Shown here: positions 1-49,405 of the stretch, piece by piece
How the letters are laid out: each line of letters opens with the position of its first letter
Position numbering within the stretch: position 1 is the first letter of the stretch
Assembly (NCBI GenBank): GCA_002163245.1
Contig: MAAL01000170.1
Location: 1-49,405, forward strand
Reading direction: 5' to 3'
DNA from: Gammaproteobacteria bacterium 42_54_T18
GTDB lineage: Bacteria > Pseudomonadota > Gammaproteobacteria > Pseudomonadales > Ketobacteraceae
DNA: 49,405 bases
Translations under genes and position numbers: made by a program
Notes under the pieces: model-generated
The model's input: the letters and a program-made list of their open reading frames with translations, nothing else
Database searches by the model: none
Told to the model about the DNA's origin: nothing

Positions 1-3000
1 TGAACCGCCCAATCCCCTGATCATAATACCTAGCCCTTAAGTAATACTGATCAAGGCTCTTATCAAACTGCTCTCCAGTGAACTTATAGCTATTCTCGGT
101 TGTACCAGTTTCCTCCAGCACATCACCAAACGCCTCATAGCTATAAGTGTCCGTTATAGCCCCTGTAGCGTCTGTAAGGGCTCTCGTAGACCCTAACCCA
201 TCATAAGAGTAGAACCTGAAGTCCCCACCTCTACCCTGATTCAACAAGTCATGACCATACGTATAAACAACACTTGCAGGAGCAGTCTCAATATCCCCAA
301 CAACCTCTTCAAGAACCTGTGCATAATCCCTGTTCAAGTCCACTACAAACTGTGTTTTTACACCACCTTCAGTCTTAGACGTCCTGATACCATTCGAATC
401 ATAAGCATACCCAGTGACAACTCCACCTTTATCAACAGATGTCATCTTGTTCTTAGCATCATAGAAGTAAGTGGTAACAACAGCATCCAACGTTTCAGTC
501 TTGGTATTACCGTTATCATCATGCGTATAAACGGTTCCACCTTGCGACGTCAGCCTATCATTCAGGTCATACGCATATTCAGTCTGCACACCGTCAACCG
601 TTTCATACTTCCGATTACCAACCCAATCATAAATGTAGTTCGCGTTGTAGACTTCAGAGCCACCTTCAGTAACCACTTCATCAGTTAATCGATACAAATT
701 GTCATACGTGTAATCTGTAAAGCGACCATCAGCTTCAGTGATATCATCTCTGCGACCAGTGTCATCAAGACCATAGGTGTAGCTGCTTAATACAACCCCG
801 TCTTTATCCTTAGTGGTTAACACTTCAAGCTGATTCACATCGTTGTACTGATACTCACTCACGACACCATTAGGGAACGTTACAGTCCATAAGCTTCCGT
901 TATCGTAATAGGTATAACTTGTGACACCACTTGCATCAGTAACTGTATCCAAACGATTCAAAGCGTCAAACGTGTAGTCCGTTACAGTGATGATTGTTCC
1001 GCGAGTTACCTTAACTTGCTCTCGGTTACCTACATCATCATATTCGTAATCAAGACGTGTACCATCAGGTTTTATTTCATAATCTAAACGGTCTCTTACA
1101 TCGAATGCTGTTTCAGTTACGCCATGCTGGTCTGTGACTGTGTGTACCTGACCGTTATCCCAGTAGGTGTAGGCTTCTGAATTGCCGTCATGATAATCGA
1201 TATGGTCTACACGTCCTTGGTTATCGATGTAGGTTGTATTGGTCTTACCGTTGAAGTCGGTATGTGCAACGGTTCGCGCTGAGTCGTCATAGGTGAACGT
1301 CTCCGTCATGCCTTCCGGTAATTCTCTTGTGAGAACACGCCCAAAGTAATCATAGGTCCAACTCGTTACACGACCTTCAGCATCCGTTTGGGTCAACTTG
1401 TTACCGACTTCGTCATAGGTGTAAAACGTGTCAGGTACAGGTTGTCCATTGATCAACACTTCAGGCGTTACCGTTTCTAAACGACCTAAATCATCATAGC
1501 CGTAACGGGTAGTACGACTGTTCTGATCAATCTGTTTAGTACGCGCACCCATTGCATCATAACGTTGCCCTGCTGCTGTTCCATTATGAAACTCGGTAGT
1601 AATACGCTGATCGAACTCATTAATGTTATACGTTGTTACACGCAATAACGGATCCGTTTCCGTATGTAACTCACCATTTTCGTAATAGGTATACCCATGG
1701 CGTATTTCATCTGCACCAACATATCTGATTACAGCTTTACGACGACCATTTAAGAAGTATTCATATTCGGTTAGGTTGCGTTTTTCATCCCACTCAAACT
1801 GTACCCAGCCTTGCGGCGTGTATTTTGTTTCTGTGTACGAGCCATTGTGGAAAGTCGTTTTCCACAATCGTGCGGCATCGTCATATTCATATTGGGTTTC
1901 ATGCCCTATACGATCAATGACTGACTCCAACAAACCCTCGTTGCTATACCCACGTATCTCTGTGGTGCCATCAACATAGGTTGTAAGTTTTAAGCGGCCA
2001 TAAACGTCGTAATCATAATCCGTCCACACTCCAAAACGATCACGTTCTTGGTCGATGTTTCCGGCCAGATCGTATTTTGTTTCTGTGTAAGTTGCGTCTG
2101 GATATGTAGTTTTAGTTAAGCGATCTCGATCGTCGTAGTCATAACCAACTGTTTCTGTAATAACAACGTTATTAACTGTTCGCTCTCGAGCTTCAGTTTT
2201 GACGTTATTATTGTCATCATAGGTGTAAGTAACTGTTCCTGATATATCGTTCGACTCTGTCCACTTTTGAAATTCCCAATCATGTGTAGACGGGTAATAG
2301 GTGTAGGTAGTGACCATTCCACGCAAGTCGGTCGTGCTATCAACTAAACCATTTCCATTAATAACATTACTCGCCGTGAGCATTGTCACTTCTCCAGAAT
2401 CAGGATCTGTCAACGCAGGCATCGTGATGTGTTCAAGACTACCTCTATCGTTGTATTCCATCACCGTTTCACGATCTAACTCATCGAAGATTTTTCCTTC
2501 TTGGCCTCGAGCATTATAGCCCTCATAGCGAACCCGGTTATGTTCTGGGTCCTCTGCGAACAGCTGGTTATTGTCTTCGTCAAATTCACTAACCCATGTA
2601 TAAAGAGTACCGCCGATGGCTTTAGTTTCTTGGTTATCGTTCTCGTCATAAGTGTATGACGTTACGATATCGCCACCCGCTACTATTTTAATTTCCTCTT
2701 TTACATTGCCTCGATCATCATAATTAAAGTGAGTTTCACGACCATCTAAGTCAGTTATTATTGACGTTCGATCGGTTATATTGTGATTAAACGATTTAGT
2801 AATCCCGTCACCATTTTCTTGACCAACCAATCGACCATCATCGTCGTAGATATTCTTCATCACTTTTCTGTTCAGTGGATCAACAATATCGATCAAGCCA
2901 TGATTGCCATTGTAGGTGTAGCTGGTTTTTGCATTTAGCCGATCTTTGTTAAACTCAAGATCACCGTTTGCATCGTATTCATAATGCATTACCAGGTCAC

Positions 3001-6000
3001 CGGAAGAGCGCTTCACATCTGAAATTCGCCCATCACCATCTCGAATGAAATCCAATGACTTGCCAGAGGAATGGCTAATACCAGAGTCCGTATACGTCAG
3101 CACATGACCATTGGGACCGGTGATAGTCTTTATGCCAAAGTCCTGATCAATGATATACACGTAACCGGCTTTTGTAGTGAGCTTGTAATTCTGCACCTTA
3201 ACCACAACACCTGGATCATCAATATATTCCAGGTTACCGTTATCAAGGTCCGATAAAAACAGCTGACCCAAACCAATTGCTTCTAAGGTTGACTGTGTGT
3301 CGCCCTTAGGAAGAAATTCTAGCGTCATGTATCTACTTGTGTACAAATTGCAATGTGGATTTCCTACTGCCTCCAGGGAATCATTCGACGGTCTAGGTTT
3401 TGGAATAAATGTTTCCACTTCACCATTAGGTAATGTAATTGTGACCACTTTTTTGTACAACGGATAAGTACAATGTGCTCGGGCAGTGAAAAAACCCGAT
3501 GGTGATTTAAACGCCATTGTAAAAGTTTGTTCTTCCAAATAAAAACCAACGGTAGGCTCTAAATTTTCCTCCAAACGAAGATTTTGGTAATCAATACTCC
3601 ACCCATACCCAAAGTCCATTGATTCGTCACGGCGTCGACTATCATAGGTTCTCGACACACTGATCGGGAATCCGGCCATTGGTATATTGGCATCAACTAC
3701 AGTAAAGCTGAAGTTACCTACTTTGAGGTCGCCCGATACAACAACAGATCTATGCACACCAGCGGTCAAACCACTGCTATCTGTTGCTTGTAACAACAGC
3801 TGATAGGTACCGTTAAGTAAATTTGTCGTATCAAAACTAGCAATAGCTTCATTTACAAATGATTTTGGCCCTCGATACAATTCCACAAAATCTTCAATTT
3901 GCACTATATCGCCAAGCGGCTTATCTGCTCGTTTATAATGAAGTGTAACTTCAACGAGATTATCGTCTTGCGCTGTAACAAATATTTCTGTAGGTGCAGT
4001 TATATCAGCAAGGTTAACCGGGGAATTAAATTCAACGACAGGCGGAGTTATATCCGCTGGATCCCGCACGAAAATACTCGTTTCACGGATGATGGTTTGT
4101 AACCCATCAGTGATAGTAGCGACTACAGGAATCACGCCCACATGGGTTGGTGTAACTTGTATCTCCAACATGGCATCTACAGTTACCGGCTCACCATCAA
4201 CTGTTATCTCGACTTGAGGCGTTGAAGCTTCGTTTTCCGTAATTACCGAAACGGTAACTGACTCACCAAAATCTATTATATTCGTAGGAGATATTTGTAT
4301 TTCGGCATCCAGCAATGCTGAATCAGGCACAACTTCTAAATACCAAAACTCACTATTAGAAGAAGCATAATTACCTAAACTATCAATGGCTTGTGCAGAC
4401 ATCCAAACCTTTCCAAGCTTGGTTGGAATCCATGTAATAACACCATTCCCATCAATTTCAACTCCTGAGGCAAATGACGAAATCTTGTAGTTAATAGGTG
4501 TATCGCCTTCGCGATCAGTTGCTAATACTTCGTGAGTAAATCCAACGCCCAGCTTTGCGAATTTTGGCCTGTATGCTGGAACAAACTCTGGAGCATGGTT
4601 ATAAAAGGGCTTTACGTTAATGTAAAACTTCTGAAGAGTCACAGCCCCTTTCTCATCAGTCACACCGACCCAAATAATATAGTTATAATTAGCGCCAGTG
4701 TCAGTTAAATCCTGTTCAGTCGGTTCCCACGTCAACAATCCTAGCTCATTGATTTCGAGCCCGGGAACGCCTACAACCAGTGAATATGACAGCATATCGC
4801 CATCTGGATCATGAGCAACAATTTGATACTTATAAGGACGCGACACTTCCGCGGATTTCACTGGAGAAGATGTAATTACCGGCACCTGATTACTATCAGA
4901 CACACTCACGACAAATTCTTGAATATCCACATTGTTAACGCTGTCACTTAGTCTAATGCGAATCGTATGATCATCAACCTGTGCATCTCCTGGAATCCAC
5001 CTCAAATAATACTTACGTTGATTTGCACCGACTTTTACCAACCCAACACTCATTTGAGGAGGCCCCTCTTCAAGTACAATTTTTAAATTATCTCTGTTGT
5101 CATACAAACCCAACGGAATATCATTACTAATATCAATAAGATAATTATATTCCAGACCGACAAATGCAGAGGTAGGTGGAGTAGAGTCTATTTTAGGTGC
5201 AGTGTTGGGCAAAACCTCAACATCAAAATATCGAATTTCTGTTGTTTCAGCCCCTCGCGCATCTCTTAATTTTAATTCAAATTGATAATCCCCTATTTCT
5301 GTCGGCGTCCAATGTAGAAACCGCCTACAACTTGGGCACGAAGGCCAATAATCCCATGTACTTAGCATATCGATAGACGCACCCTCAGGAGCGTTAACCA
5401 ATGAGAAATCAGGGCCATCACCATCGACATCACTTACATCGATTTCGTATTTATATTCATCTTGATGAAAATCAAGATAGTTCGTGTTGTATACATAAGG
5501 AACACCAACTGTCGCGGTAGTTGCATGAACAGCTTCCTTAAAAACTGTTGCTGTATTAAAAGCCTTGTATTTGTGCAACTGAAAACGTTGTTTTACTACC
5601 GCTCCATTCAAATCAGTTACCTGAACAGCAACCTGTTGATACACTTTTTCTACGGCACTAACATTAACCCATTCCAATAAACCCGTATCACTAATTGTCA
5701 TGCCAGAAGGAGCCTGTTCTAAACTATAAGTTAATAAATCACCGTTCGGGTCAATTGCCTCTACTTGATAGTTGTAGCTTTGCTCCATTACCACTGAAAG
5801 ATTAGGTAGCGAGGTTATTACAGGCGCTTGATTGCTATCGGCCAACAACCAAGATATTGAAACAGTTTTCTCCAAATTACCTACCTGCACGGCTACGTCA
5901 TCGATACCGACTTGATGACTGGAGTAACAATATTCTGCTTCACCGTACTGGTTTGACATCGCATAACCAATAGTCGTCTGCGTGCCCTCAACAACAAACT

Positions 6001-9000
6001 TCACCCTTACACCATGAGCAGGTTTAAAGTCAGTTTTTTTCACCGAGGCGCTAACACATATAGACTCTCCTAGCTTTTGATTGGGCTCTACATCAACCAA
6101 TAGTGAGGCCACCTCAGCGGGCAAGCTAAATGCCATCCCCCCTAGGTACCCATAAGAATCATACGAATCATAACCGTAAACGATTAACCCAAAGGGATCA
6201 GCGGACTCAATCTGATGACTGCCTGTTGTTACTTTAAGCTGCGCATAAGAATAAGCAGAACCATTAATAACATTGAACTTTGCAGGATCAACAGCAACAC
6301 CATCCAAGAATGCAGAATCAATAGCGCTTGTAGGAATCATTACATTTAGAAAATTATGCGTTATGTCGTAGGAGGGCGTATTTACGGTGTATTTGGTTAA
6401 ATATTGTTCCGAAGGTGGTACCACGACCATAAAAGGGTCCCTTGGAATATTCGTATTATCGACTTTAAAGCTTTTCCGATTGAGGCTACTAGAGAACTGT
6501 AGAACCATAATCGGCTGACTTGCGTGAATGCTTTGTGGTTTTATTGAGGCGAACTCGTAAAACTCTTGGCTATCCAGTTGACGGACCAACACACCATTAA
6601 CATACACTTGAGTATCGTCAAATGGTGCAACTATACGAAAAACATCACCACAATTATCATACCCATAATTACAGCTTCCGGTGTAATCAGGGACACTTCC
6701 AAAAAGCGGGGCAGTTATATAATCAACACCAAGGCTTTCTATCGGGGGTAATTGCTCAATCAAATGATCACAGGCCGCATGCGTTTTTGGAACATAAGCA
6801 CAATCATGCTCCCCCAATACTACAATTGGTTTATCTGAATCGATTAAGGTGCCAGTGAAATCAGCAACTTTAGAGCCCCTTGCGCTAAGGTTATACACAT
6901 CGCCAGCATTTAAGTTTAAGGTATAAATATCCCCAGCTTTTACCGCGTCATGTTCATGATCTACTACATTTTCACCAAAAAACATATCCATGGAAGCTTT
7001 GATTTTAACTTGTGTATCATCTTTGGTAGCAATAATGCCAACTACCGGGCTTCTCACAGCATCTAGTAATGTTGTGTAATGACCCACAATATATTGCTTA
7101 CCCAAAGATGAGGCGGGTAACCCTAATAATCCGTCGGTACTGTATTTACGCTGGTTAAGCATATAAACCGACATATTGTCTGTTGATGTAATATGTATCG
7201 CATGGTTCTCTAACACTCGGTTTGTATCAAGCCCACTGACATTAACAAACTCCTCTACGGGAATGCTATAGGTTGAAATAACACCCTGGGTTAAAGCGAT
7301 ACTTTCTGTTTTTCCTAATATCGGTATTTCTATAGTGACGTTTACATTAGGTTGTTGCGATACCATATAGATATGATAAACAGTGTCCGTCAATTTGAAA
7401 TTTTTTGCCGCCGCCAACCAAAAATCAGTTCCTTCATGAGTCGCAGCACGCTTGGTAGACAATACCTCAAGCAATAGCGATTGCTCATCCGTTAAACCGT
7501 TATCATCCTGAACCACAAACGTGAATTCATAATTACCCGGTACAACATCTGCGGTCAGCCATGACACTTCTCCCGTTAGTGAGTTTATTGCCATCGCGTT
7601 AGGTAACGCCTCTGGCTGAACAACCGAATACATTAAATTGTCATCATCTGGGTCTGATGCTTCTAGTGTATAACTCCACAGATCACCCTCCAGGACAAAA
7701 ACTTCAGGCGTTGAAGTTATCTCTGGCGGTTGATTATCCGACGTTACTACAACAAGAAAACTGACAGAGTGATTATCCACACCGTCACTTACACTTACCG
7801 ATATAGGGCCATAGCTTCCTTCGTCACCTTGGTTTGGGGCAATAATTATTTCGGTATTGTTATGGCTAGCAAAGCTTGGTAAGCCTACGACACTGTATGT
7901 TAATAGATCGCTGTCAACATCTGTCGCCTGTAAAGTGAGAACAATCGTTTGATTTTCTGATACGCTTTGATTTGCTATTGCGGATAATTTAGGAGCGTCA
8001 TTAGTGTTCGCTACCGCAATCATGTAGCTTTGTGTTTCGGTTAAGTCTCCATCCGCAACAATGATAGTGATAGCATGATCACCCGACTGTACAAAGGACG
8101 GGATCCAACTAACGACACCGCCTCCATTAACCGACATGCCTTCAGGGGCACCCACAAGTTGATATGTAAGCGCATCACCATCAGGGTCATTTGCTAAGAC
8201 ATTATATTGATAATCCGTATTTTCAGAGGCATTCGTAATCGGCGTAGAACTAATAACCGGTGCTTGATTCGTATTTTTAACCGTTAACGTAAAACTCTGC
8301 TGAACACTTTGCTCACCATCCGAGACTTCAACTACAACTAACTCTGCACCAGCATCATTAAAGGTTGGCGTCCAGGTAATAACACCCGATAACAAGCTAA
8401 TATTCATACCCGCTGGCAATACAGATAATGAATATGTTAGCGAACCACCATCAGCATCCGTTGCAATTACTGAATATTGATACTCTTGTCCTTCCGCGAT
8501 AGTGGTAATTGGTAAACTGGTAATTGTGGGTGCTTGGTTATTGTTAGTTACGTTAATGGTGAACGTTGATGTACCACTATCAACACCGTCCGTTGCTGTA
8601 ACAGTAATTGGGCCATAACTTCCTGCATCATCGTACCCAGGAGTTATGGTAATTTCTGCACCATTAAGACTCGCAAAGCTTGGTAACCCTACAACACTAT
8701 AAATCAACGTATCGTTGTCGGCATCGGTAGCACTTAATGAAACAGTAATCGTATTATTTTCTACAACGGTTTGATTTGTGATTGCAGTTAATACGGGTGG
8801 CTGATTGGTATTTACAACGGTAATAACAAAACTTTGTGTTGCCGTTAAAACACCATCACTTGCCGTTACCGTGGCAGTGTGATCACCGGACTGTGTAAAT
8901 GTTGGAATCCAGCTAATCTCTCCACTGGTATTAATCAACATGCCAGGTAAAGGTGCAGTGAGCTGATAATCAAGTGCATCACCATCAGCATCACTGGCTA

Positions 9001-11374
9001 CAACAGTATATTGATACACCATATTTTCAGTTGCAGACGTAATAGGTGCGGAGTTAATAACCGGCGCTTGATTCGTATTATTTATCGTTATCGTATAGCT
9101 TTGCTGCACACTTTGTTGACCATCGGTCACATTGACAATAACAAGTTCTGCACCAGAAGATGTAAAGTTTGGTTCCCAAGCGACCACACCCGATAACGGA
9201 TTTACGCTCATACCGGTAGGCGCCACACCTAACGAATATGTTAATACATCCCCATCATTATCCATTGCTACAACGTTATATTGGTAACTTTGCCCCTCTG
9301 CAATAATGGTTACCGGTATACTGGTAATTTCTGGGGACTGATTGTTATTTGTAATTGTCAGCGCAAACGTGGTGCTATCGGTATCTATGCCATCCGTTAC
9401 GGATACAGTAATAGGGCCATAAGCTCCTGCAGCATCATAATTTGGAGTAACTGTAATTTCTGATCCCGACAGTGTTACGAAACTCGGCAGACCAGTAACA
9501 CTAAATGTTAAGGCATCGTTATCGGCATCACTGGCATCTAAAGAAATTATCGCGTTGGTATTTTCTAATACAGTTTGATCAGCAATAGCGGTCAGAACAG
9601 GCGCCGCATTAAAATTACTACAGGTATCCCCTCCTCCTTGTGAGAAATTTTGGTCAACTTCTTGTTGGATTAATGCACGGCTATAAACAGCAACAAGGTG
9701 AATATCTCCCAACCAGTTACGATCCGTTCCATTTTCATTGGCAAGACCAAAAACGTAGCTGTTATTCCAATTCTCCATGCTACTTCCGATAGTAGCCGTT
9801 TTAACAAGTGTTCCGTTTTTATAGAGCTTTGCTTGACCAAGATTATCACGGGTATAAACAACGTGAGTTAATGTTGTGGTGGCATCATTTCCAGTACCAC
9901 TTAAACTCGGAGAAAGGCCGTTATTACTTGTACTTGTTGTACGTAACCGAACATCGTAATTTGTTTTATTCTGTCCTAAAGTGAAGTTACGGTTTGAGCC
10001 GTCGATTGAATACGTCACAATTCGGGCTGGGCCACTTTGTGTCGTGTTATCAGGAGTTACCCACGCCTCAATGGTTAGCTCATTACTTGCCTGTACTGCA
10101 TCAATCATTTTTAGGGGAGATGAAGCTGCACTGACAAAAGTGGCCTGATCTATCGATAATCCACCACAGGATAACCAGGAAACCTTTGATGCATCCGGTA
10201 TCGTTAAGTTAATCGGTGTGCCTACGCCTGACAAATCATTAACGGTAGTACCTGCACCCTCACTAAAATTATAAAAAAGCACTTGATTCTGAACAACACG
10301 GCCTGACGCTAACACAACAACCATTTGACTCATTTGGTCTGTTGCACCCTGGTCATCAGTCGTGACTAATGTAACAGTATATTGACCTGCATTTGCGAAA
10401 GTATGAGATATGTTCACTCCAGTAGCGCTAGAGCCATCACCAAAATCCCAAGCGTAATTAACAATACTGCCATCGACGTCATAGGATGCACCTGCATCAA
10501 AATCAACAGTATATTCCACACCATTTGTTACTTTCTCAAAACTAAAATCTGCTGAAGGTGCTTGTCCGCAGGTACCAACAACTCCCATATTCAAGTTCTG
10601 AATCACTTCTGCTGTCGATAATGCACGATCATAAACTGCAACATGAAACAATTTACCCAACCAATTACGATCTGTTCCAATCTCATTCGCTAGCGCAAAC
10701 TGCATGGTGTCATCCCAGCTTGATACTGAGCCATCAACGGTTTTTGTAACTGAGGCAACTCCATTGATATACGTTATCGCATTACCACTGGCATCACGGG
10801 TAAAAACAACGTGTGTTGGATCAATAAGGGACATCGCTACATTGGAAGAAGTTTCCACATAAGGGCTAGTGCCGTTGTCTCCGGCAGTTGTCGTTCTCAA
10901 CCGTGTTTGATAAACACCTTTATTTTGACCAAGCGTCACATTTCGCTTATAGCCACCATCCGATAAGGTAACTATTCTGGCTGGACCAGATTGGGAAGTA
11001 CTCGCAGGAGTAATCCAGGCCTCAACCGTTAACGCTTCTGATGCTTTAACACCATCAATGATTTTAGTAGCAGGTACGCCACTACTTATCAGCGCAGTAC
11101 TATTTACTGACAATCCGCCACATTCTAACCACTGGGTATTTTCGGCGTTATCGATAGTAAGGTTTAGCGCTGGCGTTACCTCAGATACATCGTTAACCGT
11201 TGAACCGCTTCCTTCCAGGAAGTTGTATTCAGCCACAAGGTCTAAAGTGACACGCGAAGGCTCAGCCGCAAAGGAGCTTGACATTACCAGCACTGAAGCC
11301 AGCACCATAGTAAAGAAAACTGACCTCACAGGTGCGCGCAGACAAGCAGAACGATTAAACAAAGCATCGGACAT
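1..11374 (-). CDS. Giant secreted RHS-repeat protein, C-terminus cut by window edge
   Basis: An open frame runs from ATG 11374 to the left edge, at least 3,790 codons. I checked the frame at several points (bases 9487, 7438, 5467, 3619, 7) and saw no stop. Approximate order by residue: signal peptide 1-37 (cleavage after FAA); LamG-type domain 45-268; PKD domain 272-355 (AWDFGDGSS); second LamG 360-581; seven or eight Ig/cadherin-like domains 587-1310; an IgGFc-binding-like module from 1313 (HEGTDFWLA) to about 1750; an invasin-like Ig domain 1752-1838; further Ig-like domains to about 2550; an RHS entry segment near 2585 (RTYDSRRRD, FGYGWSID); and dense YD/RHS repeats from about 2760. The last residues, RARYYDQGIGRF, are the usual end of an RHS core. 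RHS shells enclose a variable C-terminal domain, often a toxin; here that domain lies outside the window. The Sec signal and adhesion-type domains suggest a cell-surface or released protein, with no PAAR domain seen. Start context is weak. Confidence 0.93.
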   Translation of the reverse strand, partial: MSDALFNRSACLRAPVRSVFFTMVLASVLVMSSSFAAEPSRVTLDLVAEYNFLEGSGSTVNDVSEVTPALNLTIDNAENTQWLECGGLSVNSTALISSGVPATKIIDGVKASEALTVEAWITPASTSQSGPARIVTLSDGGYKRNVTLGQNKGVYQTRLRTTTAGDNGTSPYVETSSNVAMSLIDPTHVVFTRDASGNAITYINGVASVTKTVDGSVSSWDDTMQFALANEIGTDRNWLGKLFHVAVYDRALSTAEVIQNLNMGVVGTCGQAPSADFSFEKVTNGVEYTVDFDAGASYDVDGSIVNYAWDFGDGSSATGVNISHTFANAGQYTVTLVTTDDQGATDQMSQMVVVLASGRVVQNQVLFYNFSEGAGTTVNDLSGVGTPINLTIPDASKVSWLSCGGLSIDQATFVSAASSPLKMIDAVQASNELTIEAWVTPDNTTQSGPARIVTYSIDGSNRNFTLGQNKTNYDVRLRTTSTSNNGLSPSLSGTGNDATTTLTHVVYTRDNLGQAKLYKNGTLVKTATIGSSMENWNNSYVFGLANENGTDRNWLGDIHLVAVYSRALIQQEVDQNFSQGGGDTCSNFNAAPVLTAIADQTVLENTNAIISLDASDADNDALTFSVTGLPSFVTLSGSEITVTPNYDAAGAYGPITVSVTDGIDTDSTTFALTITNNNQSPEITSIPVTIIAEGQSYQYNVVAMDNDGDVLTYSLGVAPTGMSVNPLSGVVAWEPNFTSSGAELVIVNVTDGQQSVQQSYTITINNTNQAPVINSAPITSATENMVYQYTVVASDADGDALDYQLTAPLPGMLINTSGEISWIPTFTQSGDHTATVTASDGVLTATQSFVITVVNTNQPPVLTAITNQTVVENNTITVSLSATDADNDTLIYSVVGLPSFASLNGAEITITPGYDDAGSYGPITVTATDGVDSGTSTFTINVTNNNQAPTITSLPITTIAEGQEYQYSVIATDADGGSLTYSLSVLPAGMNISLLSGVITWTPTFNDAGAELVVVEVSDGEQSVQQSFTLTVKNTNQAPVISSTPITNASENTDYQYNVLANDPDGDALTYQLVGAPEGMSVNGGGVVSWIPSFVQSGDHAITIIVADGDLTETQSYMIAVANTNDAPKLSAIANQSVSENQTIVLTLQATDVDSDLLTYSVVGLPSFASHNNTEIIIAPNQGDEGSYGPISVSVSDGVDNHSVSFLVVVTSDNQPPEITSTPEVFVLEGDLWSYTLEASDPDDDNLMYSVVQPEALPNAMAINSLTGEVSWLTADVVPGNYEFTFVVQDDNGLTDEQSLLLEVLSTKRAATHEGTDFWLAAAKNFKLTDTVYHIYMVSQQPNVNVTIEIPILGKTESIALTQGVISTYSIPVEEFVNVSGLDTNRVLENHAIHITSTDNMSVYMLNQRKYSTDGLLGLPASSLGKQYIVGHYTTLLDAVRSPVVGIIATKDDTQVKIKASMDMFFGENVVDHEHDAVKAGDIYTLNLNAGDVYNLSARGSKVADFTGTLIDSDKPIVVLGEHDCAYVPKTHAACDHLIEQLPPIESLGVDYITAPLFGSVPDYTGSCNYGYDNCGDVFRIVAPFDDTQVYVNGVLVRQLDSQEFYEFASIKPQSIHASQPIMVLQFSSSLNRKSFKVDNTNIPRDPFMVVVPPSEQYLTKYTVNTPSYDITHNFLNVMIPTSAIDSAFLDGVAVDPAKFNVINGSAYSYAQLKVTTGSHQIESADPFGLIVYGYDSYDSYGYLGGMAFSLPAEVASLLVDVEPNQKLGESICVSASVKKTDFKPAHGVRVKFVVEGTQTTIGYAMSNQYGEAEYCYSSHQVGIDDVAVQVGNLEKTVSISWLLADSNQAPVITSLPNLSVVMEQSYNYQVEAIDPNGDLLTYSLEQAPSGMTISDTGLLEWVNVSAVEKVYQQVAVQVTDLNGAVVKQRFQLHKYKAFNTATVFKEAVHATTATVGVPYVYNTNYLDFHQDEYKYEIDVSDVDGDGPDFSLVNAPEGASIDMLSTWDYWPSCPSCRRFLHWTPTEIGDYQFELKLRDARGAETTEIRYFDVEVLPNTAPKIDSTPPTSAFVGLEYNYLIDISNDIPLGLYDNRDNLKIVLEEGPPQMSVGLVKVGANQRKYYLRWIPGDAQVDDHTIRIRLSDSVNNVDIQEFVVSVSDSNQVPVITSSPVKSAEVSRPYKYQIVAHDPDGDMLSYSLVVGVPGLEINELGLLTWEPTEQDLTDTGANYNYIIWVGVTDEKGAVTLQKFYINVKPFYNHAPEFVPAYRPKFAKLGVGFTHEVLATDREGDTPINYKISSFASGVEIDGNGVITWIPTKLGKVWMSAQAIDSLGNYASSNSEFWYLEVVPDSALLDAEIQISPTNIIDFGESVTVSVITENEASTPQVEITVDGEPVTVDAMLEIQVTPTHVGVIPVVATITDGLQTIIRETSIFVRDPADITPPVVEFNSPVNLADITAPTEIFVTAQDDNLVEVTLHYKRADKPLGDIVQIEDFVELYRGPKSFVNEAIASFDTTNLLNGTYQLLLQATDSSGLTAGVHRSVVVSGDLKVGNFSFTVVDANIPMAGFPISVSRTYDSRRRDESMDFGYGWSIDYQNLRLEENLEPTVGFYLEEQTFTMAFKSPSGFFTARAHCTYPLYKKVVTITLPNGEVETFIPKPRPSNDSLEAVGNPHCNLYTSRYMTLEFLPKGDTQSTLEAIGLGQLFLSDLDNGNLEYIDDPGVVVKVQNYKLTTKAGYVYIIDQDFGIKTITGPNGHVLTYTDSGISHSSGKSLDFIRDGDGRISDVKRSSGDLVMHYEYDANGDLEFNKDRLNAKTSYTYNGNHGLIDIVDPLNRKVMKNIYDDDGRLVGQENGDGITKSFNHNITDRTSIITDLDGRETHFNYDDRGNVKEEIKIVAGGDIVTSYTYDENDNQETKAIGGTLYTWVSEFDEDNNQLFAEDPEHNRVRYEGYNARGQEGKIFDELDRETVMEYNDRGSLEHITMPALTDPDSGEVTMLTASNVINGNGLVDSTTDLRGMVTTYTYYPSTHDWEFQKWTESNDISGTVTYTYDDNNNVKTEARERTVNNVVITETVGYDYDDRDRLTKTTYPDATYTETKYDLAGNIDQERDRFGVWTDYDYDVYGRLKLTTYVDGTTEIRGYSNEGLLESVIDRIGHETQYEYDDAARLWKTTFHNGSYTETKYTPQGWVQFEWDEKRNLTEYEYFLNGRRKAVIRYVGADEIRHGYTYYENGELHTETDPLLRVTTYNINEFDQRITTEFHNGTAAGQRYDAMGARTKQIDQNSRTTRYGYDDLGRLETVTPEVLINGQPVPDTFYTYDEVGNKLTQTDAEGRVTSWTYDYFGRVLTRELPEGMTETFTYDDSARTVAHTDFNGKTNTTYIDNQGRVDHIDYHDGNSEAYTYWDNGQVHTVTDQHGVTETAFDVRDRLDYEIKPDGTRLDYEYDDVGNREQVKVTRGTIITVTDYTFDALNRLDTVTDASGVTSYTYYDNGSLWTVTFPNGVVSEYQYNDVNQLEVLTTKDKDGVVLSSYTYGLDDTGRRDDITEADGRFTDYTYDNLYRLTDEVVTEGGSEVYNANYIYDWVGNRKYETVDGVQTEYAYDLNDRLTSQGGTVYTHDDNGNTKTETLDAVVTTYFYDAKNKMTSVDKGGVVTGYAYDSNGIRTSKTEGGVKTQFVVDLNRDYAQVLEEVVGDIETAPASVVYTYGHDLLNQGRGGDFRFYSYDGLGSTRALTDATGAITDTYSYEAFGDVLEETGTTENSYKFTGEQFDKSLDQYYLRARYYDQGIGRF
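7745..9612 (-). repeat. Three-domain (A-B-C) super-repeat of Ig/cadherin-like domains, period about 0.8 kb
   Basis: Consecutive domains of about 89 residues fall into three alternating types. Type A carries ENxT, GLPSF and GSYGPI. Type B carries AEGQ.YQY, GAELV and QSVQQS. Type C carries YQY, DGDAL.YQL, SWIP and QSGDH. They begin near residues 587 (A), 678 (B), 767 (C), 856 (A), 945 (B), 1034 (C) and 1125 (A). The unit of amplification is therefore a three-domain block of about 268 codons, present about 2.3 times. A divergent domain follows at about residue 1214. Confidence 0.8.
9632..11242 (-). repeat. LamG-PKD-LamG duplication inside the RHS gene
   Basis: Two LamG/concanavalin-like domains of about 220 residues (coding bases about 11242-10571 and 10297-9632) share the same blocks in the same order: YNF.EG.G.TVND, W..CGGLS, SGPARIVT, TLGQNK, RLRTT, THVV.TRD, TDRNWLG and VAVY.RAL. 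A PKD domain separates them. This is an internal duplication that has diverged at protein level. LamG domains commonly bind glycans or proteins, so a paired binding head is a reasonable inference. Confidence 0.8.
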
Positions 11375-11759
11375 AATAGATTCTCGAAAGATTAAAATCG
11401 GATTTTTAACGTTTAGCAGGGAGAGAGACAATACATCAACAACCGAAACAACAGTGTATTGGTGCAAAAAGGAGGTTTTAGCCAGTACCTTGGCTTTATC
11501 GGTTACCTTAGGCAACTAACGTGAGTAAAACTCCGTTTTTACTATCGGCTACTCATTGGAAGCACACGACCACATGCCTACAAAAGAGTTCCCTGATTTT
11601 CAGCGGGGAACTTATCAGCATTGGCATATGTTTTCAACGTGATTATTGTTACGACATATCGTTGCTGCACATAGTAATGTCAGCTCAACGCGCCAATGTA
11701 TATACCACGCCCATGAATACACTCAGCGACCGTATAGAAAGATAATCAAATAGGTAAAA
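11375..11759 (-). promoter_or_regulatory. 385-nt leader/intergenic region upstream of the RHS gene with two adjacent hairpins
   Basis: No convincing gene is seen here. Read on the minus strand, two small hairpins stand next to each other between about 11517 and 11479. The first has six pairs (GTTGCC/GGTAAC, one G-T, loop TAA). The second has five pairs (AGCCA/TGGCT, loop AGGTAC) and is followed by AAAACCTCC and a run of five T. This could be a structured leader, an attenuator, or a weak terminator for the small lipoprotein gene upstream. I cannot assign it to a known riboswitch class. Confidence 0.3.
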
Positions 11760-11909
11760 TCAAACACTTCTGAATTCAATGACCTGTTCCACAGCAACAA
11801 TATTACAAATATCATCGCCAAACAGGTTAGCAATATCGCAAGTAGTACAGGCTTGTAGGTTTAAAGATAGGATAATTAGTAGTGCGATTTTCTGTATTTT
11901 AGAGGTCAT
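11760..11909 (-). CDS. Small lipoprotein-like protein, 49 aa
   Basis: A short frame starts at ATG 11909 and ends with TGA at 11760. The N-terminus is MTSKIQKIALLIILSL followed by NLQACTTC. That is a positively charged start, a hydrophobic core and a good lipobox (LQAC), so it should be processed to a lipoprotein with a mature part of only about 29 residues (ending VIEFRSV). Several cysteines follow the lipobox. An AAAGGCC stretch precedes the ATG by about 7 nt and may serve as ribosome binding site. It lies between the PEP-CTERM gene and the RHS gene, all on the same strand. I do not recognise a family. It could be a remnant of a longer lipoprotein gene. Confidence 0.45.
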   Translation of the reverse strand: MTSKIQKIALLIILSLNLQACTTCDIANLFGDDICNIVAVEQVIEFRSV

Positions 11910-11981
11910 AGCCAGGCCTTTTATTATTATTGTTTAACCCATAATATCCACATTAATAAAAAGGATCAACACCACATTTAA

Positions 11982-12013
11982 GCAGGAGCCTCCCAGACTA
12001 GAGGGGCCCCTGC
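11982..12013 (-). terminator. Probable terminator of the PEP-CTERM gene
   Basis: An imperfect GC-rich inverted repeat (GCAGG...CCTGC arms with extended G/C pairing) lies directly after the stop codon at 12026. In minus-strand sense, T-rich sequence follows after a short gap. Confidence 0.45.
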
Positions 12014-12025
12014 AATCGCGCAAAC

Positions 12026-12640
12026 TTACGTATTCACTTTTTTACGAACGCCCCACAGACCTGTCAAACCTAACAGAAACAAAGACAACGTTGAAGGCTC
12101 TGGAACTTCAACAGCCCTAACCAGCCATGACGCTTCCTGACCCCAACCGGCCTCAGTAGCGTGATAGGTTGTTGCAAACGTTGTGTACACGTCATTCACC
12201 TCATCTGTGAATAGCTGCGTCATCCAACGCTCGCCTGAGTCTGCATCGACATCGGCCAACATACCCAAACTATTATTATAGGGATAAGAGCTAGCACTAG
12301 AAGGGACATAACCAATTAAATCCATCAAGACGTCCGTAGTGCTGCCATCGACGCCATCGACAATCCCACAAAAATTACCAGCAGAACAAGTCATCGCACC
12401 GAAGCCTTGCCCAAACAGTAAATTTTCCCACTGAACGCCAGTTGCGTATTCCCAACCCTCGAAAGCTCCACCGGCACCAAACTGATCAACAACCTGAGCA
12501 GATGTTAACCCCACAGTTGCCTCAAGCTTAAGCCACTCCAAACCGGAAGCCGTATCCTGAACATAATTTCCGTGATCAATTAAAGTAGCATTAACGCTAG
12601 TAGAGAAGAGAAGTGCTATTGCACAAAGTACCTTTTTCAT
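12026..12640 (-). CDS. PEP-CTERM sorting domain-containing secreted protein, 204 aa
   Basis: The protein starts with a signal peptide (MKKVLCAIALLFSTSVNA) and ends with a typical PEP-CTERM tail: VPEPSTLSLFLLGLTGLWG followed by RKK. In this family the PEP motif, transmembrane stretch and basic end are recognised by an exosortase, which cleaves the tail during export or surface anchoring. No exosortase gene is in the window. The central part (TASGLEWLKL near residue 33, GWEYATG near 65) resembles secreted proteins of the DUF1566/Lcl-like kind that often carry this tail; their function is unknown. An AAGGAG ribosome binding site precedes the ATG. Confidence 0.9.
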   Translation of the reverse strand: MKKVLCAIALLFSTSVNATLIDHGNYVQDTASGLEWLKLEATVGLTSAQVVDQFGAGGAFEGWEYATGVQWENLLFGQGFGAMTCSAGNFCGIVDGVDGSTTDVLMDLIGYVPSSASSYPYNNSLGMLADVDADSGERWMTQLFTDEVNDVYTTFATTYHATEAGWGQEASWLVRAVEVPEPSTLSLFLLGLTGLWGVRKKVNT

Positions 12641-13010
12641 TTTCTAAAACTCCTTGGCTGTATTTCATTTTAAGTAGCATCCTGCTAAAGACTCCTGCCC
12701 CCAAAAGTACCTAACATACAATACCCGCGACACTATACAGACAGAATATTATGCGCACAACATCTAGATGTCTTTCACAAACCCATCCCATCAATGATTC
12801 AACCATTACAATTTTTACACAATGCTTATACTTCCACGCAATAACCACTAAAACCAATAGACCATTAAACGCTATCACAAGACAAACCAGGCAGATTTAT
12901 CGCATACTCATAGACATCTGAACGACGTTATAAAACCCGCTCACAAGGCGATTTTATTAATCCTTGCATATCCGTGTGATCCTCGGATGTTAATACAAGG
13001 GGTAGAGAAT
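12641..13010. promoter_or_regulatory. Divergent intergenic region between the PEP-CTERM gene and hppD
   Basis: These 370 bp hold the promoters for the minus-strand PEP-CTERM gene and the plus-strand tyrosine-degradation operon. I see a perfect 12-bp palindrome ACATCTAGATGT at 12760-12771 with TAATAT about 17 bp away on the PEP-CTERM side. AAGGAG lies next to the PEP-CTERM start and AAGGGG next to the hppD start. No convincing small gene was found. Confidence 0.45.
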
Positions 13011-14099
13011 ATGGGCTCATTCCACACGGCTGCAGCACAGCCTGCATTTAACCCAACAGGCACCGAAGGTTTTGCCTTTGTTGAATTCACGTCTGCACAA
13101 CCAAATTTGTTACATACATTATTCAAAAAAATGGGATTTTCCGCAGTATCAAAACACCCACAAAAACCACTCACCTGGTATCAACAAGGCAACATTTATT
13201 TCCTGGTGAATGATCACCCCTATGGGTTTACTGCAGATTTTGAACAACGTCATGGTTCTTCTGCCTGTGCGATGGCGTTTAGTGTCAAAGATGCATCACA
13301 GGCTTACCAATATGCAATTAGTCATGGGGCGCATCAATGCTTACCCCACAGCCTTGAATTTCAGGTGCCGGCAATCTACGGCATTGGCGACAGTGTGTTA
13401 TATCTTGTCGATTCAAACAATAATCCGGCAATTCATTCTAGCCATTTTAAACAACTACCTTCCTCGTCCGAATTCACGAATATTCCCACTGTTGGCTTAC
13501 TCGAAATGGATCACCTCACTCACAATGTCTTTCAAGGAAAAATGGATAGCTGGGCAGGTTTTTACCAAGATATTTTTAACTTTCATGAAATACGATATTT
13601 TGACATCAAAGGGAAACACACTGGCCTGTTAAGTCGAGCCATGACCAGCCCCTGCGGTAAAATTAAGATCCCAATCAATGAGGCTACCGATCAGCAATCA
13701 CAGATTGAGGAATACTTAAGAGACTACAACGGTGAAGGTATTCAACACATAGCGTTAACCACCAATGACATCATCAACACCGTTAAACAGCTAAAATCTA
13801 ATGGCATCGAGTTTATGGAGGTGCCGGATAGCTATTACGATATGATTGAACAAAGGCTACCTGGACACCAACATGATATTAATCAACTGAGAGAACATGC
13901 CATTTTAATTGACGGCCATAAAGAAAACGGGCGCTGGAAGATACTATTACAAATTTTTACTAACACCGTCATTGGCCCCATTTTTTTTGAAATCATTCAA
14001 CGGTTAGGTGACGAGGGTTTTGGGGAAGGAAACTTTCAAGCGTTATTTGAAGCCATGGAAAATGATCAAATTCGACGAGGCATTATTAAACCAGAGTAA
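13011..14099 (+). CDS. hppD: 4-hydroxyphenylpyruvate dioxygenase
   Basis: This Fe(II) enzyme converts 4-hydroxyphenylpyruvate to homogentisate, the entry step of tyrosine and phenylalanine breakdown through the homogentisate pathway. The 362-residue protein has the two vicinal-oxygen-chelate halves. The C-terminal half carries the iron ligands in their usual contexts: His168 (MDHLTHNV), His246 (GEGIQHIAL) and Glu327 (FFEIIQR), followed by GDEGFGEGNFQALFE, a family hallmark. I chose ATG 13011 over the upstream ATG 12987 because AAGGGG lies at the right distance and the protein then starts like known bacterial homologues. It is the first gene of a four-gene operon; hmgA begins 5 bp after the stop. 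No HmgR-type regulator is adjacent. Confidence 0.96.
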   Translation: MGSFHTAAAQPAFNPTGTEGFAFVEFTSAQPNLLHTLFKKMGFSAVSKHPQKPLTWYQQGNIYFLVNDHPYGFTADFEQRHGSSACAMAFSVKDASQAYQYAISHGAHQCLPHSLEFQVPAIYGIGDSVLYLVDSNNNPAIHSSHFKQLPSSSEFTNIPTVGLLEMDHLTHNVFQGKMDSWAGFYQDIFNFHEIRYFDIKGKHTGLLSRAMTSPCGKIKIPINEATDQQSQIEEYLRDYNGEGIQHIALTTNDIINTVKQLKSNGIEFMEVPDSYYDMIEQRLPGHQHDINQLREHAILIDGHKENGRWKILLQIFTNTVIGPIFFEIIQRLGDEGFGEGNFQALFEAMENDQIRRGIIKPE

Positions 14100-14104
14100 C
14101 GCAC

Positions 14105-15250
14105 ATGAAAGATTGGATTCGATTCCCCAAAAGCTCCGGAGAATGTTCACGACAAGCTCACGCGGATTTCCCCGCAGGAGCGCCTTATGAGCGCGAAGTG
14201 AGTCGTGATGGATTTTATGGCCCCGCCACACATATCCATCACCGTCATGCCCCTACTGACTGGAGTCATTGGCAAGGTAGCTGTCGACCTCGAGCATATG
14301 ATCTCAGCCGGTGGCCACAACACCAGAATTCACTGTGGCAAGTTCAACCTATTCTACACAATGCAGATTGCCAATTACAATTCTGGACATTAACCTCCTC
14401 TATGCAACACCTATTACGTAATGCCGATGGCGATCAATTATTGTTTGTGCATAAGGGTGATGGCCAACTATTTTGTGATTATGGTGAACTTACGTTTTCT
14501 GAAGGTGACTATCTACTAATACCCCGCGGAACCTTATGGCGAATTTCTTGTAAAAATGAGATTTCACTTTTCACCATTGAAGCCACGGACCAACGTTTTG
14601 CGTTGCCAGACAAGGGGATTGTTGGGCAACACGCCATCTTTGATTGCAATGCCATCATCACAGCAGAGATCAATCAATGCTTTCTCGCTCAGCAAGATGA
14701 AGAAAGCTGGTCAGTTGAGGTTAAACATAACCAACAAATATCAACTATCCGCTACCCCTTCAATCCACTGGATGCCATTGGTTGGCACGGTGATGTTTGT
14801 GCCTTAAAAATCAACTGGCGTGATATACGACCATTGATGAGCCATCGATATCACTTACCCCCTTCTGCCCATAGCACCTTTGTTGCCGATAACTTTGTAG
14901 TTTGCACCTTTGTTCCCCGACCTTTTGAGAGCGACCCTGGCGCTTTAAAAGTTCCGTTTTATCATAGCAATGAGGATTATGATGAAATAATTTTTTATCA
15001 TCAAGGTGAGTTTTTTAGTCGAGATCATATTTATCCCGGCATGTTAAGTTTTCATCCGAGAGGATTCACTCATGGCCCTCACCCCAAAGCTTACAAAAAC
15101 TCCTTTTCCCAACAACACCAACAAACCAACGAGGTGGCTGTAATGATTGATACACGTAAGTCAATGATGGCCATCAGCGAAGAGGAAGGCTTACCTAACA
15201 ACATTGAATGGAAGGGCTATGTCGATAGCTGGAAAAGCCATGAAAAATAG
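14105..15250 (+). CDS. hmgA: Homogentisate 1,2-dioxygenase
   Basis: This enzyme opens the ring of homogentisate with O2 to give 4-maleylacetoacetate. The 381-residue protein is of the shorter bacterial type (the Pseudomonas enzyme is about 430 residues). Visible features are a cupin-like segment in the middle (VHKGDGQLFCDYGE near residue 117) and a C-terminal half with VPFYHSNEDYDEIIFYHQGE and FHPRGFTHGPHP, which supply the His/Glu iron ligands of the family. The start is 5 bp behind hppD, with GAG about 8 nt upstream. Position between hppD and fahA supports the assignment. Confidence 0.93.
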   Translation: MKDWIRFPKSSGECSRQAHADFPAGAPYEREVSRDGFYGPATHIHHRHAPTDWSHWQGSCRPRAYDLSRWPQHQNSLWQVQPILHNADCQLQFWTLTSSMQHLLRNADGDQLLFVHKGDGQLFCDYGELTFSEGDYLLIPRGTLWRISCKNEISLFTIEATDQRFALPDKGIVGQHAIFDCNAIITAEINQCFLAQQDEESWSVEVKHNQQISTIRYPFNPLDAIGWHGDVCALKINWRDIRPLMSHRYHLPPSAHSTFVADNFVVCTFVPRPFESDPGALKVPFYHSNEDYDEIIFYHQGEFFSRDHIYPGMLSFHPRGFTHGPHPKAYKNSFSQQHQQTNEVAVMIDTRKSMMAISEEEGLPNNIEWKGYVDSWKSHEK

Positions 15251-15262
15251 GGGTACCACATC

Positions 15263-16258
15263 ATGAAACTTGCAACACAATACAGCGCCAATCGAGATGG
15301 TCAGTTACTGGTTGTCTCTCGTAATATGCAATATGCCATTGCTGTTCCTGATATTTCCCCGACACTACAATATGCCATTGAAAACTGGCAACATTGTGCA
15401 CCCTTGCTAAATGACAAATACCAACAACTAAATCTAGCTAACGATCCAAGCGACAATACAAAAAACATCATTGATTTCACTCAGTGCAAACTGATGTCAC
15501 CTTTACCTCGATGTTATCAATGGGCCGACGGTAGTGCTTATGTAAATCATGTAGAGCTTGTACGAAAAGCCAGAGGTGCAGAGATGCCTGATTCATTCTG
15601 GAAAAGCCCACTTATGTATCAGGGTGGTGGTGATAGCTTTCTCGGACCAACGGAAAACATCCCACTAATGAACGAGAATTGGGGCCTCGACTTAGAAGCC
15701 GAAATTGCCATTATCACCGACGACGTTACGGAAGGCACAAGCATTGAAAGTGCCGAAAAACACATAAAACTGTTTATGTTGGTGAACGATATCTCTCTGC
15801 GAAATTTAATTCCTGAAGAGTTGGCCAAAGGTTTTGGTTTTTTTCAGAGTAAACCTTCCAGCAGTTTCAGCCCCGTTGCCGTTACCGCAGATGAACTGGG
15901 TGATGCTTGGAATGGAAAAAAACTACACCTACCTTTAACAAGTCACATAAACGATACGCTATTTGGTCAACCTAACGCAGGCATAGATATGACATTTGAT
16001 TTCCCTACTTTGGTAAGTCATGCATGTAAAAGCCGACGTTTAATCGCGGGGAGTATTATTGGATCAGGCACGGTATCAAATTATGATCGTAGCAACGGCT
16101 CATCCTGTATTGCGGAAAAACGTATGTTAGAGAAGATTGCCACCGGCAGTATAATCACTCCCTTCTTAACTGACGGAGATAGTATTTGTATAGAAATGTT
16201 TGATAGCAACGGGCTGTCTATATTTGGTGCTATCAAACAACGGGTGGTATCTCAATGA
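15263..16258 (+). CDS. fahA: Fumarylacetoacetate hydrolase family protein
   Basis: This protein would cleave fumarylacetoacetate to fumarate and acetoacetate, the last step of the pathway. It has 331 residues. The central FAH-fold motif is present: NWGLDLEAEIAIITDD, with the acidic pair that binds the divalent metal. SGTVSNYDRSNGSSCIAEKR and FLTDGDSICIEM further on are typical of the FAH C-terminal domain. The N-terminal 90 residues form the small extra domain seen in this type. An AGGGG ribosome binding site precedes the ATG. Its stop codon overlaps the maiA start (ATGA), so the two are probably translationally coupled. Confidence 0.93.
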   Translation: MKLATQYSANRDGQLLVVSRNMQYAIAVPDISPTLQYAIENWQHCAPLLNDKYQQLNLANDPSDNTKNIIDFTQCKLMSPLPRCYQWADGSAYVNHVELVRKARGAEMPDSFWKSPLMYQGGGDSFLGPTENIPLMNENWGLDLEAEIAIITDDVTEGTSIESAEKHIKLFMLVNDISLRNLIPEELAKGFGFFQSKPSSSFSPVAVTADELGDAWNGKKLHLPLTSHINDTLFGQPNAGIDMTFDFPTLVSHACKSRRLIAGSIIGSGTVSNYDRSNGSSCIAEKRMLEKIATGSIITPFLTDGDSICIEMFDSNGLSIFGAIKQRVVSQ

Positions 16259-16905
16259 TTTTATACAGTTACTTCCGATCCAGTGCCGCTTACCGTGTAC
16301 GTATTGCGTTAAATATCAAAGATATCAACTACAGTATAAAACCCATACATTTATTGAAATCTGGAGGCGAACAACATCACCCAGAATTCCACCAAATAAA
16401 CCCACAGAATTTGGTACCGGTGCTCACCCATAACAACCGAAACATAAGCCAGTCTCTCGCAATTATGGAGTATTTGGAAACATGCCAGCCAACCCCTTCA
16501 TTATTGCCCGAAAACACGAACAACAACATCGCATGCCAAGAATTTTCACTTATCATTTGTTGTGATATACATCCACTCAATAATCTACGGGTACTAAATT
16601 ACCTAAAACACGATACTGAGTCAGAAATTGATGTCACTCAATGGGTCCAACATTGGATTAATGAAGGCTTCTCTGCCCTGGAAACAAAAATATCATCCGT
16701 AAAAGACAACAGTGGTGGAAAATACTGTTATGGGGACACCGCTACGATAGCTGACTGCTGCCTAATTCCACAGATATACAATGCATTGCGTTATGACATC
16801 GATATGTCGATGTACCCGACGCTTAACAGGGTATATCAACACTGCCTGGCACAACCTGAATTCCGTCAAGCTGCACCAGAACAACAAATCGATTTCCCAG
16901 GCTAA
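16255..16905 (+). CDS. maiA: Maleylacetoacetate isomerase (zeta-class GST)
   Basis: This enzyme performs the glutathione-dependent cis-trans isomerisation of maleylacetoacetate to fumarylacetoacetate. The 216-residue protein begins with the zeta-class signature YFRSSAAYRVRIALNI, with the active-site serine pair; the Cys found in the eukaryotic SSC motif is Ala here, common in bacteria. NLVPVL and SLAIMEYLE follow as the glutathione-binding part, then an all-helical C-terminal domain with the N-cap-like GDTATIADCCL. It is the last gene of the operon. Its stop codon overlaps by 3 bp that of the convergent downstream gene, so both genes end on the same bases. Confidence 0.94.
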   Translation: MILYSYFRSSAAYRVRIALNIKDINYSIKPIHLLKSGGEQHHPEFHQINPQNLVPVLTHNNRNISQSLAIMEYLETCQPTPSLLPENTNNNIACQEFSLIICCDIHPLNNLRVLNYLKHDTESEIDVTQWVQHWINEGFSALETKISSVKDNSGGKYCYGDTATIADCCLIPQIYNALRYDIDMSMYPTLNRVYQHCLAQPEFRQAAPEQQIDFPG

Positions 16906-17816
16906 TGCAGTCGATCTCGATCTCGATCCAAACCACTCCAAAATGCGTAGACACCATCTAACATTTCATTGCCAATACGAATAAAAGCATCCTCATCCAC
17001 ATTAAAGTTAAAGTAATAACTTTCCAACTCTTGCTGTGTATGATGCGCATGATTTGCTTCCAACTGACTGTGCCAAGAAAAAAAGGTTAAAGGCAGCTTT
17101 TCCATATGATGACTGCTTTTATAACGATTTAATCCCGAAACCAACTGATCCCAAAACCCTGCTGAAGCCCAATTTTCCACAGCATAAGAGGCCGCTGTAG
17201 ACGTCTGATAATCTTCACTGCCATACAAACGGATCAATTCATCACAAAAGAACAAGGTGCTGGGTTTACCTCTGCCTCTTTTCCCTAACAATCTAAAATC
17301 CAACCCCAACTTTCCCGCCATACGCACCAGGAGTTCAAAATGTGCTGCACGAAAGTGAAACCTTCCACCCTCAATAGATCCTTCTAAACCACCAAGATCC
17401 CGATCACCCGAGCCTGATATACCACCAGCTGATGAAGGGTGCTTCTTATCATTAAATAACACTCCTAACTCATTAGCTAGAATCTCTTTTGACGCTCGCA
17501 TCTCTTCGATAGTATCGGCATTCAGCATTTTCTGCAGCTGTGCCACTAAAAATTGATTTGAAAAAACGCTGAATTGAATAATAAAGTATTTGACCTGAGC
17601 ATCATTTAATTCGGCATTAGAAAACCAATGCGTGTACGGATTATTAGTAATCACTTGATGAGTTAACATTTCATTATTAATGCGTTTCTGAAACCTAAGA
17701 AACGCTTCGGCCCTCCCTAATTCATAACTGCCATTATCTAGATTTTCCAACGTTGCATCGGTTAATCCAACTACATGGTGTTGTTCTGCAAAATCACTTA
17801 AACGAGACGATTGCAT
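16902..17816 (-). CDS. Probable heme-oxygenase-like-fold (TenA/PqqC/diiron oxidase type) protein, 304 aa
   Basis: The predicted protein is soluble and mostly helical with no signal peptide. Several segments look like the heme-oxygenase-like diiron oxidase / TenA-PqqC group: YFIIQFSVFSNQFLVAQLQK (about 90-110), RASKEILANELGVLF with a conserved-looking Glu (about 123-137), FHFRAAHFELLVRM (about 165-178), and SWHSQLEANHAHHTQQELE (about 250-268) with His/Glu candidates for metal binding. This is recognition by pattern, not by a search. Substrate is unknown. CGGGAGA precedes the ATG, so the start is secure. The C-terminus (DRDRDRLH) comes from a short GATCTC repeat where the gene overlaps maiA. 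A 12-bp palindrome lies about 70 bp upstream. Confidence 0.6.
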   Translation of the reverse strand: MQSSRLSDFAEQHHVVGLTDATLENLDNGSYELGRAEAFLRFQKRINNEMLTHQVITNNPYTHWFSNAELNDAQVKYFIIQFSVFSNQFLVAQLQKMLNADTIEEMRASKEILANELGVLFNDKKHPSSAGGISGSGDRDLGGLEGSIEGGRFHFRAAHFELLVRMAGKLGLDFRLLGKRGRGKPSTLFFCDELIRLYGSEDYQTSTAASYAVENWASAGFWDQLVSGLNRYKSSHHMEKLPLTFFSWHSQLEANHAHHTQQELESYYFNFNVDEDAFIRIGNEMLDGVYAFWSGLDRDRDRLH

Positions 17817-17881
17817 CGCTGTTCTCCCGATTATTGAATTGTGTTAGACCTATTTTACCTAAGGCTTTGACATGTCTTAAA

Positions 17882-17893
17882 TACCGATCGGTA
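17882..17893. promoter_or_regulatory. Perfect 12-bp palindrome TACCGATCGGTA, possible operator
   Basis: This palindrome lies 66-77 bp upstream of the start of the heme-oxygenase-fold gene (ATG 17816, minus strand). Its form (ACCGATCGGT core) is like operators of TetR-family repressors. No TetR gene is in the window, so the regulator is unknown. Confidence 0.4.
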
Positions 17894-17973
17894 CTAACAA
17901 ATCCTCTGCAAATCACAATATAATGTAAACGGCATATCAGAAACCCTCCCCCCTGAGTGAGAGGCCTTTATGG

Positions 17974-18270
17974 CTACTCAATTGTAAACTTTTTATTAAT
18001 TCGCGAAATGGTCAGTAGGTGTTTAACTTTCGCGCTGACATTACGAATGGATATTTTTACATCATTACCAAGCGTCTTTCGCATATTTATCAACATTCCC
18101 AGCGCCGAACTATCCATATATTGAACTTTCCGCATGTCTATGACGTAATCTACCAATACAACTTCGATATATGACGCACGAAACTCCTTATCCATACCAA
18201 AGTTAAACTCACCGGAAACTTTAATTATGAGCTCTTTACTATCACTGGAAAGCGTTGCCTCAATCCCCAT
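17974..18270 (-). CDS. STAS-domain protein (anti-anti-sigma factor type), 98 aa
   Basis: A single STAS domain fills the protein. The core KVSGEFNF, IDMRKVQYMDSSALGML and VSAKVKHLLTISRINKKF match anti-sigma-factor antagonists of the SpoIIAA/RsbV kind. Ser54/Ser55 in MDSSALG are the usual site of phosphorylation by a partner kinase. Partner kinase, phosphatase and sigma-factor genes are not adjacent, so its partner is not known. AAGAGG lies 6 nt before the ATG. In proteobacteria such lone STAS proteins often work with response-regulator phosphatases. Confidence 0.88.
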   Translation of the reverse strand: MGIEATLSSDSKELIIKVSGEFNFGMDKEFRASYIEVVLVDYVIDMRKVQYMDSSALGMLINMRKTLGNDVKISIRNVSAKVKHLLTISRINKKFTIE

Positions 18271-18419
18271 GTATACCTCTTATGATCTAATCGAGTGATA
18301 TCTATAAAGACTAGTCTAGGAATGTATAATGATGTGGCTTTTCAGGGTTCAATAGATAGAACAGCCAAGCTACCCCCCAAAACTTTTAGGCGTAGACCGA
18401 ATTAAGTTGACCAAATCCA

Positions 18420-18818
18420 CTAAGGCGTAACTGTATCTAATTTCTTCCGGGTTTTAGCTAACTGCTGCATAGCGGTTTGATGGCCATCTTTAGCTGCAAG
18501 AACAAACCAACTATCTGCATATTGCAAAATAATATGGGAGCTTACGTTGCTCAAGGTCATTAAAGACTTATTCGCAAGTTCAAAATCACCCTGATGCATA
18601 CATCGCTCATGTACTATTTCATAAAAGCACGCCCCTATTTGATATGCGGCCTCTGGAGATAGCTGAGAATCACCATACTCCTGTAAAATGCAGGACTCAA
18701 AATCTGTAGACACACTATCTTCCGCCAACAACGTTTGAGGCAGAACCAAAAACAAAATAAATACAGCAATTACGATCCGAATATCGACAGCCTTACTCAG
18801 TATTTTCATAACATGCAC
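18420..18818 (-). CDS. Hypothetical secreted protein, 132 aa
   Basis: A long hydrophobic stretch (VIAVFILFLVLPQTLLA, about residues 16-32) ending in LLAED looks like a signal peptide with cleavage after LLA. The mature part of about 100 residues is helical and has four cysteines (CILQ, GACFYE, HERCM), which may form disulfides. AAKDGHQTAMQQLA resembles a single Sel1/TPR-like helix pair. The start is uncertain: ATG 18818 or the in-frame ATG 18809 (MKILSK). I do not recognise the family. Confidence 0.65.
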   Translation of the reverse strand: MHVMKILSKAVDIRIVIAVFILFLVLPQTLLAEDSVSTDFESCILQEYGDSQLSPEAAYQIGACFYEIVHERCMHQGDFELANKSLMTLSNVSSHIILQYADSWFVLAAKDGHQTAMQQLAKTRKKLDTVTP

Positions 18819-19046
18819 CAGTACGCCTTAGCGATAATATTGAATCACATTCTCTCCCTTATAAGGCTAGCCAGAACATCCTGCTCTCCACCTATCTTAA
18901 TTGTAGTCCTTTAGTCTATTTTTTGTCCAAAATGTGAACTATAAAAAATGCTAGCAACCTAAAAAGCAGTAGTTGTGATCAAATAAAACACTAATAAACA
19001 GTAGGTTACATAAATTCGGGTATGGAAAGGTAAAAACAAGGGCACC

Positions 19047-19067
19047 CCAGCATTTGGTCAATGCTGG
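19047..19067 (-). terminator. Terminator of the desaturase-type gene
   Basis: An 8-bp perfect stem (CCAGCATT/AATGCTGG, loop TGGTC) lies 22 bp after the stop codon at 19089. In minus-strand sense a GTTTTTACC run follows after a GC-rich tract. Confidence 0.55.
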
Positions 19068-19088
19068 CGATTCTGACTATTTCATTGG

Positions 19089-20321
19089 CTATTCTTTAAT
19101 ATGGAAATCACGCGTATTGGGAGGGGCGTAATTAACCGATCCGACCAAACACATGATTTTTGTTGTCAGCCCCTTATTCGAATTAACTTCATATATTATT
19201 TGAATTAATCCAGACAACAGTAAACGAAGCGGATTGTGATGTAGGTTGGGATTACTCCACAGGCCTACATTAGGTGTTGGTTCCGCTATCGGCGGTAGCC
19301 CTTTGAACGTTCCAAAAACATGATCCCAAAAATAAGCAACACCTCCTCCGATATTGACCTGATTGGTTTTATTCGATGCAACAATTTCGGCATCACGGGC
19401 GTGATGGAGATAGTGATAAACCCCATTGCCAGACAAAAAACAGAGAACTGATATCCACTTAGATTTAACTCCCTCTTTGAAGAGAGCTGTTTGGTGCCCA
19501 TATGGGTCTGCAAATGTAATAATTAGATGAAAGAAAAACATTTCCATAAAGAGTTGCTGTTCATAAAACAACTTTGATATAGCGGAAAAAATAAACGTTT
19601 TTGCAAATACAATCCCTATAAAAAAGGGAACCGATATAATAACAACATTTGTCGTTGCTGGCGTTAATATCACTGGCATATGGTGAAAACGATGAAGGGT
19701 AAGCCAGAGAAACCGATTGAGATGGCACATTCGATGAATCCAATAGTGGAAAAAACCCTGGACAAGATATGTGAGAATAAAAGCAACTAAAAGAGGTAAC
19801 TCCACAAACGTAGGTATATTTTCCGTATATGTAAGCGCTAGAGCGAAGAGATTTTCAACCGCATTAAACCCTGTAATAAAATCCATACCAAACCCAACAC
19901 ATAGCAACCCTAAAAGCATTCCAGCGATCAACACAAAAACTATATTTAACCCGTTAGCAACCATAAACAATGCGATGGTTTTCATCGGCAAATCCGGATC
20001 GTTACTTCGATAAGCAAACTGCCCCCTGATAAAAAGCTGCAAGCGAAAGAGTACATTTGCAACAAGCATGAATAGACCCACATAAAATAAAATAGGATAA
20101 CGATATTCCAATGACTTGAAAAAAGAGAATATTAATGACCAATCATATTCATCACCAAATCCAAAACCAAGGAAAATTGTCGGATAGGTCCTGATAAATA
20201 TAAGCGTAAATACAATGATAAAACTGATAAGAAATAGACGCTCCAAGTTGCCGAATCTATCCGGAATATCAGGAATTTCTTTGCTAAGAAGCATATGCAA
20301 CCAGCCATTACGTTTCATCAT
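19089..20321 (-). CDS. Sterol desaturase / fatty acid hydroxylase family membrane protein
   Basis: This is a di-iron membrane hydroxylase. The histidine clusters of the family are all visible: HYWIHRMCH (HxxxH), LHRFHHMP (HxxHH), and near the C-terminus YGHQT and YHYLHHARDAE (HxxHH). At least five hydrophobic membrane segments precede and separate them. I prefer the start at ATG 20321 (MMKRNGWLHML, about 410 aa) over the longest frame at ATG 20438. The longer version would overlap the divergent regulator, and GAGAAAG lies just before 20321. The substrate (sterol-like, fatty acid or carotenoid) cannot be told. The divergent AraC-type gene is the obvious candidate regulator. Confidence 0.88.
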   Translation of the reverse strand: MMKRNGWLHMLLSKEIPDIPDRFGNLERLFLISFIIVFTLIFIRTYPTIFLGFGFGDEYDWSLIFSFFKSLEYRYPILFYVGLFMLVANVLFRLQLFIRGQFAYRSNDPDLPMKTIALFMVANGLNIVFVLIAGMLLGLLCVGFGMDFITGFNAVENLFALALTYTENIPTFVELPLLVAFILTYLVQGFFHYWIHRMCHLNRFLWLTLHRFHHMPVILTPATTNVVIISVPFFIGIVFAKTFIFSAISKLFYEQQLFMEMFFFHLIITFADPYGHQTALFKEGVKSKWISVLCFLSGNGVYHYLHHARDAEIVASNKTNQVNIGGGVAYFWDHVFGTFKGLPPIAEPTPNVGLWSNPNLHHNPLRLLLSGLIQIIYEVNSNKGLTTKIMCLVGSVNYAPPNTRDFHIKE

Positions 20322-20428
20322 AACTATCGCTTTCTCTTTTCTGACTCGATTGAGTTTATGAGGTGTAATATACGGACATGAGCTCAATCTGTTTTGACAT
20401 ATCTCGCCACCTTCGTAATAATACTGAA

Positions 20429-21418
20429 ATGACTTCAACTCCTTATATTGCCAACGATCTATCCGGTCTATTAATAAAATCCATCGAACACTATTCGATT
20501 AACGCGAAAGATATAAGGCAAGAACTCTCTCGATTTCAAAAAAACACCAACTCCCGACTGGGTTATGAAAGGTGGTGTAGTTATATCAGTCGGCTCGGAG
20601 AATTGAGCAACAACCCTTGTATTGGAATAGATATCGGAGAACTGCTCGAGCCCTCTTTCTGCGGCGTATTAGGACACCTTGCGTTGAGCTGTGGAACGCT
20701 TGCCGAAGCCTTTGCCCGCTTTGCACGATATCAACAATTACTTTATGAGGGCGCCGGAGAGATTTCCATTGTAGGTGATAAGTACCGATTCTGCTGGACG
20801 CGTGAACACGTGGAAGTATTTGATACGCAGCAGTCCGATGAGATTCTTCTGGTAGGCCTACTCAGACTCGCGAAACACCTATCAGGAAAGGATTTCCTTA
20901 AACCTTACAGAGTGGGTTTCATGCATTCTCCTCCTAACTATGCCCCGAAGTATGAGGCGTCGCTAGGGAGTAATATTGAATACGATCAACCCCAGGTTTT
21001 TGTTGAATTTACGGTAGATTTACTGAGTAGCCCCATCAGCGATCGTAACCCAATGCTAGTTAGCCTACTAGATCAGCAAGCTGAAGCGTTGTTAAGGGCA
21101 CTTCCTAATAAAAGTGAGTTTGATATTGCGCTGCGAAAATCAGTGATTATATGCTTACAGAATGGCACGCCATCCTTAGGTGTAATATCCAAAGCCTTAA
21201 ATATCTCCAGCAGAACATTACATCGACGCCTGGAAGAACGCTGTTTGAATTTTGGCTCATTATTGCAGAAAATACGTCAGGAGCTAGCTATACAATACCT
21301 GCGTGAAAAGCAACTATCTATAATCGAAATCAGCTTCTTACTTGGCTACTCCGAACAAAGTGCTTTCTCACGAGCATTTAAACAATGGACCGGAAAAACA
21401 CCCGGCAAGTTTTTATAG
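20429..21418 (+). CDS. AraC-family transcriptional regulator (OruR/arabinose_bd type)
   Basis: The N-terminal two thirds (LLIKSIEHYSIN, CIGIDIGELLEPSFCGVLGHLALSCGTLAEA) match the ligand-binding domain of the OruR/ArgR-like AraC subgroup. The C-terminal 100 residues carry two helix-turn-helix units (GVISKALNISSRTLHRRLEE and SIIEISFLLGYSEQSAFSRAFK), ending in the usual W.GKTPGKFL. ATG 20429 gives the usual short N-terminus; an upstream in-frame ATG at 20378 (17 residues longer) has GAGG in front and is also possible. It is divergent from the desaturase-type gene, which it probably regulates in response to a lipid or steroid-like ligand (inference). Confidence 0.9.
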   Translation: MTSTPYIANDLSGLLIKSIEHYSINAKDIRQELSRFQKNTNSRLGYERWCSYISRLGELSNNPCIGIDIGELLEPSFCGVLGHLALSCGTLAEAFARFARYQQLLYEGAGEISIVGDKYRFCWTREHVEVFDTQQSDEILLVGLLRLAKHLSGKDFLKPYRVGFMHSPPNYAPKYEASLGSNIEYDQPQVFVEFTVDLLSSPISDRNPMLVSLLDQQAEALLRALPNKSEFDIALRKSVIICLQNGTPSLGVISKALNISSRTLHRRLEERCLNFGSLLQKIRQELAIQYLREKQLSIIEISFLLGYSEQSAFSRAFKQWTGKTPGKFL

Positions 21419-21504
21419 AGTTATCTTACAACTCAATCCGTGCAAGCGAAATTCCTTAACGCAATCAACCCCTAGCACCTTATTTTTCCTGCATGGCTGG
21501 GTGC

Positions 21505-21966
21505 CTATTTCCTTGACAACAAACTCGTTAGATTTGAAAACTGTTGACCCGGGCCCAACAGTTTGGTTTTTGTATCAAACCTATAGGCAGTTGAACCTTC
21601 AATGACTTGCACAAAGTCGGTGATCTCTGAGCCTAAGAAAGTCCCGCCATTGTGAGGGATTATTGTAGGTGCATCGCTTAACCTATTCATGTCAATATAA
21701 GTCAATGCAATCATACTGTGGTGGCCTTCTTGAAGTATCTTTGCGGCATTAACTGTTGGATGATTTGCCCCGACATTAGGCCGGTCATAAAGAATATAAT
21801 TGACCTTCTCCTCTATTCCACTCTGCAATTCATCCGCCTTGTCATGTGTAGGCATCCCCCTAAGGTAAACAAACCTCTGGCCAAACTTATAACCTTGTTC
21901 ATAAATCCTAACCAAAGCCCTATGAACATCATGCACATTGATTCTAACCACGATAACACTCCCCAA
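21505..21966 (-). CDS. Hypothetical protein, non-ATG start or frameshifted gene
   Basis: The frame is open for about 153 codons from TTG 21966 and has plausible protein character (VRINVHDVHRALVRIYEQGY, YILYDRPNVGANHPT, IPHNGGTFLGSEITDF). No ATG opens it before residue 38. In-frame codons continue upstream of the TTG to a TAA near 22016. In another frame an ATG at 22022 begins MANLNPISTSR and stops at once; a one-base shift would join it to this frame. So the gene may use TTG, or it may be a frameshifted pseudogene. No signal peptide or membrane segment is seen. I do not recognise the family. Confidence 0.35.
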   Translation of the reverse strand: MGSVIVVRINVHDVHRALVRIYEQGYKFGQRFVYLRGMPTHDKADELQSGIEEKVNYILYDRPNVGANHPTVNAAKILQEGHHSMIALTYIDMNRLSDAPTIIPHNGGTFLGSEITDFVQVIEGSTAYRFDTKTKLLGPGQQFSNLTSLLSRK

Positions 21967-22125
21967 ATAAGGGTAAATCCTATCACTTATCGTGAGGTCG
22001 ATATAGGGTTCAAATTAGCCATCCGTTTTCGTTAATTTGACCCCTCTCATTGACTGTAATAACACAAAATGACCGCCCAAAGCGGCTAGTTATACAGTTG
22101 CACTTAACGAACCACTAGATCGTAT

Positions 22126-22308
22126 ATGCTAAACTTACAGTTAAAATATCATCCCGTAATATTCAAAACACACTCGATTATTCCACCGGTTAAAGCGAGT
22201 GTCGGCTTTCATGACAAGGATATCCGCGATCAATTCAACAAAAAACTATCTGAATATTTAGATCAGAAAAAAGATGTACGTGTCATTGAAAAACATATTG
22301 GGAAATAA
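22126..22308 (+). pseudogene. Possible C-terminal remnant of a periplasmic solute-binding protein (family 3)
   Basis: The 60-residue frame lacks a signal sequence and a good ribosome binding site. Its second half (ASVGFHDKDIRDQFNKKLSE, then VIEKHIGK) looks like the last helices of extracellular solute-binding proteins of the amino-acid type, where a strand with a Gly-Phe is followed by 'fn..l..l...g....i..kyg'. The frame is stopped by TAA at 22105-22107, with no binding-protein sequence before it. I read it as a decayed tail, but it could be a chance frame. Confidence 0.3.
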
Positions 22309-22536
22309 TAAGACATTCGTTAACCACTAGAATTATATGCCTATCACAAAGAGTCATCGCAAAAGTACTGATTTCGAGCCTTCCTAATTCCAATAAATTT
22401 CGAAATTTTACTGTGCTTTTACTAACCAGTCGCGTAAATTGGCGCAAATTGATCTTAGGGCAACTAAAAAGCTCTTCATCAAAGATGTTTGTCAAGATAT
22501 TTTATTATATTCGTTCTGCGGAACAAGGAGATTTAT
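22309..22536. other. Non-coding or decayed stretch before the MopE-like lipoprotein gene
   Basis: Only very short frames are present (for example MPITKSHRK from 22338, stopped after 16 codons). The right end supplies the AAGGAG ribosome binding site of the next gene. With the doubtful frames to its left it forms about 1 kb with no secure gene. Confidence 0.4.
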
Positions 22537-23697
22537 ATGTCTATTAGGAATTGGCTGGTCGTTTATTCAATTACTTTATTAACCGCATGTGGTGGCGGTA
22601 GCGGTGGCAGTAGTGGTGGTGACAGCAGCCATCAAATTAATGAAACTTTCCCAACAAGCGCTGATTCCGCGGAAAACGGAGCTGGCGATAATTCGATTGA
22701 AACAGCAACCCCTCTACCCCTAGGTCAACTTCAAACTCGCACAATCTTTCCTGTTGGAGATGTTGACTTTGTCTCTATCGAATTAACTGAGGGCACAATT
22801 TACGAGCTTTCAGCAAATAATTTGTGTGCTACCTGTGACACCTATCTTTATCTTTATGATGTTAATGGGGACCAAATAACGAGTGCTGATGACTATATGT
22901 TTTTAGACTCAAGAATAGAGTTTTCTCCAAGCGAGACAGGTACCTATTACCTGGAAGCCAGAGCTTATAACGAAACATTTGGTATCTCCACATACTCTTT
23001 AAACGCGAGAGAACTCATTGACTTTGACGAGGATGGCTACTCCAGCTTTTACGATTGTAATGATAATGATGCTAGTATTCACCCCTCTTATGGCAACGAG
23101 GTATTAGGCGACGGTATCGATCAAAATTGCAGTGGTTTTGATTATCCAGATGGTTCGTTAGCAGATAACGCAGAAGAAGATGACTCATTTGAAGAGGCGA
23201 CAAGCATGATTCAAGCTACAAATTCTGTGTGGGAAATTCAATTCAGCAATGAACTTGCATCCAACGTTAGAACAATCGAGGCTCCAGGGGAAGCTGATTA
23301 TTTCTCAATTAGTATTCCTGCGTACTCAGCGATTATCCTTGGAATGTTTGATAATAATTTAAATGTTGAGCTTCAGGCTTATGACTCCGATGGAATAACA
23401 TTGATTTTCTCTAGCCCGGTTGGCGCAGGAGGAGGAACAACCTTCCCCAACTCGTCTAATACAGAAAAAACGATTTATGTAAAATATTCATCGAACACTG
23501 ACGATATTGGTTACTACATACCTTTCTACTATGATTTAGGTACGGACGCCGATGGGGATGGCTACTACACGCAAGACTGGGATCAATACAGGGATTGCAA
23601 TGATACCAACTCAAACATCAACGGCTATGCTGATGAGATATTTGATGATGGTATCGATAACAATTGTGATGGCGTGATCGATACTATCTCACCATAA
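22537..23697 (+). CDS. Lipoprotein with PPC-like domains and two MopE-type metal-binding motifs, 386 aa
   Basis: ATG 22537 follows AAGGAG directly and opens a lipoprotein signal with lipobox LTAC (Cys18), followed by a Gly/Ser-rich linker. Residues about 45-160 and 210-330 each look like a bacterial pre-peptidase C-terminal (PPC) domain (GDVDFVSIEL, TYYLEARAY; GEADYFSISI). After each comes a repeat of the MopE putative metal-binding kind: DFDEDGY..DCNDNDASIHP with GIDQNC (about 162-203), and DADGDGYYTQ..DCNDTNSNING with GIDNNCDG (about 337-382). The Asp-rich loops suggest calcium binding. The protein is probably anchored at the outer membrane and may bind surfaces or ions; no catalytic domain is visible. 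Confidence 0.88.
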   Translation: MSIRNWLVVYSITLLTACGGGSGGSSGGDSSHQINETFPTSADSAENGAGDNSIETATPLPLGQLQTRTIFPVGDVDFVSIELTEGTIYELSANNLCATCDTYLYLYDVNGDQITSADDYMFLDSRIEFSPSETGTYYLEARAYNETFGISTYSLNARELIDFDEDGYSSFYDCNDNDASIHPSYGNEVLGDGIDQNCSGFDYPDGSLADNAEEDDSFEEATSMIQATNSVWEIQFSNELASNVRTIEAPGEADYFSISIPAYSAIILGMFDNNLNVELQAYDSDGITLIFSSPVGAGGGTTFPNSSNTEKTIYVKYSSNTDDIGYYIPFYYDLGTDADGDGYYTQDWDQYRDCNDTNSNINGYADEIFDDGIDNNCDGVIDTISP

Positions 23698-24014
23698 CCT
23701 TCCTTTTTAGATAGGCAGTATTTTGTAGACATGGATATATCATTAGATACAGAATACTGCCCCACCTATTTTTAGTTCCGAATCCCTATAATCAATTTCA
23801 AGACCCTCAATGCCAACTCGCATAACCCGTATCCAGCTTGAAATGACACTCCATATGGCCGGCAATATAAAGCTCTAACTACACAAGCATTACTCAAATG
23901 CTTGTACCATGTGCCTTAGAGGCATCAAAAAATAACAAATCACTCGTCCTAATTAGGTTTTCACGGTAAATTAGAACTCATATTCCCAGAGCCTGTTCAA
24001 GAGAACAATTACCT
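23698..24014. promoter_or_regulatory. Intergenic region before ppsR
   Basis: The 317 bp contain the inverted repeat at 23714-23761 and must hold the ppsR promoter. I see no gene and no other clear signal; a short direct repeat (caagcatt... aatgcttg) near 23882-23901 forms a small inverted repeat around ACTC. Confidence 0.4.
23714..23761 (+). terminator. Long-stem inverted repeat, probable terminator
   Basis: Arms at 23714-23727 and 23748-23761 pair over 14 positions with one G-T-type mismatch, around a 20-nt loop. CCCACCTATTTTTAG follows. It begins 17 bp after the stop of the MopE-like lipoprotein gene. Confidence 0.55.
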
Positions 24015-24833
24015 ATGAAGCGCACAGCCTTTTTTATCTCCGATGGCACAGGTATTACTGCCGAAACCCTGGGAAATAGCCTACTGACTCAATTTGAGCA
24101 CATCGAATTTGAGCGCGTGACAATCCCTTATGTAGACAATGAAGAAAGCGCCAAAGATGCTGTTCGAAAGATCAATAAAGCAGCAGCTAACGACGGTAAA
24201 CAACCGGTTGTTTTTGACACCATCGTTGATCAAACCATTCGTAAAATGATCTACAATGCCGATGGGTTTATGATGGATGTATTTGAATCCTTTCTCAAAC
24301 CATTGGAATCAGTGCTTGAGTCAAGCTCATCCTATTCCGTCGGAAAATCTCACTCTGTACCTGATGATGATTCCTACAAGGTGCGTATTGATGCCGTTCA
24401 CTTTGCACTAGACAATGATGACGGCGCTCGTACCCGTTACTACGACCAAGCCGATGTTATCCTTATTGGCGTTTCACGCTCAGGAAAAACACCAACCTGC
24501 TTGTATCTGGCCCTGCAATTCGGTATAAAAGCCGCCAATTACCCGCTTACTGAAGATGACCTTGACGACGTTCAACTCCCCAAGCCATTAAGGGCCCATA
24601 GAGAGAAGTTGTTTGGTTTGAGTATAGAAGCAGAACGTTTAGCTGCAATTCGAACAGAGCGAAAATCAAATAGTAAGTATGCTTCACTAAGGCAGTGCGA
24701 GTCTGAAGTTAGAGGTGCTGAAGCCATCTATCATCGCTTCAGAATTCCGTATCTAAATTCAACTCATGCTTCAGTTGAAGAGATATCCACACGAATACTA
24801 GCCAAGACCAAGATAGAAAGGCGCCTTCAATAG
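24015..24833 (+). CDS. ppsR: Phosphoenolpyruvate synthase regulatory protein (PSRP kinase/pyrophosphorylase)
   Basis: This is a bifunctional DUF299 enzyme. It inactivates PEP synthase by ADP-dependent threonine phosphorylation and reactivates it by Pi-dependent dephosphorylation. The 272-residue length is typical. [14 protein letters not shown] at the N-terminus and the P-loop [10 protein letters not shown] (152-161) are the family signatures, followed by KAANYPL. Its target gene ppsA, often the neighbour, is not in the window. Codons are clean and the ATG start matches homologues. Confidence 0.95.
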
Positions 24834-24885
24834 AATCGGCATTCAATCTTAGTCTTAGCTCACAAACAGGCGATAAACGTCAAAC

Positions 24886-26277
24886 GTGACAATCTTACTC
24901 TGCGACACCCTTCCCTATCACTCCGACAGCTTGTCGTTAATGACGCTGTTTGTAGACCTGCCTTGGCCAATCCTCCTTGATAGCGGACATTCCCAGGGTA
25001 ATAATTACCCTAAACATCACATTGACATTATCGCTGCTGCACCAACAAAACACCTGATTTCCCGCAACAATACAACCTACCTAAAAGGTCAATCAGGCGA
25101 ATATAACGAAATTAATGAGCCATTTTTTTCTGCAATACGATTAGGCCTTCCAAAAACAACACGACACCCCAACGTAGACCTATACCCTATAGCACCAGGG
25201 TGGATGGGTTGCCTATCTTATGATTTAAGCAAGCAACTTGAACATTTGCCTTCCACTACTAGCAATGACACCAATATTCCTGATGCCGCATTTGGCTTTT
25301 ATGAATGGGTTATTGCTACTAATCATAAAACGAAGAGCACATGTTTTATTTATATTAAGGGCGCCAACGTTGATGCTGTTCGTAAACGCCTGCAACCAAC
25401 TTACAGCCCTACCAACAACGATAAATCGACACTAGATAATTTCCAGTTAAAATCAAATTTCCAGTCAGATCAATCCAAAGTATCCTATCAAGAAAACTTC
25501 AAACAGATAAAAAATTACATACTTTCTGGCGATACCTATCAAATTAATTTTGCCCAACGTTTTTCTGCAAAATACTCAGGCTCTAGCTGGGGAGCCTACC
25601 AAACATTAAGAGCGGACAACCCGGCACCAATGGGCGCTTTTTTTGCCACCGAAGATTTTCAGCTACTCAGCCTATCTCCCGAGCGCTTTATTAAAGCCGA
25701 AGGTAATCAGCTAACAACATCTCCAATTAAAGGTACTCGCCCAAGAGCGCAGGATGCCGAAAAAGATCAACAGAACAAAGAGGACTTAGGCAACAGCCCA
25801 AAAGATCAAGCTGAAAACCTTATGATTGTTGATCTACTTCGGAATGATTTTGGCAAAGTCTGTAAAGCTGGAAGCATTGCCGTGCCCTCTTTATTTGAGA
25901 TTGAGAGCTTTCCAAATGTGCATCACCTGGTCAGCACAATAACCGGCACGCTTAATGATAGTTATGATGGTATCGACGCGATAAAACAAGGTTTTCCAGG
26001 AGGTTCCATTACCGGCACACCAAAAGTCAGAGCCATGGAAATCATTGATGAACTTGAAAATCATCACCGCTCTGCTTACTGCGGGTCTATGGCTTATTTC
26101 AATACCATCGGTGCATGTGATAGCAATATCAATATAAGGACATTTGTGCTGCAAGGTGAAAACATTCACTGCTGGGGTGGCGGGGGGATTGTAGCAGACT
26201 CTATTTGCGAGGATGAATATCAAGAAACCTTCGATAAAGTAGAACGTTTTTTACTTGCACTGGAAAAAAAAAGGTAA
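24886..26277 (+). CDS. pabB: Aminodeoxychorismate synthase component I
   Basis: This enzyme makes 4-amino-4-deoxychorismate from chorismate for folate synthesis. The C-terminal 270 residues are a chorismate-binding domain with the signatures SGDTYQINFAQRF, LSLSPERFIK, SPIKGTRPR, IVDLLRNDFGKVC, FPGGSITGTPKVRAMEII and YCGSMAYFN. The SPIKGTRPR form, with Lys, is typical of PabB. The N-terminal part is the TrpE/PabB N-domain. The start at 24886 is GTG with a weak ribosome binding site; the in-frame ATG 18 codons later (MTLFVDLPW) would leave less of the conserved N-terminus. It lies 52 bp after ppsR. Confidence 0.95.
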   Translation: MTILLCDTLPYHSDSLSLMTLFVDLPWPILLDSGHSQGNNYPKHHIDIIAAAPTKHLISRNNTTYLKGQSGEYNEINEPFFSAIRLGLPKTTRHPNVDLYPIAPGWMGCLSYDLSKQLEHLPSTTSNDTNIPDAAFGFYEWVIATNHKTKSTCFIYIKGANVDAVRKRLQPTYSPTNNDKSTLDNFQLKSNFQSDQSKVSYQENFKQIKNYILSGDTYQINFAQRFSAKYSGSSWGAYQTLRADNPAPMGAFFATEDFQLLSLSPERFIKAEGNQLTTSPIKGTRPRAQDAEKDQQNKEDLGNSPKDQAENLMIVDLLRNDFGKVCKAGSIAVPSLFEIESFPNVHHLVSTITGTLNDSYDGIDAIKQGFPGGSITGTPKVRAMEIIDELENHHRSAYCGSMAYFNTIGACDSNINIRTFVLQGENIHCWGGGGIVADSICEDEYQETFDKVERFLLALEKKR

Positions 26278-26344
26278 GCAACTAAGCGTCACTTACCTTT
26301 ATAAACTTAAATCCAACGGCTATCAAACAAAACTAACGTTATAA

Positions 26345-26962
26345 CTACAGACTTAGCTTGCGATTTGATGCCTTTAGAAACTCTTTCTTTAGCTCGTCAT
26401 ATTCATGTACTGCCGGAAACTGAGGGAACTCCGCAATCACATTATCAGGGGCCTTAAACAAGATACCCGCTTCAGCTTCACTTAGCATGGTGGTGTCGTT
26501 ATAAGAATCCCCTGCCGCTATCACGCGATAGTTGAGTGTATGAAAGGCCTTCACAGACTGCCGCTTAGGATCAACTTGTCTTAGCTTATAATCCGTGATC
26601 GCTCCATTTTCCGCAACTTCCAGCTTGTGACATAACAATGTCGGAAATCCAAGCTGCCTCATCAAAGGCTGGGCAAATTCATAAAATGTATCAGAAAGAA
26701 TTACCACCTGAAAACGCTCACGCAACCAGTCAACAAACTCGACCGCACCAGGGATTGGGCTTAACTCAGCGATCACCTCTTGGATTTCAGTCAACCCAAG
26801 ATTGTGCTCTTTTAAGATAGCTAGACGCTGTTTCATCAGAACATCGTAATCAGGAATATCACGAGTGGTAGCTTTTAAGGCATCAATGCCCGTTTTTTCC
26901 GCAAAACTAATCCAAATTTCGGGGATTAATACACCTTCAAGATCAAGACAAGCTAATTCCAC
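26345..26962 (-). CDS. thrH: Bifunctional phosphoserine phosphatase / homoserine phosphotransferase
   Basis: This HAD-superfamily enzyme is known from Pseudomonas: it dephosphorylates phosphoserine and can pass the phosphate to homoserine. The 205-residue protein follows the Pseudomonas ThrH sequence closely by memory. Landmarks are CLDLEGVLIPEIW (in the HAD motif I, DLEGV replaces DxDxT), ATTRDIPDYDVLM, ILSDTFYEF (motif II) and AAGDSYNDTTML (motifs III/IV). The start is GTG 26962 with AGGAG 6 nt upstream, which fixes the N-terminus MELACLDLEG. It is divergent from cysH across 261 bp. Confidence 0.97.
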   Translation of the reverse strand: MELACLDLEGVLIPEIWISFAEKTGIDALKATTRDIPDYDVLMKQRLAILKEHNLGLTEIQEVIAELSPIPGAVEFVDWLRERFQVVILSDTFYEFAQPLMRQLGFPTLLCHKLEVAENGAITDYKLRQVDPKRQSVKAFHTLNYRVIAAGDSYNDTTMLSEAEAGILFKAPDNVIAEFPQFPAVHEYDELKKEFLKASNRKLSL

Positions 26963-27223
26963 AACAAACTCCTAAATTTACGATGAACCAAGTATGGTAT
27001 GTATCTAAAGGCGCAACTCTAGCGGGTCTCCCGGCTGGTTGCAATCAAAACTCCAGTCTTTAATAACGCCTATTTAATCGTTTTTTTTGCTATTTATTGG
27101 TCATATATAACAAAATCTTATAAAAGTAGTCAATCCTGGTATTTTTTTGGTTATGCAACCTCTGGTAGAATAGCGCCAGTTTTCTATATCAAATTTTACA
27201 CCCGTGTTATGAGAGGAGCACAA
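26963..27223. promoter_or_regulatory. Divergent promoter region of thrH and cysH
   Basis: An AT-rich stretch (27075-27150) holds ATAAC and ATAAA elements of the loose kind bound by CysB. A TAGAAT (about 27166) lies 17 bp after a T-run and could be the cysH -10 box. GAGAGGAG lies just before ATG 27224. CysB control is inferred from the neighbouring cysB gene and cannot be proved from the sequence. Confidence 0.35.
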
Positions 27224-27949
27224 ATGACATTTACCGCCGAAGAGATCCAAGCCCTAAACGATGATCTATCCACAAAAACACCACAAGAGATCCTTGCTGC
27301 AGCCCTAGACAAGGTTGATAACGTTGCAATCTCTTTTAGCGGCGCAGAAGATGTCGTATTAGTCGATATGGCAGCCAAACTAGGAAAGCCATTCCGAGTA
27401 TTTACTTTGGATACAGGCCGTTTACACAAAGAAACCTATCAATTTCTTGAAGCAGTACGTGAAAAGTACGGCGTAAGTGTTGAAACTACATTCCCTGAGG
27501 CTGAAGCCGTTCAAAAGCTAGTTGACGAAAAAGGCTTATTCAGTTTCTATAAAGATGACCACAAAGAATGTTGCGCCGTTCGAAAAATCGGACCTCTTCG
27601 CAAGAAGCTAACAACATTAGGCGGCTGGGTTACTGGTCAGCGCAAAGACCAAAGCCCAGGCACACGAGCTGAGATTCCTGTTATCCAAATTGATGGCGCT
27701 TTCTCAACTGAAACGAACCAGCTGATTAAGTTTAACCCTTTAGCGTCTTGGAGCTCTGCTCAAGTTTGGGATTACATTCGTAGCAATGACGTTCCATTCA
27801 ATAAGCTTCACGAGCAAGGTTATACCAGCATTGGCTGTGAGCCATGTACTCGCCCAGTGCTTCCTAACCAACATGAGCGCGAAGGTCGCTGGTGGTGGGA
27901 AGAAGCAACACAAAAAGAGTGTGGACTACATTCTACTAACATTAAGTAA
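27224..27949 (+). CDS. cysH: Assimilatory (phospho)adenylyl-sulfate reductase, Fe-S type
   Basis: This enzyme reduces activated sulfate (APS or PAPS) to sulfite. The 241-residue protein shows the substrate-binding [13 protein letters not shown] near the N-terminus and four cysteines of a [4Fe-4S] cluster: Cys116-Cys117 (KECCAVRKI) and Cys205/Cys208 (GCEPCTRP). The C-terminal catalytic ECGLH is also present. In this family the double-cysteine motif marks enzymes that use APS, as in Pseudomonas, so the name APS reductase is preferable to PAPS reductase. ATG 27224 is chosen over 27209 because GAGGAG sits directly before it. A CxxC protein gene follows after 32 bp. Confidence 0.96.
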
Positions 27950-27981
27950 AACCAGCACCAACGTATAACAGTGGACACTTT

Positions 27982-28317
27982 ATGAAAATCACCTTAGTAA
28001 AGAAAATCTTGGCAGACGGTTCTCCCTGCAAAAAGTGCGGGGATGTAATAGGTAGACTAGAAGATTCTGGTCAAATGGCCCGTATCGACGAAGTAGTTAT
28101 CGCGGATGAGCGTGACCCAACCAGCCCAGGTATGCTAATTGCCGCTGAACATAGCGTCGATCGAGCACCGTTTTTTGTTGTTGAGAATGACAACGGGAAA
28201 GTGGATATTTACACGGTATATTTTAAATTCGTTAAAGATGTCTTAGAGCAAAAAACCGAAGAAAAAGATGAGATGAAAGAAATCTTGGATCAAAACCCTG
28301 ACTTGGATTTCCTATAA
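27982..28317 (+). CDS. CxxC protein downstream of cysH, probable thiol-redox partner, 111 aa
   Basis: The protein is small, soluble and acidic. Near the N-terminus SPCKKCGDVIGRLE has Cys16/Cys19 as a CxxC pair. Downstream, DERDPTSPGMLIAAEHSVDRAPFFVV matches the layout of thioredoxin/glutaredoxin-like proteins, where PFFVV would be the cis-Pro strand. It probably forms one transcript with cysH, 32 bp apart, before a strong terminator. A role as electron donor for the reductase or in thiol delivery is inference from position. The ATG has only a weak ribosome binding site (GTGGACACTTT). I do not know a gene name. Confidence 0.75.
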   Translation: MKITLVKKILADGSPCKKCGDVIGRLEDSGQMARIDEVVIADERDPTSPGMLIAAEHSVDRAPFFVVENDNGKVDIYTVYFKFVKDVLEQKTEEKDEMKEILDQNPDLDFL

Positions 28318-28350
28318 TTCCTATCATATAACGATTAGATAACAATCGTG

Positions 28351-28388
28351 CAAATAAAAACGAGAGCTTATGCTCTCGTTTTTATTTG
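28351..28388. terminator. Strong bidirectional terminator between the cysH operon and cysB
   Basis: A perfect stem (ACGAGAGC 28360-28367 / GCTCTCGT 28372-28379, loop TTAT) is extended by an A-run on the left and a T-run on the right, giving about 17 pairs in all. It works in both directions for the convergent cysH operon and cysB. Confidence 0.9.
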
Positions 28389-28412
28389 TGCAGCAATTAT
28401 AAGCATCACAAT

Positions 28413-29414
<1,002 letters not shown>

Positions 29415-29530
29415 TCAGCTATAAAAATATGCAAAAATATTACTTTCCAGAATAGGACAGAATCGTTAGATTTACCAACCTCATAGAGTTTGTTTTTATA
29501 AAAAACGGTTGTAGAGTAACTATTTGTCAA

Positions 29531-30316
29531 ATGGATATACTTTTTTACATTGCAGCGGGGGCTGCGGTAGGTTTTGCAGTAGGTATAACAGGCGTTGGGG
29601 GCGGATCTCTAATGACCCCTATTCTTCTCTTATTCGGGTTCCCCCCCCAAATTGCGGTCGGCACTGATTTATTATATGCCTCTGTCACCAAAGCTGGAGG
29701 CGTTATTCTCCACCGGCGACAAGGCACTATTCGCTGGAAAATCGTACTTACGCTATTTTGCGGAAGTATTCCTGCGTCATTGGTGACAGTCTATTTCTTA
29801 GATAATGTCTTTGCCGATAGCGATCAGTACGCACAAGTTTTAACTAGCTGCCTTGGAGTCATGCTGATTCTAACTGCTACTGTGTTGCTATTTAAATCCA
29901 AATTAGTCAATGGTTCAAAGACAAAAGACACGCCTAAGGCAATGGTTGCAATACAAAATCATGCGACCTGGATAACCTGGGTAATGGGTATAGCTCTAGG
30001 TGTGTTAGTAACATTGTCTTCTGTTGGTGCGGGGGCTTTTGGCGCCGCTGTACTGCTTGTCATCTACCCACGACTATCGTCAATCAACATTATTGGAACG
30101 GACCTTGCGCACGCGGTTCCTCTAACACTTGTTGCTGGCCTAGGACACTTATTTTTAGGGAATGTTGACTTTCATTTGTTAGGGTCACTACTCATTGGCT
30201 CACTGCCAGCAATTTACGTTGGAACCAAAGTTGGCGCGCGTATGCCAGAAAATATTATGCAACCAATTCTTGCAAGCACTCTTTTTGCTTTGGGAATTAA
30301 GTACGCATTTTTTTAA
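29531..30316 (+). CDS. TauE/SafE family anion permease
   Basis: The protein of 261 residues has about eight hydrophobic segments. It contains the two family repeats: VGFAVGITGVGGGSLMTPIL near the N-terminus and GVLVTLSSVGAGAFGAAVLL at the centre (res 158-177), with GTDLLYA and GTDLAHA after them. Family members export sulfite or organosulfur anions, or import sulfate-like anions. Divergence from cysB across 146 bp points to sulfate, thiosulfate or sulfite as substrate (inference). It ends 6 bp from the convergent UspA-type gene. Confidence 0.9.
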   Translation: MDILFYIAAGAAVGFAVGITGVGGGSLMTPILLLFGFPPQIAVGTDLLYASVTKAGGVILHRRQGTIRWKIVLTLFCGSIPASLVTVYFLDNVFADSDQYAQVLTSCLGVMLILTATVLLFKSKLVNGSKTKDTPKAMVAIQNHATWITWVMGIALGVLVTLSSVGAGAFGAAVLLVIYPRLSSINIIGTDLAHAVPLTLVAGLGHLFLGNVDFHLLGSLLIGSLPAIYVGTKVGARMPENIMQPILASTLFALGIKYAFF

Positions 30317-30322
30317 ATACGC

Positions 30323-30838
30323 CTATAGCCCAGATGCCATACCAAAATTCATACTTCTGTTGGTTGATGTAGGAATCAGGTAAACGGGTATAGGAGATAA
30401 CTGAAGCACTTTTGCTGCAACAGAACCAATTGGTGTTGCAGCATCACTAGCCCCTCCATGACTCCCCATCACGATGAGATCAGCCCTGATCGCCTCTGCA
30501 TCAGTCAGAATCACTTCGGCCGGAATCCCACCGATAACATGTACATCCTTTAACCAACCAGTCTCACCTTCATAGTCATTAAGATCCTGATCAAATACCG
30601 CCCGAACCTTTGCTCTTATTGCGGTCATCACCTCATTTAAACCATGATCCCTTAAGTCTTCTTTTGACGATTCTGGAACAAATGTCTCTAACACCGCATC
30701 TGCAAATACACCCAACGGCTCGATAACGTGTAACACATATACCTTGGCATTATGGCTTCTCGCCAGGTCTCCAACATGTTCGAGCATATAAGGGCCGTAC
30801 AATCCTAAATCCGTAGCGTAAAGAATCGTATTTACCAT
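30323..30838 (-). CDS. Universal stress protein (UspA family)
   Basis: The 171-residue protein is a single Usp domain. TILYATDLG at the N-terminus and DLIVMGSHGGASDAATPIGSVAAKVL with IPVYLIPT at the C-terminus match the nucleotide-binding type (GxxG-9x-G(S/T)). I chose ATG 30838 because AAGGAAAAC lies immediately before it and the protein then starts like homologues; a frame 25 residues longer exists from 30913 but has no support. Role in stress survival only by family. Confidence 0.9.
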   Translation of the reverse strand: MVNTILYATDLGLYGPYMLEHVGDLARSHNAKVYVLHVIEPLGVFADAVLETFVPESSKEDLRDHGLNEVMTAIRAKVRAVFDQDLNDYEGETGWLKDVHVIGGIPAEVILTDAEAIRADLIVMGSHGGASDAATPIGSVAAKVLQLSPIPVYLIPTSTNRSMNFGMASGL

Positions 30839-31241
30839 GTTTTCCTTCATTTCTAACATAATCCAGACACTTCTTTTTGGCAATTCTTGCTGATCACTAA
30901 TTGAGCTTAGCAAACCAGGCGAAATTCACGTCCAGAAATAGAGCAAAATCTAGACTAAAAAGTTATTTGTAATATTATCAATTACTTACAAGAAACACGT
31001 GCAATCCAAATGAATACTTATTCGATTTATATTCACTTCAAAATATCTTAAATAACCAATTTAACGCTCAAAACATGAGCAAGGTTTGTACCAGTTAGCA
31101 GGGCTAATTACTGTTTGTATGATCGTTAACGCAAAATTACAAAGCGCCGCTGTAAAGTTCAAAATATAACCACTAGTATATTTATTAAGCAACGACAACC
31201 GCATTAACCCAGCCCCATTAACTCAATAGTGTGCCGTTAAT
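30839..31241. other. Intergenic region, AT-rich, no gene seen
   Basis: This region of about 400 bp should hold the divergent promoters of the UspA-type gene and the hypothetical gene at 31242. The only frames are short. I noticed a CACGTG (31001) and a small TTAGC/GCTAA inverted repeat at 31096-31112. No RNA gene is recognised. Confidence 0.4.
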
Positions 31242-31682
31242 ATGATAGACAACCGTCAGAAAGCTGTTACCTGTAACACACCGTCTAAAGTGATCGCAGC
31301 ATTTGCTTTATTCTTGTGTATGACAGCGTTTAACACACAAGCCACACCAGAGCTTACTGACGAACAACTATCTTTATTACAAGACCAACGCTACGTTCCT
31401 GCAGACCAAATTGAAGCGCTTAATAGAGATTACCCAATTCCTTTACTCAGCCTGACCGTCTCCGCCGAGCGACTTACGACCAACACTGACAAATTCTCTA
31501 TCGTCGCGGTTTACCAGAGCATGGGGGTCAGCCTTAGAGAAAAAGCGTATTTGATCGATGCTCCTTCTATTGCAGGTTTAGACTTCAGTGACGCAATTAA
31601 GAAAAAATGTGCTCAATCTCCAGAAACATTCTTCGGTGACATGATTGTTAATGGTGCATTAGGTTTTAATGTTAGCTGGTAA
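31242..31682 (+). CDS. Hypothetical secreted protein, 146 aa
   Basis: A signal peptide is visible (KVIAAFALFLCMTAFNTQAT, cleavage after TQA, about residue 35). The mature protein of about 110 residues starts PELTDEQLSLLQDQRYVPADQ and ends GALGFNVSW, with one cysteine. It has no recognised motif. A hairpin follows at 31699-31715. Ribosome binding site is weak. I do not recognise the family. Confidence 0.65.
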   Translation: MIDNRQKAVTCNTPSKVIAAFALFLCMTAFNTQATPELTDEQLSLLQDQRYVPADQIEALNRDYPIPLLSLTVSAERLTTNTDKFSIVAVYQSMGVSLREKAYLIDAPSIAGLDFSDAIKKKCAQSPETFFGDMIVNGALGFNVSW

Positions 31683-31698
31683 GTTTTTGAGGTAAGAG

Positions 31699-31715
31699 GG
31701 TTTTTCATAAACCCC
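31699..31715 (+). terminator. Small terminator-like hairpin
   Basis: GGGTTT and AAACCC pair around TTCAT, 17 bp after the stop of the hypothetical gene. Only a weak T-rich tract follows, so confidence is moderate. Confidence 0.45.
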
Positions 31716-31914
31716 TGACTTTCTACAGCTTTTAATGATCTATTAAATCATCGCGTTTTCTATTCCTTACAATCCGTGTATAGTTGCTCCTGATCTTAGC
31801 AAGGCTGTATATCACGTTAAGATCGGCACCCATAATAACAACATAAACAACTATAAGAACACGGTAATCCTCATTCCTACATCCTCGTATTCACGCATTA
31901 GGCTTAGCAGTCTA

Positions 31915-33279
31915 ATGGGTATAGTCATTGTATTTAGTGTGGCGCTAGCAAATAGCACACTAACCCCTGCACCCTCACACCAATTTAGCGTTAAACACCA
32001 CGATATGCCCGTGTTCGACGCCCCAGAGGAGGCCTCAGCTCCCCCCCCTGCCTATGTTGTAACCGATATAGAAGCCAGGGTCATTAACGATGATAGCGCC
32101 CATCTAGTACACGCGCCCTCCGTCGCACAATTAGACTCTGGCGGCTTAATTGCAACCTGGTGGGGAGGCTCAAGAGAAGGCGGCAAAGATGTAAAAGTGT
32201 TTACCTCGTTTTTTAACCCAGATTCCTTAAGCTGGGACGAACCTATTGCGATACTATCTGCGAAAAACACACAAACACAAACCCTTCGCTACATTCGAAA
32301 ACTGGGTAACGTCGTAATTACTCAAGACCCCGAGGGCACATTACACCTATTTTACGTTAGCGTTTCATTTGGCGGGTGGGCTGCAAGTGCTATTAATTGG
32401 TCAACCTCCCTTGATGAGGGACAAACCTGGAGCACCAGTAAACGCCTAATTACATCCCCTTTCCTCAACCTCAGCACGTTAGTAAAGGGGACACCTGTTT
32501 TTTATAAAGATGGCTCTATTGGACTACCTGTTTACCATGAGTTTGCTGGAAAGTTCGGGGAACTTCTTCGTATAAGCACTAAGGGGGAAGTAATAACCAA
32601 AACGCGTATGAGCAAAGGCAAACACTCGCTGCAGCCAGTGATTCATGTCAGCAGCCCCACTAACGCTTTAGCTCTTATGCGGTACGCTGGCCCACCGGAC
32701 GATAACGGCAACAAAAGAGTATTACAAACAACGACACAAGATGCTGGCGCACACTGGAGCAAACCCGCATTTATTAATATTAACAATCCCAACTCTGCTA
32801 TCGCATTGGCTCACCATAATACTCTTGGCAAAATTGGCGTGTTTAATGATATCAACACCAACCGATACAGACTCAAGTTGTACACATACAACCAGGGAAA
32901 GCAGTGGTCCCCTCTCCATTCGTTTGAAGATAAAACCTCTCATGCACAACAAACCAAACAGAGCGATTACGAAAAAAGCCTACAAAATGATGTTGGCCAA
33001 TACAAAGCTTCGACCGAAAAGAAGGCGCACATGGTTTCACGCGCCATAGAAAACATGTGTGAAAATAATCAGTGTGAATTTCAATACGATTACCCCTACT
33101 TGATTCAAGACAGTCACAACCAATATCACCTTGTATATACCTGGAATAAGTCGGCTATCAAGCATGTTTCATTTTCCTTAACCCCCTCGACGGGAACAAA
33201 ACCAAAAAACACCGCAAAAGTACGTAACAACTCGCCAGCTAACCCGACATCCACACTTACTACAGAAAACCGTTTATGA
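31915..33279 (+). CDS. Sialidase-fold (BNR/Asp-box) secreted protein
   Basis: The 454-residue protein has a hydrophobic N-terminus (MGIVIVFSVALANS). HAPSVAQLDSGGLIATWWGG with SREGGKDVKV near residues 65-95 is the start of sialidase-type beta-propellers. Asp-boxes are seen in TSLDEGQTW (about 165) and TTQDAGAHW (about 275). In this superfamily the substrate is often sialic acid, but many bacterial members act on other sugars, so the substrate is open. ATG 31915 has no clear ribosome binding site, and the frame stays open upstream to a TAA near 31746 without another ATG. The last residues are low complexity. Its stop overlaps the next start (ATGA). Confidence 0.82.
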   Translation: MGIVIVFSVALANSTLTPAPSHQFSVKHHDMPVFDAPEEASAPPPAYVVTDIEARVINDDSAHLVHAPSVAQLDSGGLIATWWGGSREGGKDVKVFTSFFNPDSLSWDEPIAILSAKNTQTQTLRYIRKLGNVVITQDPEGTLHLFYVSVSFGGWAASAINWSTSLDEGQTWSTSKRLITSPFLNLSTLVKGTPVFYKDGSIGLPVYHEFAGKFGELLRISTKGEVITKTRMSKGKHSLQPVIHVSSPTNALALMRYAGPPDDNGNKRVLQTTTQDAGAHWSKPAFININNPNSAIALAHHNTLGKIGVFNDINTNRYRLKLYTYNQGKQWSPLHSFEDKTSHAQQTKQSDYEKSLQNDVGQYKASTEKKAHMVSRAIENMCENNQCEFQYDYPYLIQDSHNQYHLVYTWNKSAIKHVSFSLTPSTGTKPKNTAKVRNNSPANPTSTLTTENRL

Positions 33280-33902
33280 GCGCAGGAATAATTTCATCAT
33301 TTTTAGTTTGGGCAGCGTTGCTGTCATTTATCTTTCGTTTAAAAAAACGACCTATTCGTTTACGAATGTTGATTGCAGCGGTTATCGCTATATCAGGAAT
33401 AATTCCACTATCAGGTTTACCTATTCCACTTTACATACGGGCAGGAATTGGGGATTTAAGCATCGTAACTCAGCTGTTACTAAGTATTTATATAATCAAC
33501 TCCTTAGCTGGTATTTATAGCACTCCGGCGAGAAAAACAGCCTACCTACAACTATGCGCTTTCACCCTAGTAACAGGCGTTTGGTTTTACCCTACTACAT
33601 TAGGGTTAACCTATTTTGATCCTTATCGCTTTGGTTACATTACTGATCCAATGCATTGGATGGCATTAGGCTACTTCTTTTTGGGTGCATTAACCTTGTT
33701 GTTGCTTCGAAGCTCGTGGACCAGCGGTATCTTATGCCTAGCGACACTAAGCTTTAGTTTTGGCAATTTACAATCAACCAATTATTGGGATTACATGATT
33801 GACCCAGTATTAATGGTGGGCGCTATCATTTATCTAACAAGGGACCTAGCAGGTCGCCTTAAAAAAAGCCCCCCAAAAAAGCACCCCAGACAGTCTTTTT
33901 AA
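33276..33902 (+). CDS. Integral membrane protein coupled to the sialidase-fold gene, 208 aa
   Basis: Hydrophobic segments cover most of the length (about five or six, for example IISSFLVWAALLSFIF, LMIAAVIAISGIIPLSG, MALGYFFLGALTLLLL). The C-terminus is basic (LKKSPPKKHPRQ). It overlaps the sialidase-fold gene by ATGA, so the two are probably translated together. I do not recognise the family; a role in export, anchoring or polysaccharide work with its partner is possible. Confidence 0.78.
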   Translation: MSAGIISSFLVWAALLSFIFRLKKRPIRLRMLIAAVIAISGIIPLSGLPIPLYIRAGIGDLSIVTQLLLSIYIINSLAGIYSTPARKTAYLQLCAFTLVTGVWFYPTTLGLTYFDPYRFGYITDPMHWMALGYFFLGALTLLLLRSSWTSGILCLATLSFSFGNLQSTNYWDYMIDPVLMVGAIIYLTRDLAGRLKKSPPKKHPRQSF

Positions 33903-33919
33903 AGTAGCCTGACAAACAG

Positions 33920-33948
33920 ATATATTTCACACTAAGTCTGAAATATAT
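33920..33948. terminator. AT-rich inverted repeat after the sialidase/membrane operon
   Basis: ATATATTTCA and TGAAATATAT pair perfectly over 10 bp around a 9-nt loop, 18 bp after the stop codon. It is AT-rich with no T-run, so it may be a terminator or a protein site. Confidence 0.4.
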
Positions 33949-34027
33949 ATCGTTCGGCCTATATTTTGTTATCCCTTCTGACAGTAGACTGATATTAATT
34001 CTTTAAGCTGATCTGTGGATACATATT

Positions 34028-34231
34028 ATGCAGCGATATTCACCCTATAATGGACGGGTAGAATCTATGGTTGAGGACTCCAAAGGGGAGTTCATCAAGG
34101 TAGCGGATGTTGAAAATCTACTGGTTTCTTTATGCGATAACATTATGGCTGCAGAACGAGATTTCCAATTTTCGCAAGATGCCGTCGACCAGATAAATTC
34201 TGCATTTTTAAAGACATTGGATTTTATATAG
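34028..34231 (+). CDS. Small hypothetical protein, 67 aa
   Basis: The frame reads MQRYSPYNGRV, then SKGEFIKVADVENLLVSL and a helical end rich in acidic residues. GEFIKVADVENLL is like the N-terminus of small helical or phage-type accessory proteins. A second possible start is ATG 34067, preceded by GGGTAG. A well-formed inverted repeat lies just after the stop, which favours a real gene. The opposite strand is open too (34045-34263) but has no support. Function unknown. Confidence 0.5.
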   Translation: MQRYSPYNGRVESMVEDSKGEFIKVADVENLLVSLCDNIMAAERDFQFSQDAVDQINSAFLKTLDFI

Positions 34232-34242
34232 GCCTTATGCAA

Positions 34243-34277
34243 CTGCCCTCTAACCTGCATCATGCAGTAGAGGGCAG
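34243..34277. terminator. Nested inverted repeat between convergent genes
   Basis: Arms CTGCCCTCTA (34243-34252) and TAGAGGGCAG (34268-34277) pair over 10 bp. The loop contains a further CTGCAT/ATGCAG pair, so nearly the whole element is base-paired. It lies between the stops of the small gene (plus) and the peroxidase gene (minus) and can serve both. Confidence 0.7.
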
Positions 34278-34308
34278 AATAACTACATTTTCATTTCTCT
34301 TACGTTTA

Positions 34309-35859
34309 TCACAGAACATTCCCTTCAAAATCAACTGCATTAAGTTGGTTATCATCTGGCCCATTATCACCCGCAGCTGGCACCCAGGCAGATAAACAAT
34401 CTCGGTCACTGGCGCAGTCGTCGGTAAGCGACTCCAGAAATGAAACCAATTGTGCAATTTGAGTATTATCTAACGCGGGTGAGACAAACGGTGTGACCCT
34501 AGCTTGGCGCTCTTGACCTAGCTTCTGTAATGCTAGCTGACTATTTTCCATGGAGTCTGGGTACAATGTTTCACAATTTTCAATAGTCTGATATTGCGGT
34601 AATTGACACCACCCGCCGCGATCAAAAAATGCGTTAACCGAAGCAACTGGATTCACATAATGTCGGACCACCTCCTCCAACGTCCGGTATGTTCCTGCAT
34701 GTCCATAAGGCGCAGTTAAAGCCACGTTAAGCAATGATGCTGTCCTAAAACGATAGCGATCTGCTGGGTTTTCTGTCTCCCTCTCACGACCAAAGTCATC
34801 ATTATTCCCATCCCCTTTACCAACACCTATTTGAGGAAATGCAATCGTGTGATGAAGTTCGTCACTAAATGCATCACCGCGATGGCAACCTGAACAGCCT
34901 GCGCCACCTTCATTCACAGGCGTAAAGAATAAAAGGGCTCCTTGTTTCTGTTCTTCCGTTATTGCTAACAAATCTCCATTAACATACTGGTGCCAGGGTG
35001 TATCAACAAACACCATTGAACGCTCAAATTCCCCTAGTGCGAAGGCTATATTGTCAAACGTTATCAGCGTCTCTGCCCCTTCTGAACTTGCAAACGCAGT
35101 TTGAAACTCTTCCAACCATGTGTTGGTCGATAACTCCCCCTCACCGATACCATAATCACCGATACGAGCAGCCAAGTGATCTCGAATTTCATCGTTTGTA
35201 CTGCCATTTTCGAAGTTTTCAGTTTTCATTTCATCAGATGAAGTAACCGGGAATTTTGATTGGGCAACAACTAAGTTTTCACCTGCATTGACATCAGCAG
35301 TCAAAAAGTCACTGTCCGGTGTTCGAATAGGAGACACAGCCCCATTGGCTTTTATCTCCTTGCCTAAACTTTCAACTCTTGAATCCAAAAACAATCCTGA
35401 GTCCCATAACCCAGCATTGAATACACTGGGTGCATTGCGAGGAACACTTGGCAAATTAGTGCTATTTGTTCGCCCTAAGCCCAACACATTCGAATCTAGG
35501 GAATCAACACCAATAGAAAATGATAACCCATCAGCTCCACCTAACCCTGGATGATGACAAGTCACACAGGCAGCATCCATCGCCCCACCTAAGCTTTTAC
35601 TATAAAAAAGTGCCATACCAAGCTGTGCTATTGGGTCAGATATGTCAGGTAGATCACGCGCTAACGCTGGGTTTTCTGTTAGATTTTGGCCAGCAATAAT
35701 GACATCCAACTCCGCATCAGAGGCGGAACTTCCACACCCCATTTGCAAGAACGACAGCGTGCCGATAAATGTTATCCCTAACACTTTATTACGAATGTTT
35801 TTGGGTTGGTGGTAGGAATAACCTCTAGGGACCTTGGTCTTGCTAATATTCGTGCTCAC
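34309..35859 (-). CDS. Di-haem cytochrome c peroxidase family lipoprotein
   Basis: Two haem c motifs are present: Cys98-x-x-Cys-His102 (CVTCHHPG) and Cys322-x-x-Cys-His326 (CSGCHRGD). The spacing and the flanking HPGLGGADG, VPRNAPSVFNAGLW and RTASLLNVALTAPYGHAGTYRTLEEVVRHY are typical of the CcpA/MauG group, which reduces hydrogen peroxide or oxidises protein partners in the periplasm. The N-terminus has a hydrophobic stretch ending in LQMGC, a lipobox at about residue 42. The start is GTG 35859 with AGAGG upstream. The protein is longer (516 aa) than standard peroxidases (about 350), with insertions between the haem domains. Confidence 0.92.
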   Translation of the reverse strand: MSTNISKTKVPRGYSYHQPKNIRNKVLGITFIGTLSFLQMGCGSSASDAELDVIIAGQNLTENPALARDLPDISDPIAQLGMALFYSKSLGGAMDAACVTCHHPGLGGADGLSFSIGVDSLDSNVLGLGRTNSTNLPSVPRNAPSVFNAGLWDSGLFLDSRVESLGKEIKANGAVSPIRTPDSDFLTADVNAGENLVVAQSKFPVTSSDEMKTENFENGSTNDEIRDHLAARIGDYGIGEGELSTNTWLEEFQTAFASSEGAETLITFDNIAFALGEFERSMVFVDTPWHQYVNGDLLAITEEQKQGALLFFTPVNEGGAGCSGCHRGDAFSDELHHTIAFPQIGVGKGDGNNDDFGRERETENPADRYRFRTASLLNVALTAPYGHAGTYRTLEEVVRHYVNPVASVNAFFDRGGWCQLPQYQTIENCETLYPDSMENSQLALQKLGQERQARVTPFVSPALDNTQIAQLVSFLESLTDDCASDRDCLSAWVPAAGDNGPDDNQLNAVDFEGNVL

Positions 35860-35967
35860 GAGAATGCCTCTTTTAAATTTTTATTATGCCGATGTTTACC
35901 AAAGGTAAATTAAAAATAAATTAGGCAAGAAATATGAAGAAAATGTGCAAACAATAAGGAGATGGTC

Positions 35968-35992
35968 CCAATGGCTTGTGCAAAGCCATTGG
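35968..35992. terminator. Hairpin between the symporter and peroxidase genes
   Basis: CCAATGGCTT and AAGCCATTGG form a perfect 10-bp stem around GTGCA, about 30 bp after the symporter stop (minus strand). TTTT follows on the plus side only, so its efficiency for the minus-strand transcript is unclear. Confidence 0.5.
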
Positions 35993-36022
35993 TTTTCAGG
36001 AAATGGGGTTTTATAAAGGCCT

Positions 36023-37552
36023 TTACTTTACATCGACTTTATTTCGAAAGATGACGGTCGCAAATACATAAACTACAAGAAACATGAGAAAGTTTGCAAT
36101 CAGCGTTGCATAGTACGCATCAAAGGGCAAAGACAGGCTGTCACTTAGCATCCCCTTCTTATCAAGAATTGTCCAAAGCGTGAATACCATTGTTACTGCA
36201 ATTCCCATCCAGGCACTACGAGCATCTCCCTTTTTAGAAAAGAAACCAATAAGATATAAGCCTAACAAACCACCACCTAACAAAGAAGCCAACACGGTAG
36301 CCGTATCTTGCAAGGTTTTGGTGTCAGCTTGATTTATGTAAATTGCACCAGCAATCATAAAACAAGAAACAATAGCCGCCACTCCCCAAGCCACATGCAG
36401 ATAATGTTTGTCTTCTTGCTTAGGGTTGATATGTCGGCGATAAATATCAACGATTGAAACCGTCGATATGGCATTAATACTTGAATCCAGGGAAGACATG
36501 GCAGCAGCTAACGCGGCAGCTAGCACCAACCCAACAATACCCGCGGGTAATTCTGATAATACAAAAAACGGCAAAATTTGCTCTGCTTTCTTTGTACCAT
36601 CTAACATCATTGCGGCTTCAGGGTTTGGGAATACTTGATAAAATGCATACAGGGCGGTTCCCAAAAACATATAAAACGCCCAAATGGGCAAACTACTGAT
36701 CCCGCAGATAAACATACCTTTTCGCGCTTCTGCTTCTGATTTTGCGGCGCAATAACGCTGCACAGTATTTTGATTACTGCTGTATTCCGTAAGCCAAGAA
36801 GTCACACCCAGTATTAACATCATGGTGCCGGTTTTATTCAGTAACGATACATCCCAGGAGACGGGGTGCAAACTCCCCTCTTTCAGCTCTGAAAACGCCA
36901 ATTTGCCATGTTCTTCGGCTATATTAAAAACATCAGCAAAACCGTTCGGTAGCAGATCTATGATCACATACAGGCACATCACCCCCCCTAAAACAAGCAC
37001 AACCGTTTGCATGACATCAGTCCAGATCACTGCGTCAATCCCTCCGACAACGGTATATACCGAAACAAATACACCACTAATAACAATACAGATAACAGGA
37101 TCAAGCCCCGTCAGCTCATGTACGAGCAACGACAACAAGTACAATATAGTACTTAACCGAACCAACTGCGCCACAATAAAGGCAACAGCACCATAAACCC
37201 TAACCGAAGGTCCGAAACGATCTTCTAAAAACTCATAAGCAGATGTTGTTTTTTTACGACGAAATACAGGAAGGAAGAAATACGCTGCAAACAGAATTGC
37301 TACAGGCAACATCAAATTGGGCAAAAAGCGCAACCATGCTGTTTTATAGGCATCGCCAGGATAGGCCAAAAAGGTAATTGAACTAATCGACGTTCCCACC
37401 AAGCTAAGCCCTATCGCCCAACCAGGAAACGACCTTCCGCCAACAAAATATTCTTCTGTGTTGGTATTTTTTCTTGAAAAGTAAAAACCAAGAAATAATA
37501 TCAAACCAAAGTAAATACCAAGTACCCATACATCCAATGTTGCTAGCTTCAT
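36023..37552 (-). CDS. Sodium:solute symporter (SSS/SLC5 family)
   Basis: This is a Na+-coupled importer of an organic solute. The 509-residue protein has about 13 hydrophobic segments. Family landmarks are NTEEYFVGGRSFPGWAIGLS at the N-terminus, LSLVGTSISSITFLAYPG (sodium-site helix 1), VYTVVGGIDAVIWTDVMQT and ALAAAMSSLDSSINAISTV (helix 8 region with the SSS sodium-site serines). The substrate is not predictable. It lies 15 bp after the stop of the sulfatase-fold gene, with AAGGAG in between, so the two genes are co-transcribed. Confidence 0.92.
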   Translation of the reverse strand: MKLATLDVWVLGIYFGLILFLGFYFSRKNTNTEEYFVGGRSFPGWAIGLSLVGTSISSITFLAYPGDAYKTAWLRFLPNLMLPVAILFAAYFFLPVFRRKKTTSAYEFLEDRFGPSVRVYGAVAFIVAQLVRLSTILYLLSLLVHELTGLDPVICIVISGVFVSVYTVVGGIDAVIWTDVMQTVVLVLGGVMCLYVIIDLLPNGFADVFNIAEEHGKLAFSELKEGSLHPVSWDVSLLNKTGTMMLILGVTSWLTEYSSNQNTVQRYCAAKSEAEARKGMFICGISSLPIWAFYMFLGTALYAFYQVFPNPEAAMMLDGTKKAEQILPFFVLSELPAGIVGLVLAAALAAAMSSLDSSINAISTVSIVDIYRRHINPKQEDKHYLHVAWGVAAIVSCFMIAGAIYINQADTKTLQDTATVLASLLGGGLLGLYLIGFFSKKGDARSAWMGIAVTMVFTLWTILDKKGMLSDSLSLPFDAYYATLIANFLMFLVVYVFATVIFRNKVDVK

Positions 37553-37567
37553 AGGAAGGCGCTCCTT

Positions 37568-39601
37568 CTATTTGTCTTGAGGCAAATGTTTATTATGATG
37601 AAACATCCATTTTGTGGTTTCGTAAATACCACGGGCTATTCGGCTTAAGCTTTCAGCTTTTTCAGGATCCTGAGAAGTCACATCAACCCTTGGTGTATCA
37701 CTATTAAGGTCATGAAGTTTTATATCCGTACTATCAAAGTTCATTCGCAGCATAAAATCTTTAGTAACAGCGCCTATGATAGGGCTTGTTTTACTCGATG
37801 TTTGTGTATAAACAGCTCTATCTTCATCAATAGGCTGATTTAAGCTTCTTCCCATTGTGGTGTTATCAAAAGGTACCCCAGCAAAATCCGCTAACGTTGG
37901 TAACACGTCAACAAGACTTGCTGCTGCCTCAACCCGTCGCTGCCCTATTAGGCCTGGAGCATAAAACATAAAGGGCACATGCAAACCATCTAAATCCAAG
38001 GCTTCATAAAACGGTTTCATATGAGGTGTAGTGGTAATACGGTTGTTGTGATCTCCATAAAACGCAAAAATGGTATTTTCAAAATAACCCGCAGATTTAG
38101 CCATTTCCATAAAGCGGCCGATATTAAAATCTAGCAATCGAACGGCATTAAACTGCTCATTATTCTTATAACCGAATTTTCTCAACTCTTCTTCCGGCAC
38201 GTGAATAGTTTCAAAACCGTCATTTTCCGAGGGAATTGTAAATGGTCGATGATTACCTGCAGTTTGGATATAAGCATAAAACGGCTTATCCTTCGGTAAA
38301 GTTTTCAAGACTGCATTTGATTCCTTGAATAGGTCTAAATCTGAAATACCCCAAACATCAGCATCAGGAGAGTCGTAACTTCCTTCTTCATAAAGATTTA
38401 GACCTTTGATATTTGTACGTAACACCGCACTCATATTTGCCCAACCCGCCGCGCCACCAATAAAATAGTACTTTGGGTAATCTACAAACGCGTTAACAAC
38501 AGAGTGTTGCTCTGTAATCATTTGGTTACGTGAGGCTGTTCGCACGGTAGATACATCAGGCAAGCCCGTTAGACTTGCAAACACGGTACGTGCAGTTCCT
38601 GACACTGGCACATAAAAGTTAGGGAAAAACCAGCCCTCGTTGGCAATTTGGTCGAGGTTTGGGGAAGGTTTGAGTGGGTGGCCGTATACACCTAAGCGAC
38701 TAGCCCCCAACGACTCCAACATCACCATAATGATATTCGGTTGTTTATCTAAACGAATAGTGGCATCTTGATTATCAGCTGCATTCCTACGAGTATAATT
38801 TAGCGTTACGCTATCAGGCTCCTCTACCCCCAAATACTCCGCTATGGAAGGATAATAGTCTCTTACTGTCGCCTCATCATACTTACTTGCAAAACGGTAC
38901 TTAAAAGAATCGGTGAAGTTCAAAACGGGGTTAATACCAAGCGCCGCAATGCTAGGGTTACCCGTAAAAAAGGCATCATTCCATCGTAACGGCATCGTTG
39001 AGCCAAGACGGCCAAATATCCCAAAAAAGAAGAACGCAAAAATCACCACAACGCCGACTACTTTATGTTTTTTTTGCATTCCCGTTTCTGGCTTTGTTAA
39101 CAACAAAGCCGAACGTTTCATGCTCAAGAAAAATATAACCGTACCAAAAACCCAAGCTAGGTTTATCCAAATTACAGGGTAACTCTGCCACGCCATCGTA
39201 GCCGATATAACAATATCATCGAAAAACCGTAATATGGTTGAATTCATACGTATACCTAGATAGGCATAATGACCAAAATCCAGTATATAAAACATCAAAC
39301 AAAGAAAGACTGCCAATGCTAGATAAATATGCGTTAAACGGCGAGCTAAAACGCTATTAGTTATATTCCATGGGAGCAAACTTGCCAAAGCCACCGGAAC
39401 CAACACCAATAAAGATAAGCGAAGATCAAACTTAACACCGACGTATAAAACCTGTGCCAATGTACCAAAAGACGGGTGAACTATATCTCCAACTTCCGAA
39501 AAGCCAAAATAGAATATGGCACGAAGTGCAACTAGCATTAACATCCAAATTGCAAGTAACGATGCCAAATACTGAAAACGCCTAGATTTCAACCAATCCA
39601 T
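37568..39601 (-). CDS. LTA synthase / phosphoglycerol transferase-like sulfatase-fold membrane protein
   Basis: The N-terminal 200 residues hold five membrane segments. The rest is a sulfatase/alkaline-phosphatase-type domain facing the periplasm. NIIMVMLESLGASRLGVYGH holds the first metal ligand (Glu), VSGTARTVFASL supplies the nucleophilic Thr (LtaS-like), and FAFYGDHNNR the later Asp/His ligands. The family includes LtaS, MdoB/OpgB and lipid-A-modifying phosphotransferases; in gram-negative bacteria it usually moves phosphoglycerol or similar groups onto envelope glycans, or acts as a sulfatase. The C-terminal RHS of the active site (TPHM) is present. It is first in an operon with the SSS symporter. 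Confidence 0.9.
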   Translation of the reverse strand: MDWLKSRRFQYLASLLAIWMLMLVALRAIFYFGFSEVGDIVHPSFGTLAQVLYVGVKFDLRLSLLVLVPVALASLLPWNITNSVLARRLTHIYLALAVFLCLMFYILDFGHYAYLGIRMNSTILRFFDDIVISATMAWQSYPVIWINLAWVFGTVIFFLSMKRSALLLTKPETGMQKKHKVVGVVVIFAFFFFGIFGRLGSTMPLRWNDAFFTGNPSIAALGINPVLNFTDSFKYRFASKYDEATVRDYYPSIAEYLGVEEPDSVTLNYTRRNAADNQDATIRLDKQPNIIMVMLESLGASRLGVYGHPLKPSPNLDQIANEGWFFPNFYVPVSGTARTVFASLTGLPDVSTVRTASRNQMITEQHSVVNAFVDYPKYYFIGGAAGWANMSAVLRTNIKGLNLYEEGSYDSPDADVWGISDLDLFKESNAVLKTLPKDKPFYAYIQTAGNHRPFTIPSENDGFETIHVPEEELRKFGYKNNEQFNAVRLLDFNIGRFMEMAKSAGYFENTIFAFYGDHNNRITTTPHMKPFYEALDLDGLHVPFMFYAPGLIGQRRVEAAASLVDVLPTLADFAGVPFDNTTMGRSLNQPIDEDRAVYTQTSSKTSPIIGAVTKDFMLRMNFDSTDIKLHDLNSDTPRVDVTSQDPEKAESLSRIARGIYETTKWMFHHNKHLPQDK

Positions 39602-39727
39602 TCAAAAACCTCATACACTTAGGTAAATACAGTGCGCCAGCACCGAAGTAGATACGATGGGCGAAAGCATCGCATTCTAATTCAGTTACTGGATTTTTCG
39701 AAGGGTTAAATACAGGCTTATGATTAT

Positions 39728-39952
39728 TTAGGACTCAGTAGCCCATTTAAACTGAAATTCGACTTCTTCCTCGCCGTCACTTCGTTCATGTTCAATGTTA
39801 AACGTTGCTCTTACTGGTACATAAATACGCTCTCCACCTATCATTATCTCAAATGGTTTACCTTGCTCCAAGCAATCAGCTAACCGCCTCAACTTGGCAA
39901 CCGTATCTTTAGACGAGTACTCTTTTTCAAAATCACGATCCTGATCAGACAT
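39728..39952 (-). CDS. Amphi-Trp domain-containing small protein, 74 aa
   Basis: The sequence DFEKEYSSKDTVAKLRRLAD, GKPFEIMIGGERIYVPV and EEEVEFQFKW follows the pattern of the small amphi-Trp domain family, whose function is not known. ATG 39952 is preceded by AAAGGAG; a longer frame from 40000 would overlap the upstream gene and is not needed. It is 25 bp after the 5'-nucleotidase stop and is the last gene of that operon. Confidence 0.8.
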   Translation of the reverse strand: MSDQDRDFEKEYSSKDTVAKLRRLADCLEQGKPFEIMIGGERIYVPVRATFNIEHERSDGEEEVEFQFKWATES

Positions 39953-39977
39953 TTTATTACTACTCCTTTGATGAAAA

Positions 39978-40877
39978 TTATAACGGGTTTGACACGCCAT
40001 GAGCTACATGTCCAGCGGTAACATGCTTACTCGCAGATAAACAATGACCTTCTTGATCATCAAAAAACACATCTGCTCCAAAAGATTTCAAAAACAGACC
40101 TTTATCTAAACCGCCGAGAAATAAAGACTCATCAATCCGAATCCCCCACTGCCTTAAGGTCAATACAACACGTTCGTGGGCCGGAGCTGATCTAGCAGTT
40201 ACCAGTGCTGTCCTAATAGGACAATCATCACCGTATTCTTGTTGAAGACTATGCAGTACTTGCAAAAAAGGCTTGAACGGCCCTCCTTCCATTGGTTGTT
40301 TAGCCGCCGCTTTTTCTGCATCTGTAAATGCTTGCAAGCCTTTCTCTTGAAATACTCTCTCAGACTTATCCGAAAACAACACAGCATCGCCATCAAATGC
40401 AATCTTTAATTGCCCATCGGTGCTTGAGGGACATTCAGGTGCAATGATATGCGCAGCAGCAAAGCCACTGTCTAACGCGTTTCGAACGTCCGTCGGAATA
40501 GTGGATAGAAACAAATGCGTGCCAAATGCTGATATATAACGGTATGGGCTTTCGCCACCACAAAACGCAGCTCGCGTAATGGGTAACTTCCAATGCTCAA
40601 TAGAATTAAACACTCTCAACCCTGTATCCGCGCTATTTCGTGACAAGAGGATAACCTCTACTCGCGGACAATCAGGGGAAAGCTCATTTAACGCAAGCAG
40701 CTTTTTTACCAGTGGAAATGCATCACCAGGTTCCAAGGGGGTATCTTCATGATCAATTTGATACTTTTGATAAGCATCCAACCCTTCTTTTTTAAACACT
40801 TGATCGCTTTCACTCAAGTTAAACAGCGCACTAGAGGAAGTGGCTACTACGAGTTTTCCATTAAAATTTACCGGCAT
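39978..40877 (-). CDS. Cytosolic 5'-nucleotidase family protein
   Basis: The 299-residue protein matches the bacterial 5'-nucleotidase family related to cN-I. Landmarks are LVVATSSSALF near the N-terminus, ILLSRNSADTGLRVFNSIEH, KIAFDGDAVLFSDKSE (the HAD-type DxD nucleophile loop), TARSAPAHERVVLTLR and FLGGLDKG..L..FGADVFFDD (acidic motif). It would release nucleosides from nucleoside monophosphates. It lies 44 bp behind the helicase-nuclease gene, probably one transcript. Confidence 0.9.
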   Translation of the reverse strand: MPVNFNGKLVVATSSSALFNLSESDQVFKKEGLDAYQKYQIDHEDTPLEPGDAFPLVKKLLALNELSPDCPRVEVILLSRNSADTGLRVFNSIEHWKLPITRAAFCGGESPYRYISAFGTHLFLSTIPTDVRNALDSGFAAAHIIAPECPSSTDGQLKIAFDGDAVLFSDKSERVFQEKGLQAFTDAEKAAAKQPMEGGPFKPFLQVLHSLQQEYGDDCPIRTALVTARSAPAHERVVLTLRQWGIRIDESLFLGGLDKGLFLKSFGADVFFDDQEGHCLSASKHVTAGHVAHGVSNPL

Positions 40878-40921
40878 AGTATTCTCAAAGTCCTTGATTA
40901 AAAGGGGTTATCTATCAACTA

Positions 40922-43900
40922 TCAAAATGGCTCAATCACATCTACATCTAAGGACCAGCAAAAATGGTGATTAATCAATGGAAAATACAACATCAATACA
41001 GTTCCTTTGATTGGTCCTCTTTTTGAATCCGGCAACTGATTCAGTAATGCAGCATAGTTTTCCAGCTGATCGCGATATAACCTGACTTGGTCTGCTATAA
41101 ATTTATCATAGTTATCACAACTATCAGTACTTTCGCTACTTTTATTATTCTCGATATCTGCAAATTTATAATCCACGATCCATCGAATGCCATTCCCATC
41201 AACAAAGGTGCGGTCAATAACGTAATGCTCTCCTTGCCCTTGGTCGTCCCCACGGCTTACCGCATACTCTGCATAGGACTCGTTTACCTGTTGAAATAGC
41301 CAAACAGCCTTTTCTGGATTATCAATCAAATGCTGAACAGAGCGTTGAATAATATTAACCGCCTCATCCATCCTATCGGGTCGTACCTGCAACTTTGCCA
41401 ATGATGCTCGCCAGAACGGATGTAAACGCTCAAGATCTTTTAGCTTAAGCCTAAAATGAGCACCGACGGCAAATTGTTGATATAACCTGTGGGCGTAGGT
41501 TCCAACATTCGCAAAGAAATTGTCTGTCGTAGCAATATCGGTTTCGCCGTTAACAACATCAATGGCACTACTCTCTTCAACACCCCCCTCAACACTCTCC
41601 TCAATACTCTCCTCAATACTAGAAGACTCTCTCACCTTGCCGGAAGCATTCGATACTTTGAATTCACCTGTAACAGATTGTTGATGTTCAAATAATTGCT
41701 CGTTCGCGCTATCCGACAAAATACAGAACATTTTATGCGTTTCTCTTTGAACCAATTGCGGATCAACAACCGTTACGTTACCAACCAGGTCATTAACCTC
41801 CAGCCCCGCCCATAATGTTCCCAATATCGAGGCACTGGTTGGCGCCTTAATTTCGTCATCTTTATCCGAGCCAAGCGTACCGGTAATATAAAGGTGCTGC
41901 TTGGCCCTAGTGCACGCAACATATGTTAATCGGGATAATTCATTTTTTAATTTGACCGCGTGTGTCTTCCACAAAAACTCATAAACGGCATCACCATGGG
42001 TATCTCCACCTCGCTCAGGCAAAGCGGCCAAAAACAATGATTGCTCCCCTGTCGCTGGTGACAAGCGATTATCAACAATCAAAAGAGGACGGTCATCCCC
42101 TCGGCCTCTTTTTGCACCATAAGGCAAAAAGACATAATCAAATTCTAGTCCTTTCGATTTATGCATAGACATTATTTGCACTGCGCCTGATTCAGAGCTA
42201 CCTGGAGATGCAAATAACGTCATAGCCTTGTCTTCCAACGCGTTAATATTAGAAAGATCAGCTGAACTTTCAAATGCCTCTAGTAAGGCGAAATATTTCT
42301 GTGCATCCTCTTTTTCAAACATCGCGACATTTTTATCACAATCAACATCACCTTCTAATTTGTGTACACCTGCATTCCCTAGCTTCTCATTGTAAAAACA
42401 ATCGCCGCCCAAATTCGTCCACAAAGATTCAACCGCATCACGTACAGTAAACTGTTTTCTCTGCCGGTAGTAGAATCCAAATAATGAAACAACTCGTTGT
42501 AGCTTCAACATTTCTTGAGAAGCTATTCCATCAAGCTCCATATCTACCAATGTAGCAGCGTCAGCATTTACAACCCGCACCAAATTATCCCACAAAGGGC
42601 TATAAGTATTGATAACATGTAGTTTTTCTAAAGTTGATAAAGATAATCCGACACAAGCACCACGTAACACTGAATACCACGCTACTCTATCTGAAGGCCT
42701 AAGTAACGCCTTAGTGATACCCAACAACTGTTGAATAACTGCACTCTCTTGCAACGTATCAATATCAACTGCACGTATTGGTATATCCCTTAGCCCAAGC
42801 TCCTTTATTATCGGGCGAGCATGTGATTTCGAACGAACCAACACTGCATAACTTTTCCCAGTTTGTTGTCGCCTTAACGCCAACACAGTTTCAGCAATAA
42901 ATTCTGACTCTTTGTCGGCATATTGAAGTTCATCAATTTTATCCCCCTCCAATGCAACATCCAGATATGACTGTCGAAATATTTTTGTTGTTACCCCCGC
43001 GCTTTCTCCACCAACCTTAGCCGCTACTGATGGACTGTAAGATACAGCTCCTTTTTGGCCATCATCTTTTTTTGGAAAAGCAACACCGAACACATTATTC
43101 ACCCAGTTAATAACGTTAGCATCTGATCGGAAGTTTGTTTGTAATGCAATGGGGGTCAATACCACATCAGCGAGACGTCGCTCATGCCATACACCTAGAA
43201 ACAGCGCAATATCAGCTTTTCGAAATGAATATATACCTTGCATTGGATCGCCTACTAAAAACAACGTACGCCCATCACCTTGCTGCCAACCCGACGTCAA
43301 TTTTTCCAACAATTGAATTTGTAATACTGAAGTATCTTGGAATTCATCAACCAATATATGGGAAATACGATGATCGTACTTTAACGTCAAATCAGTCGGT
43401 TCTTCAGATGAGCCTAGCGCACGTAACGCCGCCATGGAGATCTCAGTAAAATCAACATTGCCGGTCTCTTGCCAAAGTAAGTTTAAATACCCCACTGCAA
43501 CAGGCATCAATTCCAGTAAATCCACAAGCAATGCCCACTGATCTTCAGAATAGCCTGCAATGGGAAGGGTTTTGATATCAAATAGTTGCTCATTAAACCC
43601 AGGGCATTCCGCTTCCAACGACCCAATCAGCGCTGTTAAATCAGCTTTGCGTTGTTTACGTAACTTTTTCTCCTCTGGGTCTTTTGAAGACGTGGGCGCA
43701 GGAAACCCTAATTTCGCATCGACACGTTTTCGATAACTAGGTTTTCCCTTTGTTAATAGCAACTCTGCAAACACCACCCACGACTGGGGGCTATCGATAA
43801 ATGACGCATCATTCTCAACCGCTAACGCAGCATTTAACGGGGATTCTTTTTTATCCAATGCCAAATTATGCGCTGCGTACAAAGACAATGACAGTAACTG

Positions 43901-44626
43901 TTGTTTTATTGATTCTGGTAAACTTTGGTTTAATGTGCCGACTTGAGACTCAACAACATCCTGTAAGGTCTCTTCTAAAAGGGATTTCAGGTCACCATCA
44001 TGCTGGCGAGCTGTGACTAAATTTTCTAACCAATGGTCACGCTTATCTAACATTTGCGCAATGAGATTTACAGCTAAGCGGTAGTTGTTATCCAAATGTG
44101 TTAACAGGCTTTGCAACGCTCCTTCATAAAAGTCATCTTCTCCCAGGCTATTAATGAGCTGCTTGGCAGCTTTCTCGTAAATAGCGGTGGAATCGTCCTC
44201 AATCGATGGCATTGCCCCCATGCTACTCTCAAAGGGCATTTGTTTGACCAAAGAACTGCAAAAACCATCAATCGTTTGAACTTTCAAACGGTTTGGATGG
44301 CGTAACAAGTTCCACCCCATTAATTTATCACGCGCAATCACAGCCTGACTAAGGTGCCACGTTTGTGCCTCATAAGCATTGTCAGGGCACGGCCGTCCGT
44401 TAGCATCCAAAAGTGATTCAAGGACACGCTGACGCATTTCGCCTGCGGCTTTTTTAGTAAATGTTATCGCGACAACTTCCTCAGGTTTTTCAACCAACGC
44501 GAGCAACCCTAGTATTCTTTGCGTTAAAACACCCGTTTTCCCCGAACCCGCCGGGGCTTGCACAATATAACTATTTCGACAATCCAAGGCATCCAGACGT
44601 TCTTGTGCATCAACTAAATTAGACAT
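40922..44626 (-). CDS. AddA-like UvrD-type helicase with C-terminal RecB-family nuclease, 1,234 aa
   Basis: This is the helicase subunit of a double-strand-break resection machine. The Walker A loop APAGSGKT is at 24-31, followed by VVAITFTKKAAGEMRQR. Walker B appears as LVDEFQDTS (about 430), and the later helicase motifs as QTNFRSD, IMSMHKSKGLEFDYVFLP (motif V) and LSRLTYVACTRAKQ (motif VI). The C-terminal part contains a PD-(D/E)XK nuclease with WIVDYKF at about residue 1,150. A low-complexity Ser/Glu linker with a 12-bp DNA repeat lies between the two. It starts 4 bp after the upstream AddB-like gene (TAACGTTATG), so the pair is coupled. RecBCD-like function is inferred from the family. 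Confidence 0.92.
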   Translation of the reverse strand: MSNLVDAQERLDALDCRNSYIVQAPAGSGKTGVLTQRILGLLALVEKPEEVVAITFTKKAAGEMRQRVLESLLDANGRPCPDNAYEAQTWHLSQAVIARDKLMGWNLLRHPNRLKVQTIDGFCSSLVKQMPFESSMGAMPSIEDDSTAIYEKAAKQLINSLGEDDFYEGALQSLLTHLDNNYRLAVNLIAQMLDKRDHWLENLVTARQHDGDLKSLLEETLQDVVESQVGTLNQSLPESIKQQLLSLSLYAAHNLALDKKESPLNAALAVENDASFIDSPQSWVVFAELLLTKGKPSYRKRVDAKLGFPAPTSSKDPEEKKLRKQRKADLTALIGSLEAECPGFNEQLFDIKTLPIAGYSEDQWALLVDLLELMPVAVGYLNLLWQETGNVDFTEISMAALRALGSSEEPTDLTLKYDHRISHILVDEFQDTSVLQIQLLEKLTSGWQQGDGRTLFLVGDPMQGIYSFRKADIALFLGVWHERRLADVVLTPIALQTNFRSDANVINWVNNVFGVAFPKKDDGQKGAVSYSPSVAAKVGGESAGVTTKIFRQSYLDVALEGDKIDELQYADKESEFIAETVLALRRQQTGKSYAVLVRSKSHARPIIKELGLRDIPIRAVDIDTLQESAVIQQLLGITKALLRPSDRVAWYSVLRGACVGLSLSTLEKLHVINTYSPLWDNLVRVVNADAATLVDMELDGIASQEMLKLQRVVSLFGFYYRQRKQFTVRDAVESLWTNLGGDCFYNEKLGNAGVHKLEGDVDCDKNVAMFEKEDAQKYFALLEAFESSADLSNINALEDKAMTLFASPGSSESGAVQIMSMHKSKGLEFDYVFLPYGAKRGRGDDRPLLIVDNRLSPATGEQSLFLAALPERGGDTHGDAVYEFLWKTHAVKLKNELSRLTYVACTRAKQHLYITGTLGSDKDDEIKAPTSASILGTLWAGLEVNDLVGNVTVVDPQLVQRETHKMFCILSDSANEQLFEHQQSVTGEFKVSNASGKVRESSSIEESIEESVEGGVEESSAIDVVNGETDIATTDNFFANVGTYAHRLYQQFAVGAHFRLKLKDLERLHPFWRASLAKLQVRPDRMDEAVNIIQRSVQHLIDNPEKAVWLFQQVNESYAEYAVSRGDDQGQGEHYVIDRTFVDGNGIRWIVDYKFADIENNKSSESTDSCDNYDKFIADQVRLYRDQLENYAALLNQLPDSKRGPIKGTVLMLYFPLINHHFCWSLDVDVIEPF
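41571..41620 (-). repeat. 12-bp tandem repeat in the linker of the AddA-like protein
   Basis: Near-identical 12-bp units (TCAACACTCTCC / TCAATACTCTCC forms on the plus strand) encode IEES-type tetrapeptides in the Ser/Glu-rich linker between helicase and nuclease domains. It is an in-frame minisatellite that can change length without breaking the gene. Confidence 0.7.
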
Positions 44627-44630
44627 AACG

Positions 44631-47342
44631 TTACAGTTCCTTGCGTCGGCAAAATGTAGTTAATTCACAATAATCACAACTGGTTTTATTTTTAGGGTCG
44701 ACAGTGGCAATGCCGGCACTAAAATCATCTGCCAGTGTTGTTAATACCCTATCCCAATTGTCAACATGTGTAGGCCAATCTTCAATTTTTCCTATAGATG
44801 TAGTGCTACGCCCTTCAATCAGAGAAACAGCCTCATCCATTTCGCCCTTAACCCCCGAATCCCCTTGCTTTACTACGGCAAACACTACACCTTGGACATC
44901 ATCACGGTGCTTAATAGCATAAAGTGGTAATTGAGGATCATCAGGTCGGTCACCTTTCCAAGCGGTTCGAGATTTCTGTCCAGTTTTATAATCGACAATA
45001 ATCGTATGCTGATCCTCAACCAAATCGATACGATCAGCTTTTACCGTCACCTCCAAATGACTTACCGATAACGTTTCAGACTGCTCCAAACTCGAAACTT
45101 TGAACGGTGTTCGTTTTGCTTCGACATTAATCAACCAATACAACACCAATTTTTCAAGACGTTTTTTCTCCAGAACTAAAAAAGTCTCGTTTAATCCAGG
45201 TGTCTGTTCGCAAAAACGTTCTACCGCTAAACTCACGTTGCTGAATATTTGGGTTTGCAGTTCGTCCTGATTACTAAGCAAAACGTGTAACTGATCTGAG
45301 GACTCACAATCACGCCAAAAATTTTCCAAGCAAAGATGTAATAATTCGCCTCTTTCGGCAGGAGATAGCCCTTCCTCCACTTCTTCAACGGTTTTTGCAC
45401 CTAACCGATACATTGCAAATGCCTTAAAAGGGCAAAGCGCTTGCGCTTTTATAATCGATGCCCCACCTTTTACTTTAGCCCCTTCCGGTAAAGCCTCAGC
45501 CTTATTATCAATCATTTCAATGATCGGCGTATCTATAGTAAGTAACGAATCATTTGGCGCGTCAAAAGCACCATCATTCAAACACTCCTCAACAGGATAC
45601 GCGGTTAACAATGGACTGATATTAAATTCATTATCACCGTCAAATTGATGCCAACTAAATATCGTCGATGAGGCCGTTTTGGTGAAAGCTGATAATATAA
45701 ATGAAGCGTAGGCTAACTCCTTCTCAGCTGACGCGTTTGGCATGCCATTGGATCGCTGTAAGTGCTGGCAAATAAATGGGTTCGGCGCCGGACTTGCCGG
45801 CCAGTGTTGATCATCAGATGACATTACCCATATACCATCAAAATGCAAACCTGAAGCCTCCAATACACCAAGAACTTGCATTGATGCTTGTTCCGTTTTG
45901 ATTTGAAACATCGCCTCATTAAGAGCCTGCTTTAAATGACGGACCACATGGAAAAACGCTACCTCACCGACCACTTCATCAAACATCGCCAATATGCGAA
46001 GCTGTTCAAAAAACTTCTCTTTAAGCTGAAAATCTTGGCTGGATAATGATCGCCTCCCAGGCCAACCCAATGATTCTAATAGGTCAGTGATGATCACTGC
46101 CCACTCAGAAAACCGTTTATTACCAACGACGTTTGCTTTACCTGCTATTTGCAAAGCACTCAACAAAGGATCACTCTCGGTACTTCGATTGCCCCGTTCT
46201 AATAATTTTCTATAGCGCTCTTCAACAACATTAATCGATAGTTTTTCTGATTTTGCTTCAACGAGTTTATCGGCGAATAGAGAGCAATGGGAAAACCGCT
46301 GCGCACTAACTTCCCAATAAGGGCTGCGCAGTAGAGTCCCCCAATCATCACGATAGATTGGCTTTGCTAGCATGCTCAACAACAGTAGAGCGTCTGCCAC
46401 AATGCCGAACGACCCAAGAGGGCTACCGGCAGATACGTTTATTTGATCTCGCCAAGTATTCAACCCTGGGTGGGAATAGCTTTCTGGTTGCACAAGCCTC
46501 TTACATACTCTCTCAATCTGGGCTCTATCGTCAGCAATACCTGGGGCTACAACACAGTAGGATGCATCAGGGTTTGCTCGATTAGCACCCACCAACCATT
46601 GTAAAGCGGCTTCAATTTCTACATTTTTATCCGCGTAAGATCGAGATTTACTGGCATTATCAGTTTTACCGAATGCAAGGTATACCGGTTTCCCACTACC
46701 TTGTCGCTCAAATGCTTCTACAACGGCTTTTACCGCGGGCTCAAGCTCATCAAAGCCGTAAAAATATAGGGTGCCTTTTACCCGCAGTACACCTTGATCG
46801 ATGCAGTGTTTAATAACAGGTAAGCTTTCGGCTTGAGAGACCCAGCCATTTTGTTGACAGGTTTGTTTAAAATCTTCAAGCCAACCCAAGAATAGGTGCG
46901 TATTATCATTAACATCCCAGCGGGCTAAATCATCGATTTCAGCCCACCGGTTTAACACACTCCACGCTTGCTGGGCTTGTTTGGCCGCCCCACCAGGCTT
47001 TATCCAATCCTTGCCCTGTCGTTTGATCACTTGCTCCCACACTGCCTTCTCTTGTGAAGAAGACAAAACCAACGATGACAACACCCCAACTACCGGCAAA
47101 TCAATCCATTGGGTATTTGCTGCTATATTATCCCTTGCCTCATCAAACAGATTATCTAACCAAGTCGACAAAGGAATAATGTTAATGGATTGCCATGCCT
47201 CCCCAACTTTATGATTTTGTGTATTATGACGGTCCAACTGCCGGTTAAGCCAAGCGGAAATTCGTCTATTTGGAGTAATAACCATATCGGAGGCTAAAAT
47301 ATGAGCAAATTCTGGGGATATCTGGAGTAAATCGTAGGTCAT
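44631..47342 (-). CDS. AddB-like PD-(D/E)XK nuclease with Fe-S cysteines, 903 aa
   Basis: This is the partner of the AddA-like helicase. The N-terminal part resembles an inactive helicase-like domain (FAHILASDMVITPNRR; FYGFDEL). The C-terminal 280 residues form a RecB-type nuclease. The first cluster cysteine is in ALCPFKAFAMYRLGA (about 635), the catalytic core in RIDLVEDQHTIIVDYKTGQ (about 785), and the last three cysteines in CDYCELTTFCR (about 888-897). This four-cysteine arrangement binds a [4Fe-4S] cluster in AddB. It corresponds to the proteobacterial group once called 'probable DNA repair protein'. It is the first gene of a four-gene operon, divergent from a DAHP synthase gene. Confidence 0.9.
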   Translation of the reverse strand: MTYDLLQISPEFAHILASDMVITPNRRISAWLNRQLDRHNTQNHKVGEAWQSINIIPLSTWLDNLFDEARDNIAANTQWIDLPVVGVLSSLVLSSSQEKAVWEQVIKRQGKDWIKPGGAAKQAQQAWSVLNRWAEIDDLARWDVNDNTHLFLGWLEDFKQTCQQNGWVSQAESLPVIKHCIDQGVLRVKGTLYFYGFDELEPAVKAVVEAFERQGSGKPVYLAFGKTDNASKSRSYADKNVEIEAALQWLVGANRANPDASYCVVAPGIADDRAQIERVCKRLVQPESYSHPGLNTWRDQINVSAGSPLGSFGIVADALLLLSMLAKPIYRDDWGTLLRSPYWEVSAQRFSHCSLFADKLVEAKSEKLSINVVEERYRKLLERGNRSTESDPLLSALQIAGKANVVGNKRFSEWAVIITDLLESLGWPGRRSLSSQDFQLKEKFFEQLRILAMFDEVVGEVAFFHVVRHLKQALNEAMFQIKTEQASMQVLGVLEASGLHFDGIWVMSSDDQHWPASPAPNPFICQHLQRSNGMPNASAEKELAYASFILSAFTKTASSTIFSWHQFDGDNEFNISPLLTAYPVEECLNDGAFDAPNDSLLTIDTPIIEMIDNKAEALPEGAKVKGGASIIKAQALCPFKAFAMYRLGAKTVEEVEEGLSPAERGELLHLCLENFWRDCESSDQLHVLLSNQDELQTQIFSNVSLAVERFCEQTPGLNETFLVLEKKRLEKLVLYWLINVEAKRTPFKVSSLEQSETLSVSHLEVTVKADRIDLVEDQHTIIVDYKTGQKSRTAWKGDRPDDPQLPLYAIKHRDDVQGVVFAVVKQGDSGVKGEMDEAVSLIEGRSTTSIGKIEDWPTHVDNWDRVLTTLADDFSAGIATVDPKNKTSCDYCELTTFCRRKEL

Positions 47343-47491
47343 TAGGCTTTCAATTGAGTATCAGCTAGGGTGATTATCATAGGGTGAGAATTGATATGCA
47401 CTGTATCGTAAAATTCGGTTAGAATGCACTGGTTACCCCAAATTTATTAGAAACTGGGCCAAAACCGCCCCGGTTAAAGGATCTATTAACA
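47343..47491. promoter_or_regulatory. Divergent promoter region of the AddB-like gene and the DAHP synthase gene
   Basis: AAAGGATC lies just before the ATG of the DAHP synthase gene. A TTAGAAT (about 47419) could be its -10 box. I see no clear TyrR or Trp-type operator. Confidence 0.35.
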
Positions 47492-48562
47492 ATGTCCGAA
47501 AGCAACATCGATAATTTACACGTCAAATCACAAGAAGTATTGATTACCCCTGATCAACTAAAAGCAAAAGTCCCTATGTCTAATGCAGCTAAAGAGTCTG
47601 TTTTAGCTGGCCGACAGGCTGTAATGGATATCTTGGATGGCAAGGATCACCGTCTATTTTTGGTTGTAGGCCCCTGTTCTATCCATGATGTTGATGCAGC
47701 AAAAGATTATGCTAAACGCCTTAAAGCTCTTGCAGATGAAGTTCAAGACACATTACTACTTGTTATGCGGGTCTATTTTGAAAAGCCACGGACCACTGTT
47801 GGTTGGAAAGGTTTAATAAACGACCCTCACTTGAATGATAGTTTTGAAGTAGAAGAAGGCCTTCATATCGCTAGAAAGCTATTGATTGATTTAGCTGAAG
47901 AAGGTCTACCGCTATCAACCGAAGCGCTTGACCCAATTTCACCTCAGTATTTACAAGATGCTATCAGTTGGTCTGCTATTGGTGCCAGAACCACTGAATC
48001 ACAAACTCATCGTGAGATGGCCAGTGGTTTATCAAATGCTATAGGCTTTAAAAACGGCACCGACGGTGGGTTAACCGTCGCGACTAATGCATTACAATCA
48101 GTATCAAGCCCCCACAGCTTTTTAGGAATCAATCAGGAAGGTCAAGTATCCGTCATCAATACTGAAGGCAACCCTTACGGGCATATCGTGCTTCGCGGTG
48201 GTAATAGCAAACCTAACTATGACTCTGTTAACGTAGCCATTGCAGAAAAGGCGCTGACAAAAGCCGGCGTTAGCACCAACATCATGGTTGATTGCAGCCA
48301 CGCAAACTCCAACAAAGATGCTGCATTGCAGCCACTTGTTATGGAAAACGTATGCAATCAAATTTTAGACGGCAACAAAAGCATTATTGGTCTAATGGTT
48401 GAAAGCAACATTAATTGGGGCAATCAGAAACTTAAGTCAAACCTTTCGGAAATGAAATATGGCGTATCAGTTACTGATGCATGTATCGACTGGGAAACGA
48501 CAGAAAAGTCCGTTAAAGAAATGCGAGATAAACTGAAAGATATATTACCAACACGCCGTTAA
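47492..48562 (+). CDS. aroG: 3-deoxy-7-phosphoheptulonate synthase, class I
   Basis: This enzyme joins phosphoenolpyruvate and erythrose 4-phosphate in the first step of aromatic amino acid synthesis. The 356-residue protein is of the AroF/G/H type: LFLVVGPCSIHDVDAA, RVYFEKPRTTVGWKGLINDP, WSAIGARTTESQTHREMASG, GFKNGTDG, VDCSHANSNK. Which feedback specificity (Tyr, Phe or Trp) applies cannot be read with confidence, so the symbol is only a family label. It supplies the pathway that the tyrosine-degradation operon at 13-17 kb later drains, with no direct link in the sequence. Confidence 0.95.
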   Translation: MSESNIDNLHVKSQEVLITPDQLKAKVPMSNAAKESVLAGRQAVMDILDGKDHRLFLVVGPCSIHDVDAAKDYAKRLKALADEVQDTLLLVMRVYFEKPRTTVGWKGLINDPHLNDSFEVEEGLHIARKLLIDLAEEGLPLSTEALDPISPQYLQDAISWSAIGARTTESQTHREMASGLSNAIGFKNGTDGGLTVATNALQSVSSPHSFLGINQEGQVSVINTEGNPYGHIVLRGGNSKPNYDSVNVAIAEKALTKAGVSTNIMVDCSHANSNKDAALQPLVMENVCNQILDGNKSIIGLMVESNINWGNQKLKSNLSEMKYGVSVTDACIDWETTEKSVKEMRDKLKDILPTRR

Positions 48563-48586
48563 TTATCTTTCTAGAAATGCTCGAAA

Positions 48587-48637
48587 AAATAAGATAAAGG
48601 GTTGTGAGGTAAAACCTCACAACCCTTTATCTTATTT
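48587..48637. terminator. 24-bp perfect hairpin, strong bidirectional terminator
   Basis: Arms 48587-48610 and 48614-48637 are perfectly complementary around the 3-nt loop AAA. A-rich sequence precedes and T-rich sequence follows. It begins 24 bp after the DAHP synthase stop. The stem is longer than usual for a terminator. Confidence 0.85.
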
Positions 48638-48759
48638 AGGACAAAATTAACGGGGGACTTACGCTACAAATATATGATTGTGGTAAACCACCCCCAAACT
48701 TTGTCAACCTACCAAACCAAATGCAGTAATAATATCTTCACTATTTAATGTAAAGGATA

Positions 48760-49107
48760 TTATTCGCCATACACTATGGTTGTTGTCTGTAAGAATAGTC
48801 CTGAAAGTACTGACATATTTCTATAATCAACATGATGAACTGTGGTAATGCCACCATCAATCATTGCCGCAGTTACCGATGAATTACCGAAGCCAAATAA
48901 GCCAAGAAATGCAGCGGATGAAGCCTCTCCAACCTTATCAGGGCTGATTGTAGGATCAGTGTTTAATGACAGCGCTTGTGATGTAGCTGTTGTACTTGAG
49001 ATCAACAAGCCTGAAGGTGTTGCGCCGCCAGGATACAAGTTAGTAGCACAGCCGCTAATGGAAACCATTACAATCACAAACAAACCACTTATTAAATTAC
49101 GGTACAT
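48760..49107 (-). CDS. TRL-like family lipoprotein, 115 aa
   Basis: A lipoprotein signal is clear: VIVMVSISGC with the lipobox around Cys20. The mature part contains KVGEASSAAFLGLFGFGNSS, then AAMIDGGITTVHHVDYRNMS and TTTIVYGE at the end. These features match the small TRL-like lipoproteins, whose function is unknown. GGGAAG precedes the ATG. The downstream side (48638-48759) has no clear terminator. Confidence 0.88.
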   Translation of the reverse strand: MYRNLISGLFVIVMVSISGCATNLYPGGATPSGLLISSTTATSQALSLNTDPTISPDKVGEASSAAFLGLFGFGNSSVTAAMIDGGITTVHHVDYRNMSVLSGLFLQTTTIVYGE

Positions 49108-49251
49108 ACTTTTCTTCCCTATTTAAATTATATTAAACTTCCATTTATTTAGTCACCAAATAAACAGCTCGCACACCATATAGTTATTTTATTAAAAAAT
49201 CTAAAAAATTAATATCTCAAAAGCAACAACAAAGCCTAACTAAGCAATTAG

Positions 49252-49405
49252 ACCTTGCCCTTGGGACTTTATTCAATGCTCTCGCTAAAACGACACCTTA
49301 TAATTGATTTCACTGCTGTCCCACAGTTTCATAACATCGACAACTGTTTGTTTTTATCTGGCTCGTCATCAATTGGTGGCGAGAACAAATCGTACAAATT
49401 TCTTC
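49252..49405. other. Unresolved partial gene at the right edge
   Basis: Both strands stay open to the window end. On the minus strand a frame enters from outside and ends at 49329 with FSPPIDDEPDKNKQLSML, which reads like a natural C-terminus. On the plus strand ATG 49276 opens 43 codons (MLSLKRHLIIDFTAVPQF) without stop. The stretch is too short to decide; the minus-strand reading fits the orientation of the TRL lipoprotein gene. Confidence 0.25.

Follow-up and report, generated by a model that had tools for sequence, protein, structure and literature searches.

The stretch of DNA analysed here (the window, 49,405 bases) is the complete contig MAAL01000170.1 (C78) of a 6.66 Mb assembly in 199 contigs. 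At one end, it carries a giant RHS gene, whose product we consider likely to be an RHS-type polymorphic toxin exported by Sec, with an adhesive head, a stalk, a shell and a tip toxin that is missing here and would be paired with a downstream immunity gene. In the proposed mechanism, the adhesive head (LamG, PKD, Ig arrays and IgGFc module) would hold the protein on the surface of the producer and/or bind the surface of a partner, the Ig arrays would serve as the stalk, and the RHS core would form a closed shell. Inside it, the C-terminal tip missing here would be a toxin that is released upon contact and that the downstream immunity protein neutralises in the producer. Tips would be exchanged through recombination in the final third of the core. 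The closure of the shell is predicted from sequence homology alone, and for the window protein we infer surface display, release, an antibacterial target and a toxin in its own copy. Sec-type RHS polymorphic toxins are already known; the adhesive variant described here is unusual.

The RHS frame (2-11515, minus strand) comprised 3,838 codons from a TTG and ran off the contig end. Translation probably starts at the ATG at 11374 (MSDALF...), from which 3,791 codons were read to base 2. An initial annotation, made from the sequence, had described an unbroken frame of at least 3,790 codons and had named a sequencing-level frameshift as one of two findings that would speak against it; neither a stop nor a frame break was found inside the frame. 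The Sec signal that it had proposed was recognised as a signal-peptide-like start, judged by sequence and hydropathy only: a basic start and a hydrophobic stretch, followed by SFAA and then EPS. The LamG-PKD-LamG head, the Ig-like arrays, the IgGFc module and the RHS core of that annotation were all recovered by Pfam/NCBIfam (Table 1), with Laminin_G_3 in two stretches (3e-39), PKD_4 (2e-24), He_PIG in 10 stretches (2.3e-82), IgGFc_binding (3.9e-69), DUF6531 (1.1e-6) and RHS_repeat (1.1e-31). About 2,500 residues of LamG/Ig precede the RHS core, and the length of the frame and the domain scores are far above chance level. For the IgGFc module, no meaningful solved relative was found by sequence. 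Elsewhere in the window, a tyrosine-catabolism cluster (12987-16905, plus strand) contains consecutive HPPD-like, homogentisate dioxygenase-like, fumarylacetoacetase and GST genes, and a UvrD-type helicase gene adjoins a PD-(D/E)XK nuclease gene (40922-47342, minus strand), an arrangement that reads as AddAB/RexAB-like.

Table 1. Features of the giant RHS gene and its upstream neighbour in the window
Feature	Coordinates	Strand	Basis or remark
Giant RHS gene, truncated at its 3' end by the contig end	2..11374	-	3,791 codons from ATG
Signal peptide (predicted), MSDALF...SFAA	11264..11374	-	Sequence and hydropathy
LamG-PKD-LamG head	9656..11233	-	Pfam Laminin_G_3 (two stretches) and PKD_4; boundary of first LamG approximate
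He_PIG/Ig-like arrays flanking the IgGFc module	3728..9655	-	Pfam PF05345, 10 stretches
IgGFc_binding module	6173..7129	-	Pfam PF17517, 3.9e-69
RHS core, beginning with DUF6531 and cut by the contig end	2..3727	-	Pfam and NCBIfam
Rhs_assc_core domain, truncated	2..139	-	Model positions 1-45 of 76
Core block, codons 3101-3700, probable recombined block with sharp tip-side edge	275..2074	-	Identity to congener L029
PEP-CTERM protein gene, candidate surface partner	12026..12640	-	Pfam PF07589, 3e-6

The edge of the window is the end of the assembly, and the gene is cut there. Rhs_assc_core was matched by NCBIfam at frame residues 3793-3838 as far as model position 45 of 76, which leaves the core short of some 31 model positions leading to the DPxG junction. 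The end of the core, the junction and any tip therefore lie outside the assembly, and the earlier statement that the core ends at GIGRF, 1-2 residues before the edge, was abandoned: the core continues. The 150 bp at the contig edge had no second copy in the assembly (other matches spanned only 17-28 bp). When the assembly was probed with the tail of a relative, no continuation was found on another contig, and besides the window itself the tail matched only other RHS genes. A fragment on contig C28, considered as the missing end, was rejected: it had no match to the window's end and belongs to a different gene.

Relatives were collected with a probe of 301 residues around the Ig-to-RHS join (E<=1e-20). 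The probe matched in 11 of 390 genomes of an order-level sample (13 loci) and in 6 of 369 genomes of a class-level sample (6 loci), each count including the window's genome; combined, the samples gave 18 loci, i.e. the window and 17 related loci (designated by L numbers). The adhesive-RHS family is rare and patchy in these order and class genome samples. The last 600 residues of the window protein matched a congener at 88% (L029, MAG contig CAJXZM010000045.1), in which the complete RHS gene has 4,125 codons. Among plasmids, 14 records matched the probe at 29-38% identity over the 301 residues; all were cyanobacterial, hence of a different phylum, and most were annotated as 'putative Ig domain-containing protein'. 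The regions of three were examined, and on the Oscillatoria plasmid (L105, NC_019730.1) the Ig-RHS giant is close to an RHS gene, an annotated Imm10 immunity protein and two polymorphic-toxin-type HINT genes. Two cyanobacterial core relatives (L031, L032) were scanned and had no IgGFc module, and a scan of viral contigs returned no relative of the giant protein. Two further arrangements were recorded: contig C24 of the window's genome encodes a large RHS protein with a transglutaminase-like domain (L038, 5514-13037, plus strand) and a 176-codon ORF 10 nt downstream, and one genome (G321) carries two RHS giants with a near-identical stretch of core (L077 and L078).

Thirteen members were compared by all-against-all BLAST (E<=1e-5), the five class-level loci being left out. 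The core was similar in 78/78 pairs, and residues 41-540 in 43/78, a figure inflated by common Ig domains. The tips, compared from 25 residues past the start of DPxG, were similar in 2 of the 55 pairs formed by 11 tips, namely L076-L077 (HINT in common) and L034-L078 (deaminase). Heads were scanned in 11 members and, over the first 600 residues only, in L088; the heads of L074, L078, L087, L089, L090 and L091 were left out. The head of the window protein is LamG; the others include vWA (L035, L076 in the form of VWA_4, and, judged by eye, L029 and L079), TSP_C (L034, L035, L036, L075), ice-binding-like (L073, L077), legume lectin (L077) and PASTA (L088) domains, and IgGFc_binding was present in 3 of the 11 (window, L029, L073). 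The family has one conserved core with two variable ends, the head and the tip.

The end of an intact frame was visible in 13 of the 18 loci; the frame of L078 is broken, and in the window, L074, L088 and L091 the gene extends past the contig end. These breaks and contig ends are what an assembly artefact or a decaying gene would produce, but we regard this explanation as extremely unlikely: the 3,791 codons contain no stop, the core is conserved across families, and contig ends in such genes may reflect internal repeats, or tips that vary within a mixed population. All 13 visible intact ends extend 145-322 residues beyond DPxG, and for this reason the RHS core of the window gene very probably carries a variable C-terminal domain as well. 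The expectation of the initial annotation that the core encloses a variable, often toxic, C-terminal domain therefore holds for the relatives, some of which have toxin domains; the cargo and the immunity gene of the window gene itself were not found in this assembly.

Tip domains were counted in 14 tips, i.e. the 13 intact ones and that of L078, taken from its second frame. With Pfam, a toxin or pretoxin domain was recognisable in 6 of the 14: a BURPS668_1122 deaminase in L034 (1.7e-6, 0.9 bit under the cut-off) and L078 (4.5e-7, over the cut-off), a NucA/NucB DNase in L036 (5.1e-5, over the cut-off), and PT-HINT in L076, L077 and L087. The remaining 8/14 tips matched no Pfam family, an NCBIfam scan of eight tips and two other items contributed no further toxin family, and for the tips of L029, L034 and L079 no meaningful match to a solved structure was obtained by sequence. 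In 11 of the 13 relatives with intact ends, an ORF that begins with ATG and has at least 60 codons started no more than ~110 nt after the stop; the exceptions were L036 (none before +1556) and L037 (+173). As a control, such an ORF was also present downstream of 38 of the 91 other genes in these loci (Fisher p=0.006), and because of this background the count supports, without proving, toxin/immunity pairing, the ORFs being ORFs and not proven genes.

These data also bear on the idea that the protein is a giant adhesin whose YD/RHS part would be merely structural or adhesive, as in animal teneurins, and no toxin would be delivered. Most of the protein is adhesive or stalk-like, the variable heads include lectin, thrombospondin-C, vWA, ice-binding-like and LamG types, and more than half of the tips have no recognised domain. 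We nevertheless consider this reading improbable: the tips are far more variable than the core, some of them are enzymatic toxin or HINT domains, and small ORFs follow the RHS genes more often than they follow other genes. The polymorphic-toxin reading is preferred.

Exchange of tips was suggested by two types of observation. Head-less orphan copies of core plus tip were found in two congeners (L030, L033): the L030 tip ends 19 residues after DPxG, beside a transposase-like ORF, and the L033 tip has a weak GIY-YIG match (0.0039) and a stop overlapped by a 291-codon LRR-type ORF. A further orphan is located behind L077; its core is split over two frames, is 94% DNA-identical to the adjoining full gene, and is followed by a PT-HINT tip, a small immunity-like ORF and a third HINT remnant. 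In addition, the window and L029 were compared at fourfold sites, of which 152/231 were kept in codons 3101-3700, versus 45/134 to the left of this block (codons 2501-3100, unaligned codons omitted; Fisher p=3e-9) and 5/21 to the right (Fisher p=2e-4). The nucleotide identity is 93% in codons 3681-3700 but 60% in codons 3701-3720, and the left edge of the high-identity block is gradual. The orphan tips and the sharp identity break would be consistent with recombination inside the core that swaps the end of the gene, a mode reportedly known for rhs genes from work by Jackson in 2009.

Two other local similarities were observed. L030 (325-475) and L033 (7390-7540) have in common a non-coding leader of ~130 bp and nearly the same core start, and their outer flanks differ; the leader was considered as a repeated mobile element and rejected, with only two full copies (L030, L033) in five congeneric genomes including the window's. 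In the Ig arrays (residues 1751-2500), the window protein and L029 are 10-30% identical in 50-residue windows. One Ig stretch (8252-8812, minus strand) has 85% DNA identity to L029 over 561 bp, the adjoining Ig arrays being far less alike, and may possibly be a second recombined block.

With regard to the export route, no PAAR or other T6SS-type domain was detected by Pfam in the giant frame, in agreement with the initial annotation, which had concluded that delivery must go through general secretion. The signal-peptide-like start makes Sec export likely, and this part of the proposal stands; Sec export accounts for the inner membrane only, and the genome also has a type II secretin (one over the cut-off, out of 7 matches) and T6SS sheath genes. 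Use of the T6SS by the giant protein is unlikely. Loading as a T6SS cargo effector via an unseen adaptor would draw on the sheath genes (4 VipB matches), on the one PAAR match of the genome and on the solved structures nearest to the core: a profile of 11 core sequences best matched T6SS Rhs shells (8qja, 1.9e-87; 7q97, 9.4e-82). This route is nonetheless given very little weight, as the PAAR match is a separate 96-codon frame on another contig and the giant itself combines a frame devoid of PAAR with a signal-peptide-like start and the long LamG/Ig region ahead of its core. Compared with T6SS Rhs effectors (solved shells 8qja, 7q97 and 8h8a), the window protein thus has a homologous RHS core and a signal-peptide-like start instead of PAAR.

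The same profile matched TccC/YenC subunits more weakly (4.7e-15 and worse), and the lectin-type heads of relatives could bind eukaryotic glycans, as would be expected of a Tc-like or other host-directed toxin against a eukaryote. This alternative is also highly improbable: TcA/TcB-type domains were found neither in the giant frame nor in the 10 window proteins scanned, and the immunity-like ORFs downstream of relatives fit a bacterial target.

RHS toxins that have a signal peptide and N-terminal laminin-G domains were described by Zhang et al. (2012; PMC3482391), and the combination of adhesive head and RHS capsule, presented in the initial annotation as the most unusual object of the window, is in this light less unusual. 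The Sec/T2SS-type RHS toxins resemble the window protein in signal peptide, laminin-G adhesive N-terminus and RHS core, and have a variable toxin tip and a downstream immunity gene; the IgGFc module, the very long He_PIG stalk and, in some members, the upstream PEP-CTERM gene distinguish the present family. Bacterial teneurin-like proteins are portrayed (PMC13018210) as adhesive toxins that are exported, have a YD shell and variable tips, and lack an evident delivery machinery; the window protein is likewise adhesive and predicted to be exported and YD-shelled, with variable tips in its relatives. Unlike the Gram-negative examples named there, which are predicted lipoproteins, it has no Cys after the signal-peptide-like stretch. 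It also differs in having no teneurin Pfam domain at E<=0.01, and a TEN_YD-shell match in the relative L034 falls below the cut-off. In the open-access literature, no report was found of IgGFc combined with RHS and toxin, and searches for He_PIG combined with RHS returned only unrelated reports.

Directly upstream of the giant gene, on the same strand and 651 nt before its ATG, is the gene of a 204-residue PEP-CTERM protein (27.5 bits versus a curated cut-off of 20.7; 6.7e-6 in the genome scan). PEP-CTERM proteins are reportedly sorted by exosortase (said to have been described by Haft et al. in 2006); the window's partner has the sorting motif, and no report of its pairing with an RHS giant was found in the open-access literature. 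The upstream gene was assessable in 16 loci (L089 and L090 were left out), and in five of them (window, L076, L088, L079, L034) a PEP-CTERM-type gene was directly upstream on the same strand. Those of the window, L076 and L088 are over the Pfam cut-off. That of L079 is at the cut-off in the genome scan and under it (16.0 bits) in the protein scan, and the L034 protein has no Pfam match, is 51% identical to that of L079 (6e-78) and is homologous to that of L076 (1.6e-23). L035 is a weak sixth case (VIT domain; PEP-CTERM 0.061). The other ten loci were judged from ORF ends, plus the Pfam genome scan for the genomes covered. In L034, L076, L079 and L088 the partner and the first plausible start of the RHS gene are 55-137 nt apart; the window is the loosest case, and its partner has only the sorting motif in common with the others. 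L034 has an additional PEP-CTERM gene downstream, and on a Nostoc plasmid (L106) no PEP-CTERM tail was seen by eye on the gene upstream of the relative.

The 11 genomes of the order-level loci have 0-13 PEP-CTERM matches each. There are 12 in the window's genome, and an exosortase is likely to be present there because of this number. For the 13 order-level loci, ~0.012 such neighbours were expected and 3 that reach or exceed the cut-off of the genome scan were seen (window, L076, L079; Poisson 2.6e-7), a value that is indicative only, being derived from rough gene counts for a pattern noticed post hoc. Within the 5-7 kb examined, none of the 11 other PEP-CTERM genes of the window's genome was followed by a giant exported protein. 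One PEP-CTERM gene of this genome is ~2.4 kb upstream of a type II secretin gene, on the same strand (L096, C141:22400-30000).

In L088, the RHS head (1-5553) has calcium-type loops in a pair as well as PASTA repeats and is beside a cohesin PEP-CTERM gene (5679-6374), both on the minus strand. The partner has a Cohesin domain (2.7e-7; its solved match, scaffoldin C, is weak at 0.14), and the RHS head starts with two DxDxDG loops, a pairing that we take to resemble a dockerin. From this reading of the sequence the head appears dockerin-like; Pfam Dockerin is weak (0.076), and the best solved matches of the loops are EF-hand proteins (0.0035).

We tentatively propose, as a possibility held with less than even confidence, that the exosortase-sorted PEP-CTERM proteins encoded upstream could be surface anchors of these Sec-exported RHS giants, and that in one lineage a cohesin on the anchor would pair with a dockerin on the toxin head. 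The recurrent PEP-CTERM-type gene, homologous in L034, L076 and L079 and cohesin-bearing in L088, is a concrete candidate for holding the toxin on the Gram-negative cell. If the proposal is true, it would explain how Gram-negative cells retain on their surface those RHS toxins that have no T6SS, T5SS or lipid anchor.
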